Shown piece after piece: positions 1 to 64,000 of a stretch of DNA of 64,000 nt. The DNA is taken from the NCBI GenBank assembly GCA_016192455.1, contig JACPUC010000003.1:1-64000 (forward strand), written 5' to 3'. How positions within the stretch are numbered: the stretch's first letter is position 1; each line of letters begins with the position of its first letter. The DNA is from Candidatus Tectimicrobiota bacterium (lineage in GTDB: Bacteria > JACPUC01). Both the position numbers and the translations under genes were made by a program. The notes beneath the pieces were generated by a model. That model saw only the letters and a program-made list of their open reading frames with translations. It was not told the DNA's origin and did no database searches.

Positions 1-451
1 AGGGTTGGTCGTGCGGAACTTGCGTGGCATAACACCCCCACCAGCAAACAGCGGAACAGGGCCGGCACCCCGCCGGTTGCGAACACCTCACAGTCTACCA
101 AAAACCAGACGCCTGCGGGGGTTTCTCCGACAGGCTCCTAGAGGAGTCATGGACGAGCGGCTGGGGGACCCGTAACTCAAGAGATGATGCCCGGCGACTA
201 GGTGACCCTGAAACAACAGCGTGGTCAGCCCGTCTCGTCGTCGGGACAGCGGAGGGAAGAACGGTGGATGGGTTTGTAAGAGTCGGCGATAATAGAGTAC
301 GTGATAGTAGGGTGATCAGCTGTCAGGCCCCGTAGATACCGCGGGGCCTCAAAAGAAGCGACAATTCACCTTACCTGTCCATGGCCCCAAAGGCATCATA
401 AAACCAGCTCTACCTTGGAGTTGACCTGGTTTCAGGGAGGCGCGAGGTTCT
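1..451. other. left-edge spacer, no gene recognised
   Basis: I see no convincing coding frame in this stretch; short open frames have no recognisable family and no good ribosome binding site. It contains one GC-rich hairpin at 326-348 (arms GGCCCCG and CGGGGCC, about 9-base loop) that could help end transcripts but lacks a T-run on either strand. Base composition is intermediate between the GC-rich chromosome and the AT-rich island that begins after the comM fragment. Confidence 0.4.
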
Positions 452-931
452 TCAGTATCCCGTCGCGCGGTCGAGGGTGCGGTACATGATCGCTTCGCTG
501 AGGTGGGCGGCGCTGAGGCGCTCCTCGCCCGCCAGGTCGGCGATGGTGCGGGAGACCTTGAGGATGCGGTCATGGGCGCGCGCCGACAGGCCAAGCTGGT
601 TGATCGCCGCGTCCAGCAGGCGCTGCGACGGCTCGTCGAGCTGGCAGTGGCGCCGCAGGTGCTTCGAGGTCATGTGGGCGTTGCAGTAGAGGGAGTCCTT
701 GGCGAAGCGGGCAAGCTGCCGCTGCCGCGCCGCCTCGACGCGTTCCCGCACCCGGCGCGACGGCTCGCCCGGCACGGCGCCGCGCAGCTCGTCGTGACTC
801 AGGGGCGGAACCTCGACGTGGATGTCGATGCGGTCCAGCAGCGGCCCGGAGATGCGGGCGCGGGAGGGGCGAATCTGCACGATGGGGCTGGTACACTCCC
901 GCTTCGGATCGGTGAGGTAGCCGCAGGGGCA
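452..931 (-). pseudogene. comM: displaced 3' end of comM (ComM C-terminal fragment)
   Basis: Reading leftwards from 931 the frame encodes CGYLT-DPKREC, then the RISGPLLDRIDIHVEVP signature and the C-terminal helical domain ending in TLDRATGY, which is the normal C-terminus of ComM (Mg-chelatase-like AAA+ branch-migration helicase used in natural transformation). It has no start of its own. Its first 20 bases are identical to 16511-16530 in the main comM gene, and joining the two at that repeat gives one continuous reading frame. It is therefore the original end of comM, pushed about 15.6 kb away by the island. Confidence 0.9.
912..931. repeat. 20-bp direct repeat, left copy (candidate attL)
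   Basis: The 20 bases starting GTGAGGTAGC are repeated exactly at 16511-16530. They fall in the comM codons for the conserved PCPCGYLT motif. They mark the left edge of the AT-rich island, and the next gene starts 8 bases inside. The arrangement is what site-specific integration into a conserved coding motif would leave. No recombinase gene is visible, so the mechanism is inferred. Confidence 0.75.
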
Positions 932-939
932 CTGTCGCG

Positions 940-1398
940 TTGCCTTACTGCCATGCCAGCCTGAAGGCTACCAAGCCGCTTCCCCAGGCTTATCCGAAGA
1001 ATATCAAGACGTTGGGAGATCAACTCAGGAAAAAACGCCTCGATCTCGGCCTCCTCCAGAAAGACGTTGCTGAAGTGATAGGGGTCGATGCTACCACAAT
1101 CTACAACTGGGAGAAAGGTCGTGTTGTGCCGGCAAGGCGGTATGTCAAGGAGATAATCAGGTTTTTGGATCAATTGCGGTCGTGTTCCGCAAGTAGAGGA
1201 GGTTCTCAGTTCCCCTCGGGATGTGATTCATCTTCATCAGTTCAGGATGCCTCCCCAATAGGGTGCCGATGTGCGCTGCGCTTGCTGAGCATGCAGACAG
1301 ATTCCCGCCTGCCCGCCAGCCTGCGCCGGACTCTCATTGACATCACCCCTGCCTACCGGCAGACAGGGCTAAGATCCACCGTGGTGTCGGCACCATGA
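940..1398 (+). CDS. XRE-type helix-turn-helix protein
   Basis: Residues about 20-76 form a Cro/C1-type HTH: KTLGDQLRKKRLDLGLLQ, then a second helix with VIGVDATTIYNWEKGR. The N-terminus (MPYCH...PLPQAYPK) matches a small HTH family common in environmental high-GC bacteria, usually about 80-100 residues. Start is TTG at 940, only 8 bases from the left repeat. After residue 77 the tail is low-complexity and unlike the family, so the C-terminus may be a frameshifted extension. Its position at the island edge fits an island-borne regulator; DNA target unknown. Confidence 0.6.
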   Translation: MPYCHASLKATKPLPQAYPKNIKTLGDQLRKKRLDLGLLQKDVAEVIGVDATTIYNWEKGRVVPARRYVKEIIRFLDQLRSCSASRGGSQFPSGCDSSSSVQDASPIGCRCALRLLSMQTDSRLPASLRRTLIDITPAYRQTGLRSTVVSAP

Positions 1399-1530
1399 CG
1401 GACGTCCTCAACTCCTTCTGTCTGCGCATCGACGACGGAGCAATCGAAGACATGAACAATAAGGCCAGAGTGATTGGCCACCGCTGCTAGGGGTTCCGCA
1501 CCCGTCAGCCGTGCTGGCAAAGGCAGGCCG
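1399..1530 (+). pseudogene. ISL3-like transposase C-terminal remnant
   Basis: The frame reads GAIEDMNNKARVIGHRC, then an in-frame TAG, then GFRTR, which matches the C-terminal block of ISL3-family transposases (usually GAIEGMNNKAKVI.HRAYGFRT, with Tyr where the stop is). Nothing upstream belongs to the same transposase, so only the last part survives. It is evidence of past insertion-sequence activity at the left side of the island. Confidence 0.55.
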
Positions 1531-1973
1531 CCCGCACCACCATCACCGTCCCCCAGAACGTTTTCTAGAAACTCCCAGAACCCGCACATGTGCGCAGATT
1601 CTTGTGCGGAGCCGGAAGGATACTTAACGCAGGTAATGATCATGAAAGGGACACAGAAGGCTACAAATGAAGTTTGTCGGCGCCCACCAGCAACGGCAAC
1701 AATCTCGAATGGCATGTCAGGATAGGACAATCCCACATACCTCTCGGCCTCAGTTTATTGCACCGTGTAGACAAGAAGCGAGAAGTTCAGCGTCACTTTA
1801 GTCTCCTGATATACCTCTGGAATATAACGTCCTTGGTTTCCAAGAATAAAGAACTAAGCTTGATCCTGCAAATTGTGAAAAAAGGGTTCCTATGATTTTC
1901 ACGTTATCGCCTTCTTTATTGTCCTCCCTCGCTACAGAAGGCGAGCATTCCTATCCAAAGATGCGACGGCACA
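1531..1973. other. non-coding spacer
   Basis: No frame in this AT-rich stretch resembles a known family, and none has a persuasive ribosome binding site. It probably consists of debris following the transposase remnant. Confidence 0.4.
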
Positions 1974-2369
1974 CTATTCCTCCTCCGAACCAACCTCAGC
2001 CTTTCTCGGCCTCCCGCGCCGCTTCGCACCCGGCTTTACCGGCTTTGCGCCAGACTTTGGGAAGGCAAGCGTGCCTTCTGCCTCTACTTTCTTAGGCCTG
2101 CCTCTCCGCTTCCTTGCCTCTTCAAGATAGAAGCTAACCGCGCTTCGCTCACCCCTGAAGGGGAATCGAACGCCCTTGTACAGCGATGCAGCAGCAGCCT
2201 TAAGGGCTTTCTTGACCTTGCCAGGGTCCTCGTCATCATCCAAAGTGATTCTGCCACCCTGATCATTGGCAAGGCCTGCAAGGTAGCCTTTCAGCTCGTC
2301 AACCATCGGCAGAAGTTCGGCAGGAATCTTCGTCTTGAGTTCTGCAAGTGGCACGGGTTCAAATTTCAT
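1974..2369 (-). CDS. AT-hook-like small basic protein
   Basis: A 131-residue protein starting at an ATG preceded by AAAGGAG at a 9-base spacing. Residues 1-85 are acidic/mixed with no family I recognise. The C-terminal third is very basic and has two AT-hook-type motifs, RRGRPKK (about 88-94) and RRGRPRK (about 117-123), which in other proteins grip the minor groove of AT-rich DNA. A nucleoid-binding or silencing role on the AT-rich island is a reasonable inference but not shown. It stands alone between two transposase remnants. Confidence 0.5.
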   Translation of the reverse strand: MKFEPVPLAELKTKIPAELLPMVDELKGYLAGLANDQGGRITLDDDEDPGKVKKALKAAAASLYKGVRFPFRGERSAVSFYLEEARKRRGRPKKVEAEGTLAFPKSGAKPVKPGAKRRGRPRKAEVGSEEE

Positions 2370-2499
2370 GCTGCATCGCTCCTTTCGGACCTGGCGGAAT
2401 GTAAAACTGTCACTGCTCGCGGTAACATAAAGCTATGGGCGCAAGCCCGTCAAGGGAATTTTGACTCTTCCAGTTCGCCGTCGAGCTTGATGTGATGAA

Positions 2500-3100
2500 G
2501 CGGTGGTGTGCCGGATTTGGCTCGCGCCAACTGCGGCGCGCCCGGGCGAGGATTGACGCGGTGGCGGCGGACATGGCGCCCGCCTCCATCAAAGTGGTGC
2601 GGCGGCACCTCCCCGGTGGACCATCGTCTCGAACCACTTCCACCTCCTCGGGCTCGTCAATGCAAAGGTGGCGCTCCTACGCCAGTTGTTGCACCGCGCG
2701 GCGGAGAGGGTGCTCCAAAAACAGGTCCTGAAGGGCAGCCGCTTGTTGCTGGTGAGGAATCCTGAACATCTCGATGCGCGGCGCCATGTGTGGCTGCGGC
2801 TCCACGAGGCCCTGGCGCTCAACCAACCCCCGGCCACGACGTACGACGTGAAGGAGGACCTGCGACAGCTCTGGACGCAGCCGGACAAGGTTACCGCAGC
2901 CCGCCTCCCTGAGGACTGGATTGCTCGCTCCGAGGCCTCAGGCATCCGCATCCTGCAACGGCTGGTCAGAACCCTTGCCACTTACCGCCGGGACATCCTG
3001 GCCGTCTAAGACATCTCCATCTCCACGGGACCACTAGAGGCCGTCAACAAGAGAATCAAGGTGCTCCAGCGCTAGGCCCTCGGCTTCCGCGATTCGGATG
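2500..3100 (+). pseudogene. ISL3-family transposase, multiply broken
   Basis: Pieces of an ISL3-type transposase lie in more than one frame. A block corresponding to DHFHLLGLVNAKVALLRQ spans a frameshift near 2640-2670; a 113-residue open part follows (2668-3009, with QLLHRAAERVLQKQ and LVRTLATYRRDILAV). The C-terminal block DISISTGPLEAVNKRIKVLQR is then preceded and followed by in-frame stops at about 3007 and 3073. Codon use is GC-rich compared with the surrounding island. It is inactive and was probably an IS that inserted and decayed. Confidence 0.75.
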
Positions 3101-3113
3101 AACCTCATAATGT

Positions 3114-3824
3114 TCAGGCAACCCCGAAAGAGTTCCTCAGTTCGCTGGGGCGCGCATCAGATTTGGCAGGTAAACTGAAAATGAAGGTAACTCCGTGTTG
3201 CAAATCTGTTGAGTTGCTTGCAAGGTGATCTCCTGAAAGCACGAAAGGACAGGATATGGTGATCCCGAAATCGTTGTCTTCGTTGTATCTCTGAAAAATT
3301 CTCTCGAGTTCCCGTCGCAGGGTTTCAGGCATATACTGCGTTGTCGTAGCAATTACGGTACTTACATGGTTATTTCTTACTTGGCTCGATATCTGAAGTT
3401 CTCCGCCATCCGGAATCGTTTGAAGAGCAAGGATAAGTAGATTAGTGAGTGCCAAGCGGACTTTCGACGGGTTGCCAATCCCTATCGGTAAATCATTCAA
3501 CGTTAAATTAACCGTGAGCTCTGCCCCGCGTTCTCTTGTCTGCTGAATCAATGGCTTAATAACTTCTAGCACCTCGCCAATTGCCGTATTCAACTCTATC
3601 TCGTCGAGCGAATGAATGTGCTTGGAGAGAGGTTTATCGTGTAAGCTTTCTAAGACCCTCGTAACGTCACCACAGCACTGCATGATCAGAGAAAGCTCCT
3701 CCGCGACCGAGGGTTTGGGGAGCAGGGCAGGGTGGTTTTCCAGTAGCCGCGCACTCCTCAAAATCACTAGATCGAGCATTTGGATAAGCTCTTGATAAAA
3801 CCTTTCTAATGCTGGCGCCGACAT
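3114..3824 (-). CDS. degenerate histidine-kinase-like ATPase protein
   Basis: A 236-residue protein shaped like a histidine kinase core: an N-terminal helical region resembling a DHp two-helix bundle (about 1-85) followed by a HATPase_c-like fold (about 95-225). The key motifs are eroded: the N-box reads NLLILAL without the second Asn, the DxGxG box is absent, and the GLGL box is reduced to DFGI. No clear phospho-acceptor His with flanking E/P is seen. ATG at 3824 follows GGAGGAG, and the gene begins 4 bases after the small membrane frame at 3829-4020. Probably a pseudokinase modulating the adjacent two-component system; a decaying kinase is the alternative. Confidence 0.55.
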   Translation of the reverse strand: MSAPALERFYQELIQMLDLVILRSARLLENHPALLPKPSVAEELSLIMQCCGDVTRVLESLHDKPLSKHIHSLDEIELNTAIGEVLEVIKPLIQQTRERGAELTVNLTLNDLPIGIGNPSKVRLALTNLLILALQTIPDGGELQISSQVRNNHVSTVIATTTQYMPETLRRELERIFQRYNEDNDFGITISCPFVLSGDHLASNSTDLQHGVTFIFSLPAKSDARPSELRNSFGVA

Positions 3825-3828
3825 GTAA

Positions 3829-4020
3829 TCACTCCTCCATAACTATCCAACCATCCCTCGGCTGTGCCCGGGACTGTCCGTGGTCAGCCAGAGTCTCAAA
3901 TCCGAGACGCCGTACATGGTGTTGCGCCACCCAACTGCAAAACATATGCCAGAAATAATCTGCAGCAATAATTATGAGAATCACCAATATCTCACACAAT
4001 ATCAATATGTTATTCAGCAT
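3829..4020 (-). CDS. small membrane protein (uncertain)
   Basis: A 63-residue frame from an ATG at 4020, with one strongly hydrophobic segment (NILILCEILVILIIIAADYF) near its start and a polar tail ending VMEE. Its last codons supply the ribosome binding site of the kinase-like gene 4 bases downstream, an arrangement typical of translational coupling. No strong ribosome binding site of its own is visible, so the start, and the gene itself, are uncertain. No family recognised. Confidence 0.3.
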   Translation of the reverse strand: MLNNILILCEILVILIIIAADYFWHMFCSWVAQHHVRRLGFETLADHGQSRAQPRDGWIVMEE

Positions 4021-4076
4021 GACGCCTTCGTCGAAAGCCCACAATTTTCGATTGCGTCTCCTTTCAAAGACGCATA

Positions 4077-4092
4077 GTATCTTTTTTGATAC
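4077..4092. promoter_or_regulatory. inverted repeat between the divergent kinase genes
   Basis: GTATC and GATAC arms separated by six Ts lie in the divergent intergenic region, about 65 bases before the sensor kinase start. This could be an operator or a short terminator-like hairpin. No binding protein can be assigned. Confidence 0.25.
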
Positions 4093-4155
4093 CCTCATAA
4101 CTGAGTACCTCTCAGGTGCTGGGCGCCACACGCGGGCCTTCATTGGGAAGGGGCT

Positions 4156-5856
4156 ATGCCAATGAGTACTAATGCACAGTGTTTAGTGAGTATAAGAACT
4201 AAAATGCTACGTACTGTCATCCCACTCGTGGCCGTGCCGATCCTCCTCCTAGGGCTGGGATGGTTCGCCACTTCCAAGCTTGAAGAATCAACAAAAAATG
4301 AGCGATTCTTTCAGCAGCGTTCTCAGGATCTGATCGCTATTTCTGAAATTCCTTCTATCCAGAACTTTTTTATTAACTTAGGTTACGGACCAGAGTTTCT
4401 CCCAGAGGCGGATCGTTTTCGCAGAGAAATAGAACGCTATAATGAGAGATTTTTTGTGCGAAACCAGCTTTTCAAGGGAACCCTTTATAAGGACATAAGC
4501 CTCATTGTGCTTATAAGAGACTCCAACGGTATGATTGTGCAATGGAAAGAGGCGCTTCGGTCGACGGCTCAAGAACTTTCTGCTAATCCTACGGCAATTA
4601 TTCCATCGAACACGTACTTGCAATCCGCCCTTCAAAGCGGACCAGGAAAGGTTTCATTCAGCGCCCTGGCCCCAATCATGCACGCCGTAATTCCGATCTA
4701 CAGAGACGAAAACTTTGATGGCCTGAACTCGCCTGCGGAATTAAAAGGGATACTAACGAGCAGCTTTACTTATCCCATGGCTGAATTTCAGCATATTAGG
4801 AAAATGGCATCTTTGACAATTGTATCTATCCTCTTCGCAAGCCTGCTCATAGCGGTGATTATTGTGAGCTTCGTCATCGGCAAAATTACTGAACCCATCA
4901 ATCATCTTGCTGAGGCAACCCAAAGAATTGCGAACGGTCAACTCTCTCTGACGCTTGACGTCAAGACCAATGACGAAATTGGAGCATTGGCTCACGATTT
5001 TAGCAAGATGACCCTTGAACTCAGCCGTTCGATTACGGCGAAAGAGCACTATGCGGCGGAGCTTCAAGCACTGAACACTGAATTAGATATACACGTCCAC
5101 CAACGAACCGAAGAACTCCGTGAAGCAAATAAGAAGCTTCAACTTGCCAACAGGGAGCTTGAAGAAGCTGATCGGATGAAATCAGAATTTCTCGCCAACG
5201 TTTCTCATGAGATTCGTACCCCACTCACCATTATTCGATCTTCGGTATATAACCTTCTCTTAGGTATTGGCGGACCTCCTTCTGAGAAGCAGCAGAAATA
5301 CTTGAAGACGGTGGAGAATAATATACATCGGCTCACGAGTTTTGTTAACGATTTACTAGATTTAGAGCGAATCCGTGCAGGCTTTGTACAGTTCACGCTT
5401 CGCCCTGTCCTGACCTGCAATCTTGTTGAAGTAGTCTTGGACAATCTCGTCGCACAGGCGGCAGAAAAAAATATTACGCTGAACTATGAACGAACTAATC
5501 CGCCCATAGTTGCTTATGCTGACCGGGATCAGACAATTCAAGTACTGACAAATCTTGTCGAAAATGCTATCAAGTTTACCCCCCAAAATGGCAGCATTGT
5601 ACTGAAGACGTATTACGAAAATGGGTCGTGTGTATTAATGGTACAGGATAGTGGAGAAGGAATTCCAGAGCGCGATCTGCCGTTCATCTTTGATCGGTTT
5701 TATCGAGTACAACGTGGGACTGCCGCCAAGGGGAGCGGGCTTGGGCTTTCTATTTGCAAAAGGCTAGTTGAACTTCAAGGAGGCCAGATTCAGGTACAAA
5801 GCAGTCCAGGAGCTGGAACGACGTTTTTTGTTACCTTCGCATCCTACACGCAATAA
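4156..5856 (+). CDS. membrane sensor histidine kinase (HAMP, HisKA, HATPase)
   Basis: 566 residues. Membrane segment 1 is at about 15-36, an extracytoplasmic sensing region of about 175 residues follows, then membrane segment 2 (about 215-240), HAMP (KITEPINHLAEATQRIANGQL), and a coiled coil. The HisKA block FLANVSHEIRTPLTII has the phospho-acceptor at His351. The ATPase has an intact N-box (NLVENAIKF), G1 (DSGEGIP) and G2 (GSGLGLSI). GGAAGGGG precedes the start; ATG 4162 is an equally good start. The response regulator follows at 5894, so the two form a two-component pair. They stand directly before the sigma-54 promoter of the peptide locus, which suggests they sense the trigger for it. The signal is unknown. 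Confidence 0.88.
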   Translation: MPMSTNAQCLVSIRTKMLRTVIPLVAVPILLLGLGWFATSKLEESTKNERFFQQRSQDLIAISEIPSIQNFFINLGYGPEFLPEADRFRREIERYNERFFVRNQLFKGTLYKDISLIVLIRDSNGMIVQWKEALRSTAQELSANPTAIIPSNTYLQSALQSGPGKVSFSALAPIMHAVIPIYRDENFDGLNSPAELKGILTSSFTYPMAEFQHIRKMASLTIVSILFASLLIAVIIVSFVIGKITEPINHLAEATQRIANGQLSLTLDVKTNDEIGALAHDFSKMTLELSRSITAKEHYAAELQALNTELDIHVHQRTEELREANKKLQLANRELEEADRMKSEFLANVSHEIRTPLTIIRSSVYNLLLGIGGPPSEKQQKYLKTVENNIHRLTSFVNDLLDLERIRAGFVQFTLRPVLTCNLVEVVLDNLVAQAAEKNITLNYERTNPPIVAYADRDQTIQVLTNLVENAIKFTPQNGSIVLKTYYENGSCVLMVQDSGEGIPERDLPFIFDRFYRVQRGTAAKGSGLGLSICKRLVELQGGQIQVQSSPGAGTTFFVTFASYTQ

Positions 5857-5893
5857 GAGTAATCTGCCGCAGCCCAAGAAGGAGGAATGTGGT

Positions 5894-7279
5894 ATGGCAA
5901 AGTATGAAGCAAAAATCCTTATCGCTGATGATGAAGAGGAAATCGTCGATGTCCTGCGCGATATGCTCGAAGCACTTCATTATGAAGTTATTGTAGCTGT
6001 TGATGGATTTCAAGCGCTTGCGCTGATTCGCGAGGAAGAACCTGTTGTCGTGCTGCTGGATTTGAAGCTTCCAAAGTTAGATGGGCTGGAGGTCCTACGC
6101 AGGCTTGCAGAATTGGCAGTAGAAACCACGGTGATTATGCTCACGGCATATGGTACGGTCGAAAACGCCGTAAGGGCAATGAAGATAGGCGCCTATGACT
6201 TCATAATTAAACCTTACAACCCTGAACAGTTGCAGCTGGTTATTGAAAAGGCAGTCGAGCGAGATCGTTTGCGAAGGCAAAACACCTTCTTAAATGAGTT
6301 GGTCAATACCAGGTATAGTCTGCTTATTGGAGGGAATAGGGCCTTCAGAGATGCGTTAGATGAAGCACGTGTGTCCGCAGAAACGGACACGAACATTTTG
6401 CTCGTTGGCGAGACAGGAACAGGGAAGGAAATATTTGCCAGAGCCATACACCGTTGGAGTCGTCGTGCACGTGAGGCATTTGTTCCGATAAATTGCGCAG
6501 CACTCTCAGAGGAACTTCTCCTGAGTGAATTATTTGGGCACGAGAAAGGTGCGTTTACGAGTGCCCATCAAAGAAAACTTGGTAAGTTGGAAATTGCGCA
6601 TAAGGGTACAGTATTTTTGGATGAAATTGGTGATATTGATTTATCAATTCAAGCAAAGTTGTTGCGGTTTTTGCAGGAATATGAATTTGAACGTCTTGGA
6701 GGTAATAAGCAAATCAAGGTTGATATCCGTGTAATAGCCGCCACAAATAAGGATTTGCGGCAGGCTATAAAGAATGGAACTTTTCGGGACGATCTCTACT
6801 TTCGGCTCAATGTCGTTAGCATTATGTTGCCGCCATTGAGAAAGCGACTAGATGATATTCGACTGCTGGCGGACTATTTTCTCCAAAACTGTAATTATTC
6901 AATGAAAAAAAGTGTAAAGGGGATTACCGATGAGGCCTTTGAAGTACTCCAAAACTATACCTGGCCAGGCAATGTTCGGGAACTGCAAAATGTCATTGAG
7001 CGGGCAGTGGTATTCTGCCGCTCCGATGGTATCCATCCCCAGGACATTCTTCTGCAACCCCTTGATGGGCAAATTCTTGCTGGGAGCACTACCACTGCCT
7101 ATCACGACTGTGTCCGGGAATTCAAGCGGCGTCTTATTTATGAAGTACTTCAACAATCCTCCGGAAGCCCAACAAAGGCGGCGCGGACGCTCAAATTACG
7201 AAGAACCTATTTGGCAAGGTTGATCAAACAATTCGACGTTAAATTAACCCCAGCAGGTAGCAGCGACCGGCATGTCTGA
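5894..7279 (+). CDS. NtrC-type sigma-54-dependent response regulator
   Basis: 461 residues from the ATG after AGGAGG. The receiver domain has Asp12/Asp13 and phospho-acceptor Asp56 (VLLDLKLPKLDG). The sigma-54 AAA+ domain has Walker A GETGTGKE, the sigma-54 contact loop written GAFTSA instead of the usual GAFTGA, Walker B VFLDEIGDI, and WPGNVRELQN. A Fis-type HTH lies at the C-terminus (AARTLKLRRTYLARLI). It is the cognate partner of the upstream kinase. A good -24/-12 promoter lies 227 bases beyond its stop, the natural target. The Ser in the contact loop is a known natural variant whose effect here is unknown. Confidence 0.92.
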   Translation: MAKYEAKILIADDEEEIVDVLRDMLEALHYEVIVAVDGFQALALIREEEPVVVLLDLKLPKLDGLEVLRRLAELAVETTVIMLTAYGTVENAVRAMKIGAYDFIIKPYNPEQLQLVIEKAVERDRLRRQNTFLNELVNTRYSLLIGGNRAFRDALDEARVSAETDTNILLVGETGTGKEIFARAIHRWSRRAREAFVPINCAALSEELLLSELFGHEKGAFTSAHQRKLGKLEIAHKGTVFLDEIGDIDLSIQAKLLRFLQEYEFERLGGNKQIKVDIRVIAATNKDLRQAIKNGTFRDDLYFRLNVVSIMLPPLRKRLDDIRLLADYFLQNCNYSMKKSVKGITDEAFEVLQNYTWPGNVRELQNVIERAVVFCRSDGIHPQDILLQPLDGQILAGSTTTAYHDCVREFKRRLIYEVLQQSSGSPTKAARTLKLRRTYLARLIKQFDVKLTPAGSSDRHV

Positions 7280-7385
7280 GCCACAGATAAGCCAAGAAGC
7301 TTCCACTTTCGGAGACCCCGGGTCCCTTTTTCGGTACTTCCTCTAACCCACGAGGAGTAGGAGCGTTCACGGTTTTCATGCGGGT

Positions 7386-7406
7386 TGCACGTCTGCACAG
7401 CTGCAC
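7386..7406. promoter_or_regulatory. three TGCAC repeats, 8-bp period (candidate activator site)
   Basis: TGCAC occurs at 7386, 7394 and 7402, an exact 8-base period, about 100-120 bases upstream of the sigma-54 promoter. That is the usual distance for an NtrC-type enhancer. It is not dyad-symmetric as most NtrC sites are, so the assignment is tentative. Confidence 0.3.
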
Positions 7407-7505
7407 ATGTCGAGGTTTGGCCTTGTTCTTGCTCTTTACCCTGCGCATAGCGCTAACTCCTGTTGAAAAAAACATTTAGAGAAAGTCTTTGCCCGCCTCA
7501 GATTC

Positions 7506-7522
7506 CTGGCATTCGACTTGCT
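7506..7522 (+). promoter_or_regulatory. sigma-54 promoter (-24/-12)
   Basis: The sequence CTGGCATTCGACTTGCT matches the consensus (YTGGCAC-N5-TTGCW) closely: GG at 7508-7509 and GC at 7520-7521 with the obligatory 10-base gap, TGGCA intact, TTGCT intact. Transcription would begin near 7533, 27 bases before the GTG of the acetyltransferase gene. A sigma-54 activator gene ends 227 bases upstream. This is the strongest regulatory signal in the island. Confidence 0.82.
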
Positions 7523-7559
7523 TAGTCAGCGATTGTTGCCTTCCGGCCAGGAGTTCACA

Positions 7560-8096
7560 GTGGGCGGTATAAGTCTATTACATCTACATACAAGTACGCG
7601 TGTTCGGACGGTTGAAATAGACGATTATTACTTTATACTCTCCAGCGCCAGCAGGTGGTGGGGAGAACGAGGGCCAGCGATCTTTCCGAGATTCTTTGTC
7701 ACGCACTTCGCTGATACGTGTTTCGTAGCTGAAGGAGCAGAGACCATTGTCGGGTTTCTCTTTTCCTTTCTTTCACAGAAGTACCAGGATGAAGCTTACA
7801 TTCAGGGGGTGGTGGTCGATCCGCAGCACCGCCGCTGCGGCATCGCCTCTCTCCTCTACAAGAGCTTTTTTTCCAACATGATTACGCGAGGGGTCAGGCG
7901 CGTGACAGGCATCCTTTCCCCTGAGAATACTGAGGCGCTCGCGTTCCAAATTTCACAGGGTTTTCGTATCGCTTCCCCTATCCAGTGGGGACAAACACCA
8001 ATCATCGTCAATGGCCTTCCTGCCTTTCCTGATTACCTCGGGGCAGGAAGAAATAAGTTACTCCTTATCAAGACTCTAAAGGAGTCCGGAGCGTAA
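7560..8096 (+). CDS. GNAT-family N-acetyltransferase
   Basis: 178 residues from a GTG with AGGAG 6 bases upstream; a TTG at 7518 would add 14 residues but lies inside the sigma-54 promoter, so it is rejected. The core shows the GNAT acetyl-CoA loop: a beta strand YIQGVVVDPQHRRCGIASLLY (Q/RxxGxA type, read here as RRCGIA) followed by helix and FQISQGFR. It is the first gene of the sigma-54-driven operon, 4 bases before the glycosyltransferase gene and upstream of the precursor. It may acylate the peptide product, a sugar on it, or confer self-immunity; the sequence does not say which. Confidence 0.8.
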   Translation: MGGISLLHLHTSTRVRTVEIDDYYFILSSASRWWGERGPAIFPRFFVTHFADTCFVAEGAETIVGFLFSFLSQKYQDEAYIQGVVVDPQHRRCGIASLLYKSFFSNMITRGVRRVTGILSPENTEALAFQISQGFRIASPIQWGQTPIIVNGLPAFPDYLGAGRNKLLLIKTLKESGA

Positions 8097-8100
8097 GCGT

Positions 8101-9315
8101 ATGAAAATCTGCCTCATCAGCAAGTATCCTCCCATCGAGGGTGGTGTGGCAGCAAAAAGTTACTGGCTCGCAAAGGCACTAGGAGCACGCGGACATCAAG
8201 TGCACGTTGTAACGAACGCTGACGAAGTGGAGGACTCCTATAGGGAGGAAATTCCCGAAGAAGAGAGGGGTCTGCTCGAACCGCAAAACGTTCGCCGTTG
8301 GAGCACTTCGCCTTCGATGAGAAAGCGTTTTATCCCGCAGTACAATCCACACATTGCCAAACTCGCAAATCTCGCGCTTGCAGTGGTGAGAGAAGTTGAT
8401 GTAGACCTTGTGTACTCACATTATCTCCTTCCGTACGGTGTAGCTGCGCTTTTGGTCAAGCAGTTGGGGAAACTGCCTCTGATCGTAAGACATGCCGGCT
8501 CAGATATCACGTCCCTATATCGCGCTCCTTTTTTGCATGAGATCTTGCGTGAAGTCCTCGCAGGCGCAGACGTAGTGCTCGGTACACAAAGGACAAAAGC
8601 TATCCTTAAAGGAAGCGGGATCAACCCAGAAAAGGTGGCCGTAATCAAACAGGCAGTCAATCTACGAGAGTTTCATCCTGACAATCCGGCTTATGATTTC
8701 CGACCGTATGGTATTCCCCACACTGCTGAGTACCCCGTCATCACCTATATCGGAAAGGTTTCAGCGTTGAAGAACCCCACTGCCTTGTTACGCGCTGCAG
8801 CGCGCCTAAAGGATCTCCAATTTTCCTTAGCGTTCGTAGTAGGACGGGGAACGACGATTGAGCAGCTTAAAGGTTTGGCAAAAGAATTGGGAATTGATCA
8901 AAAATGCGTCTTTCTACCCTTTGTCCCCCCTTGGAGCATGTCGCGGATCATGACTGCCTCAACGTGCATCGTAAAACCGGAAAGTGACGAAGAACCGTAC
9001 CTGCCGAGAGGTACCCATTATCCAATCGTATCTCTCGAGGCGATGGCTTGTGCATGCTGCACGATTATCGGTGAAAAAGTAAAAGGGAAGGGTATATACA
9101 GATTCTTTCAGGATGGCGTGCATACCCTCGCAGTGAATCCTTCCAATCCAGAATCATTTGCAGAAAAGCTGGCTTTTATAATTCAATACCCCCAATTGGC
9201 AAAAAAAATCGGCGCAGCAGCTCGGGCGCTCCTGGAACAGCATGACGAGTGGGACGACGCAATCCAAATAATCGAGTCCGTGTTTCTGCGCTGTGTAGAA
9301 ACACATCACGGCTAA
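8101..9315 (+). CDS. GT4-type glycosyltransferase
   Basis: 404 residues with the GT-B layout of family 4: N-terminal MKICLISKYPPIEGGVA and a Rossmann half, then the C-terminal nucleotide-sugar half with YIGKVSALKNP (about 218-228), a sugar-donor region ESDEEPYLPRG, and SLEAMAC near residue 310. It follows the acetyltransferase by 4 bases and is 25 bases before the precursor gene, so the three are co-transcribed. In a RiPP locus a glycosyltransferase suggests sugar attachment to the peptide (as in glycocins, though those use other GT families). Acceptor not predictable. Confidence 0.85.
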   Translation: MKICLISKYPPIEGGVAAKSYWLAKALGARGHQVHVVTNADEVEDSYREEIPEEERGLLEPQNVRRWSTSPSMRKRFIPQYNPHIAKLANLALAVVREVDVDLVYSHYLLPYGVAALLVKQLGKLPLIVRHAGSDITSLYRAPFLHEILREVLAGADVVLGTQRTKAILKGSGINPEKVAVIKQAVNLREFHPDNPAYDFRPYGIPHTAEYPVITYIGKVSALKNPTALLRAAARLKDLQFSLAFVVGRGTTIEQLKGLAKELGIDQKCVFLPFVPPWSMSRIMTASTCIVKPESDEEPYLPRGTHYPIVSLEAMACACCTIIGEKVKGKGIYRFFQDGVHTLAVNPSNPESFAEKLAFIIQYPQLAKKIGAAARALLEQHDEWDDAIQIIESVFLRCVETHHG

Positions 9316-9340
9316 CCCCAGTAGGAGAGGAGGTTGATTG

Positions 9341-9532
9341 ATGGTCAGCACGAGAACCATGTTGGCGTCGGACGTTGCTCAGCTTCTTGAGGTGCGAACC
9401 GCCCGCATCTCAGCAGCTGTCGGGACAAGCATTCCCGGCGGTAACCTGAATCCCGAGTTCGAAGAGGTTTCCCTCTGGGAACCCGCAGATGGATTCTGTG
9501 GTTGCGGTTGCGGGTGTGGGTGCGGTGCCTAA
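9341..9532 (+). CDS. RiPP precursor peptide with (Cys-Gly)5 core
   Basis: 63 residues from an ATG with AGGAGG at a 7-base spacing, the best ribosome binding site in the island. Residues 1-50 are a Cys-free leader (with an acidic stretch PEFEEVSLWEPAD at about 38-50). The C-terminus reads GFCGCGCGCGCGA: Cys at 53, 55, 57, 59 and 61, alternating with Gly. A short leader plus repetitive Cys core next to DUF692, radical SAM and exporter genes is the classic layout of a ribosomal peptide that is modified on its Cys residues. The core resembles Cys-Gly-rich precursors described for thio(seleno)oxazole-type rSAM systems; that comparison is from memory. Its stop overlaps the convergent SBP gene by 4 bases. 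Confidence 0.85.
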   Translation: MVSTRTMLASDVAQLLEVRTARISAAVGTSIPGGNLNPEFEEVSLWEPADGFCGCGCGCGCGA

Positions 9533-11160
9533 CGCGCAGCACCGGGTGTCGGTGCGATGCGCACACTTCTCAGAAAGGTGCGCTGGTCCTCTTCTGGTCC
9601 CAGCGCACCAACCCTCTTATTCCTCACCAGGATAAACGGGGAATCATACAGAAAAAGGCAGCAGAGATTGTCGTGGAGCATCTTTTCTAATCTCTGTAGG
9701 AGAACCTTCTGGGTATGAATATCTTGTTCGAGGCTGACCCGCTCCAGCACTTCATCAAAAAGATTATCTTTACGTGACCACCTGAAGATACCATCCTTTG
9801 AGAAGAAGCTGGAAAAAAGGCCAAACGAATCAAATTGGGGGAAAATCGAGGCAATCAATATGTCCCAATCTTGTTGCTGAAGCGCCTCCTTGCTGTATCG
9901 CATGACGTTGATCAGGGGGAAAAAGGCTGACGGATGGAGAGCACTGAAGCTCATGGAAATGCCGAAGGGCTTCAATTGAGCGCGAATAATAAGAGCTAGC
10001 TTTCCCAGGAAATCTGGAACAAGGAGCTTGATGTGAACCTCCGTTCGCTCCTTTTCCATAAAATTTCTCAAGATTCGAGCTCCTTCCGTTGGGTCAAACG
10101 TATAAGGTTCGAGGTCGGGGTTAGAACCAAACATTGAGGGAGGAAGCAGTCCGGCGATAACCCGCCCATTGCCTCCAAGGAAATGATCAATGATTTCGTC
10201 TCTGTTAATTAATAAGTTTAGAGCACGGCGTAAGGGCTTCTGCAGCCAGAGAGAGTTATGTTTCCGTTGGTTAAATACAGCGATCGTCAAGGGCCCAGGG
10301 AGCTTTGAGATTTCGATGTTCGGGTGTGCCACATCGATGTCGGTGAGTGAGTAGCGTGCAACGGTCAAATCAAGTTGACCGTTTTTTACGGCCTCTATTG
10401 CCCATTGGGGATTCGCAGGAGCCGGCACGAGAATGATGCTTGAGATCTTCGGGAAGCGCTTGTCCCAATAGTAGGGGTTGGCCTTGAGCACGATCTTTGC
10501 TGAGGTATGAAAGGTTGTCGAGTGTCCGGAATGAAGAATAAAGGGGCCGGTGCCATAGGGTCCCGGCTCCTTGAGAATGGCGATGGGGGGCTCGGCGTAC
10601 TTGTGTAGGTAGCTGCTTGAGGCAAGAGGAAAAAGGGACAGGCTCAACATAGGAAGCCCTGGCTTATGTGGATAGATAAACCTAATGGTGAAGGGGGAGA
10701 TGACCTCCATCTTCGTGTTGTTAGGGAAAGCCCTGGTCCTTCCTCGTGCTGGTTGGTAGGATTTGTAAACCTCAAAATTCTGTCGCACGACCTCGGCATC
10801 AAATGGCGTACCATCGTGAAAGCGCACACCCCTTCGCAGGTGGAGTTCAAGCGTTCGGACATTGCTCCAGCGCCAGTCCGTCGCCAGGACTCCCTTCGGT
10901 TCGCCATTCAGAACTTCTATCAGTGGCTCGAAGACCAAATCGTGGACATGTGTAAATGGCCGAATATGCCACCCAAAGGTAAGCTGAAAATCTGAGGACG
11001 AAACTACTACCTTTGGATACATAGTGATGAGGCAAAAAATGAAGAGACATGCAAGACCCCTCCCCCAGCTACCGGCCGTCGGTGTCGGCCTCGGATATCG
11101 CCCTGCGCTACACAGAGAGATAGTATCACATTTGCGCGAAATCACCTGTCTTGAAATCAT
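9529..11160 (-). CDS. family 5 extracellular solute-binding protein (peptide-type), orphan
   Basis: Up to 543 residues. After a hydrophobic export segment (LACLFIFCLI, about 36-45) comes a full SBP_bac_5 fold: VFEPLIEVLNGE, LRRGVRFHDGTPFDAEVV, GPYGTGPF, LRRALNLLINRDEII. These proteins deliver oligopeptides or nickel to ABC importers, but no permease or importer ATPase gene is near. ATG 11160 gives a 122-base head-to-head overlap with the DUF692 gene, so the true start may lie further in. An orphan periplasmic binder beside a RiPP operon suggests capture of product or precursor, or a sensing role. Confidence 0.8.
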   Translation of the reverse strand: MISRQVISRKCDTISLCSAGRYPRPTPTAGSWGRGLACLFIFCLITMYPKVVVSSSDFQLTFGWHIRPFTHVHDLVFEPLIEVLNGEPKGVLATDWRWSNVRTLELHLRRGVRFHDGTPFDAEVVRQNFEVYKSYQPARGRTRAFPNNTKMEVISPFTIRFIYPHKPGLPMLSLSLFPLASSSYLHKYAEPPIAILKEPGPYGTGPFILHSGHSTTFHTSAKIVLKANPYYWDKRFPKISSIILVPAPANPQWAIEAVKNGQLDLTVARYSLTDIDVAHPNIEISKLPGPLTIAVFNQRKHNSLWLQKPLRRALNLLINRDEIIDHFLGGNGRVIAGLLPPSMFGSNPDLEPYTFDPTEGARILRNFMEKERTEVHIKLLVPDFLGKLALIIRAQLKPFGISMSFSALHPSAFFPLINVMRYSKEALQQQDWDILIASIFPQFDSFGLFSSFFSKDGIFRWSRKDNLFDEVLERVSLEQDIHTQKVLLQRLEKMLHDNLCCLFLYDSPFILVRNKRVGALGPEEDQRTFLRSVRIAPTPGAAR

Positions 11161-11959
11161 TATCGACCATTTCCTTGATATGACCCCAGAAAAAGAGGCA
11201 CAGTTTCATGACCTCGCCAGTAATGTCTGTCTCCTCTCCCATGGCATTGGTATGTCCTTGGGAACGGCACTTCCGGTAGAAAGTGCGTATGTCAATAAAG
11301 TTAAGCGAACGCTAGACATCGCGCGCTCCCCCTGGTTCAGTGAACATGCAGCGTTTACGAAAGTACCAGGAATTGACCTTGGGCAGTTGATGCCACTGCC
11401 CTTCACTGAGGAAGCCGTTGATGCGATCACGCAAAATATAGGAAAACTGAAAAACAAAATCAAGCAGCCACTTCTCTTGGAAAACATAGCCTACTATCTC
11501 GCACACCCCGCTGGGGAAATGACGGAAGCGGAGTTCCTCACGCGCATATTGCACAAAGCTAATGTCTACTTGCTCTTGGACATCAATAATGCCTATACCA
11601 ACTCGGTCAATCACAACTACGACCCATATGAGTTTATTCTCTCGCTGCCTCTCGACAGAGTTGTCCAAATTCACCTCGCTGGAGGTGAATGGAAGGGACA
11701 ATACCTTATCGACTCTCATCGGAGGTCGATCTCACGTGAGGTTTGGAGGCTCTTCGATTTTGTCGTCCCGCGTTGTGCGGTGAAGGGCGTTATTGTAGAA
11801 CGCGATGGTCATTACCCGCCATTTTCAGAACTTCTCGAAGAGGTGCGCACGGCGAGGTCCACATTGAGAAAATACGGAATCTTCGTTCGCAGTCTTCGGA
11901 GGAGGGTAACAAGTGTTCCTGGCAGAACAACAAATGCTGCTCGCCCGAGTTCTTACTGA
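11039..11959 (+). CDS. DUF692 multinuclear iron oxidase (MbnB/TglH family)
   Basis: 306 residues from an ATG preceded by GATGAGG. It has the family's TIM-barrel landmarks and likely metal ligands in order: LLSHGIGMSLG, WFSEHAAF, LLLENIAYY, LLLDINNAY, VNHNYDPYEF, VQIHLAGGE, IDSHRRSI and the Glu-Asp of VERDGHYPPF. Members such as MbnB (methanobactin) and TglH act on Cys of ribosomal peptides using iron and O2, making oxazolone/thioamide or excising carbon. The five-Cys precursor encoded at 9341 is the obvious substrate. The partner gene overlaps its 3' end by 47 bases, indicating translational coupling. Confidence 0.9.
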   Translation: MKRHARPLPQLPAVGVGLGYRPALHREIVSHLREITCLEIIIDHFLDMTPEKEAQFHDLASNVCLLSHGIGMSLGTALPVESAYVNKVKRTLDIARSPWFSEHAAFTKVPGIDLGQLMPLPFTEEAVDAITQNIGKLKNKIKQPLLLENIAYYLAHPAGEMTEAEFLTRILHKANVYLLLDINNAYTNSVNHNYDPYEFILSLPLDRVVQIHLAGGEWKGQYLIDSHRRSISREVWRLFDFVVPRCAVKGVIVERDGHYPPFSELLEEVRTARSTLRKYGIFVRSLRRRVTSVPGRTTNAARPSSY

Positions 11960-12761
11960 TGAAGTTGTGCGGCAGGCGATTGCTGGCAGTAATGATGTGG
12001 AGGGATCACTCCGTGAGTTTCCTGACGAGGCTCGTGCCTACCTGCGCGCGCTCGATAGCAGCCGTTTAACCCTCTGTGCCGACCTCATCAAGCAAAAGCG
12101 CGAAGCGAAGATTCGTCAGATGCTTCCTTTAACTATTGGTTTGCTGGGCACGGACGCGGAAGGATTGTTTGCCTCTTTTTTTCCTATGACTCCACCAACG
12201 ACAATCAGTTTTCTTGAGGAAGCGATTGCGTTTTACCATTTTACTTGCTCTCCAAAGTTCGAGACCAGGAATGGCATCCAACTGGTAAGGGAGGTAGGCC
12301 GCTGGGAATTGTTGTGCCATGAAATTTCCCAGGAAACAAAAACCAAGATCTGTCTCTTGTCGTGCTGCACGCAGCATGCGCAACCCCGTGGCCGGATTGA
12401 TGCGAGCACGATTCTACAGAATTGCGCACATGCCAGATGGGAATCGTTTACCTATGAGATACACACTATTGCCAAAAATTACAATGCGAACAATTGCGTG
12501 AAAGCGCCGCGGAAGGATCCTCAGACTTATCTCTTTTACAAGATATCAGGAGTGGAGCAAATACACATTAGCAAAATCAATGAGGTAACAAGGTTATTCC
12601 TCGACTGCTGTGTCGGCGGAAGTCACTTTCGCAAGATAGAGATGGTTTTGCAGGATCGACTAGGAATGAATACCACAGAGAAGAGGAAGGCATTTCGATT
12701 AGCGTTGCATGAGCTTGCCGAACGCCTCTATATGAAGCGCATCATAAGCAGAGTAAACTGA
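11913..12761 (+). CDS. DUF692 partner protein (MbnC/TglI-like role)
   Basis: 282 residues from a GTG preceded by GGAGGAGGG at a 6-base spacing, overlapping the DUF692 gene by 47 bases. The N-terminus (LAEQQMLLARVLTDEVVRQA ... FPDEARAYLRALDSSRL) matches the helical domain typical of proteins encoded next to DUF692 enzymes, which bind the precursor leader and complete the enzyme. The C-terminal half contains scattered Cys but no motif I know. Its place and coupling argue for a heterodimeric modification enzyme with the upstream product. Exact family not certain. Confidence 0.65.
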   Translation: MFLAEQQMLLARVLTDEVVRQAIAGSNDVEGSLREFPDEARAYLRALDSSRLTLCADLIKQKREAKIRQMLPLTIGLLGTDAEGLFASFFPMTPPTTISFLEEAIAFYHFTCSPKFETRNGIQLVREVGRWELLCHEISQETKTKICLLSCCTQHAQPRGRIDASTILQNCAHARWESFTYEIHTIAKNYNANNCVKAPRKDPQTYLFYKISGVEQIHISKINEVTRLFLDCCVGGSHFRKIEMVLQDRLGMNTTEKRKAFRLALHELAERLYMKRIISRVN

Positions 12762-12763
12762 CA

Positions 12764-14644
12764 ATGTTTCCTCAGGAAATCTCTAACATAGGACGTATTA
12801 ATTTTGCCGGAGCAACGGCGCATCGGGTAACTAATTGGCCGTTTCGACGGATTTTCTCATATTTTTCGAGGTTTAAGAGAGAACTTGTCTTCATCCTTTT
12901 AAGCATTGTACTTGCAGCGGTTGCGCGCACGCTAGTTCCGTTAATTCTGCGCAACATTATTGACCATCAGATAGTTGCGTATGAACCATATCGACTCGCG
13001 CTAACTGTATTATTACTCATCAGTCTCACCCTTGGTGCGGCGCTCGTTGGAATTGTCGAGAATCATGTCAACACATCCGTAACACAGCATGTCATCTTGA
13101 ATTTAAGACAGGAATTATATGAGAGATTGCAGGAGAGCTCTTTGCAAAAGCTTACCAATACCGCAACGGGAGATCTGCTGTCGCGCTGTACGAACGACCT
13201 GACAGGGGTGCAGGAAGTATTGGCGCGTTCATTTGCCCTCAGTACGGCGAATCTCGTGACCGTCCTTGCGACATGCGTCGTTATGTTTTACCTTGACGCG
13301 TGACTTGCGACTTTTACGCTTGCGATTCTCCCCCTCTTTGTCCTCCCGGTTCGGCGCATTGGAAAATTACGTCAAACCGTGAAACATGCTGTGCAAGAAA
13401 GATTAAGCCTTTTGACTTCGCTCTTGGACGAAGCTACTCGGGTTCAAACCGTAATCCTAACTCGGTCATTTAATTTGACAAAACAGCGCACGAAGCACTA
13501 TCGAGAAATAACAGATGAGGTAAGAAAGCTTGAATGTCGGAACCATTTCATTGGAAGATGTTTTCTTCTCCTTCTATCAACAGCCTCGCCAGTTGGGGTT
13601 GCGCTACTGTTTTGGTACGGCATCCCAAAAGTAGCACATGGTGATCTCACCCTAGGCACGTTGATAGCTTTCAGTGCTTACCTGGGAAGGATTTATGCTC
13701 CGGTGAGCCAATTACTTAACGTCCAGATCGATTTTCTTGCCTCCATTGCGTTGTTCCAAAGAATATTTGAAGTCTTTGATCATTATGGCAAACCGAATCG
13801 CCGGGTAAGGGAGAAGAGAATTGTCGAATTTACGAAGGGATCAATAGCGGTAAGAAATCTCTCATTTACGTACGATGCCCAATGTTGGGGCATCAAAGAC
13901 GCTTGTTTTGACATCAACCAGGGGGAGATTGTAGCTCTTGTTGGTCCGTCTGGAGCGGGAAAGACTACCTTGGCATACCTCCTTGCGGCCCTGTATGAGC
14001 CGACCCTCGGCAGTATTTCTATAGATGGCTATAATGTTTTGGATCTTGATGAAAAAAGTCTGCGCCGGTGCGTCGCACTTGTGACAGAAGATAATTGCTT
14101 GCTGGATGCGACGATAAGAGATAATCTTCTACTTGGCAATGAATTGGCCCGCGAGGATGAAATTCTGAAGGCTTGCAAAGCGGTGGGCATACATGATTAT
14201 ATCACCTCACTTTCTAAGGGATACGAGAGTTGGTTACACCAGGGTGGTGCCCAGTTGTCCGCAGGACAGAAAAGGAGGGTGATGCTCGCGAGGGCAATGA
14301 TTAAGAATCCGCTCATTCTTATTCTTGATGAAGTTACTTCTTCCCTTGACCCGATGGCTCAGGATTCCATCAACAATGTTATCAAAGCATTGTTTGCTCA
14401 GCGAAGCGGTCTTATTATAGGTCATCATCTCCCAACAATATTGCTCGCAGATAGAATTCTCGTCATCGAGAACGGAAGAATTGTTCAGCAAGGCGTCCAC
14501 GAAAAACTTGTAAGAGAGGGCGGCCTCTATGCGCGTTTATTTTCCTCATATCCATATAATGGCAGGGATAATAGTATGGAAATTGTGCTCCAGAATTCCA
14601 GGGTAAATACTGCAGATCATAAAGAATACATTCAGGAAAGATAA
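12764..14644 (+). pseudogene. ABC exporter (permease-ATPase), interrupted by one in-frame TGA
   Basis: The frame from ATG 12764 runs to 14644 with a single TGA at 13301-13303. Before it lie membrane helices and the start of the ABC transporter membrane domain; after it, the rest and an ATPase with GPSGAGKTT, LSAGQKRRVMLARAM, LILDEVTSSLD and the switch His (IIGHHLPT). Homologues normally read DWRLA where this reads DA-stop-LA, so the stop replaces Arg, a single CGA-to-TGA change. There is no C39 peptidase domain. It begins 2 bases after the partner gene and would export the modified peptide. Either a real nonsense mutation or a sequencing error; an internal start at 13379 could make only a half protein. 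Confidence 0.8.
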
Positions 14645-14817
14645 CCGAGAGTTGAAGCTTCAAGCATTGCAATACATTCTTTTTATACCTGGTATGAGTG
14701 TTCACGCTGTCTGAGACATACTGACTTGGAAAGTATCGTATTTAATCTGCCCTAGACAGCCTTCACAAAAGAGTGGGGGAAGCGTGGACTTTGAGCTGCT
14801 CAGGATGGAGTATTATT

Positions 14818-16068
14818 ATGAGTATCACAAAACGTCCTTACGAAATTTCAGCAGCAGTGCAGTCTGTCTGCGACCGACTAAATAGACTTTATGACGAGGG
14901 TGCGAAATTATATTTTAATACTATTCGCAGAAAACTTGTGCCTAAACCATCACTACACATTTCCGTCACCAATAGGTGTAATCTGTCTTGCACTTACTGT
15001 TACGACAAGATGAGCCAACCTCCTTTTGTCAAGCGCCGCGATATGAGTACGGATGTTGCGACGAGAATATTCAAACAATATCCTGACCCATCTTATGTAT
15101 TTGTACTGGGAGGAGAACCCTTTTTAAATCCTCACGCTGTTGAAGTTCTGCTCGATCATTGTCCCAACAGAATGGTAATCTCTTCGAACGGGCAAGTGCT
15201 CAATGGCCATGTGGAGAGAATTCTCAAGAAGATTATGCGTCGGAACGAAGAAGGACGTGGGACATTACTCCAGATTTCCTGTGAGCTCGGAGGGGTGAGC
15301 TGCGAGCGAAATACAAGAAATGCTGAAGAAATTCTGCGCTACTTTTCTCATGTATGTGGTAGATTCATGAAAGTAAAATATACCCTGACAGCCCCAGACC
15401 TTATCCATATAGATGCAATAGCCCGTTGGTACTGGGACCGAAATATCCTTGTGCAATTTGACTACGTTGATGGCGGCTACGAGAAGGGAGAAGCAATTGA
15501 TCTCTCTGAGACCAACTGGAAAAGGGTGTTTGCGTTTATTCTTAGCGTGCTGCACGAGAGCTTCGAGGAGTGGGCGCAAGGTAACTCCGATGAATGGTTA
15601 ATTCTTCGCGCCAAAACTCTGGTGCACTATGTTTTTCCGCTGACGGTCATGCAGATCAAACATAAGCATCCGCTCTGGTCAATGTGCGGCGTGTTTGGTA
15701 ATTCTGTCTACATTGGCCCTGGGGGTGAGCTCTTCCCATGCCATCGTTGGAAAGCTAGTGTGGAATCCTACGGTTCTTTAGGAGAGCCATGTGAGAGTCG
15801 CATGTTAGCGTTTCATACCGAATCCTGGCCTTCTCTTCAACGTTACTGTGAAGAGTGTGTGTGGCGGGGAAGTTGTGGCGGTGTGTGTCCAGCGGTAACT
15901 TGCACATATGGCGGATTGAGCCTTATTGGACGGTGTAAATTTATGGGAGCGTTACGGGATGCGGTGTGGTCATTTCTATTGGATAAGACAATTGTGTGTC
16001 ATCCACAAATTGATCAATATCTAGACCTCATAAGAGAACTTTCGCCCTTCTACAAGGCTTTAATATAG
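14818..16068 (+). CDS. radical SAM/SPASM peptide-modifying enzyme
   Basis: 416 residues from the ATG preceded by AGGATGGAG. The radical SAM cluster motif CNLSCTYCY has its cysteines at 54, 58 and 61; FVLGGEPFLNP is the GGE motif that binds SAM. The C-terminus is a SPASM domain binding auxiliary clusters, with Cys in CGVFGN, FPCHRW, CEECVWRGSCGGVCP and GRCKF. SPASM enzymes of this size typically install thioether, C-C or related links, or alter side chains, on ribosomal peptides. It is the last gene of the island, 173 bases after the exporter gene, and has no PqqD-like N-terminal leader-binding domain that I can see. Confidence 0.9.
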   Translation: MSITKRPYEISAAVQSVCDRLNRLYDEGAKLYFNTIRRKLVPKPSLHISVTNRCNLSCTYCYDKMSQPPFVKRRDMSTDVATRIFKQYPDPSYVFVLGGEPFLNPHAVEVLLDHCPNRMVISSNGQVLNGHVERILKKIMRRNEEGRGTLLQISCELGGVSCERNTRNAEEILRYFSHVCGRFMKVKYTLTAPDLIHIDAIARWYWDRNILVQFDYVDGGYEKGEAIDLSETNWKRVFAFILSVLHESFEEWAQGNSDEWLILRAKTLVHYVFPLTVMQIKHKHPLWSMCGVFGNSVYIGPGGELFPCHRWKASVESYGSLGEPCESRMLAFHTESWPSLQRYCEECVWRGSCGGVCPAVTCTYGGLSLIGRCKFMGALRDAVWSFLLDKTIVCHPQIDQYLDLIRELSPFYKALI

Positions 16069-16210
16069 CCAGACGAAGGCAGTCTTTTCTATGTCATGTG
16101 TAACGATGTTGTATGAGAATAATACTTTTTCGCCAGCACTTCTTTCAACCCCATTCGTTCATAGTCCTGGTATTTAAAATGTTCACCGCCGTGGGTGCGG
16201 CGCGACAGGT

Positions 16211-17583
16211 TCAGTAGCTCAAGGTGCGGTCGAGGGTGCGGTACATGATGGCTTCGCCGAGGTGGGTTGCCGTGAGGCGCTCCTCGCCCGCCAGGTCGGC
16301 GATGGTGCGGGAGACCTTGAGGATGCGGTCGTGGGCGCGCGCCGACAGGCCGAGCTGGTTGATCGCCGCGTCGAGGAGGCGCTGCGACGGCTCGTCGAGC
16401 TGGCAGTGGCGCCGCAGGTGTTTCGAGGTCATGTGGGCGTTGCAGTAGAGGGAGTCCTTGGCGAAGCGGGCAAGCTGCCGCTGCCGCGCCGCCTCGACGC
16501 GTTCCCGCACGTGAGGTAGCCGCAGGGGCAGGGGTTCATCGCGGCGGTGAGCATGAAGCGCGCCGGGAAGGTGAGGGAGAGCTTCGAGCGGCTGATGGTG
16601 ACCTTGCCATCCTCGAGGGGCTGGCGCAGCACTTCGAGGACGTGGCGGCGGAACTCCGGCAGCTCGTCGAGAAAAAGGACGCCGTTGTGCGCCATGCTCA
16701 CCTCGCCGGGCCGCGGCAGGCTGCCGCCGCCGACCAGGCCGGCATCGCTGATGCTGTGGTGCGGGTTGCGGAAGGGGCGGGCGCCGACCGGCGCCTGCCC
16801 CTGGCCGAGCAGCCCCATGACGCTGTGGACTTTCGTCGTCTCGATGGCCTCCTCGAACGACATGCTCGGCAAGATCGTCGCCAGGCGCCGCGCCAGCATC
16901 GACTTGCCGGCACCGGGCGGGCCGAGCATGAGCATGTTGTGTCCACCCGCCGCCGCCACCTCGAGGGCGCGCTTGACGTGCTGCTGCCCCTTCACCTCGG
17001 CGAGATCGACGCTCTCCTCGGCGGCCTGCCGCAGCACCTCGTCGCGGTCCACCCGGTAGGGGATGATGGTCGCCGCCTGGTTCAGGAAATCCACCGCGTG
17101 GGGGAGGTTCTTCACCGCGTAGACCGGCATCTCCTCGACGACGGCTGCTTCCGCCGCGTTCTCCGCCGGCACGAGGAGTCCCCGGTACCCATGCGCGCGC
17201 GCGTAGACCGCCACCGGCAGGGCGCCCTGGATGGGTTTCACCAGGCCGTCGAGGGAGAGCTCGCCCAGGATGAGGTAATCGCGCAGGCCGTCGCTCTCCA
17301 CCACCCCCAGGGCGGCGAGAAGGCCGACGGCGATGGGCAGGTCGAACGCCGAGCCGCGCTTCTCGACATCGGCCGGGGCGAGGTTGAGGGTGATGTTCTT
17401 GGGCGGGAATTCGAAGCCGCAGTTGCGCACCGCGGCGCGCACGCGTTCCTTGCTCTCTTTGACGGCGGCGTCCGGCAGGCCGACGATGTTGAAGGCCGGC
17501 AGGCCGCGCGCAATGTCCACCTCCACCTCGACGCGGAAGGCCTCGATGCCCACCACCGTGCAGCTATGAACCTTGGCGAGCAT
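16211..17583 (-). pseudogene. comM: comM main part, broken by island and 160-bp deletion
   Basis: From ATG 17583 (MLAKVHSC) the frame is a normal ComM N-terminus, Lon-protease-like domain ([20 protein letters not shown]) and AAA+ domain with Walker A GPPGAGKS and Walker [11 protein letters not shown], up to [10 protein letters not shown] at 16511. Beyond that it meets a second comM 3' end (16211-16510) that lacks the 160 bases corresponding to 752-911, so the frame shifts and stops soon. ComM helps process incoming DNA in transformation; this allele should be inactive unless the island excises. Upstream lie a GC-rich hairpin and the DUF542 gene. Confidence 0.9.
16511..16530. repeat. 20-bp direct repeat, right copy (candidate attR)
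   Basis: Exact copy of 912-931 inside the codons for PCPCGYLT of comM. Recombination between the two copies would remove 15.6 kb and restore a full comM frame. Confidence 0.75.
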
Positions 17584-17755
17584 GGCGGCTGGACACCCCC
17601 CGCAGGCGCGGCAGCGCGGCAAGGCGAAGACCTCGCGCGCGCACCAAATCATGGCGGCGCGTCATGCAGCGGTTGCAGCATACTCTGTGCCAGCGGGAGC
17701 GTCCAGGGGATTGCAAAGGGGCCCCCATGGGGCCCCGAGGTGGGCGCCGCGTGCC

Positions 17756-17953
17756 CTACGCCGTCGCCTGTGCCGCCACGCGGTTCAGCTCCTCGATGAG
17801 CTGGTCGATGGTCGTGACGCCGCAGGCCCTGGCGGTCTGCTCGATCGAGTGGCTGCCGCCGCAGCAGAAATCGACCCCGAAATTGCCGAAGACGTTGACG
17901 GTTTCCGGGTACTGCTCGGTGACGTCGCGAATGATCATCTCTTTGGTAATCAT
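17756..17953 (-). CDS. DUF542/ScdA N-terminal domain protein
   Basis: A 65-residue protein that is a stand-alone version of the N-terminal domain of the iron-sulfur repair protein ScdA/RIC: YPETVNVFGNFGVDFCCGG with the signature CCGG, then a short helical end. In full-length proteins this domain accompanies a hemerythrin-like di-iron domain that repairs clusters after nitric oxide damage. Its start overlaps the stop of the NnrS-type gene by 4 bases, so the two are one operon, and both point to nitrosative stress. A hairpin with 8-bp GC arms at about 17717-17736 may end the transcript. Confidence 0.8.
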   Translation of the reverse strand: MITKEMIIRDVTEQYPETVNVFGNFGVDFCCGGSHSIEQTARACGVTTIDQLIEELNRVAAQATA

Positions 17954-19875
17954 GGGTGAACCTCCTCTGTCTCGGTGATGACTTCCCTGATCCGCGCGAT
18001 GAGGGTTTCAAGCTTCAGGCCGTGCATCTGCGAGGCCATGCCGAGGGTGACCATCGGCGGCACGGCGGGAAGCTGGCGGAGATGCTCGAACCCGAGGTCG
18101 ACGAGCGCCTCCTTGATCACAGGCCAGCGCTCGACGAGCGGGGCGATGCGCGTCTCGGCGTTCAACTCGACCGCCGCACCCTTGCCGCTTGCCGAGGTGG
18201 GGGCGGCCGGCGCGGCTGGCACCGGGGTGGCGGGCGGGCGGGTCGCCGTTACACTGGCAAGGGGGACAAACCGCGGCCCTGCCTGGGCCGGCGGCTGCGG
18301 CGCGGATGCGGTCGGGTAGCTGGGCAGCGTGGCCTGGCGAATCGACGGCGACTGCGCCGCGCTGACCCGCTGCCGCATCGTCTGCCAGAGATTGACGGCG
18401 AAGCAGACGATCGCCGCAAGCTGCAGGTAGCCGGAGAGACCGACCGCTGCCCAGACGGCCGCGGCGGCGCTGCCGGCGTAGGGAACCACTGACTCCCCCC
18501 CAACCCGCAGTACGTTCCCGGCCAACAGCAGCCAGAAGGAGGCGCGCAGCAAGGCGGGGTTGTAGAGGGTGACGCCCTGGAAGACGGGAAGCACGCGGTA
18601 GCCGACGCCGAGCATGAGGCTGGTGACGAAGCCCACGGCGAGAGCGTGGCGCCCGGCGCCCAGGACCTCGAGCGGCAAGGGCCGGCCCGCAAGGCTGGAG
18701 GCCGCCGCGACCACCAGGAGGATGGCCAGCCCCACAAGGAGCCAGCCGTAGCCCGTGATGATGAACCAGGCGAAGGCCGGATCGACGCCGCGGATGGCGA
18801 CGCGCATGCGGGGCGGCTCGAAGATGCGCAGCCCCGCCGCCACGAAGGCGGCGCCGACGAGCATGAGGAGCGCGGCGGCGAAGGAGGGACCCGCCGGCAG
18901 CAGACTCAGCGCCACGCCGGCGTTGAAGCAGAGGAAGCCGGTGGTGCTGAAGCGCGGCAGCGATGGCTTGAGCCCCAGGAAGTTCGGCAGGATGCGCTGC
19001 GATACGCCGAAGATGAGGTTGCCGGCGAAGCCGAGGAGCGCCAAGACGATCAGCCCGTCGTTGAGGCGCCCGAACATGAGGCCGAAGCCGCCCCGCGCCA
19101 TCACCCAGGCGGTCCAGAGGTTCCAGACGCCAAGCAGCAGGAAGGAGCCGAGGGCGGCGGCGAGGAATTTCTCGTAGCCCTCGTTGGGCGCCTGTCCCTT
19201 GGCAAGCACCCACACGGCGCTCGCCGCGAAGATGACGACGGCCGCCAGCTCGAGGAGGGCGGAGGTCACCATCACCCCGGCGGCGTAGCCTTCACTGACC
19301 CACGGCTGGGACGACACCCGCAAGAGGACGCCGGCCAGCATCAGCCCCAGCGAGGTGAGCGCCAACGGCGCTGGCGCGGCGGGAGCGTTGCGGAACTTCG
19401 GCAGCACGTAGTAAGCGATCCCCATGATGAAGAGGGCCACCCAGCCGAAAATCTGCGCGTGCCCGTGCGCCTGCGACCAGCTCAGCGGCGCGCCGCCGAG
19501 GGAGCGCGAGAAGGCGATGCGGCTGAGGTTGTAGACGCCCCAGGCGCCGCCCAGGGTGAGGGTGATGCCCAAGGCGCTCCAGACGAAGGGGCGGAAGATC
19601 GCCGCGGGGGTTGGCGGCGTGGCGGCGGCTGGTTGGCTTGCCGGAGGCGCCACGGGCGCCGCGGCGGCGCGCTCCAGGTCGCGCAGCAGGTCAGGCAGAT
19701 TGATATGATGCGCCGCGGCAAAGAAGCTCAGCGGCTCCGGCGGACCGTACGGCCCGCCGCACCCCGCCATGCCGTGGCGCTCGAAGACGGCCTGGCAGGC
19801 CGGGTAGGTCATGTTCACCTGCTGCACCGTCATCTCGGCGTCGATGTGGATCGTTGCGGCTCGGTTGTCTGACAT
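17950..19875 (-). CDS. NnrS-like haem membrane protein flanked by DUF1858 domains
   Basis: 641 residues. Residues about 8-70 are a DUF1858-type domain (HIDAEMTVQQVNMTYPAC ... GMAGCGG). About 95-470 hold some 12 membrane helices with the His-rich signature SQAHGHAQIFGW and GIAYYVLPKF of the NnrS/CbaA-like group. After an Ala/Pro linker a second DUF1858-like domain ends the protein. NnrS proteins relieve nitric-oxide stress in denitrifiers. The start has GGAGG upstream, and an exact FNR-type box lies about 70 bases before it. The doubled soluble domain is unusual in length compared with plain NnrS (about 400 residues). Confidence 0.78.
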   Translation of the reverse strand: MSDNRAATIHIDAEMTVQQVNMTYPACQAVFERHGMAGCGGPYGPPEPLSFFAAAHHINLPDLLRDLERAAAAPVAPPASQPAAATPPTPAAIFRPFVWSALGITLTLGGAWGVYNLSRIAFSRSLGGAPLSWSQAHGHAQIFGWVALFIMGIAYYVLPKFRNAPAAPAPLALTSLGLMLAGVLLRVSSQPWVSEGYAAGVMVTSALLELAAVVIFAASAVWVLAKGQAPNEGYEKFLAAALGSFLLLGVWNLWTAWVMARGGFGLMFGRLNDGLIVLALLGFAGNLIFGVSQRILPNFLGLKPSLPRFSTTGFLCFNAGVALSLLPAGPSFAAALLMLVGAAFVAAGLRIFEPPRMRVAIRGVDPAFAWFIITGYGWLLVGLAILLVVAAASSLAGRPLPLEVLGAGRHALAVGFVTSLMLGVGYRVLPVFQGVTLYNPALLRASFWLLLAGNVLRVGGESVVPYAGSAAAAVWAAVGLSGYLQLAAIVCFAVNLWQTMRQRVSAAQSPSIRQATLPSYPTASAPQPPAQAGPRFVPLASVTATRPPATPVPAAPAAPTSASGKGAAVELNAETRIAPLVERWPVIKEALVDLGFEHLRQLPAVPPMVTLGMASQMHGLKLETLIARIREVITETEEVHP

Positions 19876-19945
19876 CGGAAATCCCTCCAGGGACCATGGG
19901 ACTAGCGTCGTACCGTAACGATAGGGTAGCTAGACGCCGGCAGCA

Positions 19946-19959
19946 TTGATGTGGATCAA
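19946..19959. promoter_or_regulatory. FNR/DNR-type binding site
   Basis: TTGATGTGGATCAA is a perfect TTGAT-N4-ATCAA palindrome, the consensus for CRP/FNR-family oxygen or NO regulators (FNR, DNR, NnrR). It is centred 77 bases upstream of the NnrS-like start codon, a plausible activating position. The divergent promoter for the nuclease/RNA is on the other side. Confidence 0.75.
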
Positions 19960-20071
19960 CGGCGGCAATTTTTCCCGTGGGGAGTGGAGGGGCGCCGCTC
20001 GCCCCGCAACGAACCCACGGTGCTGGAGCTCCGTGCCACCGCAACGCGAGACGTGCCCTGGAAGCGGTCTC

Positions 20072-20099
20072 TTGACATAGACGCCGCCTCTGTTATGAT
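20072..20099 (+). promoter_or_regulatory. sigma-70 promoter
   Basis: TTGACA (20072-20077), 16-base spacer, TATGAT (20094-20099): near-consensus, predicted start about 20106. It drives a leader of about 260 bases before the nuclease gene, or a separate small RNA. Confidence 0.65.
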
Positions 20100-20105
20100 A
20101 CCTGC

Positions 20106-20300
20106 TAAATCAGTCGATGTTCGCTTCGTCCGCCAGCAGCGAGCACGGTGGCATGGGTGCACAAGTCCTGGCAACCTAACAACAGTAGGTGAAGCGAACA
20201 CAAAAGTGGGTCCGTTTCCTGAAGGAAGCAGCGACGCTGTGCGTTACGGGCATCGCCATGTGCCGTCGATGGCGCAGACTCCTAAGATACGCCGATTGCA
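20106..20300 (+). ncRNA. structured RNA candidate with SRP-like features
   Basis: Downstream of a strong promoter and without a reading frame. A 10-bp inverted repeat (TGTTCGCTTC 20118-20127, GAAGCGAACA 20191-20200) encloses a 5-bp/7-base hairpin. At about 20216-20230 the sequence CCTGAAGGAAGCAGC matches the conserved apical loop strand of bacterial SRP RNA (usually CCGGAAGGAAGCAGC) at 14 of 15 positions. CCTGGCAACC (20168) and ATGTGCCG (20260s) also recall SRP RNA. Against this, the partner strand (usually GUCAGG) is not conserved. It could be a divergent SRP RNA, another small RNA or a leader. Confidence 0.3.
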
Positions 20301-20368
20301 AGGGAAACGATTAAGAATGAGTGGCTATTCTACCACTTGCCGTATTCACACAGTTAGGGGACTAAACA

Positions 20369-21262
20369 ATGGGATCAATACCAAAGAAGGTGGAAAGTCG
20401 TCTGGCTGACGGACTGAAGAAGTACCAACCCATCATCCGATCGGCACGTGATCGAGATATAAACGAATCGGATACAAGCGTAATTGTTGCGGACGTTCTT
20501 GCTGAGTTATTCGGCTACGATAAATACTCCGAAATTACTACAGAATATGCTATTCGAGGAACCTACTGCGATCTTGCTATTAAGATTGATGGCAAGCCCC
20601 ATCTCTTGATTGAAGTAAAAGCTGCTGCAGTTGACTTCAAAGAGTCACACGTCAAGCAGGCCGTTGATTATGCCTCGAATCAAGGTGTCGACTGGGTTGC
20701 CCTCACGAACGGAGTGATTTGGAAGGTGTTTCGTGTTATCTTTGCCAAGCCAATACATGCAGAACTTCTTGTAGAAATTGACCTGCTCAGTCTCAATCCT
20801 CGGAATTCATCGCATTTAGAAAGTCTCTATCTCCTGACTCGAGAGGGAGTGCTCAAATCGGCACTTCTAAATTACCATACGCAGAAGCAAGCCTTGGACA
20901 GGTTTTCTCTTGCCGCCATCCTGACAAGTGACCTTATGCTCAATGTAATTAGGCGGGAACTTCGCCGCCTCTCTCCTGGTATTAGTATTCAGATTCCTGA
21001 AATAAGATCAGTATTGGAGCAAGATGTACTAAAACGTGAAGTTGTTGAGGGTGATTACGCTAATGAGGCGAAGAAGAGAATTCAACGTGTCAGCCGCCGA
21101 CTTAAGAAGCTTGATCAGCCCAAGACTGGCGATAAAGGTATGCACGAGGATATTGATGAACCTCCTACCATTAGGAGCACACTGTTGAAAAACGATTCGG
21201 CCTCAAAGGTCACTGGTGAATCGGTTGAAAACCAAGCCAAAGATGAAAACCAAGTTTCCTAG
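20369..21262 (+). CDS. lone HsdR_N-type restriction nuclease-like protein
   Basis: 297 residues; the first 170 match the N-terminal nuclease domain of type I restriction R subunits: YAIRGTYCDLAIKIDGK, then LLIEVKAA, giving the PD-(D/E)xK pattern with Asp68 and Glu82-x-Lys84, followed by the QAVDYASNQGVDWVALTNG block. There is no helicase and no HsdM or HsdS nearby. The remaining 120 residues are helical and charged with no known domain. AT-rich codon use marks it as transferred. Defence or DNA-repair roles are both possible; function unproven. Confidence 0.75.
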   Translation: MGSIPKKVESRLADGLKKYQPIIRSARDRDINESDTSVIVADVLAELFGYDKYSEITTEYAIRGTYCDLAIKIDGKPHLLIEVKAAAVDFKESHVKQAVDYASNQGVDWVALTNGVIWKVFRVIFAKPIHAELLVEIDLLSLNPRNSSHLESLYLLTREGVLKSALLNYHTQKQALDRFSLAAILTSDLMLNVIRRELRRLSPGISIQIPEIRSVLEQDVLKREVVEGDYANEAKKRIQRVSRRLKKLDQPKTGDKGMHEDIDEPPTIRSTLLKNDSASKVTGESVENQAKDENQVS

Positions 21263-21435
21263 TTTAATCCTTTATGTAACACCGCTCCGAGGATACTCCT
21301 CTTATAGAATTCTCGGTCAACGGAATTTAATGCTTAATGCTATGTTACAAGCCAGGCGCGTAGCAGATCAATGTCTAACTAGCATTCCTGCATTTGCGAA
21401 AATAATATCCGTTGCTTAAATAGAACAAGTGAAAG

Positions 21436-23445
21436 CTAACGTCCCCCCTCCTTCTCCCCGCCCACCAGGTCGTAGATGCGCGTTTCGAGGAAGAGCTGGA
21501 AGAGGTCGGGATCGAGGTGGCCGCTCTTCATCTCGGCCTCGAGGATGGAGAGGGCGCGCTCGGGGGGGATGGCGCGCTTGTACGGCCGGTCGCGCGCCGT
21601 GAGGGCGTCGTAGATATCGGCGATGGTCATCATCCTCGCCTGCGGCGGGATCACCCCCGCAATGACGCTGCGCGGGTAGCCGGAGCCGTCCAGCTTCTCG
21701 TGGTGGGCATAGGCGATCTCGGGCACCTGGCGCAGCTCGCGGGTCCAGGGGATCTTGCTGAGGAAGTTGTAGGTGTGGGTGACGTGCGACTCGATCTCCA
21801 GGCGTTCCTCGGGGTTGAGGCTGCCTTTGCTGATGCTGAGGTTGTAGTACTCGCGCTCGGTGAGGTACGGGATGATGCTGCCCTCGGGCTCGGCCAGGGC
21901 CTGGTTGGCGATCTCCGAGAGTTTCTCGAAGCCGGTCGCCGGCAGCACCGTCGGCTCATTCACCTGCAGAATGAAGGCGTACGCCTCGTTGACGGCTGCC
22001 ACCTTGGCCTGCAGTTCGGCGTCGAGGGCCGCAAGCGGCGCGGCGCCGGCGCCGCCTTGCTGCAGGCAATGCAGCTTGCGGCGCGCGACGTCGAGCTCGA
22101 TGGCCTTGCGCAGGAAGCAGTAGCGCTGCGAGAGCAGCTCGAGCTCGTTCGGGTAGAGCTTCTTCGCCTTCACCAACACGGGCTCGCGCACGCCGATCTT
22201 GCCGAAATCGTGCAGCAGCGAGGCGTAGTTGATCTCCTTCATCTGCTCGGGAGTGAAGTGCACGTCGCGGTAAGGACCGCGGTCGAGGCGGTCCACCTGC
22301 TCGGCCAGCGCCACGGTGAGGATCGCCACGCGCGTCGAATGACCGGAGGTGGTGGGGTCGCGCGCTTCAATCGCGGTGACGGAGGCGCGGATGAACCCTT
22401 CGAAGAGTTTCTGGATCTCCTCGTAGAGGAGGGCGTTCTCGATGGCGATGGCCGCCTGGCTGGAGAGGGAGTAGGCGAGCTCCTCGCACTCCGCATCGAA
22501 GGGGATGATCGCCTCGGCGATAGCCTCCGGGGTATCCAGGGTGATGGCGGCGCTCTTTTTTCGGTTGATGAGCTGCAGCACGCCGATGCTCTCATTTTTC
22601 TGGTTGCGCATCGGCACCACCAGCATCGATTTGGTGCGGTAGCCGGTGGACTCGTCGAAGGAGCGATTGATGCTGAACTCGCAGCCCGGCGGCAGCTCGT
22701 AGCAATCCTGAATGTTCTCCGGCGCGCCGGTGATGGAGACGAATCCCGCGATGCTCTGGCGGTTGATCGGCATCGTGAACTGCTGGTAGGGAACCGGGCG
22801 GGTGTCGTTCTGGGCCAGGGTGAAGCGCAGGCGCTTGTTGGCGAGAAAATCTTTCTCGTCCGCCGGCATACCCTCGATCTCGTCGATGAGGTAGAGGCTG
22901 CCGGCGTCGGCCACGGTGATCTCGCGGGCGAGGCGCAGGATCTTCTCGAGCAGGGTGTCCAGGTTGTGCTCGCTGGAGAGCGCGGTGCCGATGCGGTTCA
23001 GCTCGTGCATGGCGTGTTCCTGGCGCGTCACCTGCTGCTGCAGCGCCAGGCGCTCCGCCTTCAGGCGCAGGGTGTCACTCGCCAGTCGCAGGGTGGTGCG
23101 GAGCTGGGGCGGGCGCACCGGCCTCGTCAGGTAGCCACCAAGGTACGGGTTCGCGAAGCTGTGCTCCTCGAGGGAGGCCTCCTTCTCCGCGTCGATGATG
23201 GGCACCAGGGCGAAGGGGCGAGGCCTCTCCCCGCTCTTCAGGGAGGTGATTTTCCCAAGAGCCTCGAGACAAAGCTGCTGATCGACAAGGAGGAGCAGCG
23301 GGTTCTCGTCGTGATCGAGCGACAGCAGCTCGACCGACCGCAGCGTGGGCAGCAGGCGATAGTCGGGCTGGAGCTGCTCGAGGGTCTGCTCGATGAGGCT
23401 GTCCGGAGAGGCGTCAACGTACAGGAGCGTAATCGGGAGGCTCAT
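21436..23445 (-). CDS. receiver-like, GAF, HD-GYP phosphodiesterase
   Basis: 669 residues: an N-terminal receiver-like domain (about 1-120, with VDQQ at the expected Asp position), coiled coil, GAF domain (about 150-340) and an HD-GYP domain with HD in LLHDFGKIGV (about 410) and HHEKLDGSGYP (about 580). HD-GYP proteins degrade cyclic di-GMP. About 170 residues separate HD from GYP, far more than usual, so the catalytic domain carries an insertion of helical sequence. It is a single gene, GC-rich like the chromosome, with no obvious partner. Confidence 0.88.
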   Translation of the reverse strand: MSLPITLLYVDASPDSLIEQTLEQLQPDYRLLPTLRSVELLSLDHDENPLLLLVDQQLCLEALGKITSLKSGERPRPFALVPIIDAEKEASLEEHSFANPYLGGYLTRPVRPPQLRTTLRLASDTLRLKAERLALQQQVTRQEHAMHELNRIGTALSSEHNLDTLLEKILRLAREITVADAGSLYLIDEIEGMPADEKDFLANKRLRFTLAQNDTRPVPYQQFTMPINRQSIAGFVSITGAPENIQDCYELPPGCEFSINRSFDESTGYRTKSMLVVPMRNQKNESIGVLQLINRKKSAAITLDTPEAIAEAIIPFDAECEELAYSLSSQAAIAIENALLYEEIQKLFEGFIRASVTAIEARDPTTSGHSTRVAILTVALAEQVDRLDRGPYRDVHFTPEQMKEINYASLLHDFGKIGVREPVLVKAKKLYPNELELLSQRYCFLRKAIELDVARRKLHCLQQGGAGAAPLAALDAELQAKVAAVNEAYAFILQVNEPTVLPATGFEKLSEIANQALAEPEGSIIPYLTEREYYNLSISKGSLNPEERLEIESHVTHTYNFLSKIPWTRELRQVPEIAYAHHEKLDGSGYPRSVIAGVIPPQARMMTIADIYDALTARDRPYKRAIPPERALSILEAEMKSGHLDPDLFQLFLETRIYDLVGGEKEGGR

Positions 23446-24298
23446 GGTCCGCCTGCTCCCTCCTGCCCTGCGGGTTCATGGCCCTCATGCCATGGACGCC
23501 GTGGGGATGCCCGTCGTTCCAGGTGGGGATGGGGCGCGCCGCCCACCTCCGCGGCTGCCCCGCTCCTGACCACCATGCCCCTGGGGAACTGACGAGCGAG
23601 GCATCCTGCGATCCTTCGCCGCGCTGCCTCCGCACACCAACTCACAAGCCCTGGGAACAGCGGCGCACTGCACGACAGCAAGTTTCGTGCCAAAACTCAT
23701 CCACGGCGCCGCCTGCACAGGCTCCCCGGCCTGGGGCTCCCCGCCGGCGACCCACCCTGCAGCCCCATTCCCGGCGACAATGCTTGCGGTACGGGCGGCG
23801 ACGCGCAGGATGCGTCTGCCGGCTCGTTCCCGCCTCGCCGCGAGGCGCATGGAGCAGCCTTAGGCGTCACCCCCGCCAGCCGCTCTCTCGTTGCCCCCTC
23901 TGCTCCTCAAACCTGAGGAAGCCGCAGCGTGGAGACGCTCTTCCGCCCTCCGGAGTCGCGCGTCGCTCCGTTGCGGGGAGACCTCGGCGCGGAATCCACC
24001 CTTCCCTGATTTCTCCTTCCTATTCTAAGTCAGAAAACCGCCTCTTCAAGAGCAAAGAGAGCTTCAAAACGTGCCCGAGGGAGACTTTTCGCCAAGGGGG
24101 AGACGGACCCCTTCGCGCTCGACCCTTGCTGTGGTGAAACCGCCACTCCATGGTCCAACCTTCCCCCTTGGTGTGGCCAACGCGGCGGGGGTATTGCCGC
24201 GCCCCTCTCCTCCCCCGGCGCCGAAGCTTCCATCCCCCTCGCCTGAATTGACGCTTTCTTGCCCCCGTTCCTTGCGCCTCGTCGCGGCGGCACAGGCC
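23446..24298. other. 850-bp spacer without recognised gene
   Basis: Several open frames exist on both strands because of high GC, but none has family resemblance, a good ribosome binding site or sensible composition. No repeat or RNA was recognised. Confidence 0.4.
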
Positions 24299-25612
24299 TT
24301 ACGGGTTGGCACCCACGAGGGCCTCGAGGGCGTCCGGTTCCTTCTCCAGGCCGCCGGTCAAGACCTCGCAGCCGTCCTGCGTGACCAGGACGTCGTCCTC
24401 GATGCGCACCCCGATGCCCCAGAACTGCGAGGCCACCCCCTCGCTCCGTGGAGCGATATAGAGTCCCGGCTCCACGGTGAGGACCATCCCCGGCTCCAGG
24501 GCGCGCCAGGTTTCGCCAAGCTTGTACTTGCCCACGTCATGCACATCCATCCCCAGCCAGTGGCTGGTGCGGTGCATGTAGAAGCGCCGGTAGGCTTCCG
24601 CGGCGATGAGCTCCGGCACGTCGCCCCGCAGGATGCCGAGGTCCACGAGCCCCTCCACCAGGCAGGCCAGGGCGGTCTCGTGCACCTCGACGAAGCTGGC
24701 GCCGGGACGCACCCTGGCGATGGCGCGCTGCTGCGCGCGCAGGACCACCTCGTAGACGGCGCGCTGCGGCACCGTGAAGCGCCCGCTGGCGGGGAAGGTG
24801 CGGGTGATGTCGGCGGTGTAGAAGGCGTGCTCCGCCCCGGCATCAATGAGCACGAGGTCGTCGGCGCCGATGGTGGCGTCGTTCCTAACGTAGTGCAGCA
24901 CCGTTGCATTGGCGCCGCTGCCAACGATGCTGGGGTAGCCGGCCCCCGTGGCGCCGCGGCTGCGGAACTGGTACTCCATGAGCGCTTCGAGCTCGTACTC
25001 CCGCATCCCCGGTCGCACCGCCCGCATGACAACGCGGTGGGCCTCCATGCTGACGGCGGCGGCGCGCCGCATGAGCTCCACTTCGGCGGCGCTCTTGAAG
25101 AGGCGCATCTCGTGCACCGTCTCCGTCGGGTCGAGGATACGGCTCGGCCCATGCACCCCCAGCCGCCGCTGCAGACGGTACTCCTGCAGCAGCGCGGCAA
25201 CCGCGGCATCGAAGGCGACATCCCGCCCGACGCAGTAGTAGAGCGTGTCGACGTTCTTCAGGTGCTCCTTCAGGCGAGCCTGAAGCTCCCCGATGGGGTA
25301 GGCGGCATCCGCGCCGTACTGTTCCACCGCCCCTTCGACGCCGGCGCGCCATCCCGTCCACACCTCCTCCTCCGCGTTCTTCGGCTGCACGAAGAGGACG
25401 CAGCGGTGCTCCGCATGCCCAGGGGCCAACAGCAGCGCGGCGTTCGGCTCCTCGAAGCCGCTCAGGTAGTAGAAATCGTTATCGGCGCGATACTTGAAGT
25501 GCACGTCGTTCGAGCGCAGGGCGAGGGGGGCATTGCGAAACAGCGCCACCCCTCCTTCCATGGTCGACATGAACTTCTCGCGCCGCATCTGGAACATGGC
25601 GGAGCGGTCCAT
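24299..25612 (-). CDS. pepP: Xaa-Pro aminopeptidase, M24 family
   Basis: 437 residues from an ATG preceded by GGGGAGG; an open frame upstream of it is an artefact. The N-terminal domain (FQMRREKFMSTM ... YLSGFEEPNAALLL) is the AMP_N domain of PepP. The pita-bread domain carries the metal ligands: the two Asp of LIDAGAEHAFYTADITRTFP, His in MHRTSHWLG, Glu in VEPGLYI and Glu in GVRIEDDVLV. It removes N-terminal residues that precede proline. It stands alone, with rubredoxin divergent on its 5' side. Confidence 0.92.
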   Translation of the reverse strand: MDRSAMFQMRREKFMSTMEGGVALFRNAPLALRSNDVHFKYRADNDFYYLSGFEEPNAALLLAPGHAEHRCVLFVQPKNAEEEVWTGWRAGVEGAVEQYGADAAYPIGELQARLKEHLKNVDTLYYCVGRDVAFDAAVAALLQEYRLQRRLGVHGPSRILDPTETVHEMRLFKSAAEVELMRRAAAVSMEAHRVVMRAVRPGMREYELEALMEYQFRSRGATGAGYPSIVGSGANATVLHYVRNDATIGADDLVLIDAGAEHAFYTADITRTFPASGRFTVPQRAVYEVVLRAQQRAIARVRPGASFVEVHETALACLVEGLVDLGILRGDVPELIAAEAYRRFYMHRTSHWLGMDVHDVGKYKLGETWRALEPGMVLTVEPGLYIAPRSEGVASQFWGIGVRIEDDVLVTQDGCEVLTGGLEKEPDALEALVGANP

Positions 25613-25840
25613 CTGCCTCCCCGGATCAAGAGCGGCGTTCCATGCCGCGCGGCAGAGCTGAGAAACATCGTGCCTCGCGGGCCGGTCCTCTGTCGTCCTC
25701 ATGATAGTCAACCCGGCGCGGGCTGTCACGCCTTTGCGCGCCTGCGGTTTTCTGGCATACTGACGCCTCTGGGGAAGAGACCGGGGGGCCGCCCGGCGGC
25801 TCAGGGCGGCCGCCGGTTCGCGCATGGCTAGGGGGAGAGC

Positions 25841-26005
25841 ATGGAGAAGATGGTCTGCGGCATCTGCGGCTACGTCTATGATCCCGCCGAGGGAGACGAT
25901 ACATCCAGGGTGGCCCCTGGCACGAGCTGGGCGGACCTGCCGAGGGACTGGTCCTGTCCAGTCTGCGGGGCCGATCAGGGAAGCTTTGTCCCCATGGAGG
26001 AGTGA
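25841..26005 (+). CDS. rubredoxin
   Basis: 54 residues, MEKMVCGICGYVYDPAEGD at the start and WSCPVCGADQG near the end, the two CxxCG knuckles that hold one iron (Cys6, 9, 39, 42). Length and motif are those of classic rubredoxins, small cytoplasmic electron carriers in anaerobic metabolism and oxidative-stress defence. GGGGG precedes the ATG. It is 117 bases before the FabL-like gene and in the same direction. Confidence 0.95.
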   Translation: MEKMVCGICGYVYDPAEGDDTSRVAPGTSWADLPRDWSCPVCGADQGSFVPMEE

Positions 26006-26122
26006 AGTTGAACCGCGGCGGCAGGGTTCCCTTGTCGCGAGGAACCGGGGGAGGTTCCGCTGGAGCTGGCGCGCCTGATCCTGCACCCGGCCTCTGTATC
26101 TTTCTCCAGCCCGGAGTTCGAT

Positions 26123-26860
26123 ATGTCGTTGGAAGGAAACGTGGCGCTCGTGACTGGCAGTTCGCGCGGCATCGGCAAGGCGATTGCCTTGGAGCTGGCG
26201 GCGAAGGGGGCCGACGTGGTGGTCAACTACCGCCGCCAGCGCCAGCTTGCCCTCGACGTGGTGACAAAGATTCGCGCCATGGGGCGCCGCTCCATCGCCG
26301 TGCGCGCCGATATCGCCCGGCTGTCGCACGTCATGGCCCTCATGGACCGCATTGCCAAGGAGTTCGGCTCCCTCGACATCCTCGTCAATAACGCCGCCAT
26401 CAGCGCCTTCCGCCGCGTGGAGGATATGCGCGACCGCGACTGGGACCGCACCTTGAACGTCAACTTCAAGGGCGTCGTCTGGTGCGTCCGCGAGGCGCTG
26501 AAGATCATGAACCCCAACGGCAAGATCGTCAGCCTGACGAGCTTCGGCATCTTCACCTACATCCCGCGCTACGGCCCCATCGCGGCCTGCAAGGCGGCCA
26601 TCGAGAGCCTGACGCGCACCCTCTCGGTGGAGCTCACCGAACGCGACATCAACGTCAACGTCGTCAACGGCGGCCCCATCGCCACGGAGTCGTTGAAGTT
26701 CTTCGTCGCCGAGGCGAGGCAGTGGAGCGAACGCACGCCGATGAAACGCATCGGCACGCCGGAAGACCTCGCCCACGTGGTGGCGTTCCTGTGCAGCGAC
26801 GAGGCGCGCTGGATTCGCGGCCAAAGCATTCTCGTCGATGGCGGCATGACGATCATGTAG
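26123..26860 (+). CDS. fabL: FabL-like enoyl-ACP reductase / SDR
   Basis: 245 residues, Rossmann SDR with TGSSRGIGKA, NNAAIS, and the catalytic Tyr and Lys spaced as Y-x6-K (RYGPIAACKAA) rather than the usual YxxxK. That spacing, with the VNGGPIATESLKFF block and the ending IRGQSILVDGG, is characteristic of FabL, the NADPH-dependent enoyl-ACP reductase that performs the last step of fatty-acid elongation. A specialised SDR of another pathway is the alternative. Start ATG follows GGAG. Confidence 0.75.
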   Translation: MSLEGNVALVTGSSRGIGKAIALELAAKGADVVVNYRRQRQLALDVVTKIRAMGRRSIAVRADIARLSHVMALMDRIAKEFGSLDILVNNAAISAFRRVEDMRDRDWDRTLNVNFKGVVWCVREALKIMNPNGKIVSLTSFGIFTYIPRYGPIAACKAAIESLTRTLSVELTERDINVNVVNGGPIATESLKFFVAEARQWSERTPMKRIGTPEDLAHVVAFLCSDEARWIRGQSILVDGGMTIM

Positions 26861-26980
26861 GGGCGGGCTTCGTCCTTCCCACCCGCCGCCTCCGGGCAGG
26901 CCGACAGAGGCCCCTTTCTCAACGCGACGGGCGAACAAGGCGCGGCTGGGAGGCGCGCGAGGAGCGCCGCTGGCGCGCGG

Positions 26981-27778
26981 CTACGCGCCGGCGTGCCGGC
27001 GCAGCCAGGTGAGCACGATGCGGTCAAACTCCTCCGGCTGCTCCATGCTGGGGAGGTGGCCGGAGCCGAGAATCTCCACATACTCCGAGCCGGGGATGCG
27101 CTCGTAGATTTCCAGCGACAGGTGGGGCGGATCGAGGCGGTCCTCGCTGCCGACGAGAACCATGGTGGGGGCTTTGATGGCGGAGATCTGATCGACGATA
27201 TCGTAGTGCAGGAAGGCCTCGCTGGTGAGCTGCAGGGCCTTGCGGTCGGCGGCCATGCCGCGGGCAACCTCGGAGTCGACCACCTGGGGATTGCGCTCCA
27301 AAAAGCCGGGGCTGAAGATGATGGGGATGCGCCGGCGGGCGTAGGCCTCCATGTTGGCGGGATCATCGAGCATGGCGATGGTCTCGTGGTGGTACTTGTG
27401 GAACATCGGGTCCGCCGAGGCCCAGGTGCCGATGAGCACCAGGCTGCGGGCGAACTGCGGGCGCTTCAGGGCCATGATCATCGCCAGGCAGCCGCCCATG
27501 GAGGTGCCGACGAGATGGGCGCGCTCGATGCCGAGCGCGTCGCAGAGCGCCAGGTGGTCGTCGGCGAAGCCGTCGATGCTGTACGGCGCGCGCGGCTTGT
27601 CGGAGTCGCCGTGGCCGCGGCAGTCAACGGCCACGGCGCGGAACTCCGCGGCGTAGCGCCGCACCTGCGGCAGCCAAAAGGCGTGCGACCAGCCGTAGGC
27701 GTGCATGAAGAGCACCGCCTCCCCCCGACCGGCCTCCGTGTAGTTCAGCATGATGCCGTTGACGAGTGCTTGTGGCAT
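26981..27778 (-). CDS. alpha/beta hydrolase
   Basis: 265 residues with HAYGWS (oxyanion region), DCRGHGDSDKP, nucleophile elbow GTSMGG (Ser about 94), acidic residue in LVGSEDRLDPP and catalytic His in GSGHLPSMEQP. It resembles 3-oxoadipate enol-lactonase/esterase-type hydrolases; the substrate cannot be told from sequence. It is convergent with the FabL-like gene and has no operon partner. Confidence 0.85.
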   Translation of the reverse strand: MPQALVNGIMLNYTEAGRGEAVLFMHAYGWSHAFWLPQVRRYAAEFRAVAVDCRGHGDSDKPRAPYSIDGFADDHLALCDALGIERAHLVGTSMGGCLAMIMALKRPQFARSLVLIGTWASADPMFHKYHHETIAMLDDPANMEAYARRRIPIIFSPGFLERNPQVVDSEVARGMAADRKALQLTSEAFLHYDIVDQISAIKAPTMVLVGSEDRLDPPHLSLEIYERIPGSEYVEILGSGHLPSMEQPEEFDRIVLTWLRRHAGA

Positions 27779-28062
27779 GGCCCGCGCCTCTCCCCTCGGG
27801 TGGGTTGCAGAACTTCATTCCCTGAATCGAAACCGCTGCCTGGTCGTGCGTCTTCGAAGCTGCGAAAGAACGTGAGGCGTCGGAGGCGGCCTAGGGAGTG
27901 GGGTTCTCGCGGGGAACCCTCGCTCCCCCCACCTACCTCCCGCCACGGCAGTGGCAGGCACCACCATGCTCCGCGAGCCGCGCGGCAGCTCGCGTAAACG
28001 GGGTGCGCGAGGGGGCGCGGCTCCCTCGCAAAAAGACGCGAGGTAACGTAGGTGACACTCCC

Positions 28063-28332
28063 TTAGTTCTCCACGTGGATGCAGTGCGCCATGCAATGGT
28101 GCACGCAGCTCGGTTGTTCGCCCCTGGCGAGCAGGTGGGCGCAAAGCGTGCAGCCCGCGTCGAGCCGCAGCTTCCAGGCCAACGTCAAGTTGCCGTTCAC
28201 CAGTTGAGGGCCATCGGTCGAGACGTGGATCCAGCTCTTTGCCGGCCCCAGCTCGTTTTCACTGCCGCACGCCACCTCGCACGCAAAACACCCGACGCAG
28301 CGCGCTTCATCCAGCACCAGCCTTGCTGCCAC
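28063..28332 (-). CDS. 4Fe-4S ferredoxin-type electron-transfer subunit
   Basis: 89 residues with CVGCFACEVACG, then CTLC and CVHHC...C, a shortened version of the iron-sulfur subunit (DmsB/PhsB type) that partners molybdopterin oxidoreductases; those normally have about 180 residues and four clusters. It follows the molybdoenzyme gene by 63 bases in the same direction and would carry electrons to or from it. The C-terminus lacks the final cluster motifs, so this is a minimal or truncated form. Confidence 0.8.
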   Translation of the reverse strand: MAARLVLDEARCVGCFACEVACGSENELGPAKSWIHVSTDGPQLVNGNLTLAWKLRLDAGCTLCAHLLARGEQPSCVHHCMAHCIHVEN

Positions 28333-28395
28333 GGCTCCATCCTCACTGCAGGGCCGGGGTGGTCCTCCACCCGCGGCGGGTTCATCGCACGATGG

Positions 28396-30534
28396 CTACG
28401 CCGGGCGCACGCGGCAAAGGAGCGTCCGGATGCTCACCGAGCCGGCATAGGCGTCGTACGGCGGGCCGCTGTCCGTCAGCATGTTGACATTGGCCTCGCG
28501 CCAGCCGTGGTCGGGGCTGGTCTTCTCCGGGAACCACCAGCAGTGCGGCGCCGCCACCACGCCGCGCAGGACGCCCGGCGTCACCTTCACCTTCATGGAA
28601 ATGCTGCCGCGCGGCGACTCGATGACCGCCATGGCGCCGTCCTTCAGGTTGTACCGCGCCGCCGTCTCCGGGTGGACCTCCGCCAGCGGCTCGGGCCACT
28701 TGGCGCGCAGCGAGGGAATCTGCCGCGATTCGCTGTGGAAGAACATCGGCTGGCGGTAGCCGGTGCTGAGGATAAGCGGGTACACCTTGCAGAGTTCCGG
28801 CTTGCTCACCGGGCTCTCCGGCGGCTCCAGGTAGGTCGGCAGCGGGTCTCTCCCCATCGCCGAAATCTTCTCCGGCACGAACTCATACTTGCGCGACGGG
28901 GTCGAGAAGCCGCGCGTGCGGTACTTCTCGTACCGCAGCTCGCCCGGCAGGAAGCCCACCTCCTTGAACTGCCGCCAGGTGAGGCCGGAAGGGGTGAGCA
29001 GATCGGTGAGGGCGTCCTCCATGGTGGGAAAGAACTTGTCGGCATAGCCCAGGCGCTTGCCCAGCTCCATGAGGATTTCCTGATCCGACTTCACCTCGCC
29101 GCACTGCACGATCTTCTGCCGCACCGAGACCTTGCCGTGGCGCGTCCAGTAGGCCGCCACGTCGTCGGTCTCCAGCCAGGTGGCCACCGGCAGAACGATG
29201 TCCGCGAGCTCCGCCGTGGGCGTCATGAAGAGCTCGGTGACGACGAGGAACTCCAGGGCGTTGAAGGCCTTGTAGACGCGCTGCGAGTCCGGCCAGCTCA
29301 ACAGCGCGTTGCTGCCGTGGACGAGCACGGCGCGCGTCCGGTACGGCGTGCCGTCGAGGATCGAGTCGAGGAGCTTGGGGTGGGTGGTGATCATGCCCTG
29401 GTTGGCGACGGGGAACTCCGCGCCCCCCAGGCGCTTGGCGTTGGCCTCCGGCGGCAGCTCGCCGTGCAGGGCGAACTGGCTGAGGGTCTTCACCTTTGGC
29501 GGCGAGAAGAGGACGTTGCCGCCCTGGCGGTCGAGGTTGCCCGTCAGCGCCATGAGATGGCCCAGGCAGAGGGCGTTGCTGGCGGCATTCACCGAGCCGT
29601 CCAGCACCTGCCCGGGATTGATGGCGGCGGGTTTCTCCCTGGCGTAGAGCTCCGCCGCGTCGGCGATCTTCCGCGCCGGCAGCCAGGTGATCTCCGCCAC
29701 CCGCTCGAGGGGCCACAGGCGCGCGCGTTCCGCGAGCTGCTCGAAGCCGATGGTGTAGTTCTCCACGAAGTCGCGGTCGTAGAGCTTGTTGCTGATGATG
29801 TGGTGCAGCATGCCGAGGGCCAGGGCGGTATCGGTCCCCGGGCGGAGTTGCAGCCAGATCGTCGCCCGCGACGCCAGGGTGGTGAAGCGCGGGTCGATGA
29901 CGATGAGCTTCATGCCGGCGTTGAGGGCATCGACGAGCTGCGCGCCCTGGTACTCCTCGGGGCTGGTGATGTGGGGGTTGCAGCCCCAGATGACGGCGCA
30001 CTTCGGGTGCGCCTCGTAGTTGGCGATCGGCAGGCCACCGCAAACGGCGTTGTGCACGACGACGCGCGGGAAGTAGCAGATGTAGCCCGGCGTCGCCACG
30101 CTCGGCGTGCCGAAGACGTTGGCGAAGCGGTAGAGGAACTCGGCGTAGTCCCGCCCCGTCCCCTGCACCAGGCAGACCGATTCGGCGCCATGCGCCTGCC
30201 GCAGGCCCTGGAGCTTCGCCGCGATGGTGTCGAACGCCTCATCCCAACTGATGCGCTCCCACTGGCCGCTGCCCCGCGCACCCCGCCGCTTCATCGGGTG
30301 GAGGAGCCGATCCTGGTGGTAGAGAAGCTCCGGCGCCGCCAGCCCGATGCTGCACAGGCTGCCGCGGTTCATGGGGTTGTCGGGATCGCCCACCACCTTG
30401 GTGACGACGCCGTCGCGCACGTGCACGAGCACCCCGCAGGCGCCGTGGCAGCCCCGGCAGGTGCTCTTCACGACGCGCTCGCTCTGCGTGGCTTCGACCT
30501 CCGACCGCTGTTCGATGGTTGCCGCCTCAGCCAT
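28396..30534 (-). CDS. molybdopterin oxidoreductase, DMSO-reductase family
   Basis: 712 residues. N-terminal cluster motif CRGCHGACG...C (about 24-62), then the Mo-bis-MGD body: GSGQWERISWDEAFDTIA, a candidate Cys ligand in TPGYICYFPR, WGCNPHITSPEEY, IDPRFTTLA, GNLDRQGGN, and the C-terminal cofactor-binding domain ending near AAPHCWWFPE. No twin-arginine signal peptide, so a cytoplasmic location is likely. It sits between a PaaK-like ligase gene and a ferredoxin gene. The family includes thiosulfate/polysulfide reductases and acetylene hydratase; the substrate is not assigned. Confidence 0.9.
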   Translation of the reverse strand: MAEAATIEQRSEVEATQSERVVKSTCRGCHGACGVLVHVRDGVVTKVVGDPDNPMNRGSLCSIGLAAPELLYHQDRLLHPMKRRGARGSGQWERISWDEAFDTIAAKLQGLRQAHGAESVCLVQGTGRDYAEFLYRFANVFGTPSVATPGYICYFPRVVVHNAVCGGLPIANYEAHPKCAVIWGCNPHITSPEEYQGAQLVDALNAGMKLIVIDPRFTTLASRATIWLQLRPGTDTALALGMLHHIISNKLYDRDFVENYTIGFEQLAERARLWPLERVAEITWLPARKIADAAELYAREKPAAINPGQVLDGSVNAASNALCLGHLMALTGNLDRQGGNVLFSPPKVKTLSQFALHGELPPEANAKRLGGAEFPVANQGMITTHPKLLDSILDGTPYRTRAVLVHGSNALLSWPDSQRVYKAFNALEFLVVTELFMTPTAELADIVLPVATWLETDDVAAYWTRHGKVSVRQKIVQCGEVKSDQEILMELGKRLGYADKFFPTMEDALTDLLTPSGLTWRQFKEVGFLPGELRYEKYRTRGFSTPSRKYEFVPEKISAMGRDPLPTYLEPPESPVSKPELCKVYPLILSTGYRQPMFFHSESRQIPSLRAKWPEPLAEVHPETAARYNLKDGAMAVIESPRGSISMKVKVTPGVLRGVVAAPHCWWFPEKTSPDHGWREANVNMLTDSGPPYDAYAGSVSIRTLLCRVRPA

Positions 30535-30628
30535 GGAGCACCTCCAGATGCTTAGGAGTCATCGGCGCGCCGCGGCGCCGCCCGCCAGGTCCCCCGCCGG
30601 CCCCCTTCCCCTCGCCGCCCCAGCGCCG

Positions 30629-31966
30629 CTAGAACGGCACCTCCGTGCGCTCATCGACGACGCGGCGCGCTTTATGTTCAAAGCGCGGCAGGGAGCCCGA
30701 GGCGACGATCTCCACGCTCACCCGCAAGCCAAGCTCGTTGCGCAGCTCCGCCGACATCCGCTGGCGCAGGTGCTGGCGCTCCTCTTCCGCCAGCGTCGGA
30801 GAGGGATCGACCCGCACCAGGATGTCATCCAGCCCCTGCCGGCGGCGGAAGATGATCTGGAATTCGTCGGCCGCCTCGAACCGCCGCACCGCCTCCTCGA
30901 CGCGGGAGGGGTAGACGATGACGCCGCGCACCTTCTTCATATCGTCGAGGCGGCCGATGATGCCGCCGTCGATGCAGGCCAGGGTGCGGCCGCACGGGCA
31001 GGGCTCGGCGGCCCGGCGCACCAGGTCGCGGGTGCGGTAGCGCAGCAAGGGGAGGCTCTTGCGGAAGAGGTTCGTCACCACCAGCTCACCCACGTCGCCG
31101 GGGGGCGCCTCGGCGCCGCTCTCCGGATCGAGAATCTCGCAGTAGCAGTAATCCTCGTTCAGGTGCAGCTTTCCCGACTGCTCGGCGCACTCGAAGCCCC
31201 ACAGGACCACCTCGGTGAGGCCGGGCAGGTCGAAGGCGAGGGCCCCGAACCCCTCCTGCAGGCGGCGCTTCGTGCCGGCGATGCTGGCGCCCGGCTCGCC
31301 GGTGTGGAAGGTGAGCCGCACCTTGCTCTGCGTCGCCAGATCGATGCCTTTGCGCCGCGCCTGCTCGATCATGTAGAGGGCGTAGGAAGGGGTGCAGCCG
31401 ACCACCGTGATGGGGTAGGTCAGCAGGGTGTCGAGGCGCTGCTCGGTGCTCATGCCGCCGCTGGGATAGAGGAGGGCGCCGATCTCTTGCAGCGCGTAGA
31501 CCGACAGCCAGAAGCCGATCCAAGGGCCGAAGCTGAAGGCGGGCATCGCCATGTCGGCGGGGCGCACGCCCGCCGCGTAGAGCGCCCGCGCGTAGGCAAG
31601 GTAGAGGCCGCGCCAGTCCTCCCAGGCGTCCAGCACCAGCAAGGGCCGCCCCGTCGTCGCCGAGGTCTGGTGGATGCGCAGGCATTTCTCCACCGGCACC
31701 CCCATGAAGTCGCCGTACGGGGGGACAGCAACCTGGCTCTCGCGCAGCTCGTCCTTGGTGACGAAAGGGAGCTTCGGCAGGTGGCTGAGGTCCGGGAGGT
31801 CGGAAGGGCGCAGGCCGACGCTGTCGAACTTGCGGCGCATCAGCGGGCTGTGCTCGTAGGCATGCCGCTGCATGACCTGGAAACGCTCCTCCTGCACCGC
31901 CCGCAGTTCCGCCCGGGAGCCCATCTCAATCTTCGCATCGAGGCACACGGCATGGCCAGCTTGCAC
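30629..31966 (-). CDS. phenylacetate-CoA ligase-like adenylate-forming enzyme
   Basis: 445 residues of the PaaK type: IHQTSATTGRPLLVLD (P-loop-like nucleotide motif), YPSGGMSTEQRLD, GFECAEQSGKLHLNEDYCYCEI, RYRTRDLVRR, and the C-terminal lid domain with GRLDDMKKVRGVIVYPSRVEE and the final HKARRV. A zinc-type Cys pair occurs at CPCG. It activates an aromatic or related acid as its CoA thioester. Upstream gene of the ligase-molybdoenzyme-ferredoxin series, suggesting an anaerobic pathway for a carboxylic acid. Confidence 0.85.
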   Translation of the reverse strand: MQAGHAVCLDAKIEMGSRAELRAVQEERFQVMQRHAYEHSPLMRRKFDSVGLRPSDLPDLSHLPKLPFVTKDELRESQVAVPPYGDFMGVPVEKCLRIHQTSATTGRPLLVLDAWEDWRGLYLAYARALYAAGVRPADMAMPAFSFGPWIGFWLSVYALQEIGALLYPSGGMSTEQRLDTLLTYPITVVGCTPSYALYMIEQARRKGIDLATQSKVRLTFHTGEPGASIAGTKRRLQEGFGALAFDLPGLTEVVLWGFECAEQSGKLHLNEDYCYCEILDPESGAEAPPGDVGELVVTNLFRKSLPLLRYRTRDLVRRAAEPCPCGRTLACIDGGIIGRLDDMKKVRGVIVYPSRVEEAVRRFEAADEFQIIFRRRQGLDDILVRVDPSPTLAEEERQHLRQRMSAELRNELGLRVSVEIVASGSLPRFEHKARRVVDERTEVPF

Positions 31967-32198
31967 GGTCGTCGTCCCGTCGAGGGTGGGGAGGGTGCGG
32001 CATTAATTATACGGGAGCCAGGCGCAGGAGGCAACCGCTGCGCAGGCGCGGCGGCTGGGGCCGGCGGCGCGGGCGCCTGCCATGCTTGACAAGCGCTGCC
32101 GCCGTTTCTAGCTTTCAAGGGGAACGGCGAACGGCGCGCGCCGCCGTCGCATCCGCGCTCATGCCGCGGCGCTCACCCGAGTCTGAGGACGACGAGCC

Positions 32199-33290
32199 AT
32201 GCAGCGAAGCCCCATTGCAGAGGCGGCGGCCACGGCGGGCGCGCGCCTGCGGCTGTACCAGGAGTGGGAGGTCCCCGGCGTCTTCTCGCGGGTCGAGGAG
32301 GAATACCGCGCCGCCTGCGCGTCAGCCGCCGTTGCCGATCTGTCGCACCGCGGCGTGCTGCGCGTCGCCGGGTCGGAGCGCACCGCCTACCTGCAGAGCA
32401 TGCTGTCGAACGAGGTGAAAACCCTGCGCTCCGGCGATGGGAACCATACCACCCTGTTGACGCCGCAGGGGAGGGTCCTCGGCGATATGGGACTCCTCTG
32501 CGGCGGCGACGAGGTGCGGCTGGTCTGCGAGCCTCTTGCCACGCAACCGGTCTTCGAGCTGCTGGCGAAGTACGGCGTGCTGAGCGACGTGGAGGTGGAG
32601 GACGTGTCGGCGCGGTACGCGCAGCTCGCCGTCCTGGGGCCGGGGGCCGCCGCGGCGCTGGGGCGGGCGGGAGTGGCCGGCGCCTCGGCGTGGCCGAGCG
32701 AGCCGTGGCGCTGGGTCGAGGCGCGCTGGCGGCGGCAGCCTGTCACCATGGTGCGCTCGAGGCTGGCGGAGGCGGGCGGCTTCGAGCTCTTGCTGCCGCG
32801 CGAGCTCGGCGTGGACCTGTGGACCGTCCTCGGCGCCGCCGGGGTCACGCCGCTGGGGTTCGAGGCGCTGAACCTCCTGCGTCTCGAGGCGGGCGTGGCG
32901 CTCTTCGGCGTCGACTTCGACCACACCCACCTGCCGGTGGAGGCGAACCTCCTCGACGCCATCAGCTACACCAAGGGCTGCTACGTCGGCCAGGAGATTC
33001 TGGCGCGCCTGCGGGCGCGGGGCCACGTCAGCCGCCTGCTCAGCGGGCTGGTCCTCGAGGGCGACAGCGCGCCGCCCGCCGGAGCAACGGTGCTGCACGC
33101 CGGAGAGAACGTGGGCGAGGTGACGAGCGGCGGCATCTCCCCCAAGCTCGGCAAGCCGATCGCGCTCGCCTACGTGCGCTGGAAGACCCTGGAGGAGCAG
33201 GCGCCCCTGACGGTCGTCTGGGAGGGGAACGAGGTGGCGGCGGCGGTCGTGGAGCCGCCGTTCTCGAAGACCGTCGCCAAGACGCCGTGA
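32199..33290 (+). CDS. ygfZ: YgfZ/GcvT-domain tetrahydrofolate-binding protein
   Basis: 363 residues with the GcvT-like fold and the YgfZ signature KGCYVGQEI near residue 265, whose Cys is essential in the family. YgfZ-type proteins bind folate and help assemble or repair particular iron-sulfur proteins, fitting the many Fe-S enzymes here. ATG 32199; 38 bases separate its stop from the cupin start, so they are likely co-transcribed. Confidence 0.9.
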   Translation: MQRSPIAEAAATAGARLRLYQEWEVPGVFSRVEEEYRAACASAAVADLSHRGVLRVAGSERTAYLQSMLSNEVKTLRSGDGNHTTLLTPQGRVLGDMGLLCGGDEVRLVCEPLATQPVFELLAKYGVLSDVEVEDVSARYAQLAVLGPGAAAALGRAGVAGASAWPSEPWRWVEARWRRQPVTMVRSRLAEAGGFELLLPRELGVDLWTVLGAAGVTPLGFEALNLLRLEAGVALFGVDFDHTHLPVEANLLDAISYTKGCYVGQEILARLRARGHVSRLLSGLVLEGDSAPPAGATVLHAGENVGEVTSGGISPKLGKPIALAYVRWKTLEEQAPLTVVWEGNEVAAAVVEPPFSKTVAKTP

Positions 33291-33328
33291 CGCGAAGGGC
33301 TGCGCCGTCGATGCGCCGGAGGAGCAGG

Positions 33329-33700
33329 ATGCACCTCTTCACCCTCGCCGAGAAACTGGCGGAGATGCGGCGGATCAACCAAGAGATCAGCTACGCCCGC
33401 TGCCTGCGCGGGGACTCCTTTGAAGCGGGTGTGATCTCCTTCGCGCCGCGCGCCTCGGCGGACCCGAAGCTCATCACCCACGCCGACCAGGAGGTGGTGG
33501 CCCAGGTGATCGCCGGGCAGGGGTTCGTGCGCATCGGCGGCACCACCCACGAGCTGCGGCCGGGCGCCGTCTGCCACATTCCGGTGAATACCCCGCACGA
33601 CTTCTACACCACCGCCGCGCAACCCTTGTCGCTCTTCTACCTCCTCATCCGCAGCGCCGCGGCGAGGTCCGCGCCAGCCGCCGGCGCAGCGCCCGCCTGA
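33329..33700 (+). CDS. small cupin protein
   Basis: 123 residues from the ATG after GGAGGAG. One cupin barrel: LITHADQEVVAQVIAGQGFVRIGG (motif 1) and PGAVCHIPVNTPHDFYT (motif 2) with a potential metal-binding Glu/His set. Small cupins bind metal or sugar and act as enzymes or sensors; no specific role can be given. Its 3' end overlaps the convergent ribokinase gene by 56 bases. Confidence 0.8.
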   Translation: MHLFTLAEKLAEMRRINQEISYARCLRGDSFEAGVISFAPRASADPKLITHADQEVVAQVIAGQGFVRIGGTTHELRPGAVCHIPVNTPHDFYTTAAQPLSLFYLLIRSAAARSAPAAGAAPA

Positions 33701-34655
33701 AGGCCGCGGCCGTGAGGTAGGACGCCTGGGCGCCAAGCCGCTCCGTGGCCAGGGCGGCATAGAGCGTCGCCTGGGTGATCGCCTCGGGCAGGGCGAGTCC
33801 CTGCGCCACGCCGTGGGCGAAGCTGCCGACGAAAGCATCCCCGGCGCCGGTGGTGTCCACCACGTCGGCCCGCTGCGCCGGCCACCGCCAGGCCCCCTCG
33901 CGGCTCACCCACAGGCACCCCTGCCGGCCCAGCGTGACGATGACCTGGCGGCAGCCGTCCGCTTGGCCGGGAGTCGCCGCCGGCGCCTCGGCCCACGCCA
34001 GGAGCCCCTGCGCCGCCCGCACCATGGCGTCGCGCCCGCCCCGCCGCGGCGGCAGGGGGCGCGGCGGCGTCAGCATCCCCAGCTCGAGGCGGTTTGGAAT
34101 CAGGCACCAGACGCCGCCCAGAAGGTCGCGCGGCAGCGGCCGGCCGGGAGCGGGATTGAGGATCACCCGCGTGCCCAGGTCGCGCGCCATGGCGACCGCC
34201 GCCGCCACCGTCTCCAGGGGCAGCTCGAGCTGCAGGAGGAGCGCGCCGGCGCCCGCCATCAGCGGCTTCAGGGGCGCCAGGTCCGCCGGCAGCATGGCGG
34301 CGTTCGCCCCGGGCGCGACGATGATGCGGTTCTCGCCGGCGGGTCCGACGATGATCGTCGCCAGGCCGGTTGGGGCGTCGTCCGTTTGCCGCGCGGCGGC
34401 GACGTCCACGCCGCTGCGCCGGAGGTGGGCCAGCACCTGCCGTCCCAGGAGGTCGCGCCCGACCTTCCCCGCCAGGACCACCCGGCTGCCGAGGCGCGCC
34501 GCGGCCACGGCTTGGTTCGCGCCCTTGCCGCCGAAACTCAGCAGGCTCTCCTTGCCGAGGACGGTCTCTCCGGCGCGAGGCAGGCGGTCGGTCGTGGTGG
34601 TAAGGTCCACATTCATGCTGCCGATGACCAGGAGGTCACACGCCGCGCCGCTCAC
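33645..34655 (-). CDS. rbsK: ribokinase, PfkB family
   Basis: 336 residues from GTG 34655 with GGAG 7 bases upstream. N-terminal VIGSMNVDLTTTTDRLPRAGE and FGGKGANQAVAAARLG are the RbsK signature; the PfkB end signature DTTGAGDAFVGSFAHG holds the catalytic Asp. It phosphorylates ribose for entry to the pentose phosphate pathway. A Pro/Arg-rich insertion (about 205-225) is unusual. No ribose transporter is nearby. Its 3' end overlaps the cupin gene. Confidence 0.9.
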   Translation of the reverse strand: MSGAACDLLVIGSMNVDLTTTTDRLPRAGETVLGKESLLSFGGKGANQAVAAARLGSRVVLAGKVGRDLLGRQVLAHLRRSGVDVAAARQTDDAPTGLATIIVGPAGENRIIVAPGANAAMLPADLAPLKPLMAGAGALLLQLELPLETVAAAVAMARDLGTRVILNPAPGRPLPRDLLGGVWCLIPNRLELGMLTPPRPLPPRRGGRDAMVRAAQGLLAWAEAPAATPGQADGCRQVIVTLGRQGCLWVSREGAWRWPAQRADVVDTTGAGDAFVGSFAHGVAQGLALPEAITQATLYAALATERLGAQASYLTAAAFRRALRRRLARTSPRRCG

Positions 34656-34970
34656 ATGCTTGCTCCCTTGCCGCTCGGGCCTGTTCACCGCCCTTGCCGG
34701 GCGACGGCAGGGCCAACCCGCGGCGAGCGGCTGAAGGCGTGCTGAAGCGCGCCTGGCCGCTCCCGCGTCGTCCGGCGGCGGCGCGTTGTCCCATGTCGAG
34801 GATGCCCCACCGCCTTCTCCGCCTGGAATGCCCTTGCCTGGTGGGGGGTGACATCTATAATGAAGAAGAGGATGCTTCCCTATGTTCTTCTGAATGAGCC
34901 GCGGCCTGGTGAACCTCGCTCCGCCCCGCCGAGGTGGCGGCGCCGCAGCGCACCTCCCCCACCACGAAGG
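34656..34970. other. intergenic region between ribokinase and ThDP enzyme
   Basis: A divergent spacer of about 315 bases that should contain both promoters. I do not see a convincing -35/-10 pair or conserved repeat. Confidence 0.3.
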
Positions 34971-36626
34971 ATGATGCTCATGCTCCTTACCGGCGGACAG
35001 GCAGTCGTTCACACCTTATACCAGGAAGGTGTCCGGTGCGTCTTCGGCATTCCGGGTGTCCACAACCTCGCCATCTATGACGCCCTGGCGGAGTTCCCGG
35101 ACCTGCAGCACTTCGTGACGCGGCATGAGCAGGGGGCGGCGTTCATGGCGGATGGCTACGCCCGGGCGAGCGGCAAGGTAGGGGTGGTGCTCGTGACCAC
35201 CGGCCCGGGCGCCCTGAACACCTTGACCCCGGCGCTCGAGGCGTACGGCTGCTCCTCGCCGGTGCTCATCATCTCCAGTCAGATCACCTCGAAGTATCAT
35301 GGGCAGGGCAAGGGGCTCTTGCACGAGGTGGAAAACCAGCTTGCGATGTTCAGGCCGGTGACCGCCCAGCAGCGCTACGTCGACGAGGTGGCGGCGATTC
35401 CGGAAACGATCCACGAGCTGCTGCACGGCATGCGCGCCGGCCGGCCGCGCCCGGCCTACCTCGAGATTCCATTCGACGTGCTGAACAAGGAGGCGGAGGT
35501 CGATCTCGGCAGGCCGCGCGAGGTGATCCGCCCCGCCGCCACCGCGGCGGAGGTGCGGGCCATCGTCGAGGCCCTGCGCGGCGCGGAGCGCCCGCTCATC
35601 GTCTGTGGCGGCGGCGTCATCTCCTCCGGCGGCACGTCCGAGCTGCTCGCCCTGCTCGAGCTGGTGCCCGCCGCCGTCACCACCTCGCTCAACGGGCGCG
35701 GCGCCATCCCCGAGGACCATCCCCTGGCCTGCGGAGCGCTTGTGGCGCAGGCGCCGATCAAGGAGTATCTCGCCAGCTGCGATTTCGTGCTGGCCCTGGG
35801 GACGAAGTTCTGCGATCGCTCCACGCAGACCTGGACGACGCCGTACTCGAAGAACCTCATCCACGTCAACATCGATGCCGGCGAGTTCAACAAGAACTAC
35901 CCCTGCCGGCTCGGCGTGGCCGCCGACGCCGCCACGGTGTTGCGGCAGGTGCGCGGGGAACTTGAGGGGAAGGCGGTGGCCGCCAGCCGCGAGGTGGAGA
36001 AAGAGATCAGCAGCCGCAAGAGGGAGGTGTTCGCCGCCTTGCGCGAGGAGCACCCCACCGTCGACGCGGCGCTGCGCGACCTGCGCCAGGCGCTGCCGCG
36101 CGAGTCCTGCCTGGTGATGGATATGACCCTCCTGAGCTACTGGTGCCGCACGCACTACGAGGTCTACGGGCCGAGCACGTTCGTGCAGCCCATCGGCAGC
36201 GGCACCTTGGGAGCGGCGCTGCCGCTTGCCATCGGCGCCAAAATCGCCCGCCCCGAGCGGCAGGTGTTCGTCGTCTGCGGTGATGGCGGCTTCCTCTTCA
36301 CCTGCCAGGAGTACGCCACGGCTCTGCGCTATGGCTTGGAGCTCCCGATCCTGCTCTTCAACGACAACAAGTACGGCGCCATCGAGTGGTTCCAGCAGAA
36401 CCGCTACGACCGCGTCGTTGACGCCACGCTGGCGAACCCCGATTTCATGAAGTTTGCCGACGCCTTCGGCGTGGAAGGGGTGCGCATTTCATCCCTGCAT
36501 GAGCTGCCGGGGGCCATTCGCTTCGCCGCCAGGAAAGGGGGACCGGTCATCATTGAGACCTCGATCAGCTTCGAACCGCCGTGGGACCCCGCAAGCCTGC
36601 GACCGAAGAAACGCGTCGCCTCCTGA
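34971..36626 (+). CDS. thiamine-diphosphate enzyme, acetolactate-synthase-like
   Basis: 551 residues with three ThDP domains: catalytic Glu in RHEQGAAFMADGYARASGK, the central domain, and the cofactor motif GDGGFLFTCQEYATAL with NDNKYG. The family includes acetolactate synthase, benzoylformate decarboxylase and similar 2-oxoacid enzymes. No regulatory subunit (IlvH/IlvN) gene is next to it, arguing against the main biosynthetic synthase. ATG 34971 follows GAAGG; ATG 34980 is also possible. Confidence 0.88.
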   Translation: MMLMLLTGGQAVVHTLYQEGVRCVFGIPGVHNLAIYDALAEFPDLQHFVTRHEQGAAFMADGYARASGKVGVVLVTTGPGALNTLTPALEAYGCSSPVLIISSQITSKYHGQGKGLLHEVENQLAMFRPVTAQQRYVDEVAAIPETIHELLHGMRAGRPRPAYLEIPFDVLNKEAEVDLGRPREVIRPAATAAEVRAIVEALRGAERPLIVCGGGVISSGGTSELLALLELVPAAVTTSLNGRGAIPEDHPLACGALVAQAPIKEYLASCDFVLALGTKFCDRSTQTWTTPYSKNLIHVNIDAGEFNKNYPCRLGVAADAATVLRQVRGELEGKAVAASREVEKEISSRKREVFAALREEHPTVDAALRDLRQALPRESCLVMDMTLLSYWCRTHYEVYGPSTFVQPIGSGTLGAALPLAIGAKIARPERQVFVVCGDGGFLFTCQEYATALRYGLELPILLFNDNKYGAIEWFQQNRYDRVVDATLANPDFMKFADAFGVEGVRISSLHELPGAIRFAARKGGPVIIETSISFEPPWDPASLRPKKRVAS

Positions 36627-36672
36627 GGCGATTCGGGGCTGTCGCGGGGGAGCGCCGCGGGGGTGGTGGCGC

Positions 36673-37581
36673 GTGCGTGCAGGCCCTGCCTCGGAAAGAG
36701 AGCGCGAGCGCAGGTCCGCCGTTGGAGGTCTGCCCCTCCTGGGACTGGCGCTCCTCGTGGCGGCGGTCTTGCCGGTTGCCGCGGCGGCTGACGAGCCGCT
36801 GGTGCTCAAACCCGAGGACGCCGCCATCCTGCCGCTGGCGGCGATGCCGATCGAGCTGCGCCAGCGCGTCACCTTTGTCGTCGTCAAGCGCACCCTGCGG
36901 CGCGTCATGACGAGCGAGCCGTTCGCCAGCTCCCTGGAGGGATACACCTTCCTCCTCGACCACCTGCCGCTGGCGGCGCGCCTCGCCGCGGCCCTGGCGA
37001 TCGACCGCTACCGCATCGAGGCGACGGCGCCCGGGCAGTTCTTCGGGGATGACCAGAGCGGCCTGACGGGGAACTTCACGGTGGCCTACCAGGCCACCGG
37101 CAGGCGTATTTACTATGGCGAGGGGGTCTATGTAGGCGCGCTGCTGCCGAGGATGTCCGGACGCACCGTCATGGTGTTGGAGTTCCACCCCATCGAGCGC
37201 CAGGGGCGACCCTTCGTGGAGACCCGGCTGACGGTCTATCTGCGCCTCGAGCAGCGCCCCCTGCGGTACCTCTTGAAACCGCTGCTGCCGTTGGTGAGCG
37301 GCCTGGTGAATCGCAAGCTGAGCCGCTTCCTCACGGCGGCGCGGCGCCTGAGCGAAGCGCTGGCCGCGGAGCCGCGCCAGACCTGGCGGGAGGTCCAGCA
37401 GAGCCAGACGCTGAGCGAGGCCGACAAGCGCTGTGTGCGGCAACTCCTGAGCCGTCTGCCCGGCGCCGGCGACCTCGCCGCGGCCGCCGAGGAGGTGGAC
37501 TCCCCTAGTGATGAAGCGCCGTATCCCGAGGCCGCGGGCAACTCCGCCGCGGCAGCGGATGCTTGCGCGGCATCGCCGTAG
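36673..37581 (+). CDS. exported hypothetical protein
   Basis: About 302 residues from a GTG at 36673 (start uncertain). A signal peptide is clear: LPLLGLALLVAAVLPVAAAA before DEP. The mature part is mixed alpha/beta with a repeated YxATGxRIYYGEG-like strand region and an Ala-rich C-terminal tail. No family recognised. It begins 46 bases after the ThDP enzyme gene and precedes the DUF2007 gene in the same direction; likely periplasmic or outer-membrane associated. Confidence 0.6.
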   Translation: MRAGPASERERERRSAVGGLPLLGLALLVAAVLPVAAAADEPLVLKPEDAAILPLAAMPIELRQRVTFVVVKRTLRRVMTSEPFASSLEGYTFLLDHLPLAARLAAALAIDRYRIEATAPGQFFGDDQSGLTGNFTVAYQATGRRIYYGEGVYVGALLPRMSGRTVMVLEFHPIERQGRPFVETRLTVYLRLEQRPLRYLLKPLLPLVSGLVNRKLSRFLTAARRLSEALAAEPRQTWREVQQSQTLSEADKRCVRQLLSRLPGAGDLAAAAEEVDSPSDEAPYPEAAGNSAAAADACAASP

Positions 37582-37657
37582 GAGGCCGCGCCGCGCTGGG
37601 CGCCGGGTCCCGTCCGCGTTCGTCGAACGCCGCCATGGAGGCGCGGCAGGAGGGGAG

Positions 37658-37924
37658 ATGGCCAGGTTGTTCAAGAAGTCACGCCTCGACGCCTACCGCT
37701 GCTGGGTGCCGATCTTCCGCACCCAGAACGCCGTGGAGGCCCATCTGGTGCGCGGCCTGCTGGAGGGCGAGGGGATCTCCTGCTGGGTGCGCTCGAAAGG
37801 GATCGCGCTCCTGCCGCTGACGGTGAACGGGCTCGGCGAGGTGGTGGTGTGCGTCGACGCCGCCGATCAGGAGGCCGGCCAGCGCATCCTGGACGACGTT
37901 CGCGGCGCTCCGCCGCATCCATAA
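37658..37924 (+). CDS. DUF2007 small protein
   Basis: 88 residues from an ATG preceded by AGGAGGGG. The body (WVPIFRTQNAVEAHLVRGLLEGEGISCWV ... GEVVVCVDAADQEAGQRIL) matches DUF2007, a small ferredoxin-like-fold domain sometimes called putative signal-transducing protein. Biochemical role unknown. Same direction as the exported protein gene, 76 bases downstream. Confidence 0.75.
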   Translation: MARLFKKSRLDAYRCWVPIFRTQNAVEAHLVRGLLEGEGISCWVRSKGIALLPLTVNGLGEVVVCVDAADQEAGQRILDDVRGAPPHP

Positions 37925-38032
37925 GCCGACACCCGGGTGGGCGCGCCGCCGCTCTCGACAGCGCTGCCTCGTGGGTGGGCAGTTTAGAGCAGGCCGTGGC
38001 GCCGCAAGAAGTTAGCTCATGCATAGGGCGGC

Positions 38033-38066
38033 TTCTCCACACTTCATGCACAAGACGTGTGGAGAA
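38033..38066. terminator. 10-bp perfect hairpin
   Basis: TTCTCCACAC and GTGTGGAGAA enclose a 14-base loop; just after it comes a second C6/G6 hairpin (about 38066-38092). Together they may end the transcript of the upstream genes, though there is no T-run. Confidence 0.4.
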
Positions 38067-38109
38067 CCCCCCACGCCCCTGGGGGGCTCCTGCGGCGTGT
38101 CCGGCGTGA

Positions 38110-38139
38110 TTGACGGCGCGGCAGCCGCAAGAGTATAGT
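38110..38139 (+). promoter_or_regulatory. sigma-70 promoter
   Basis: TTGACG (38110-38115), 18-base spacer, TATAGT (38134-38139), about 80 bases before the next start codon. A good match for a GC-rich genome. Confidence 0.55.
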
Positions 38140-38217
38140 GAGGTCTCTCCGAGGAAGAGTGCGTGGGTTCAAGCGCAAGGGAAGGTTTCCGGCTGGCGTC
38201 CGAGGAAGGAGCGCACC

Positions 38218-38607
38218 ATGCCAGACGATAGTAAGTATCCCAAGGACCTCGAGGAGCTGTCGAAGGCGATCAGCAAAGCCATCATGAACTCGGAGGATGT
38301 GCGCCACACCCTCTATCGCCTGCACCGCCAGCGTCTCGTTGGCCCGGAAAGCTTCCTGGCCCTCGTCCTGCGCATGCATGACCTGGTGGACCTGGTGGAG
38401 GGCGCGGCGACAAAGAGCCGCGGCGCACCCGGCACGGGGGGAAAGAAGACGACGCGTCGCACCGTCAGGAGTCGGCGCAAAAACGTCGATCCCCAGCTCG
38501 TCGATGGACGGAAACTCTCGCCAAGCGAGCTGGCCTTTCTCGAGTACTGCCAGAAGCGGTTCGATGAGACGGCCTGGTTGCGCGAGCAGCGGCTGCGGCT
38601 TGAGTGA
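38218..38607 (+). CDS. hypothetical helical protein
   Basis: 129 residues from an ATG preceded by GGAAGGA. The N-terminal half is helical (DLEELSKAISKAIMNSEDVRH), the middle is a basic linker (KKTTRRTVRSRRK), and the end is helical again. No family recognised, but composition, start signal and promoter support a real gene. It lies upstream of the HIT and larE genes in the same direction. Confidence 0.6.
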   Translation: MPDDSKYPKDLEELSKAISKAIMNSEDVRHTLYRLHRQRLVGPESFLALVLRMHDLVDLVEGAATKSRGAPGTGGKKTTRRTVRSRRKNVDPQLVDGRKLSPSELAFLEYCQKRFDETAWLREQRLRLE

Positions 38608-38731
38608 GGCATGGCGACCCAACCCGACCATGCCGCGAGGCACGGGACGCGGCGGCCGGGGTGCGGCGCGGGAAGGGCCGCGGGCGGCGCCGCGAGGTGG
38701 GCGCCACCCCTGGGGCGCGCGGCAGGCGTGG

Positions 38732-39085
38732 ATGACGCGCATGCGTGACTGTATCTTCTGCCGCATCATCGAAGGGAACCTGCCGGCGAGCCGCGTCTAC
38801 GAAGATGAGACTCTGATCGCGATTGAGGACGTACACCCTCAGGCCCCGACCCACCTCCTCATCATTCCACGCCAGCACCTGGCGACGGCGCAGGACTTCG
38901 ACTCCAGCCACCGTCAGCTCATCGGCAGCGTCTTCCTGGCGGCCAAGCGGCTCGCGGAGGAGCGCGGGGTGGCGGAACAGGGCTATCGCGTGGTGCTGAA
39001 CTGCAATCGAGCCGGCGGCCAGACGGTCTTCCACGTCCACTTCCATCTGCTGGCGGGACGTCCGATGCGCTGGCCACCGGGATAA
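38732..39085 (+). CDS. hinT: HIT-family (HinT-like) nucleotide phosphoramidase
   Basis: 117 residues, CIFCRIIEGNLPASRVYED at the start and the HIT triad HVHFHLLAG near the end. The Cys pair at the N-terminus is typical of bacterial HinT. It hydrolyses adenosine phosphoramidates. Start could be ATG 38732 or 38741. Its stop is 13 bases before larE, suggesting one transcript. Confidence 0.92.
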   Translation: MTRMRDCIFCRIIEGNLPASRVYEDETLIAIEDVHPQAPTHLLIIPRQHLATAQDFDSSHRQLIGSVFLAAKRLAEERGVAEQGYRVVLNCNRAGGQTVFHVHFHLLAGRPMRWPPG

Positions 39086-39098
39086 GGAGCCGGCCACC

Positions 39099-39920
39099 GT
39101 GGACGCGGCTGTGCGGGAGAAGTACGAACGCCTGCGGCGCACCGTCGCCGAGATGGCGAGTGTGGTGGTGGCGTATTCCGGGGGGGTGGACAGCGCCCTC
39201 GTCGCGGCGCTGGCCCAGCAGGAGCTTGGCGATCAGGCGCTGGCCGTCACCGCCGTCTCCCCCTCCTATCCATCGTCCGAGCGCCAGGAGAGCGCAGCGC
39301 TGGCGCGGCGACTGGGGATCGCGCATCGCTGCATCGAAACGCGCGAGATGGAGAACCCATCCTACACCGCCAACGCGCCGAACCGCTGCTACCACTGCAA
39401 GAGCGAGCTCTACGAGGCGCTTACCGCCCTGGCGCGGCGCGAGGGGTACGCTTGGGTGGCCGATGGCTTCAACGCCGACGACCGGGGGGACTATCGCCCC
39501 GGGGCGCAGGCGGGGCGCGAGCGCGGCGTGCGCAGCCCCCTCCAGGAGGCCGAGCTGGGGAAGGCCGAGATTCGCCTCATGGCGCGCGAGCTGAAGTTGC
39601 CGGTGTGGGACAAGCCGGCCCTGGCGTGCCTGTCGTCGCGCCTGCCGTATGGGCAGGTGATCACCCTCGAGAAGCTGTCGCGGGTGGATCAGGCCGAGTC
39701 GTTCCTGCGGCAGCTCGGCCTGCGGCAGCTCCGGGTGCGCCACCATGACACCGTGGCCCGCATCGAGGTGGAGCCGGCGGAGATGCCGCGCCTCATCGAG
39801 CCGGGCGTCGCGGCGCTGGTCGTCGAACGCCTGAAGGCGCTCGGGTTCGCCTATGTGACCCTCGACCTGCAAGGGTTCCGCTCCGGCAGTCTGAACGAAA
39901 CGTTGCCCCCGCGGACGTAA
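39099..39920 (+). CDS. larE: LarE, ATP-dependent sacrificial sulfur transferase
   Basis: 273 residues from a GTG. PP-loop SGGVDSALVA binds ATP; the NRCYHCKSELY block contains a Cys pair; ALACLSSRLPYG is typical of LarE. LarE adenylates the nicotinic-acid-derived precursor and donates sulfur to form the nickel-pincer nucleotide cofactor of lactate racemase and relatives. A LarC-like gene lies 320 bases downstream, supporting this role. LarB and a LarA enzyme are not in the window. Confidence 0.92.
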   Translation: MDAAVREKYERLRRTVAEMASVVVAYSGGVDSALVAALAQQELGDQALAVTAVSPSYPSSERQESAALARRLGIAHRCIETREMENPSYTANAPNRCYHCKSELYEALTALARREGYAWVADGFNADDRGDYRPGAQAGRERGVRSPLQEAELGKAEIRLMARELKLPVWDKPALACLSSRLPYGQVITLEKLSRVDQAESFLRQLGLRQLRVRHHDTVARIEVEPAEMPRLIEPGVAALVVERLKALGFAYVTLDLQGFRSGSLNETLPPRT

Positions 39921-40240
39921 CACCCTACCCGGCATGCCATGCAGGAAACGCCACGGCGGGCGGAGGCGCCGGCGCCGTGAGGTGTTCCATCGGCGCCCGC
40001 GCTGGTCGCCGGTTCACGTCTCAGGGTCCCGGACGGAGCCCCGCATCCCCTTGCCCGCCGCATCTTCGTGAGTGGCCCCCGCGTGCGAGGAGCGAGGGAA
40101 TCTGCGTAAATCTGCGTAATCTGTGGATGCGAGTGGCCCCCGCGGGCGGTGATCGGACCTGCGGGAGAGCGCCAGGCCCTCTCTGGGGGCGTCGGCAGGG
40201 CGTCGGTCGATGGCGGCGGCGAGGGAACAGAGAGGTTGCG
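39921..40240. other. spacer with a short dispersed repeat
   Basis: About 320 bases without a gene. At about 40096-40128 two imperfect copies of a TCTGCGTAA unit are followed by CTGTGGAT. I recognise this as a short sequence that turns up between genes in many unrelated environmental genomes; its origin is unclear. Confidence 0.4.
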
Positions 40241-40705
40241 GTGCAGCGTCAACCCATTGTCGTGATCGAGGCGACCCTCGACGATCTGAACCCGGAGGTG
40301 TACGAGTACGTCATCGAACGCCTCTTCGAGTGCGGCGCCCGCGACGTCTTCCTGCAGCCGGTGATCATGAAGAAATCGCGGCCCGGCACCACGCTGACGG
40401 TGCTCTGCGAGGCCCCGCAGGTGGAGACGCTGGCGGCGCTCATCCTCACCGAGACCACCACCCTCGGCGTGCGCTGGCGCACCGAGGAGCGCTTCGTGGC
40501 GGAGCGGCGCACCGAGTCGGTGTCGCTGCGGGGCGGCAGGGTGCGGGTGAAGCTTGCGGAAGTGGACGGCCGGGTGATCAACGCGGCGCCGGAGTACGAG
40601 GACTGCAAGCTGCTCGCCCGGAGCAGCGGCCGGCCGCTGAAGCTGATCCTCGACGAGGCGCGGAGCACGGCGTGGCGGCGGTTCGGCGCGGAGTCGCAGG
40701 CGTAG
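40241..40705 (+). CDS. larC: LarC C-terminal (LarC2-like) nickel-insertion domain protein
   Basis: 154 residues from a GTG after AGAGAGG. IEATLDDLNPEVYEYVIERLFE, GARDVFLQPVIMKKSRPGTTLTVLC and the TTTLGVRWR and NAAPEYEDC blocks match the C-terminal domain of LarC, the CTP-dependent enzyme that puts nickel into the pincer cofactor. The N-terminal LarC1 domain (about 250 residues) is absent here. In Lactobacillus the full protein is made by ribosomal frameshifting; here no LarC1 frame lies upstream, so this is a stand-alone version. Confidence 0.85.
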   Translation: MQRQPIVVIEATLDDLNPEVYEYVIERLFECGARDVFLQPVIMKKSRPGTTLTVLCEAPQVETLAALILTETTTLGVRWRTEERFVAERRTESVSLRGGRVRVKLAEVDGRVINAAPEYEDCKLLARSSGRPLKLILDEARSTAWRRFGAESQA

Positions 40706-40811
40706 GGGCGGGCCGCGCCGCCAGGTGCGAACCGGAGGAGCGCCCGCGGCGTTCCGCGCTCGGTGTTGATGCGGGGGATGCCGGCTCCTCCCCTCTCCCA
40801 CGGATCGACCC

Positions 40812-42236
40812 ATGAGCGGGCAACCCGACACGGCAGCGGCGGCGAAGCCGGCAAAGCTCTGGGGCGGCCGCTTCAGCGAGGCGACGCACCCGAGCGTCGA
40901 GGCGTTCACCGCCTCGATCAGCTTCGATGCGCGCCTGGCGCCCTACGACCTGCGGGGCAGCATGGCCCACGCCCGCATGCTGGGCCGCTGCGGCATCATC
41001 ACGGACGAGGAGGCGCGGACCCTTATCGCGGGCCTGCAGGCCATCGCCGCGGAGGTCGAGCGGGGCGAGTTCACCTTCCGGCCGGAGCTGGAGGACGTGC
41101 ACATGAACATCGAGCACGCCCTCGCCGAGCGGCTCGGCCCGGTCGCCGGCAAGCTGCACACCGCCCGCAGCCGCAATGACCAGGTGGCGCTCGATGTCCG
41201 TCTCTACCTACGGCAGGCGTTGGATGAGCTGCGCGCCGCCCTGCGACGCCTGCAGGAGGCGCTCCTGGCGCAGGCCCGGGCCCACGTCACGACGCTCATG
41301 CCGGGCTTCACCCACTTGCAGCACGCCCAGCCGGTGGTGCTGGCGCATCACCTTCTGGCCTACCTCGAGATGTTCGAGCGCGACCGGGCGCGTCTGGCCG
41401 ACTGCCGGGGCCGGGTGAACGTCCTGCCCCTGGGAAGCGGCGCCCTTGCCGGCACCTCGTTCCCTATCGATCGCGACTTCGTGGCGCGCGAGCTGGGGTT
41501 CGACGGGGTGAGCGCGAACAGCCTCGATGCGGTGAGCGACCGCGATTTCGCGGTCGAGGCGGCGGCCGCCGCGGCCCTCGTCATGGTGCACCTCAGCCGC
41601 TGGTGCGAGGAACTCGTCCTCTGGAGCAGCAGCGAGTTCCGCTTCGTCGAGCTGCCGGACGCCTTCTGCACCGGCAGCAGCATGATGCCGCAGAAGAAGA
41701 ATCCGGACGTGCCGGAGATCATCCGCGGCAAGGCGGGGCGGGTGTTCGGCGACCTCACGGCGCTGCTGACGCTGCTGAAGTCCCTGCCGCTCGCCTACAA
41801 CCGCGACCTGCAGGAGGACAAGCCGGCGCTCTTCGACGCCATGGACACCGTGACGGCGTGCACGCACCTGATGGCGCAGCTTGTGCCGGGGATCGCCTTC
41901 CGGCGCGAGCGCCTGGCCGCCGCCGCCGGCGAGGGCTTCACGGGCGCCACGGAGCTGGCGGATGCGCTGGTGCGGCGCGGTCTCCCCTTCCGCCAGGCGC
42001 ACGAGGCGGTGGGGAAGCTGGTGCGCCGCTGCATCGAGCAGGACCGCAGGCTCGAAGAGCTGACCCTCGAGGAGCTGCGGGCCGCCTCACCCCTCTTTGA
42101 CGAGGAGGCCCGGGAGGTGCTGCGACCGGAGGCGGCGGTGCGCGCCAAGGCGGTGACCGGCGGCACGGCGCCGGCTCGGGTGGCGGCCCGCCTGGACCTT
42201 CTGACCGCAACCTATGAGCGGGAGCGGGGGGCGTGA
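40812..42236 (+). CDS. argH: argininosuccinate lyase
   Basis: 474 residues. LWGGRFSEATHPSVEAF at the N-terminus, HTARSRNDQVALDVRLYLR, and the fumarase/lyase signature GSSMMPQKKNPDVPE carrying the catalytic Ser. It cleaves argininosuccinate to arginine and fumarate, the last step of arginine synthesis. Its stop is one base before the ATG of the small lipoprotein gene, then lysA, an order also common in proteobacteria. Confidence 0.96.
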   Translation: MSGQPDTAAAAKPAKLWGGRFSEATHPSVEAFTASISFDARLAPYDLRGSMAHARMLGRCGIITDEEARTLIAGLQAIAAEVERGEFTFRPELEDVHMNIEHALAERLGPVAGKLHTARSRNDQVALDVRLYLRQALDELRAALRRLQEALLAQARAHVTTLMPGFTHLQHAQPVVLAHHLLAYLEMFERDRARLADCRGRVNVLPLGSGALAGTSFPIDRDFVARELGFDGVSANSLDAVSDRDFAVEAAAAAALVMVHLSRWCEELVLWSSSEFRFVELPDAFCTGSSMMPQKKNPDVPEIIRGKAGRVFGDLTALLTLLKSLPLAYNRDLQEDKPALFDAMDTVTACTHLMAQLVPGIAFRRERLAAAAGEGFTGATELADALVRRGLPFRQAHEAVGKLVRRCIEQDRRLEELTLEELRAASPLFDEEAREVLRPEAAVRAKAVTGGTAPARVAARLDLLTATYERERGA

Positions 42237-42237
42237 G

Positions 42238-42480
42238 ATGCGACGACGCGCTGCGATGGTCCTGAGCGTGGTGCTCCTGATCGCCGGGCTGATGCTTTTG
42301 GGATGCGGCAAGAAGGGGCCGCCCCGGCCGCCCAAAGAGCCCACTCCCCCCGGCAGGTCGGGGCATGTCCCGGCGCCTTCCACCCTGCTGGCGCAACGCG
42401 CGGAACCTCGGCTGCCGACCGCGCAGTCCCCGCGCCGCGGCCTCTCGCCGGCAACGCCGGTGAGACAGGGTGGCGCCTAA
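42238..42480 (+). CDS. lptM: LptM (YifL)-like small lipoprotein
   Basis: 80 residues with a lipoprotein signal (LLIAGLMLLGC) and CGKKGPPRPP right after the lipid-anchored Cys, the hallmark of LptM/YifL, which stabilises the LptD lipopolysaccharide translocon. Its place between argH and lysA matches proteobacterial gene order. This implies an outer membrane with LPS. Confidence 0.8.
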   Translation: MRRRAAMVLSVVLLIAGLMLLGCGKKGPPRPPKEPTPPGRSGHVPAPSTLLAQRAEPRLPTAQSPRRGLSPATPVRQGGA

Positions 42481-42605
42481 CGCGCGGGGCGCTGGAGCGC
42501 GGCCGGGGGGCCTCTCCCGCGGCGTCAGGCCGCGACGCGGCGGCTGCCGAGCCAGACGCCCGGCTGCGGTTCCGGTGCCTCGGCGCAGAGTTCAGGAGTC
42601 AAACG

Positions 42606-43904
42606 GTGTCGAAGGTGACGGCCTGCGAGACGCTGCCGCAGGCGCCGGCTTTCTCCTATCGCGACGCCGAGCTGTGGTGCGAAGACGTGCCGCTGCGGCG
42701 TCTGGGCGAGGCGGTGGGGACGCCCGCCTACGTGTACAGCCACGCCTCGTTAGCGGCGAACTTCCACGCCTTCTCCAAGCCGTTCGCGGCTATCCCCCAC
42801 CTCATCTGCTTCGCCGTCAAGGCGAACGGCAACCTTGCCATTCTGCGCCTGTTGGGGAACGAAGGAGCGGGCGCCGACATCGTCTCCGGCGGCGAGCTCT
42901 TCCGCGCCGTGCGCGCCGGCATCGAGCCGCGGCGCATCGTCTTCTCCGGCGTCGGCAAAACCCACGCCGAGCTGCGCGCCGCCCTCGAGGCGGATATCCT
43001 CATGCTCAATATCGAGTCAGGGCAGGAGCTGCAGGCCTTGCAGGCGGCCGCCGCCGAGGTAGGGAGGAGCGCGCCGATCGCCCTGCGGGTGAACCCCGAC
43101 GTTGACCCGCAAACCCACCCCTACATCGCCACCGGCCTGAAGAAGAGCAAGTTCGGCCTGGCGCCGGAGGCGGCGCTGCAGCTCTACGCCGAGGCGACGC
43201 GGCTGCCAAATATCAGCGTCATCGGCATCCACATCCATATCGGCTCGCAGATCACCAGCGTGGGGCCCTTCTGCGAGGCCGTCGCCAAGGAGCTGGAGCT
43301 GGTGCGCCGGCTGCGCGAAAGCGGCATCGACCTCCACTACCTCGACATCGGCGGCGGCCTCGGCATTCAGTATGCCGACGAGGCGCCGCCGCGGCCCGAG
43401 GAGTTCGCGCAAGCCTTGGCGCCGCTCCTCAGCGATACGAACTGCACGCTCATCGTCGAGCCGGGCCGCGCCATCGTCGGCAACGCCGGGGTGCTCCTCA
43501 CCCGCGTCCTCTACGAGAAGGAGACCGCCGCGAAGCACTTCTACATCGTCGATGCGGCGATGAATGATCTGCTGCGCCCGAGCATCTACGGCGCCTACCA
43601 CGACATCCTGCCGGCGCAGCGGCGGCAGCGCGGCGACATCGTGGCGGATGTGGTGGGGCCGATCTGCGAAAGCGGCGACTTCCTGGCGCGCGACCGCCAC
43701 CTCGGCCGGCTCGACCAGGGCGAGCTGCTGGCGGTCCTCAGCGCCGGCGCCTACGGATTCTCCATGTCGTCGAACTACAATGCCCGTCCGCGCGTCGTCG
43801 AGGTGCTCGTGAAAGGGGATGAGTTCCACGTCATCCGCGAGCGCGAGACGTACGCCGACCTGGTCGCCGGCGAATGCATCCCCCCATTCCTGGAGCGCCC
43901 TTGA
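42606..43904 (+). CDS. lysA: diaminopimelate decarboxylase
   Basis: 432 residues from GTG 42606. PLP site HLICFAVKANGN (Lys about 75), SGGELFRAV, GLKKSKFG, HIHIGSQIT, the Gly-rich DIGGGLGI, EPGRAIVG, CESGDFLA and GAYGFSMSSNYNARPR. It makes lysine from meso-diaminopimelate. It pairs logically with dapL, but a transferred methyltransferase gene now lies between them. Confidence 0.96.
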   Translation: MSKVTACETLPQAPAFSYRDAELWCEDVPLRRLGEAVGTPAYVYSHASLAANFHAFSKPFAAIPHLICFAVKANGNLAILRLLGNEGAGADIVSGGELFRAVRAGIEPRRIVFSGVGKTHAELRAALEADILMLNIESGQELQALQAAAAEVGRSAPIALRVNPDVDPQTHPYIATGLKKSKFGLAPEAALQLYAEATRLPNISVIGIHIHIGSQITSVGPFCEAVAKELELVRRLRESGIDLHYLDIGGGLGIQYADEAPPRPEEFAQALAPLLSDTNCTLIVEPGRAIVGNAGVLLTRVLYEKETAAKHFYIVDAAMNDLLRPSIYGAYHDILPAQRRQRGDIVADVVGPICESGDFLARDRHLGRLDQGELLAVLSAGAYGFSMSSNYNARPRVVEVLVKGDEFHVIRERETYADLVAGECIPPFLERP

Positions 43905-44052
43905 GGGCTGCGGGCGTGCGGGCGTGCCGCGGTTTCTCTCCGCATCCCCTCCAAGGACATTTACGGAATGTCTTAGATTACGGTAGGGTCTTATAGATTT
44001 GTCTGCTAGTCTATGCTATGCTTCATAAAACCTCAATATGAGGAGGCGGGCA

Positions 44053-45516
44053 ATGACTGGCAACATTCTTTTTTACGGTGATAATCTAGATATTCTGCGG
44101 CGACATATTGGGGATGAGACGGTAGACTTGATTTACCTGGATCCACCGTTCAACAGCAAGGCGACCTACAACGTGCTGTTTGCGGAAAAGAACGGCTCGC
44201 AGGCGGCAGCACAATTCAAGGCTTTTGAGGATACTTGGCGGTGGGATCAGGATGCGGCAAAAACATATGAAGAAATAGTTGAGGGCGGTAAGAATATAGC
44301 CAGGACTTTAATCGCATTCAACGAGTTGTTTGGCAAGAACGATATGCTGACCTACCTGGTGATGATGGCGTCACGGCTGGTGGAGCTGCAGCGTGTCCTG
44401 AAGCCTACTGGAAGCATCTACCTACACTGTGATCCAACTGCCAGCCATTACTTGAAAATTCTAATGGACGCAAGTTTTGGACCAAAGAATTTCAGGAATG
44501 AGATTGTCTGGCATTATCGAAAATGGGCGACCGGAAAATACGCGTTTCAGAAAAATCATGATGTGCTGCTTTTCTACTTCCGTTCAGACAGCCGAAAAAG
44601 GACTTTCAATCAACTTTACATGGAACGTGCTCCTTCGACGCTGAAGAGGTTTGGAACTTCCAAGATCGTATCTGGGCATGATGAGACTGGCCGTCGCGTG
44701 CCCTCTCGGACAAAGCAGCAGGAATCAGAGGGAGTTCGCCAAGATGATGTCTGGGCAATTGGGCGCGTTCCACCGATAAAGCAATTGTTCCCAACGCAAA
44801 AACCTGGGCCCCTATTGGAGCGGATTATTACGAGCAGCAGTAATGAAAACGACTTGATCTTAGACCCGTTTTGTGGCTGTGGAACGACGATAGCTGTAGC
44901 ACAACGCCTTCATCGGCGGTGGATAGGTATCGACATTACCTATCTGGCAATTACGGTAATTAAACACCGCTTGCGCGATGAGTTTGGTGAGGGTGTGGTG
45001 GACTACAAAGTGAAGGGGGAGCCGATAGCGTTGCCGGATGCGAAGGTGTTGGCGGAACAAAACCCGTATGAGTTTCAGTGGTGGGCGTTGGGGCTTGTCG
45101 GAGCGCGCCCAGTGGAACAAAAGAAAGGGGCTGACCGGGGGATCGACGGACGGCTCTACTTCCACGACGAAGGTCTCGGCGGGAAAACGAAGCAGATCAT
45201 CTTTTCAGTAAAAGCCGGTACTACCACCGTGGCGCATGTGCGCGACCTTCGTGGCGTGATTGAGCGAGAGAAAGCCGAAATCGGTGTTTTAATCACCATG
45301 CAGAAAATGACGCAACCCATGAGGAGCGAGGCAGCGGGAGCCGGCTTCTATGAATCGCAGTGGGGAAAGCATCCTCGGATACAGATACTGACGATTGAAG
45401 AATTGTTAGCTGGGAAGAGAATCGACTATCCGCCCTCGCGGCAGGTGAATGTGACTTTTAAGAAAGCGCAAAAGGCTAATAAAAATGAGTCCGCAACTCA
45501 AGAACCCTTGCTCTGA
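44053..45516 (+). CDS. DNA methyltransferase fused to Mrr-like nuclease domain
   Basis: 487 residues from an ATG with AGGAGG 6 bases upstream. Methyltransferase motif IV is DPPF (30-33) and motif I is DPFCGCGTT (about 271), the beta-class order of N4-cytosine/N6-adenine enzymes. From about 340 a second domain has GADRGIDGRLYF and QIIFSVKAG, an Mrr-like restriction fold (D...SVK). So modification and probably cleavage reside in one chain. Much more AT-rich than its neighbours and wedged between lysA and dapL: a transferred defence gene. Confidence 0.85.
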   Translation: MTGNILFYGDNLDILRRHIGDETVDLIYLDPPFNSKATYNVLFAEKNGSQAAAQFKAFEDTWRWDQDAAKTYEEIVEGGKNIARTLIAFNELFGKNDMLTYLVMMASRLVELQRVLKPTGSIYLHCDPTASHYLKILMDASFGPKNFRNEIVWHYRKWATGKYAFQKNHDVLLFYFRSDSRKRTFNQLYMERAPSTLKRFGTSKIVSGHDETGRRVPSRTKQQESEGVRQDDVWAIGRVPPIKQLFPTQKPGPLLERIITSSSNENDLILDPFCGCGTTIAVAQRLHRRWIGIDITYLAITVIKHRLRDEFGEGVVDYKVKGEPIALPDAKVLAEQNPYEFQWWALGLVGARPVEQKKGADRGIDGRLYFHDEGLGGKTKQIIFSVKAGTTTVAHVRDLRGVIEREKAEIGVLITMQKMTQPMRSEAAGAGFYESQWGKHPRIQILTIEELLAGKRIDYPPSRQVNVTFKKAQKANKNESATQEPLL

Positions 45517-45546
45517 TCCCTTCATCGCCGCAGAAGGAACCCCAGC

Positions 45547-46722
45547 GTGGCAGCATTGAACCCCCAGCGTTCCCAACGCCTGCGGCAGCTCCCGCCGTAC
45601 CTCTTCGCGGAGGTCGACCGCATGAAGCGCGCGGCGCTGGCGCGCGGCGTCGATCTCATCAACCTGGGGGTGGGCGACCCGGACCGCCCCACGCCCAGGG
45701 AGATCGTCGAGGCCCTCAAGGTCGCCGCGGCGAAACCCGAACACCATCAGTACCCCTCCTACGTCGGCATGCTGAGTTTCCGCCAGGCGGTGGCGCGCTG
45801 GTACCTGGAGCGCTTCGGCGTCGAGCTCGATGCGGAGCGCGAGGTGCTGTCGCTCATCGGCTCGAAGGAGGGCATCGGCCACATCACCCTGGCCTTCGTG
45901 AACCCGGGGGATGTCGTGCTTTGCCCTGACCCCGGCTACCCCGTTTACCCCGCCGCCACGATCTTCGCCGGCGGCGCGCCGGTGAGCATGCCGCTGCGGG
46001 CCGAGCGCGGCTTCCTGCCGGACTTCGACGCCATCGCCCCGGCGGACGCCCGGCGCGCCACCATGATGTACCTCAACTACCCAAACAACCCCACCGCCGC
46101 CTGCGCCGACGCGGCATTCTTCCGGCGCGCCATCGACTTCGCCCGGCGGCACTCGATCATCATCTGCCACGACGCCGCCTATTCCGAGATTTTCTACGAT
46201 GAGCAGCCGCCGCTCAGCTTCCTACAGATCGAAGGAGCCAGGGAAGTCGGCGTCGAGTTCCACTCCCTGTCGAAAACGTTCAACATGACCGGCTGGCGCA
46301 TCGGCTTCGCGTTGGGGCACGCCGAGGTGCTCGCCGGCCTGGGCGCGGTGAAGACGAACCTCGACTCGGGCATCTTCCAGGCCGTCCAGGAGGCCGGCAT
46401 CGCGGCGCTCCACGCCAATGCGCGGCTGGCGCCGCGGGTGCGCGCCATCTACCAGGGGCGGCGCGACCTCTTCGTCGCCGGCCTGAAGAAGCTCGGCTAC
46501 GAGGTCAACCTGCCGATGGCGACCTTCTACGTCTGGGTGAAGACGCCCGCCGGCTGCGGCTCCACCGCCTTCACCGCCCGGCTGCTGCAGGAGGCCGGCA
46601 TCGTGACGACCCCCGGCGTGGGCCTGGGGCAGGCCGGCGAAGGCTACATCCGCATGACCCTCACGGTCGAGGAGCCGCGCCTCGAGGAGGCGCTCGAGCG
46701 CCTGCGCAAGGTGCAGGTGTGA
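45547..46722 (+). CDS. dapL: LL-diaminopimelate aminotransferase
   Basis: 391 residues from a GTG, fold-type I aminotransferase: GVGDPDRPTP, YPSYVGMLSFRQAV, YLNYPNNPTAA, and the PLP-lysine block HSLSKTFNMTGWRIGFA. This matches DapL, which converts tetrahydrodipicolinate directly to LL-diaminopimelate and bypasses DapC/D/E; the pathway is typical of deltaproteobacteria, Chloroflexi, Chlamydiae and cyanobacteria. Context with lysA supports the call. Confidence 0.88.
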   Translation: MAALNPQRSQRLRQLPPYLFAEVDRMKRAALARGVDLINLGVGDPDRPTPREIVEALKVAAAKPEHHQYPSYVGMLSFRQAVARWYLERFGVELDAEREVLSLIGSKEGIGHITLAFVNPGDVVLCPDPGYPVYPAATIFAGGAPVSMPLRAERGFLPDFDAIAPADARRATMMYLNYPNNPTAACADAAFFRRAIDFARRHSIIICHDAAYSEIFYDEQPPLSFLQIEGAREVGVEFHSLSKTFNMTGWRIGFALGHAEVLAGLGAVKTNLDSGIFQAVQEAGIAALHANARLAPRVRAIYQGRRDLFVAGLKKLGYEVNLPMATFYVWVKTPAGCGSTAFTARLLQEAGIVTTPGVGLGQAGEGYIRMTLTVEEPRLEEALERLRKVQV

Positions 46723-46809
46723 GCCGGGGGCGCCGCGCTCCTCTGTCGGCCGCTCCTTCTGGACCGCGGCAGGGGACGCGCCGCCAGCCGCGCAGAGGGG
46801 CCGTGGGGC

Positions 46810-47313
46810 ATGGAGACCGCGGCGGGCGATGTTTACATCGGCCTGGGGTCGAACCTCGGCGATGCCGCCGCCAACTGCCGGCGGGCGGTGCGCGAGCTGG
46901 GGCGCAGCGAGGGTATCCGGGTGCTGCGCGCCTCGCGCTGGTATCGCAGCGAGCCGGTCGGGGGAGTCGAACAGGACTGGTTTGTCAACGGCGTGGTCGC
47001 CGCGCGGACGACGCTCGAGCCCCTTGCGCTCCTCGCCGCGTTGAAGGAGCTGGAGCGCCGCCTGGGCCGCGTGCCCGGCCCGCGGTGGGGGCCGCGCCGC
47101 ATCGACCTCGACCTGCTCCTGTACGGCGAGCGGCTGATCGACACCGCGGAGCTCATCGTTCCCCATGCCGCGCTGCACGAGCGGCGCTTCGTCCTCCTGC
47201 CGCTGTGCGATTTGGCGCCCGATCTGACGCACCCCCTCCTGGGCCTGCCGATGCGGGAGCTCCTGCGCCGGCTGCCTGCCGGTCAGGTGGTGGAGCTCTT
47301 GACGGAAGCTTGA
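46810..47313 (+). CDS. folK: HPPK, folate biosynthesis pyrophosphokinase
   Basis: 167 residues: VYIGLGSNLGDAAANCRRAV at the start, the HPPK signature GPRWGPRRIDLDLLLYG in the middle, and VPHAALHERRFVLLPLCDLAP. It transfers pyrophosphate from ATP to hydroxymethyl-dihydropterin in folate synthesis. ATG 46810. Same direction as dapL (87-base gap) and the kinase downstream. Confidence 0.95.
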   Translation: METAAGDVYIGLGSNLGDAAANCRRAVRELGRSEGIRVLRASRWYRSEPVGGVEQDWFVNGVVAARTTLEPLALLAALKELERRLGRVPGPRWGPRRIDLDLLLYGERLIDTAELIVPHAALHERRFVLLPLCDLAPDLTHPLLGLPMRELLRRLPAGQVVELLTEA

Positions 47314-47417
47314 TGCGGGCGACCTCGACGGCCCGGCGCCCGCCAACCCTCCGCGTCGAGCCACGTCTGAGCGCTTTTCGTTGTGCACCTGTGGACGAGT
47401 GATGTATACTTGGTGGG

Positions 47418-48083
47418 ATGATGACGATACCGCGAGCCGTACGTACTCCGCCGCGCTACATCGCCGTTGAAGGCCCCATCGGGGTCGGCAAGACGAGCTT
47501 GGTGCGCCTGCTCGCGGATCGGCTGGACGGTCGGGTAGTCCTGGAGGCGAGCGAGGAGAACCCCTTCCTGGAGAAGTTCTACGCCGAAGCGCGTCATCAC
47601 GCCTTCCAGACGCAGATTTTTTTCCTCTTGAGCCGCTACCGCCAGCAGCTCGAGCTGAGCCAGGCGCCTCTGTTCGAGCGCACCACGGTGACGGACTACC
47701 TGTTCGTCAAGGATCGCATTTTCGCCTACCTGAACCTTGACGAAGATGAGTTGCAGTTGTATGAACAGTTGTATCCGCTCCTGAAGGCGCGCATCCCCAC
47801 GCCGGACCTGGTGATCTTCCTGCAGGCCAGCACCGAGGTGTTGATGCGGCGCATCGCCAAGCGCCAGCGCGCCCTCGAGAAGAGCATCACGGGGCGCTAC
47901 GTCGACCAGGTGAACCAGGCCTACAATGAGTTCTTCTTCACCTACGACGAAGCGCCGCTGCTCGTCGTGAACACCAACGAGGTTGATTTCATCGCCCATG
48001 AGGAGGACCTTGACGACCTCATCACGAAGATCACGAGCTTGAAGCAAGGCCGCGAATACTACGTTCCGCTGGGATCCGTGTAG
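47418..48083 (+). CDS. deoxynucleoside kinase (dAK/dGK type)
   Basis: 221 residues. P-loop VEGPIGVGKTSL, LFERTTVTDYLFVKDRIFA containing the (D/E)R(S/T) motif, and the lid region KRQRALEKSITGRYVDQVNQAY. Members phosphorylate deoxyadenosine/deoxyguanosine for nucleotide salvage. In several lineages it lies between folK and panB, exactly as here. A strong terminator follows at 48250. Confidence 0.88.
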   Translation: MMTIPRAVRTPPRYIAVEGPIGVGKTSLVRLLADRLDGRVVLEASEENPFLEKFYAEARHHAFQTQIFFLLSRYRQQLELSQAPLFERTTVTDYLFVKDRIFAYLNLDEDELQLYEQLYPLLKARIPTPDLVIFLQASTEVLMRRIAKRQRALEKSITGRYVDQVNQAYNEFFFTYDEAPLLVVNTNEVDFIAHEEDLDDLITKITSLKQGREYYVPLGSV

Positions 48084-48122
48084 GACGGACCGAGACGGAA
48101 GGCCACCAGCTAGGTAGCGCCC

Positions 48123-48213
48123 CTTGCCCTGTGGATGGGTGACCGGTCGCCGGCGCCCAATCGCTGCTCCGCCGGAACGAACTGCGATTGCGACCAGAGG
48201 CGGAGTGGGCAAG
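48123..48213 (+). promoter_or_regulatory. structured leader candidate before panB (pseudoknot-forming)
   Basis: A 7-bp outer stem (CTTGCCC 48123-48129 with GGGCAAG 48207-48213) encloses two crossing 7-bp helices: CAATCGC 48158-48164 with GCGATTG 48184-48190, and CTCCGCC 48167-48173 with GGCGGAG 48199-48205. Such a pseudoknot upstream of a terminator and panB is the layout of a riboswitch or attenuator. I cannot match it to a known class; a separate small RNA is the alternative. Confidence 0.4.
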
Positions 48214-48249
48214 CTGCTTGCCGAAGCGGGCGCGCCGCGTCTCGCCGCG

Positions 48250-48284
48250 AACCTTCCATCCCACCGGGACGGAAGGTTTTTTTT
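48250..48284 (+). terminator. rho-independent terminator
   Basis: AACCTTCC pairs with GGAAGGTT, one mismatch, then TCCC with GGGA around a 3-base loop, followed by eight Ts. It ends the folK-kinase transcript or acts conditionally on panB, whose ATG is about 80 bases further on. Confidence 0.85.
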
Positions 48285-48366
48285 GTGGCCCCAGGCTCAG
48301 CAGTCCCAGGTGAGACCCAGAAGCCGCCGTAGTTTCGGCGACGCGGCAGGAGGGGAGGAGGCCGCC

Positions 48367-49176
48367 ATGCGACGCGACAAGGTCACGGTGACCAAAATCT
48401 TGAAGATGAAGGCCGCCGGCGAGCGGATCAGCATGATCACCGCCTATGACCAGCCCTTCGCCAGGCTCTTCGACGACGCCGGCGTGGACGTGCTCCTGGT
48501 CGGCGATTCCGTCGGCAACGTCATGCTCGGCTACGACACGACGCTCCCCGTCAGCATGGAGGAGATGCTGCACCACACCAAGGCGGTGGCGCGCGCCAAC
48601 CCCCGCGCCATGGTGGCGGCGGACCTTCCCTTCCTCTCTTACCAGTGCTCGGTGCCGGAGGCGGTGAGGAATGCCGGGCTCTTCCTGAAGGAGGGGGGAG
48701 CGGAGGCGGTGAAGCTCGAGGGGGGCGTGGCGGTGCGCGAGCAGATCGCCGCCATCTGCGCCGCCGGCATCCCGGTGGTGGGGCACGTGGGGCTGACGCC
48801 GCAATCGGTGCACCAGCTCGGCGGCTACAAGGTGCAGGGGAAGACCTCCTCGGCGGCCGAGCGCATCGTCGAAGACGCCCGCGCCATCGAGGAGGCGGGG
48901 GCGTTCTGCGTCGTCCTCGAGTGCGTGCCCGTGAAGCTGGCGAAGACGCTCACCGAGATGCTCCTCATCCCGACGATCGGCATCGGCGCCGGCCCTTACT
49001 GCGACGGTCAGGTGCTCGTCATGCACGATCTCCTTGGGCTGAACCCCGATTTTACCCCCCGCTTCGTGAAGCGCTACGCGCAGCTCCACACGATCGTGCG
49101 CGAGGCGGTCGCGGCTTACAGCCGCGAGGTGAAGGAGGGGAGTTTCCCGAGCCTCGAGCACAGTTTCAACGACTGA
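48367..49176 (+). CDS. panB: 3-methyl-2-oxobutanoate hydroxymethyltransferase
   Basis: 269 residues. MITAYDQPFARLFDDAGVD and LLVGDSVGNVMLGYDTTLPV bind Mg and substrate; VKLEGG, GHVGLTPQSVHQLGGYKVQG, and IGIGAGPYCDGQVLVMHDLLG with the catalytic Glu upstream are all present. It makes ketopantoate using methylene-tetrahydrofolate, the first step of pantothenate synthesis. panC and panD follow. It may be controlled by the leader and terminator upstream. Confidence 0.97.
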   Translation: MRRDKVTVTKILKMKAAGERISMITAYDQPFARLFDDAGVDVLLVGDSVGNVMLGYDTTLPVSMEEMLHHTKAVARANPRAMVAADLPFLSYQCSVPEAVRNAGLFLKEGGAEAVKLEGGVAVREQIAAICAAGIPVVGHVGLTPQSVHQLGGYKVQGKTSSAAERIVEDARAIEEAGAFCVVLECVPVKLAKTLTEMLLIPTIGIGAGPYCDGQVLVMHDLLGLNPDFTPRFVKRYAQLHTIVREAVAAYSREVKEGSFPSLEHSFND

Positions 49177-49307
49177 CGGCGCGGCGGTTCCTAGCCCCTC
49201 CGCCGGCGGGGCCCGGCAGAGGCGGCGCCTCGATACGCCCAGCGAGCGCGCCGCGGCCGGTGCCGACCGGGAAGCACGGCGCGGCGACGCCCCATGAGGC
49301 AGGAAGG

Positions 49308-50222
49308 ATGCTCCACATCATCCGCACCGCCCAGGAGATGCAGGCGCACGCCCTGCGACAGCGGCTGGCGGGCAAGCGCCTCGGCTTCGTCCCCACCATG
49401 GGCTGCCTGCACGAGGGCCACCTCTCCCTGGTGCGGGCGGCGCGGCGCGACTGCGACGTGGTCGTCGTGAGCATCTTCGTGAACCCCTTGCAGTTCGGCC
49501 CCCGCGAGGACCTGGCGGGTTACCCGCGCACCCTCGCCGACGATCTGGCGCGGCTCCTGGAGGTTTCAGCCGACGTGGTCTTCGCGCCGGCTGAAGGCAG
49601 CCTCTACCCCGCAGGCTTCGCCACCTTCGTGGAGGTGACGGGCCTCACCGAGGGTCTCTGCGGCGCCCGGCGGCCCGGCCATTTTCGCGGCGTCGCCACG
49701 GTGGTGTGCAAACTCTTCAACCTCGTGCAGCCGCAGCGCGCCTACTTCGGGGAGAAGGACTACCAGCAGCTCCAGGTCATCCGCCGCATGGTTGCCGATC
49801 TCAACCTGCCGCTCGAGGTCGTCGGCATGCCCACGCTGCGGCAAACCGACGGCCTGGCGATGAGCTCGCGCAACCGCTACCTGAGCGGGGCGGAGCGGCA
49901 GGCCGCCACGGCGCTGTGGCGCAGCCTCGAGGCGGCGCGCCGCGCCGTCGCCGCCGGCGAGCACGACGCCCTGGCGGTGCGGCGGCGCGTCACGGAGACG
50001 CTGCGCGCGGAGCCACTCGCGCGGCTCGACTACGTGGAGGTCTGCCATCCAGAAACACTGCGGCCGGTGGCCGTGCTCGACGGCCCGACGCTCATCGCGC
50101 TTGCCGCCTACGTGGGGCAGGCGCGCCTCATCGACAACCTGGTGGTGTGTCCCGCCTCCGTGGACACGCCCGACGCGCAAGGAAGGACCGAGGCGGCCGC
50201 CTCGTCGTCCCGCCAGGACTGA
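49308..50222 (+). CDS. panC: pantothenate synthetase
   Basis: 304 residues from the ATG after AGGAAGG. VPTMGCLHEGHLSLVRAAR is the HIGH-type nucleotide motif, SIFVNPLQFGPREDL, FGEKDYQQLQVIRRMV, and MSSRNRYLS the KMSKS-like loop. Joins pantoate and beta-alanine. Same direction between panB and panD. Confidence 0.97.
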   Translation: MLHIIRTAQEMQAHALRQRLAGKRLGFVPTMGCLHEGHLSLVRAARRDCDVVVVSIFVNPLQFGPREDLAGYPRTLADDLARLLEVSADVVFAPAEGSLYPAGFATFVEVTGLTEGLCGARRPGHFRGVATVVCKLFNLVQPQRAYFGEKDYQQLQVIRRMVADLNLPLEVVGMPTLRQTDGLAMSSRNRYLSGAERQAATALWRSLEAARRAVAAGEHDALAVRRRVTETLRAEPLARLDYVEVCHPETLRPVAVLDGPTLIALAAYVGQARLIDNLVVCPASVDTPDAQGRTEAAASSSRQD

Positions 50223-50297
50223 CGCGGCCGCCCCGACCGTTACCCAGCAGCGGTGCCTCGCGCACCTCTTCGCGCACCTGGGGAGGACCATCCCGCC

Positions 50298-50672
50298 ATG
50301 CTTCGCACGCTGATGAAGTCGAAGATCCATCGCGCCATCGTCACCGAGGCCTGCCTCCACTACGAGGGGAGCATCACCATCGATCGCACCCTCATGGAGT
50401 CGGCGAACCTGATCCCCTTCGAGCAGGTGCACATCTACAACGTGGCGAACGGCCAGCGCTTCAGCACCTACGTCATCGAGGGCGACGCCGACAGCGGCAC
50501 CATCTGCTTGAACGGCGCGGCGGCCCGCTGCGTGGCGGTGGGCGACCCGATCATCATCGCCTCCTACGCGGCGATGAACGAGGAGGAGGCGCGCTCCTAC
50601 CGCCCCACCGTGGTGCTGGTGGATGAGAAGAACCAGATCATGCGCGCCATGCAGGCGAAGCCCAGCCACTGA
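50298..50672 (+). CDS. panD: aspartate 1-decarboxylase proenzyme
   Basis: 124 residues. [18 protein letters not shown], then YEGSITID where the chain cleaves itself between Gly and Ser (about 24/25) to make the pyruvoyl group, and [16 protein letters not shown]. It supplies beta-alanine for panC. Third gene of the pan group, 75 bases after panC. Confidence 0.96.
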
Positions 50673-50888
50673 CGTAGGACCCGCCAGGCCGAGCCGCGCG
50701 CGAACCTGCGCGGCCGCGATGGATCACACGTTGCGGCGGGAAGGGAGGGGGGGCGAGATCATCTGGCGTGGCGCCGAGTCTCATCCCACCCCCCTCTCCC
50801 CCTCGCGGCGGAGGAGGGAGAGGAGGCGGTGGGGGAGCAAGGATGCCCCGGCGGCGCTTCTTGAGCGCGGCGCCAGGCGCCTGCGCGG

Positions 50889-51599
50889 CTACGCCGGCGC
50901 GTGAGCCGTAAGCTGGCTCTGCTGCGGCTCCAGGGTGGCGAGGTGCGCCAGCACCTCTTGGAGGTGCATCACATCGGCGTACTTCATGTCCATGTCGAAG
51001 AGGTTCACCTGGTGCGAGACGTCGCCGCGATCGGCCACGCACTCGATAGGGACCATGACCCGGAAATTGTGCGAGAAGGCGTCGATGACGGTGGCCCGCA
51101 CGCAGCCGGAGGTGACCATGCCGGTGACGATGAGCGTGTCGATGGAATGGTAGGTGAGCATGGCGGCGAAGGGGGTGCCGAAGAAGGCGCTCGGCTTCTG
51201 CTTGACGATGACGATTTCCGTCGTTCGCGGTCTCAGCACCTCGACGATTTCGTGGGCCTCCGGTTTCGACATGGCCGCATCGGGCTCGGTGTTCGTCCCC
51301 TTGTCGAGCCAGCGGCCCGCCAGGGTGGGGAGGATCCACGGTTCGGCCCGCGTGTAGAAGATCGGCACGTTGAGCGGGCGCGCCGCATCGAGGAGCCGCC
51401 GAATGGCCGCGGCGCACGGCTCGCCCGTCCGGCTGCAGCCGAGGGGGAAGCGATCCTCCACGAAGGCGCGCGTCATATCCACCACCACGACCGCCAGTCG
51501 CTCGCCAAAGCCTACCCGAACGCCCATGCTCCCTTTCTCGAACATCTTCAAGTCTGCTTCTGAGATAATCGGCGGGATGTATGCTTTGCTCCGTTCCAT
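50889..51599 (-). CDS. isochorismatase-family cysteine hydrolase
   Basis: 236 residues from an ATG preceded by AGGAG. VVVVDMTRAFVED has the catalytic Asp, VIVKQKPSAFFGTPF the Lys, and VTGMVTSGCVRATVIDA the Cys nucleophile. The family hydrolyses amide bonds in small molecules such as N-carbamoylsarcosine and nicotinamide; the substrate here is not identifiable. It is convergent with panD and stands alone. Confidence 0.85.
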   Translation of the reverse strand: MERSKAYIPPIISEADLKMFEKGSMGVRVGFGERLAVVVVDMTRAFVEDRFPLGCSRTGEPCAAAIRRLLDAARPLNVPIFYTRAEPWILPTLAGRWLDKGTNTEPDAAMSKPEAHEIVEVLRPRTTEIVIVKQKPSAFFGTPFAAMLTYHSIDTLIVTGMVTSGCVRATVIDAFSHNFRVMVPIECVADRGDVSHQVNLFDMDMKYADVMHLQEVLAHLATLEPQQSQLTAHAPA

Positions 51600-51907
51600 A
51601 CCCTGCTCCTGTTCCCGAGGTGCGTCGGCTCGCCGGCGGCGGCCGACGCGCACCGCGCCTGCCTGGAACCCGCCGCGGGCCGAGCTGCCCTTTTGACAGA
51701 GCCGCCCGACATTGATACTATAGAGCTGCTGGCGGTTATCATACGGTAGAGGGAGGCTCAAAGCAAAACCTTTCCTGGGCGCCTCCTTACCGCCCCCTCT
51801 TCTCCAGGTGGTGGCTGGAGGAACGCCGAGGTTCCCACCCATGGCTCGGGCGGTCGCCACGCGCGCTGTCCCAAGCCCCCAGAGTCTCCCCTGCCACGCT
51901 CGCGCCC

Positions 51908-52525
51908 ATGAACCTGCCATTCCTCGATCTCAGCTTCGGCGCCAACCAGTATAGCATCTACGTGGGGCTCTTCCTCATCCTGCTGCTGGGCTGGAGTTTT
52001 CTGCCGATCAGCGAGGAGCTCATCCTGGTGACGGGGGGCTACCTCGCCTACGCCGGCTACACGAATCTCTACGCCACCGCGCTCACCTGCCTGCTCGGCT
52101 CGGTCGGCGGCGATATCATTCTCTACACCATGGGACGCCTCTGGGGCCCGAGCATCATTCGTTGGCGCATCTTCACGCCGTTGTTGCCGGATCGGCGTCA
52201 GCTCAAAGCGCGGCGCTACTTCGTGCGCTATGGCAACAAGGCGCTTTTCGTGGTGCGCTTCTTCTCCGGTTTCCGCATGGCCCTCTTCCTGGTCGCCGGC
52301 ACCCTGAAGATGCGCGCCTTGAACTTCATGGTCATTGACTTCGTCGCCGCCATCATCAACCTCTCCATCGTCATGGGTTTGGCCTACCGCTTCGGTGAAG
52401 AGATCGAGCGGGTCCTGCTCTTCTTCGGCAAGTTCGAGCGCATCACCATCCTCCTCGTGGTCCTCATCGTCGCCAGCTTCATCATCTACCTCGTGCGTCG
52501 GCGTCGCCCTGTCATGCCGGAGTGA
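51908..52525 (+). CDS. DedA-family membrane protein
   Basis: 205 residues, with hydrophobic helices and the DedA features SEELILVTGGYLAYAG, GSVGGDIILYTMGR and RFFSGFRMALFLVAG (the FxRFxPxxR region as VVRFFSGFR). DedA proteins help recycle undecaprenyl phosphate or flip lipids in the inner membrane. Single gene, divergent from the isochorismatase gene. Confidence 0.85.
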   Translation: MNLPFLDLSFGANQYSIYVGLFLILLLGWSFLPISEELILVTGGYLAYAGYTNLYATALTCLLGSVGGDIILYTMGRLWGPSIIRWRIFTPLLPDRRQLKARRYFVRYGNKALFVVRFFSGFRMALFLVAGTLKMRALNFMVIDFVAAIINLSIVMGLAYRFGEEIERVLLFFGKFERITILLVVLIVASFIIYLVRRRRPVMPE

Positions 52526-52979
52526 AGGGATTTCCGCCAGGCGTCCCGGCGGGCCCCGCGAGCCCGGCGCAGGAGCATCCGGCGCAGCCGTGGCGCGTTC
52601 CCCGCAGGCGCCGCGCGGGGCGCGGCCTGGTCCCTCGCCGAGGCGGCGGGAAAGCTTGCGCAGGAACCACCCAGGGACCATAGTGTCACACACCAGTATC
52701 GCACCGGCGGGCGAATCTGCCGGCGGAGGTACAGGCGCGGCGGAAGAGCTTGACGCTCGGCGGATTCCTCCACTACCATCGCGACCATCACCTGCCGCGA
52801 CCAGGCGGCGGCGAGGAGCTGGTGGGGGAGGCCGCCGGCAGCGGTCGGCCTGGCAGGCGAGTGGCGGCCGGGCGTGGCCGAAGCGCGGCGCCGCTCACTG
52901 ATCGCCTGAAACGTGGGGCGCGCCGGCGGCGGCAAGGTTGGGGCGCGGCAGCGAGCTGGAGAGGTGGGGAGAACGCGGC
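52526..52979. other. spacer before thrC
   Basis: About 450 bases with high GC and chance open frames but nothing I recognise; an in-frame extension of thrC to 52938 is judged unlikely. Confidence 0.35.
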
Positions 52980-54389
52980 GTGAGCGCGAACAATCACCAG
53001 CACCTGACGGAGAAGCGGGCGGAGAAGGGGAACGCCCGGGCGCAGGATGCCTTGCCCGTGCGCGCCTGGTTTCGCTGCTACAACGGCTGCCCGGGGGAGT
53101 ACCGCCTGCAGGAGGTGATCTACCGCTGCCCGACCTGCAACGGCCTGCTCGAGGTGGCGCACGACCTCGAGGTGCTGAAGCGCCGCCCCCCCGAGTACTG
53201 GAAAACGCTCTTCGACAACCGCTACATGCGCACCGAATGGCCCTACGGCAGCTCCGTCTGGGGAAAGAAGGAGTTCGTCTGTCCGACGGTGGAGAATCGC
53301 AACATCGTCTCCACTTATGAAGGGGGCACCAACCTCTTCTGGGCGGAGCGTCTGGGCGCGCAGATCGGCATTGAAGCGCTGTGGGTGAAGCAGTGCGGCA
53401 ACAGCCACACCGGCTCCTTCAAAGACCTTGGCATGACCGTGCTCGTCTCCATGGTCAAGCAGATGCAAGCCGAGGGGAGCGACATCCAGGCCGTCGCCTG
53501 CGCCTCCACGGGTGATACCTCCGCCTCGTTGGCGGCGTACTGCGCCGTCGGCGGCATGCAGGCCATCGTCTTCCTGCCGCGCAACAAGGTCTCGGTGGCG
53601 CAGCTCATCCAACCGCTGGCGCACGGGGCCCTCACCCTCTCCCTCGATACCGACTTCGACGGCTGCATGAAGCTCGTCCAGGAGGTCTGCCGCAAGAATG
53701 ACGTCTACCTGGCGAACTCCATGAACTCCCTGCGCATCGAGGGGCAGAAGACCGTCGGCATCGAGATCACGCAGCAGTTCGACTGGCAGGTTCCCGACGT
53801 CATCATCATCCCGGGCGGCAACCTCGGCAACGTCAGCGCCCTTGGCAATGGGTTCCTGATGATGCGGGAGCTCGGCATGATCGATCGCCTGCCGCGTCTC
53901 GTCTGCGCCCAGGCCGAGCACGCCAACCCGCTCTACCAGAGCTACCAGGTCGGCTTCCGGGAGTTCCATCCGATTCAAGCCCGCAAGACCCTGGCAAACG
54001 CCATCCAGATCGGCGACCCCGTCAGCGTGCAGAAGGCCATCGACATCCTGCGGCGCTTCGACGGCATCGTCGAGCAGGCCAGCGAGGAGGAGCTGGCGGA
54101 GGCGGCGGCGCTCGGCAACCGCACCGGCCTCTTCAACTGCCCGCATACCGGCGTGGCCCTGGCGGCGCTCTTCAAGCTCGTGCAGCGCGGCGAGATCAGG
54201 CGCGATCAGCAGGTGGTCATCATCTCCACGGCCAACGGCCTGAAGTTCACCGATTTTCACCTGGGGTACCATGAGCGTCGCTTGGAGGGTGTCTCCTCGC
54301 GCTACGCCAACCTGCCGGTGGAGCTGCCGGCCGACTACGAGAAAGTGCGCGAGGTGGTGCTGCGGCAATGCGAGCGGCTGCGGCGCTAG
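52980..54389 (+). CDS. thrC: threonine synthase
   Basis: 469 residues from GTG 52980. An N-terminal zinc-like module ([25 protein letters not shown]), then the PLP-lysine block [30 protein letters not shown], and the phosphate-binding [12 protein letters not shown]. It converts phosphohomoserine to threonine. The Cys-rich head is typical of the longer class of bacterial enzymes. The next gene also has CxxC motifs and follows in the same direction. Confidence 0.93.
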
Positions 54390-54537
54390 CTCGGCAGGAG
54401 GTCGCCGCGCCGGCGCCGCCGGGCGCCTCGCCAGCGGGCGCGCGGCCGCGGGATCACGGAGGCGCGGGCCGATTCCCCGCCTCGGCAGGGACGCTGGTCC
54501 CCCCACGAGGCAGACGATAGAGAGGAGAGGCTTTGAG

Positions 54538-54900
54538 ATGCCGAACCTGGCGCCGTCGGAGCTTGCGGATGTCCTGTTCCCCGCCTACTACTGCCCCACT
54601 TGCAACGATGATGTGCTCGTCCACACGAGGCTCGGCGCGGCGGGGGGCTCGCTGCGCACCTCGTGCGTGCGCTGCGACACCGAGCTGCCGCCCGGCGGCC
54701 CTGCGGCCGGCGCCAAACGGCTGAGCTTCAAGCAGCTCCAGGATCGCGGCTTCGTGGAGCTGCGGGATGGAGCGCCGAGCGAGCCGCGCGCATGCTCCGG
54801 TTGCGGCTGCGCCGCGCCCCGACCGGCGGCCGGGCGCCGCGCGCCTGTCGTCGTCCTCTCGCCAGAGCCGCTCCCTGCTCAGCGTTCAGCCCTCTCCTAG
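54538..54900 (+). CDS. hypothetical Cys-rich (zinc-ribbon-like) protein
   Basis: 120 residues from ATG 54538. YYCPTCNDDV and SCVRCDT form one zinc-ribbon-like CxxC pair set at about 20-45, and ACSGCGCA adds a third. The C-terminus is Pro/Ala/Arg-rich and probably disordered. No family recognised; small zinc ribbons often bind nucleic acid or act as adaptors. Confidence 0.55.
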   Translation: MPNLAPSELADVLFPAYYCPTCNDDVLVHTRLGAAGGSLRTSCVRCDTELPPGGPAAGAKRLSFKQLQDRGFVELRDGAPSEPRACSGCGCAAPRPAAGRRAPVVVLSPEPLPAQRSALS

Positions 54901-55000
54901 CGAGCCGTTCAGGAGGCCACCGGGCCGTCTCCTGCCGCAGCAGGCGCAGGGTCCCGCTGTCCTCTAGTTTCGCCCCCCCCAGCAGTCGTGGAGGGATGAG

Positions 55001-56572
55001 ATGCGACCCGTCGTGCGGGCTCTTGCCGGTGTCTTCTTCGTCATCCTGCTGAGCGCCGGGCTCCTCGCCGGAACGGTGGGCCCGGGCCGTGGCGCGAGCG
55101 CGCCCGACGCCGCGCCGGCGGCCACGGCGCCGACGCCGAGCTTCAACCTCGAGGCGCGCGTCATCGAGCATCGCCTCGACAACGGCATGCTCTTCCTGAT
55201 TGTTCGGCGCCCCTTCGCGCCGACGGTGGCCATGAACCTGCGCTTCAAGGTGGGCTCGGTGGATGAGGCTTCCGGCGAGACCGGCATGGCCCACATGCTC
55301 GAGCACATGCTCTTCAAGGGCACGGAGACGCTGGGGACCACCGACTTCGAGCGCGAGCGGACCCTCCTCGCCGAGATCGACGCGCGGGCGGCGGCGCTCG
55401 ATGCGGAGCGCCGCAAAGGCGAGGCGGCTGACGCGGCGCGCCTGGCCACCTTGCGCGCCGAGCTCCAGGCCCTGCAGGAGCGCCAGAAGCAGTTTATCGA
55501 CAAGGATGGGCAGATCGATGCCCTCTACACGCGCAACGGCGGCGTCGGCTTCAACGCCACCACCGGGCGCGATTTCACCACCTACTTCATCAGCCTGCCG
55601 GCGAACCGCCTGGAGCTGTGGGCGCGCATTGAAGCGGACCGCATGGTCAACCCGGTGCTGCGCAGCTTCTACGCCGAACGCGAGGTGGTGCTCGAGGAGC
55701 GCCGCATGCGCTACGAGTCGGAGCCGGGCGGGAAGCTCTACGAGCAGTTCCTGGCTCTGGCCTACCAGGCCCATCCGTACCGCAATCCGACCATCGGTTG
55801 GCCCTCCGATATCGCCTTCCTCAACCGCGCCGCCACGGAGCGCTTCTACCGGGATCACTATGGGCCGAACAACGCCGTCGTCGCCATCGTGGGCGATGTC
55901 GACCCGCAAGCGCTCATCCCCCTCCTGAGGCGCTACTTCGGGCCGATCCCGGCGGCCCCCGCGCGGCCTCGCCTGGTTACCGCCGAGCCGCCGCGGCAGG
56001 GGGAACGCCGCGCCGTGGTGCGCTTCAAGGCGGAGCCGCGGCTGGTGATCGGCTTCCAGAAACCGACCGCGCCGCACCGCGATGACTACATCTTCGATCT
56101 CATCGACCGGCTCCTCACCTCCGGCCGCACCTCGCGCCTCTATCGGTCCATCGTTGAGGAGCGTCAGTTGGCCGCCTCCGTCTCCACCTCGAACGGCGTG
56201 CCCGGCGTGCGCGACGACAACCTCTTCGCCATCTTCGCCACGCCGCGCCATCCGCACACCGCGGCCGAGGTGGAAGCGGCCATCCTCGCGGAGCTGGAGG
56301 GCGTGAAGAAGGGTGAGGTGAGCGAGCGCGACCTCCAGAAGGTGAAGAACCAGCTCGAGGCGAACTTCATCCGCGGCCTGCGCTCGAACAGCGGCCTGGC
56401 GGGCCAGCTCACGTACTACCAAGCCGGGCTGGGGGACTGGCGCTACATCACGCGCTACCCCCAAGCAATCGCCACCATCGGCGTGGCGGACGTTCAAAAG
56501 GCCGCCCAGCAGTACTTCAAGGCTGCCAACCGAACCGTCGTGACGATGCTCCCCCCCGAGGAGGAGCCATGA
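55001..56572 (+). CDS. M16 zinc peptidase (catalytic subunit)
   Basis: 523 residues. Signal segment (VFFVILLSAGLLAG), then the M16 active-site motif HMLEHMLFKG (HxxEH, about 100) with the distal Glu in the ERxxxYESEPGG region. A coiled insertion (about 130-170, Ala/Arg-rich) is unusual. The C-terminal half is the second M16 domain. It forms a pair with the next gene, overlapping by 4 bases; such pairs are periplasmic peptidases in many Gram-negatives. Confidence 0.92.
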   Translation: MRPVVRALAGVFFVILLSAGLLAGTVGPGRGASAPDAAPAATAPTPSFNLEARVIEHRLDNGMLFLIVRRPFAPTVAMNLRFKVGSVDEASGETGMAHMLEHMLFKGTETLGTTDFERERTLLAEIDARAAALDAERRKGEAADAARLATLRAELQALQERQKQFIDKDGQIDALYTRNGGVGFNATTGRDFTTYFISLPANRLELWARIEADRMVNPVLRSFYAEREVVLEERRMRYESEPGGKLYEQFLALAYQAHPYRNPTIGWPSDIAFLNRAATERFYRDHYGPNNAVVAIVGDVDPQALIPLLRRYFGPIPAAPARPRLVTAEPPRQGERRAVVRFKAEPRLVIGFQKPTAPHRDDYIFDLIDRLLTSGRTSRLYRSIVEERQLAASVSTSNGVPGVRDDNLFAIFATPRHPHTAAEVEAAILAELEGVKKGEVSERDLQKVKNQLEANFIRGLRSNSGLAGQLTYYQAGLGDWRYITRYPQAIATIGVADVQKAAQQYFKAANRTVVTMLPPEEEP

Positions 56573-58095
56573 GCAACCTTATCATGAGCCACCGCGCTAC
56601 GAACGAACGATGCCGGCGTCATCCTCGCCGCTGCTGGGTTCTCGGCCTTGTCGTCGCAGCGGCATGGCTGCTGCCGGCGCTGAGCTGGGCGCAGGAGGGC
56701 AGGGTCCCCTTGACTCCCCCCGCCGAGCTGCGGTTTCCAGCCCTGCGCTTCGCGCCGCCGCAGCCCCAGCGCGCCGTCCTCGGCAACGGCATCGTCGTCT
56801 ACCTCTTCGAGGACCACGAGCTGCCGCTCATCACGGTGCATGCCCTGGCGCGCACCGGGTCCATCTATGCGCCGGATGACAAGGTGGGGCTGGCGCGGCT
56901 CGCCGGCACCGTGCTGCGCTCCGGCGGCACCGAGCGCCGCGAGCCCGAGGCGCTGAACGAACGCCTCGAGTTCTTGGCCGCCAGCGTGGAGAGCTCCTTC
57001 GGCGTGGACTCCGGCACCGTCACCCTGTCGGCGCTCAGCAAGGACTTCGACGAGGTGCTGGAAATCTTCGACGATCTCCTGCGCCACCCGGCGTTCCGGC
57101 AGGAGAAGATCGAGCTGGCCAGGCGGCAGATGCTCGAGGGTCTCCGCCGGCAGAACGACAACCCCAACTCCATCGCCTTCCGCGAGTTCCGGCGCCTCGT
57201 CTACCCGGGACACCCGCGCGGCCGCAGCCCCAGCATCGAAACGGTGTCGCGCCTCAGCCGCGCCGACGTGGTGGAGTTTTACCGGCGCTTCTTCTATCCC
57301 CGCAATCTCATGCTCGCGGTCAGCGGGGACTTCGAGACCGCCGGCATGCTGGCGAAGCTGGAGCGCGTTCTGGGAACGTGGCATGACGAGCGTCCGGCCG
57401 TCGCCGCGCCGCCGCCGCCGCGCGGGGAGACCACCTCCTCCCTCAACCTCGCGAGCAAGGATCTGCCCCAGTCCACCATCGTCATCGGGCACCTCACCGT
57501 GGCCGAGAACCACCCCGATTTCTACGCCTTCACGGTGCTCAACACCATCCTGGGCGGCGGCGGCTTCTCCTCGAAACTGGTGAGCAAGGTCCGCGCCGAG
57601 CGCGGCCTGGCGTACTCCGTGGGCAGCTTCTATCGGGGGGACATCGACTATGGCGTCTTCGCGGCCTACGCGCAGACGAAGTCGCAGAGCACCGTGGAGG
57701 TGATTGAACTGCTGCGGCGCATCCTGCAGGAGGCGACCGAGGGGAAGATCAGCGAGGACGAGCTGGCCTGGGCCAAGGAGTCGATCATCAACCGTTTCAT
57801 CTTCTCCTTCTCCTCGCCCGAGCAGGTGGTGATGCAGCAGCTTCAGTTGGAGTTCAAGGGCCTGCCGGAGGACTCCCTGCGGACGTATCGCGACCGCATC
57901 GCCACCGTGACGTTGGCCGACGTGCAGCGCGTGGCGAAGCGCTTCTTGTACCCGCGGCGCAGCATCGCCCTGGTCGTGGGCGATGCCAGAAGCTTTACCG
58001 AGCCGCTCTCCTCCCTCGGCCAAGTGCAGTCCATCACCCTGCCGGTGAATGATCAGCCTGACCGCCAGCAGCCCGCCGCGGTGCCCCGGCCGTAG
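56569..58095 (+). CDS. M16 peptidase-like, non-catalytic partner
   Basis: 508 residues. Signal peptide ending LLPALSWAQEG. The same fold as the upstream protein but the HxxEH motif is missing (LARLAGTVLRSGG stands in its place), while the Arg/Tyr substrate-binding part RAERGLAYSVGSFYRG is kept. That is the known division of labour in two-chain M16 enzymes. ATG overlaps the upstream TGA region by 4 bases. Confidence 0.9.
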   Translation: MSNLIMSHRATNERCRRHPRRCWVLGLVVAAAWLLPALSWAQEGRVPLTPPAELRFPALRFAPPQPQRAVLGNGIVVYLFEDHELPLITVHALARTGSIYAPDDKVGLARLAGTVLRSGGTERREPEALNERLEFLAASVESSFGVDSGTVTLSALSKDFDEVLEIFDDLLRHPAFRQEKIELARRQMLEGLRRQNDNPNSIAFREFRRLVYPGHPRGRSPSIETVSRLSRADVVEFYRRFFYPRNLMLAVSGDFETAGMLAKLERVLGTWHDERPAVAAPPPPRGETTSSLNLASKDLPQSTIVIGHLTVAENHPDFYAFTVLNTILGGGGFSSKLVSKVRAERGLAYSVGSFYRGDIDYGVFAAYAQTKSQSTVEVIELLRRILQEATEGKISEDELAWAKESIINRFIFSFSSPEQVVMQQLQLEFKGLPEDSLRTYRDRIATVTLADVQRVAKRFLYPRRSIALVVGDARSFTEPLSSLGQVQSITLPVNDQPDRQQPAAVPRP

Positions 58096-58192
58096 GACGT
58101 CCGTCGCGCCGTCCGCCGCTGCTGCGCCGGCGTTACTGCCTGCCGGAGCACTGCGAGGCGGAGAGGGCTGCGGAGCGAGGTGGGGGGAGGAG

Positions 58193-59206
58193 TCAGGGGG
58201 TCGTTCGTCCCGGCTGGTACTGCCGCACCTTCACCCTGGCTTCCGTCAGGAGCTGCAGCGCCACCTCGGCCAGCGGGTACTCGTGGTGGTAGACGACCTC
58301 GCGGATGCCGGCGTTGATGATCATCTTGCTGCAGATGAGGCAGGGGGCGAAGGTGGTGAAGATGGTGGCGTCCCGCAGGGAGACGCCGTGGTAGGCCGCC
58401 TGGGTGATGGCGTTCTCCTCCGCGTGCGAGCAGAGGCACTCGCCGAGCTGCGAGCCGCCGGCGGCCAGGCTGCTACAGCGCGGGCAGCCGCCCTCGTTGC
58501 AGTTGCGGGTGCCGCGCGGCGTGCCGTTGTACCCCGTGGAGATGACCTTCTCGTCCTTCACCACGATGGCCGCCACCTTGCGCTTGATGCAGTTGCTGCG
58601 CGAGGCCACGACGCGCGCGATCTCCATGAAGTACTCATCCCACCCCGGACGCCGCTGATTCATCAGGAGATCGACCACCAGGGTCTGCAAGGCGAGGTGG
58701 AATTCCGCCAGGCCGCCGTCGTTGCGTAGGTTGCAATCAGCCAGCTCCCGGCAGCCTTCCACTTGCTGGCCGAAGTCGCTGGCACTCCGCGCTTCGCGGG
58801 CGTCGAGGTCGAGGAACTCCTCGTAGGTGCGCGGGTCGTGCTCCCGCCCGCGGGCGCGCAGGCGCTCGAAGCGCAGCCGCGGCTCGGCGTCGATACCGAG
58901 CAGGACGAAGTCGCGCCGCCTGCGCAGGGCCTGCACCTCCGCCGGATGCCGGATCGAGTCGACGATGGCGTGGCGGTCGTGCGGCAAGCGCTCCAGAATG
59001 CGCTCGGCGAGCACCGCCGGGCCGCAGCGGCGGCGCAGCTCGTTGCCCGTCTCGATGAGCCGCTCGCGGCTGATCTCCTGGCCGCTGCTGGTGATCTCCT
59101 CGCGAATCACGTCCGAGAGGGAGTGGTAGGCGAAGCTGCGCTCCTTCAGGAACTCCGCGGCGACCCCCTTCCCCGCGCCGTTCTTGCCGGTCAGCCCTAG
59201 AATCAT
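58193..59206 (-). CDS. fusion of nucleotide-kinase-like domain and dCMP deaminase
   Basis: 337 residues from ATG 59206. N-terminal P-loop LTGKNGAGKGVAAEFL and LSDVIREE, resembling dephospho-CoA/dNMP kinases (about 1-180). C-terminal deaminase with zinc-binding HAEENAI and PCLICSKMII (about 255-300), plus an extra Cys set CNEGGCPRC for a second zinc. dCMP deaminase makes dUMP for thymidylate synthesis. The fusion puts salvage kinase and deaminase in one chain. Convergent with the M16 pair. Confidence 0.85.
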   Translation of the reverse strand: MILGLTGKNGAGKGVAAEFLKERSFAYHSLSDVIREEITSSGQEISRERLIETGNELRRRCGPAVLAERILERLPHDRHAIVDSIRHPAEVQALRRRRDFVLLGIDAEPRLRFERLRARGREHDPRTYEEFLDLDAREARSASDFGQQVEGCRELADCNLRNDGGLAEFHLALQTLVVDLLMNQRRPGWDEYFMEIARVVASRSNCIKRKVAAIVVKDEKVISTGYNGTPRGTRNCNEGGCPRCSSLAAGGSQLGECLCSHAEENAITQAAYHGVSLRDATIFTTFAPCLICSKMIINAGIREVVYHHEYPLAEVALQLLTEARVKVRQYQPGRTTP

Positions 59207-59441
59207 ACGTACTCCACGCCGCTCACGCCGGCGGATGGCGCGGTGGAGAGATTCACCTCTGCCTGCCGCGGTGCGCCGGACGTTCCACCGGCGCCCCCCT
59301 GGCTTGTCGGGATTATACGTGCCGCGGCGCCCCGGCGCAATCTCGTTCCCCCCGGCACGGCCCCACCCGGACGGCAAGGCCGGGGACCGCGCTGCCGCCC
59401 TCGCGCGTGGGTTACCGCCCATGCCGCAACGTTCTCCGTTC

Positions 59442-59470
59442 GTAGGGGCGGTTCGCGAACCGTCCCCTAC
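59442..59470. repeat. palindromic GTAGGGGCG repeat, copy 1
   Basis: GTAGGGGCGGTTCGCGAAC with its complement forms a near-perfect hairpin; a perfect 28-bp version recurs at 60342-60369. Lies between the deaminase start and dtd. Confidence 0.7.
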
Positions 59471-59580
59471 GGCTGGGCGCGGTTGCCATCCTCGCGGTGA
59501 GGCTCTACCCTCGCCGCCGAACAATCGTCCGGTCGGGGAATGCGCCCGGAGCGGCTGACGGAACCAGGGAGGAGCGCTCG

Positions 59581-60030
59581 ATGCGGGCAGTGGTGCAGCG
59601 CGTGCGCGAGGCGGCGGTTACGGTCGATGGCCGGGTGGTTGGGCGCATCGGCAAGGGGCTGCTCGTCCTGCTCGGGGTGGGGCAGAGCGATGCCGAGGGG
59701 GATGCCGCCTACCTCCTCGACAAGGTCCTCAACCTGCGCATCTTCGAGGATGAGATGGGGAAGATGAACCGCTCCCTACTGGACTGCGGCGGGGCGATGC
59801 TGGTCATTTCACAGTTCACGCTCTATGGTGACGCGCGCAAAGGGCGCCGACCCTCCTTCGTGGAGGCGGCTCCGCCCGCGCCGGGCAAGGTCCTCTACGA
59901 GCGCTTCGTGGCCCTGGCCCGCGCGCGCGGCATCGAGACCGCCGCGGGGGAGTTCGGGGCCATGATGGAGGTGAGCCTGGTCAACTACGGTCCGGTGACG
60001 ATTCTCCTCGATAGCGCGAAACTGTTCTAA
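59581..60030 (+). CDS. dtd: D-aminoacyl-tRNA deacylase
   Basis: 149 residues. [17 protein letters not shown], the SQFTLYGD motif (Ser/Gln/Thr active site) and NYGPVTI (cis Gly-Pro motif, usually NDGPVT). It removes D-amino acids and glycine mischarged on tRNA. Standard length for the family. Confidence 0.95.
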
Positions 60031-60788
60031 CGTCAGGGCCCCGAAGGTCGTTTCGCATTCGCAAAGTGGCCGCACCGACGCCAATCCGAGGCAGTTCCCC
60101 ATGGGCCTTCGGCTCACCCGCGAAGAGATGAAACTGGAGGTTACAGGGAGCGACCGTCTCTCATGTCGAAGGGTTCGGCACCCCGGGTGTAGGGGCGCCG
60201 CTTGCTGCGCCCCAGCGTGGCTCAGAGGGGGCGACTCGGCGGGCGGGGCAAGCCCCGCCCCTACGGCTCTGAACATCCCGTCCGCTGTGACACGCACGGT
60301 TCAACCACGTAGACGCTTATTTTCGAGGCAGCAGGCACTCGTAGGGGCGGTTCGCGAACCGCCCCTACGAGCGGGATGCAAAGAACCACTGATGAACACG
60401 GATGGACACTGATATTTGTGTGAACCCGTGTCCATCACCGGTTCCCTTCCCCTACCTTCTCCGCGTTCTCTGCGTCTCCGCGGTGCAATCCATGTAACCT
60501 AACCGCAGAGGCGCAGAGAGCGCCGATGTGGAGGAGACCGGCCGCACGCACGTCAGCCTCATCATCACGTAAAATCAACCGCTTAGACGCTTATTTTCCA
60601 AGCAGTTGTTGTGTGCGGGAGCCGCGCCCCCTCGCCTGTCTGCGTGCAAGGCACAGGCAGGCGCACCCCCATGACGCGAACTGCCGCGCAGCTCGCGGGT
60701 ATGGAGGTGTGCGCGGGAGCACGGGCGCCCCACAAGAAATGGAACATGCCAGGCAGCAAATCCGCCAGTGAACTGTTGAGACCTCACC
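60031..60788. repeat. repeat-rich intergenic spacer
   Basis: No gene. Contains variants of the GTAGGGGCG palindrome at about 60189-60215, 60239-60265 and 60342-60369, and a 15-base unit TAGACGCTTATTTTC at 60311-60325 and 60584-60598. Stretches like GATGAACACGGATGGACAC (about 60391) and CGCAGAGGCGCAGAGAG (about 60502) are short sequences I know as widespread intergenic repeats. Confidence 0.65.
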
Positions 60789-62297
60789 CTAGTACTTCAG
60801 CCGCCGCACCGTCGTCCCCAGCCCGGCGAAGCGTCCGTTGTCGCTGCACTCCAGGCGTTTGGCGTGCCAGTCGAGGCTGCGCTCGACGCGCTGCGGGATG
60901 TTGAAGGCCGGCAGGTCGGCGTCCTGCCAGCTCTCGTAGGCCTTCCACATCAGGTGCTTCGGCGGCAGCGACAGGTCGGTGTAGGAGTGGCCGATCTTGT
61001 GCGTGGCGTCGAGGATGAGCTTGCCGCCCATGCCCCGCTCGTCGCGCGAGGGGTCCATGAAGAAGGTGAAGCAGTCGTCGATGATCGTCACGTCCGTGGC
61101 CGGGTTCACCAGGGAGTTGTGGACCCAGTCGAGGTGTTGCTGGTAGCGGATGTCGATGCCCGTATCGACGACGGTGATGATCTTGAAGTGGGTGATCTCC
61201 GCCAGCAGGCGCCCCACCCTCTTGGCATGGCCCGGGTACATCGGCGTCATCTGCACCACGGCGTGGCCCAGCATGCCGCCGTGCGTCTGGGTCAGCGCCA
61301 CGTCGGTCACCGTCTGCTCGCCGAAGTGCGTCACAAGCTGCCAGTGCGCCATGCACTCGTTCGCCTGCCCCTGGATCATCGTGCTCTCGCTCGGCGGGCA
61401 CTGGCTGATGTAGCCGTAGTAAATCGGGTCCCGGCGATGCGTGATGGCGGTGACCTCGAACCAGATGCGGTCGGCGGACGTGCCCATGTAGCCGAGGAAC
61501 TCGCCGAAGCCGTCCTCCACCATGCGCCCGGTGGGGTGCAGCAGCCCCTCGACGACGATCTCGGCGTGCGCCGGCACCAGGATATCGACCGTCTTCCCCC
61601 GCACCACCTCGATCGGCTCCCCCTTCAGGGCGCCGGCGACATGAAGCTCGTCCATCCCCTTCGGCAGGGCGGCCGAGGTGGCCAGGTGCACCGCCGGCTC
61701 GCAGCCGATGGCCACCGCAACCGGCGCCGGCTCGCCGTGGACGGCGTAGGACTCGTAGTTCTGGTAGCCCTGGCGGCCCGGGTTGGTGTTGAAAGTGATC
61801 TGGTTCTTCGACTGCACCTGGCAGCGGTAGGTGCCGATGTTCTGCACGCCGCTGTCGCGGTCGCGGGTGATGCAGCAGGCGGTGATGCAGGGGCGCTTGT
61901 CCTTCTCCGGCGTCCAGGTCGGCACCGGCAGGTAGGAGAGGTCCACCTTCTCCTTGGGGATGACGACCTCATGCACCGGGCCGCTGGCGACTGTCTTCGG
62001 CGCCAAGGGCTGGGAGAGGACGCGCAGCCAGGTGTCATGAATCTTCTCCGGGGGAGTGCCGAGGGCCAGGGCGTAGACATCCCGCGAGGCGCCGACGAGG
62101 GCGGTGCCCACCGACATCGAGGTCCCCTTGACGTTCTCGAACAGCAGCCCGAAGCGGCGGTCCTCCGGGAAGCCCTGGTAAATCCAGCGCGCCATGCAGG
62201 AGACCTCCCAGCTCGGATCAACCTGCCGCTTCACCCGGCGCAGCTTGCCATTCTCTTCCAGCACCCTCAGGTAGTCGCGCAGATCCTTGTACGCCAT
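60789..62297 (-). CDS. UbiD-family decarboxylase, copy 2
   Basis: 502 residues from ATG 62297 (MAYKDLRDYL), GAGG 9 bases upstream. UbiD fold with the prenylated-FMN site region NIGTYRCQVQSKNQ, GCEPAVHLATSAALPKGMDE, the Glu-rich EGLLHPTGRMVEDGFGEFLGY, and ECMAHWQL. UbiD enzymes reversibly decarboxylate aromatic or unsaturated acids and need the cofactor made by UbiX, which is not in the window. Closely similar along its length to the next gene upstream, so a tandem duplication. Confidence 0.9.
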   Translation of the reverse strand: MAYKDLRDYLRVLEENGKLRRVKRQVDPSWEVSCMARWIYQGFPEDRRFGLLFENVKGTSMSVGTALVGASRDVYALALGTPPEKIHDTWLRVLSQPLAPKTVASGPVHEVVIPKEKVDLSYLPVPTWTPEKDKRPCITACCITRDRDSGVQNIGTYRCQVQSKNQITFNTNPGRQGYQNYESYAVHGEPAPVAVAIGCEPAVHLATSAALPKGMDELHVAGALKGEPIEVVRGKTVDILVPAHAEIVVEGLLHPTGRMVEDGFGEFLGYMGTSADRIWFEVTAITHRRDPIYYGYISQCPPSESTMIQGQANECMAHWQLVTHFGEQTVTDVALTQTHGGMLGHAVVQMTPMYPGHAKRVGRLLAEITHFKIITVVDTGIDIRYQQHLDWVHNSLVNPATDVTIIDDCFTFFMDPSRDERGMGGKLILDATHKIGHSYTDLSLPPKHLMWKAYESWQDADLPAFNIPQRVERSLDWHAKRLECSDNGRFAGLGTTVRRLKY

Positions 62298-62437
62298 CGC
62301 CATCATCCTCTGCGAGAAGGTGAACCGCGTCGCCGGCTGCTGAGTGCCGCACCCCTGTCCCTCTCCCCTCCGTCCTCCGGTCATGCCACCCCCGTCCCCC
62401 ACCCTCGAGGGCAGCGGCGGAGGCGGCGCCGCCAGCC

Positions 62438-63919
62438 CTAGCCCAGGCCGAGGAAGCGCCCCTTCTCGGAGCGCTCAAGTCGCCGGGCGTGCCAGTCGAG
62501 GCTGTGCTCGACGCGCTGCGGGATGTTGAAGGCCGGCAGGTCGGTATCTTGCCAGCTCTCATACGCTTTCCAGAGCAGGTGCTTGGGGGGAAGCGAGAGG
62601 TCCGTGTAGGAGTGGCCGATCTTGTGCGTGGCGTCAAGGACCATCTTGCCGCTCCTGCCCGCCGCATCCTGGGAGGGATCGAAGAACATGCAGGCATCCT
62701 TGATGATCACTACGTCCGTGGCCGGGTTGATGAGAGAGTTCCAGACCCAGTCGAGATGTTGCTGGTAGCGGACATCGATGCCCGTGTCGACCAGGGTGAC
62801 CATCTTGATGTGGCTCATCTCGCAGACCAGGCGGCCGACCTTCTTGGCATGGCCGCCGTAGAGCGGCGTCATCTGCACCACGGCGTGCCCCATGAGGCCC
62901 CCATGGGTCTGGTTGATGGCGACGTCGGTCACCGTCTGCTCGCCGAACACATCGATGAGCTGCCAGTGGATGACGCACTCGTTCGCCTGGCCCTGGATCA
63001 TCGTGCTCTCGCTCGGCGGGCACTGGCTGGTGTAGCCGTAGTAAATCGGGTTCCGGCGGTGCGTGATGGCGGTGACCTCGAACCAGATGCGCTCCGCGGC
63101 GTGGCCCATGTAGCCGGCGAACTCGCCGAAGCCGCCCTCGACCATGCGCCCGGTGGGGTGCAGCAGCCCCTCGACGACGATCTCGGCGTGCGCCGGCACC
63201 AGGATATCGACCGTCTTCCCCCGCACCACCTCGATCGGCTCTCCCTTCAGGGCGCCGGCGACGTGCATCTCGTCCATCCCCTTCGGCAGGGCCGCCGAGG
63301 TGGCCAGGTGCACCGCCGGCTCGCAGCCGATGGCCACCGCAACCGGCGCCGCCTCGCCGCGCGCGGCGTAGGACTCGTAGTTCTGGTAACCCTGCCGGCC
63401 GGGGTTCGTGTTCAGGGTGATCTGGTTCTTCGACTGCACCTGGCAGCGGTAGGTGCCGATGTTCTGCACGCCGCTGTCGCGGTCGCGGGTGATGACGCAG
63501 GCGGTGATGCAGGGCGTCACGTCTTTCCCCGGCGTCCAGGTCGGCACCGGCAGGGAGGTGAGGTCCACCTTCTCCTTGGGGATGACCACCTCGTGCGCCG
63601 GGCCGGAATTGACGAGCTTCGGGGGCAGCGGGTTGCGCAAGGCGCGCAGCCAGGTGTCGTGGATCTTCTCCGGCGTGGCGCCCATCGCCAGGGCGTAGAC
63701 ATCCCGCGAGGCGCCGATGAGCGCCGTGCCGACGGACATCGAGCTTCCCTTGACGTTCTCGAACAGCAGCCCGAAGCGGCGGTCCTCCGGGAAGCCCTGG
63801 TAAACCCAGCGCGCCATGCAGGAGAGCTCCCAGCTCGGATCGACCTGCCGCTTCACCCGGCGCAGCTTGCCGTGCGACTCGAGCAGGCCGAGGTAGTCAC
63901 GCAAATCTCGGTAGGCCAT
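62438..63919 (-). CDS. UbiD-family decarboxylase, copy 1
   Basis: 493 residues from ATG 63919 (MAYRDLRDYLGLLE). All blocks of the family are as in the neighbour, including NIGTYRCQVQSKNQ and EGLLHPTGRMVEGGFGEFAGY. Differences cluster in the second half (CVIHWQLIDVFGEQ against CMAHWQLVTHFGEQ) and in a shorter end. Lies 140 bases before copy 2 in the same direction. It may act on an aromatic acid; two diverging copies suggest different substrates or a heteromer. Confidence 0.9.
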   Translation of the reverse strand: MAYRDLRDYLGLLESHGKLRRVKRQVDPSWELSCMARWVYQGFPEDRRFGLLFENVKGSSMSVGTALIGASRDVYALAMGATPEKIHDTWLRALRNPLPPKLVNSGPAHEVVIPKEKVDLTSLPVPTWTPGKDVTPCITACVITRDRDSGVQNIGTYRCQVQSKNQITLNTNPGRQGYQNYESYAARGEAAPVAVAIGCEPAVHLATSAALPKGMDEMHVAGALKGEPIEVVRGKTVDILVPAHAEIVVEGLLHPTGRMVEGGFGEFAGYMGHAAERIWFEVTAITHRRNPIYYGYTSQCPPSESTMIQGQANECVIHWQLIDVFGEQTVTDVAINQTHGGLMGHAVVQMTPLYGGHAKKVGRLVCEMSHIKMVTLVDTGIDVRYQQHLDWVWNSLINPATDVVIIKDACMFFDPSQDAAGRSGKMVLDATHKIGHSYTDLSLPPKHLLWKAYESWQDTDLPAFNIPQRVEHSLDWHARRLERSEKGRFLGLG

Positions 63920-64000
63920 GGCTCATCACCTCATGGAGTGGGTTCATCGAGCTGGTGCGTCCCTGTGACCGTGTACCACTTACCAAGTTCGGCGCCTCGG

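Follow-up and report, generated by a model that had tools for sequence, protein, structure and literature searches.

A gene cluster at positions 7,506–16,068 of a 64,000-nucleotide stretch of DNA from a Candidatus Tectimicrobiota bacterium (hereafter the window) probably directs the biosynthesis of a Cys-dense RiPP of the leader type, a member of a family that combines MNIO and GT4, as judged from its sequence and from related loci. What appears to be new, against the literature searched, is the GT4 as part of an MNIO RiPP pathway, the pairing of a radical SAM (rSAM) enzyme with an MNIO being already precedented. All of the genes named in the first-pass annotation, GT4 and GNAT among them, are present.

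The MNIO (DUF692, MbnB_TglH_ChrH), an oxidative enzyme encoded at 11039..11959 on the + strand (start at 11027 or 11039), scores 271 bits against PF05114, for which the curated cut-off is 25 bits, placing the locus with MNIO-modified RiPP pathways, and it is alignable with 3BWW and TglH. Its closest NCBIfam models are BufB (224 bits, cut-off 310) and HvfB (216 bits, cut-off 360), neither cut-off being reached. The first-pass annotation had described a DUF692 oxidase with a coupled partner, and both are indeed found, the start of the partner gene (11913..12761, + strand) overlapping the end of the MNIO gene (11913 vs 11959). This partner is a PME-like protein with a helical N-terminal part and a predicted RRE-like C-terminal part, recognised by a weak HvfC match (E 4e-5) and a structure model; it contains no Pfam family, the DUF2063 signature included. 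The low-confidence model (pLDDT 56) has as its best structural matches a lasso RRE (6jx3, Z 6.6) and TglI (8hi7, Z 5.2), which suggests, at low confidence, that the C-terminal part is RRE-like and the whole protein TglI-like. A Foldseek search gave no match under E 0.001, and no relatives of the partner were found in plasmids.

The candidate precursor is a leader-type peptide of 63 amino acids (9341..9532, + strand) with a C-terminal (Cys-Gly)5-Ala, in agreement with the five Cys-Gly units originally noted. Its frame runs from the ATG at 9341 to the stop at 9530-9532 (upstream of the ATG: AGGAGAGGAGG; MVSTRTMLASDVAQLLEVRTARISAAVGTSIPGGNLNPEFEEVSLWEPADGFCGCGCGCGCGA), its C-terminus reads FCGCGCGCGCGA, and a good ribosome-binding site lies ahead of the ATG. 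No hydrophobic N-terminal stretch of the kind expected of a Sec signal is seen on reading the sequence by eye, rather than with a predictor. The ten Cys-Gly codons vary at the wobble position only (TGT GGT TGC GGT TGC GGG TGT GGG TGC GGT), and the (CG)4 codon pattern occurs at one place in the window, as two overlapping matches, and in 0/100 shuffles. Most (CG)4 matches in viral contigs are simple repeats in the wrong frame, and because these flooded the results the pattern search was confined to the window and viral contigs; a Cys-Gly repeat alone therefore proves little, and the precursor is convincing on account of its ribosome-binding site and of the matching Cys-dense precursors in sister clusters. 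A Cys-containing precursor, as expected of MNIO-modified RiPP pathways, is thus encoded at 9341-9532, with counterparts in the related loci L230 and L257-L260, the leaders of which share weak similarity.

It is these related loci that draw the GT4 into the pathway. The window enzyme (8101..9315, + strand) is above the Pfam cut-off for GT4 and belongs to an MNIO-linked subfamily with the motifs KYPPIxGGV...YW...TNAxEVE. When all window proteins were compared by tblastn with MNIO loci, the only informative match was the GT4, found beside an MNIO in two loci, one in Sorangium cellulosum So ce26 (L230) and the other in a Bryobacteraceae MAG (L188). Searching 195 Myxococcota genomes with a GT4 profile gave four matches, every one of them in Myxococcaceae and next to an MNIO (L257-L260). 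This brings the loci with GT4, MNIO and partner to six, from two families of myxobacteria and one acidobacterial MAG; their GT4s share 31-34% identity with that of the window over the full length. A small Cys-dense ORF lies directly before the MNIO in five of the six: in Sorangium it contains ...GWCACAGRCNCFCGNCAAC..., and in the Myxococcaceae ...EEFKLEMLDCGPAYAFQDTGSVCFSCVCGSCLCG..., ...VCISCACGSGCLCGC... (twice) or ...VCFSCFCGSGCLCGC..., while the candidate in L188, CIVCFVCFVCVVC, is uncertain. The Myxococcaceae loci encode MNIO and partner fused as one protein of ~600 aa, and share with the Sorangium cluster an asparagine-synthetase-like gene. The L257 GT4 ends in a PqqD domain that scores above the Pfam cut-off, and in the three other Myxococcaceae the open GT4 frame is 666-691 aa long, with room for the same fusion. 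The L188 GT4 has a long C-terminal extension with a sub-threshold NGO1945_C match only. As PqqD is a classic leader-binding module of RiPP pathways, the L257 fusion argues for GT4 action on the precursor. Together with the six loci, this comparative evidence supports the GT4 as a pathway member, a role for which possible glycosylation had been offered at the outset, and the window has every feature of these MNIO-GT4 loci (a KYPPIxGGV-subfamily GT4, MNIO, partner and Cys-dense leader peptide). Across 386 genomes of the domain, the GT4 profile found the window and one truncated match only, the contig of the latter being short and carrying cell-wall genes but no MNIO; no match was found in the phylum of one genome with the closest comM (64-65% identical), nor with a GT4 alignment in viral contigs.

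Further GT4s, on plasmids of Rhizobium gallicum and Agrobacterium, show 32-33% identity to a Myxococcaceae GT4 and 24-25% to the window GT4. They sit directly after ~198-aa proteins ending CKGCNGCAAGC, CKGCSACSSCGGGGSC or CRGCSGCNSCSGQSC, and such Cys-rich C-terminal tails occur in 3/32 CDS near the plasmid GT4s, only those directly before them; no MNIO lies in the stretch examined. These tails, and the Cys-dense precursors beside the MNIO-GT4s, make a Cys-dense C-terminus a common neighbour of these GT4s, with the L188 candidate as a weak case.

Relatives of the MNIO were gathered by a two-sequence alignment search of named genomes, which gave 433 sequences, of which 80 were kept; an MNIO alignment found no match in viral contigs. 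In a tree of 89 sequences the window enzyme falls inside a 22-member clade (support 100/97) of cyanobacterial, Phycisphaerae, Verrucomicrobia, myxobacterial, Bryobacteraceae and Coxiellaceae enzymes, which holds both TIGR04222-linked and GT4-linked MNIOs and stands apart from a large, mostly gammaproteobacterial MNIO group. Within it the branch of the window MNIO is long and its placement, with the TIGR04222-linked rather than the other GT4-linked enzymes, is weak (85/65). Its nearest relatives (42-45% identity) adjoin TIGR04222 proteins with CG/CGG-rich C-terminal tails, ending in CGGCGGCGG or similar, and in the three clade members checked a TIGR04222 protein is encoded directly before the MNIO (tail e.g. 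SSCGGGCGGCGGCGG). These cyanobacterial and Phycisphaerae systems thus resemble the window in having the closest MNIOs and CG-rich tails, but their substrate is a membrane protein of 310-330 aa rather than a 63-aa peptide, and they have neither GT4 nor rSAM. For the MNIO step, the nearest relatives are MNIO systems with CG-rich tails, in place of the thio(seleno)oxazole-type rSAM substrates first suggested.

The remaining genes are less firmly attached. The radical SAM/SPASM enzyme (14818..16068, + strand) is present as annotated, with a PF04055 match of 44 bits, the CxxxCxxC motif and a TIGR04085 SPASM domain (31 bits vs cut-off 27), and is without an N-terminal RRE. Its best family match, PapB, stands at 69.6 bits vs a cut-off of 340, short of a PapB-type ranthipeptide enzyme; the nearest solved sequence is CteB (5wgg), a weak match, and SbtM is absent among the family matches listed (25 of 70), so that a thio(seleno)oxazole system of the SbtM type may yet be the nearest relative. 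As a single query the rSAM found no relative in genome contigs, and its best plasmid match covers 20% of the query. A GNAT-family acetyltransferase (~7560..8096, + strand; PF00583 42 bits, above the Pfam cut-off) precedes the GT4, and the gene of a family 5 solute-binding protein (SBP; 9529..11022, PF00496 156 bits) occupies the - strand between precursor and MNIO; its stop overlaps that of the precursor, and its start (11022 or 11160) abuts or overlaps that of the MNIO. No homologue of rSAM, GNAT or SBP occurs in any of the six related loci, and in the sister clusters precursor and MNIO are adjacent, with no SBP between them. The SBP, although present as described, is on the opposite strand and is probably outside the pathway. 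That it, the rSAM or the GNAT acts on the peptide found no backing in the related clusters, rSAM chemistry on Cys and possible acylation having been proposed in the first-pass annotation; the three appear tied to the pathway in the window alone, with roles unproven. The rSAM role is the least certain part, given its weak match to thioether-forming enzymes and its absence from every relative, so that of the idea of one peptide receiving both chemistries, MNIO action on a Cys-Gly-rich leader peptide is supported while the rSAM share is not. In the ABC exporter (12764..14644, + strand) the membrane and ATPase domains share a single reading frame, which is interrupted by one in-frame TGA at 13301-13303. 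This TGA, the separation of precursor from MNIO by the SBP gene, the lack of conservation of rSAM, GNAT and SBP, the long branch and weak placement of the MNIO, the weak resemblance among precursor leaders and the uncertain L188 candidate are counted against the preferred explanation.

Upstream of the cluster lie genes for a sensor histidine kinase (HAMP-HisKA-HATPase by Pfam; 4156..5856, + strand) and an NtrC-type response regulator with receiver and sigma-54 interaction domains (5894..7279, + strand; PF00158 229 bits, PF00072 98 bits). Just before the GNAT gene is a sigma-54-like promoter, CTGGCATTCGACTTGCT (7506..7522, + strand), which agrees with 11/13 consensus positions and is one of three such sites on both strands of the first 16.2 kb; regulation of the cluster by the two-component pair is probable. 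No Rfam RNA family was found within the window. The GC3 of the segment genes is 0.39-0.61, vs 0.9 in comM and in the gene next to it. On either side of the low-GC segment stands a partial copy of the comM 3'-end (451-750 and 16210-16509, 94% identical), and positions 2668-3006 encode a fragment of an ISL3 transposase. One of the copies belongs to a comM with an internal deletion, and no further strong copy of that stretch exists in the assembly. The GC3 contrast, the comM copies and the ISL3 fragment therefore indicate that the segment is of foreign origin or, with lower probability, the result of an assembly join.

Three other readings of the cluster have to be weighed. Captophorins (bufferins, oxazolin and fontiphorin, with MNIO and PME1) resemble the window in their MNIO, adjacent partner gene and Cys-Gly-containing targets, and the product might likewise be a captophorin/bufferin-like, copper-binding RiPP in which the MNIO makes metal-binding thiooxazoles, with GT4, GNAT and rSAM as unrelated neighbours. 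BufB (224 bits) and HvfB (216 bits) are, after all, the closest models of the MNIO, and Cys-Gly is favoured by 5-thiooxazole MNIOs (PMC12668002). However, the enzyme is under both cut-offs (310, 360) and outside the gammaproteobacterial group, and where captophorins have a Sec signal on the precursor and DUF2063 in the partner, the window has a leader peptide, a partner lacking that signature, an ABC exporter, a GT4 and an rSAM. As cut-offs, partner signature and signal peptide all fail, the pathway is placed outside the captophorins; with a GT4 retained next to these MNIOs and, in one case, joined to PqqD, this reading is judged unlikely.

That the rSAM/SPASM enzyme is instead the main tailoring enzyme, forming ranthipeptide- or sactipeptide-like thioethers while the MNIO works on something else, is very improbable: its best family match and nearest solved sequence, PapB and CteB, are both thioether makers, but it lacks an RRE, does not reach the PapB cut-off of 340, and is found in 0/6 of the related loci, all of which keep MNIO and GT4. 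The cluster could also be decayed or pieced together, in which case it would be what is left of an island whose exporter is broken, into which an SBP gene was inserted, and which has a junction in comM. In keeping with this are the TGA in the exporter, the SBP between precursor and MNIO, the ISL3 fragment, the comM 3'-end duplicate at both segment ends with its deletion in one copy, and the contrast in GC3, yet precursor, GT4, MNIO, partner and rSAM all keep unbroken frames, variation in the Cys-Gly codons is limited to wobble positions, and decay seems a poor explanation.

For a leader-type RiPP made by MNIO and GT4, which is the preferred reading, a pathway can be proposed. The sigma-54 promoter ahead of GNAT, GT4 and precursor would be switched on by the NtrC-type two-component system, and the leader would be held by the RRE-like domain of the partner while the MNIO, with O2, oxidised the cysteines of the (Cys-Gly)5 run, most likely to 5-thiooxazole-type heterocycles. 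A thiooxazole-like product is a best guess by analogy, as characterised 5-thiooxazole MNIOs, FonBC among these, prefer a Cys-Gly dyad (PMC12668002). The GT4 may then put one or more sugars on the Cys-rich core, at sulfur or another residue, and the SPASM rSAM, in the window only, might add a further Cys modification, e.g. a thioether. A leader-cleaving protease, none being identified in the window, and the ABC exporter would release the product, which may be a peptide that binds metal or acts against bacteria.

Among described systems, glycocins (SunS/ThgS-type S-glycosylated RiPPs) resemble the proposal in that a glycosyltransferase acts on a Cys-rich peptide, but they use GT2-family enzymes and disulfides, whereas the window enzyme is a GT4 by Pfam and accompanies an MNIO. 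TglHI (3-thiaglutamate/pearlins) shares the HLAGG motif of the MNIO and, weakly, the structure of the partner; its C-terminal Cys is added tRNA-dependently, whereas the window precursor itself encodes five Cys-Gly units. The pbs (biphenomycin-like) and apy (aminopyruvatide) pathways likewise join MNIO, partner and rSAM, the rSAM in both being B12-dependent, but unlike the window their MNIO targets are Phe or C-terminal Asp, and they have neither GT4 nor Cys-Gly core. They provide the precedent for rSAM and MNIO in one RiPP pathway, with a B12-dependent rSAM and the MNIO on other residues (PMC12257519, PMC10635010). According to a 2025 paper on the MNIO landscape, many minor types of MNIO precursor still await discovery; neither a glycosyltransferase nor PqqD nor an example from myxobacteria is mentioned in its main text (PMC12452194). 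No description of an MNIO and a glycosyltransferase in one pathway was found in the literature searched, which lay mostly outside subscription journals, and no characterised pathway matched the cluster gene for gene, in line with the initial view that this exact set is undescribed. Homologous precursors always lacking DUF692 and rSAM genes had been named as grounds for abandoning that view; this did not occur, an MNIO being present in the six related loci, without an rSAM.

A bolder view, possible though doubtful, is of a RiPP class whose MNIO, RRE-guided GT4 and SPASM rSAM all act on one uninterrupted Cys-Gly run to give a glycosylated poly-heterocycle peptide; the GT4 subfamily would then be a novel kind of glycosyltransferase that acts on Cys-rich tails whether or not an MNIO takes part. 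In Rhizobium and Agrobacterium the same GT4 type adjoins Cys-rich tails, a hint that glycosylation of Cys-rich C-termini may be a more widespread system, and the precursor family, the GT4 subfamily with its PqqD fusion, and the relatives in So ce26 and the Myxococcaceae make glycosylation in an MNIO pathway directly testable.

The low-GC 15-kb segment of the window is bounded on both sides by a duplicated 3' end of comM (Mg chelatase-like), the two copies of which (451-970 and 16210-17652) share 94% identity, with the longer copy carrying a frameshift and an internal deletion. This duplication at the segment ends marks either an island junction or an assembly join. Within the segment lie a fragment of an ISL3-family transposase (2668-3006) and the ABC exporter, whose frame is open except for one in-frame TGA (13301-13303). 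Elsewhere in this high-GC host, two further low-GC genes of the window encode, by appearance, a nuclease/restriction-like protein (20369-21262) and a DNA methyltransferase-like protein (44038-45516).

Among the related loci, Cys-rich-tail protein and GT4 glycosyltransferase pairs occur on a Rhizobium plasmid (L267:7312-9290) and an Agrobacterium plasmid (L268:6695-11040), the latter accompanied by an ABC exporter; no MNIO (DUF692 oxidative enzyme) was found at either pair. A Coxiellaceae MAG cluster (L182:9088-14657) comprises a partner-like gene, an MNIO, a deacetylase-like gene, an ABC exporter and an aminotransferase-like gene, and its precursor was not found. In Myxococcaceae (L257:7048-8817) and Sorangium (L230:13651-15384), asparagine-synthetase-like genes adjoin the MNIO-GT4 genes, possibly providing extra tailoring or an amide-forming step.

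Follow-up and report, generated by a model that had tools for sequence, protein, structure and literature searches.

Does a peptide pathway carry its own sigma-54 switch, and how much of the pathway would such a switch control? The question is raised by a low-GC island within a 64-kb stretch of DNA from a Candidatus Tectimicrobiota bacterium (called the window below, meaning the whole stretch analysed), for which a preliminary description had proposed a sigma-54 promoter in front of a RiPP operon, with its own NtrC-type system. We consider it probable that the promoter at 7506-7522 drives an operon encoding a GNAT acetyltransferase, a glycosyltransferase (GT) and a putative precursor peptide under the island's own kinase/regulator pair, and that a second promoter is controlled likewise.

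The promoter element and its use in the genome

The -24/-12 element, CTGGCATTCGACTTGCT, lies on the forward strand at 7506-7522, with GG at 7508-7509 and GC at 7520-7521 separated by 10 bases (GG-N10-GC). Both cores, TGGCA and TTGCW (here TTGCT), are intact as had been described, and the element has the correct direction and stands within 0-300 nt 5' of a gene start. Taking C7521 as -12 places the predicted +1 at 7533, at the distance originally given, 27 nt 5' of the GTG at 7560, which is itself preceded at 6-7 nt by a good Shine-Dalgarno sequence (AGGAG). Judged by its sequence, 7506-7522 is a genuine, canonical sigma-54 promoter site, from which transcription would start near 7533.

The pattern TGGCAYN5TTGCW has three exact matches in the window (7507 on the forward strand, 3936 and 23677 on the reverse strand) against 0.14 expected, a number reached by none of 100 shuffles, and two of them fall in the island (940-16200), where 0.045 are expected and none of 3000 dinucleotide shuffles reached two; both island matches sit in gaps 5' of gene starts. 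Y was picked for the sixth position once the site was known, a choice against which a reversed control pattern guards genome-wide: across the 4.46-Mb genome the pattern has 23 matches and the reversed control 2. When two mismatches were allowed in TGGCACN5TTGCT, 23 matches were obtained against 16.9 expected, which is not above chance, so that the evidence rests on the exact core match and on its place. When the first 17 kb were scanned for GG-N10-GC sites, 7506-7522 and 3936-3952 scored highest.

Elsewhere in the genome, exact matches precede two near-identical pilin genes, MotA, a FliR-type export protein, a flagellar rod/hook protein (FlgE/F/G), a sigma-70-family factor and another sigma-54 activator, and one precedes LptC, which is encoded a few kb 5' of rpoN; a few others fall within coding sequence (for example, L041) and look like chance. 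Since many of the matches precede typical sigma-54 targets, the site at 7507 is one of a set of matches of which most are real. The preliminary description had made the promoter dependent on an rpoN gene in the genome; a single one is present, with the N-terminal region, the HTH and the RpoN box (ARRTVTKYRK) intact, and the motif is in genome-wide use. The third match in the window, a perfect sigma-54 consensus (TGGCACGAAACTTGCT, 23677-23692, reverse strand), has its predicted +1 221 nt 5' of a gene whose product carries a GAF domain and begins like a receiver.

The genes behind the promoter

Only three genes lie downstream of the 7507 promoter on its strand: the GNAT acetyltransferase (7560-8096), which starts with the GTG behind AGGAG, a family 4 glycosyltransferase following after a gap of 4 nt (8101-9315), and a 63-aa peptide with a strong Shine-Dalgarno sequence (9341-9532), ending in FCGCGCGCGCGA with five Cys-Gly pairs. 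The peptide has no family match in Pfam and NCBIfam; its neighbours and composition suggest a RiPP precursor. Further along the same strand stand an MNIO enzyme of the MbnB/TglH/ChrH family (DUF692, 11024-11959; PF05114, E=1e-80), a putative HvfC-like MNIO partner (11913-12761; weak match, HvfC 23.5 bits against a cut-off of 142), the reading frame of an ABC exporter (12764-14644) and a radical SAM/SPASM maturase (14773-16068). The locus thereby has the MNIO enzyme of an MNIO RiPP cluster, and its score stays below the BufB equivalog cut-off of a bufferin cluster (224 vs 310 bits). The ABC frame is interrupted by an in-frame TGA (13301-13303), either a nonsense mutation or an assembly error.

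This block, which is not under the 7507 promoter, is separated from the precursor by an oppositely oriented gene for a family 5 solute-binding protein (9529-11160, reverse strand; nearest to NikA, far below cut-off), and the GG-N10-GC scan of the first 17 kb revealed no sigma-54 site comparable to 7507 in front of it. The sigma-54 promoter described before a RiPP operon therefore holds for the genes from GNAT to precursor and not for maturation and export, and control of RiPP production as a whole was an overstatement; the better wording is the precursor operon of a putative RiPP locus. The solute-binding protein, which has no adjoining permease, is a possible link to metal or peptide uptake.

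The sensor kinase/regulator pair

Directly upstream of the promoter, and on the same strand, lie the genes of a sensor histidine kinase (4156-5856), recognised by its HAMP, HisKA and HATPase_c domain matches, and of an NtrC-type response regulator (5888-7279) with a receiver, an AAA+ sigma-54 interaction domain and a weak Fis-type HTH (HTH_8, E=0.0049, below cut-off). As had been stated, with the distance given as 227 bases, the latter is the only sigma-54 activator gene in the window: it ends at 7279, 226-227 bases upstream of the element, and is the sole PF00158 gene in the 64 kb. On contig C1, PF00158 matches occur at 6323 and 161056 only, and the genome holds twelve strong PF00158 genes, that is, 11 besides the island's regulator. 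Over its entire length the regulator can be aligned with NtrC1 and full-length 4L4U, and it combines its receiver, in which the phosphoacceptor Asp is kept, with an AAA+ domain retaining Walker A (GETGTGKE) and Walker B (FLDEIGD), as in NtrC-type bacterial enhancer-binding proteins.

The loop contacting sigma-54 reads GAFTSA and not the consensus GAFTGA, so that the claim of a dedicated NtrC-type system stands with regard to the adjacent pair and has to be qualified with regard to the loop. Among the other 11 strong activators, ten have GAFTGA, GSFTGA or GAFTDA and one has GVATGV. Our literature search found no paper on a GAFTSA loop. NorR carrying Ser at the second Gly of GAFTGA is, however, active and partly deregulated (PMC2941729), and for Desulfovibrio several loops departing from the consensus are taken to be functional (PMC4641369); by analogy, the GAFTSA regulator can probably work. 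The GVATGV loop, found in activator L012 (G000:C14:35421), is a variant also reported in Desulfovibrio vulgaris, for a regulator of type III secretion (PMC4641369).

Three TGCAC words with an 8-base period at 7386-7406 on the forward strand, centred at about -137 from the predicted start and equalled in 7 of 3000 shuffles, make a weak candidate for the enhancer, and no inverted repeat at 7280-7500 was better than those in shuffled sequence. Considering its position, the adjacent pair is likely the controller of the 7507 promoter. In such a circuit, the sensor kinase would phosphorylate the regulator, which would bind upstream, possibly at 7386-7406, and loop to the RpoN-RNA polymerase at 7506-7522, opening the promoter so that transcription would start near 7533 and run through the operon (7560-9532).

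A second sigma-54 site and a predicted stem in the read-through RNA

The second -24/-12 element, CTGGCATATGTTTTGCA (3936-3952, reverse strand), has its predicted +1 at 3925, 101 nt 5' of the ATG of a gene divergent from that of the sensor kinase, and the sensor/activator pair (4156-7279) is thus flanked by two outward-pointing sigma-54 promoters, which we infer to be parts of one circuit. The product of the gene (3114-3824, reverse strand) has 236 aa, and its C-terminal half, which weakly matches HPTransfase and HATPase_c, resembles a degenerate histidine kinase/phosphotransferase; the predicted structure of the protein, at pLDDT 44, is of low confidence and not usable. Placed under the same control, this kinase-like gene would probably act as a feedback or relay element. 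With a sigma-54 switch beside a sensor-activator pair and a second copy before a signalling gene, production of the peptide probably requires activation of the sensor. An operator common to the 7507 and 3936 promoters was not found. A palindrome at about -139 of the second promoter (TGCGTCT-N8-AGACGCA) was rejected as an operator, since shuffling equalled it 13 times in 100 and the sequence 5' of the first promoter lacks it.

RNA reading through from upstream is predicted to fold into a stem (7489-7567, forward strand; z -2.5), in which 7489-7496 pairs with 7560-7567 and hides the GNAT start codon, while 7501-7510 pairs with 7546-7555 and hides the Shine-Dalgarno sequence. Both 5' arms precede the position at which sigma-54 is predicted to start transcription, the arm at 7501-7510 overlapping the -24 box, and opening the Shine-Dalgarno/start region would cost 14.9 kcal/mol in read-through RNA vs 6.9 in RNA starting at 7533. 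The stem was noticed after the fact, and the higher cost was reached by 18 of 1000 upstream shuffles, so the suggestion that it could prevent expression of the operon except from sigma-54-started transcripts has modest support. A wider reading, in which the locus is a portable, self-contained sigma-54 RiPP regulon (sensor, GAFTSA activator and two promoters) whose stem limits translation to sigma-54-started transcripts and silences read-through, is speculative, and we put it forward tentatively.

The island

From about 3 to 16 kb the GC content is 43-51%, vs about 67% in the adjoining host sequence. On either side of the island stands a copy of a 300-nt repeat from the 3' part of a yifB/comM-like gene (451-750 and 16210-16509, 94% identical); compared with the left copy, the right one has lost about 160 bp. 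Partial genes also flank the island. The island looks horizontally acquired, together with its regulators.

Alternative explanations

That the match is accidental, and that the operon owes its transcription to a sigma-70-type promoter or to polymerase continuing out of the kinase/regulator operon, we regard as very unlikely. The control pattern does imply that about 2 of the 23 genome matches arise by chance, and other exact matches lie inside coding sequence, but the island shuffles never produced two matches and both island sites fall in upstream gaps; among the sigma-70-like sites listed, none falls between 7280 and 7559, such sites being at chance level in the region, and the predicted stem would fold away the Shine-Dalgarno sequence and start codon of any read-through RNA. 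It is likewise unlikely that the sigma-54 promoter is real and served by another activator of the genome, with the adjacent pair controlling other genes or having decayed. Any of the other 11 activators could act, the two promoters share no common operator and the GAFTSA loop of the adjacent regulator would fit decay; the catalytic motifs of this regulator are nevertheless intact, Ser at this loop position is functional in NorR (PMC2941729), and the pair lies directly upstream in the same low-GC island with sigma-54 sites on both its flanks.

A doubtful, though somewhat more serious, alternative is that the whole circuit is decaying and the promoter is an intact relic, the peptide being no longer made or exported. 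The in-frame TGA in the ABC exporter, the repeat and partial genes flanking the island and the off-consensus activator loop would agree with this; on the other hand, the frames of kinase, regulator, GNAT, GT, precursor, MNIO and radical SAM are all open, and the TGA may stem from the assembly. Control of the precursor operon by the island's own sensor and activator is the reading that we prefer.

Relation to known systems

Direct control of natural-product genes by sigma-54 and an enhancer-binding protein has been published for Myxococcus xanthus (PMC7910581). There, the targets are polyketide and non-ribosomal peptide genes, whereas the target in the present locus is a putative RiPP precursor operon, next to which the activator pair is encoded; RiPP terms were not found in the text of that paper. 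Nor did the open-access literature, judged by the titles listed, yield a sigma-54-controlled RiPP, lanthipeptide or bacteriocin locus. The remark that such control is rarely reported is accordingly borne out for RiPPs in the open-access literature and too broad for natural products in general, for which the myxobacterial work is a precedent. Taking this precedent and the lack of a sigma-54 RiPP locus in our search together, the promoter is canonical, and the target and the wiring are new.

Bufferin-type MNIO clusters resemble the locus in combining an MNIO, an HvfC/DUF2063-type partner (putative in the present locus) and a Cys-containing peptide, according to the parts of a cluster survey considered here (PMC12452194), which mention sigma-70-family factors and anti-sigma genes and not sigma-54. 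In these parts, the bufferin 1 clusters are described with such factors and anti-sigma genes and with Sec-signal precursors; the present locus differs in its sigma-54/NtrC circuit, its leader-type precursor with (Cys-Gly)5, and its radical SAM, GT and GNAT proteins. The PrsK/PrsR-RpoN control of PEP-CTERM genes (PMC1569441, PMC9850573) likewise links sigma-54-dependent genes to a kinase/NtrC-type pair dedicated to them, and the second-best NCBIfam match of our regulator is PEP_resp_reg (423 bits, below the cut-off of 502.6), but no PEP-CTERM signal is seen in the precursor. NtrC1/AtoC-type response regulators share the full-length receiver-AAA+ alignment; the island's regulator is set apart from them by its GAFTSA loop and weak HTH, and it reaches no equivalog cut-off.

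If the proposed circuit is true, RiPP precursors would join the sigma-54 targets, known for polyketide and non-ribosomal peptide genes, and a peptide pathway on an island of foreign composition would be seen to bring along a sigma-54 activator pair of its own, needing only the RpoN of the host. It would also offer a practical handle, as silent clusters of this kind could be turned on via the activator.

Search for related clusters

An orthologous GNAT/GT/MNIO cluster was not found among the genomes sampled (192 for the GT, 386 for the radical SAM), which included no other member of the host phylum. Five loci were obtained on aligning the GT against genome contigs, and neither GNAT nor MNIO adjoins any of them; a search of viral contigs for MNIO and GT found nothing, and one of plasmids for GT, radical SAM, MNIO and GNAT found only unrelated neighbourhoods where these were inspected. 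The GT subfamily recurs in KSB1, Bacteroidales and Deltaproteobacteria (L024, L026, L028, L030) beside prenyltransferase-like repeat and asparagine-synthetase-like proteins, in two of these loci also beside radical SAM proteins, and these loci probably represent another peptide pathway.
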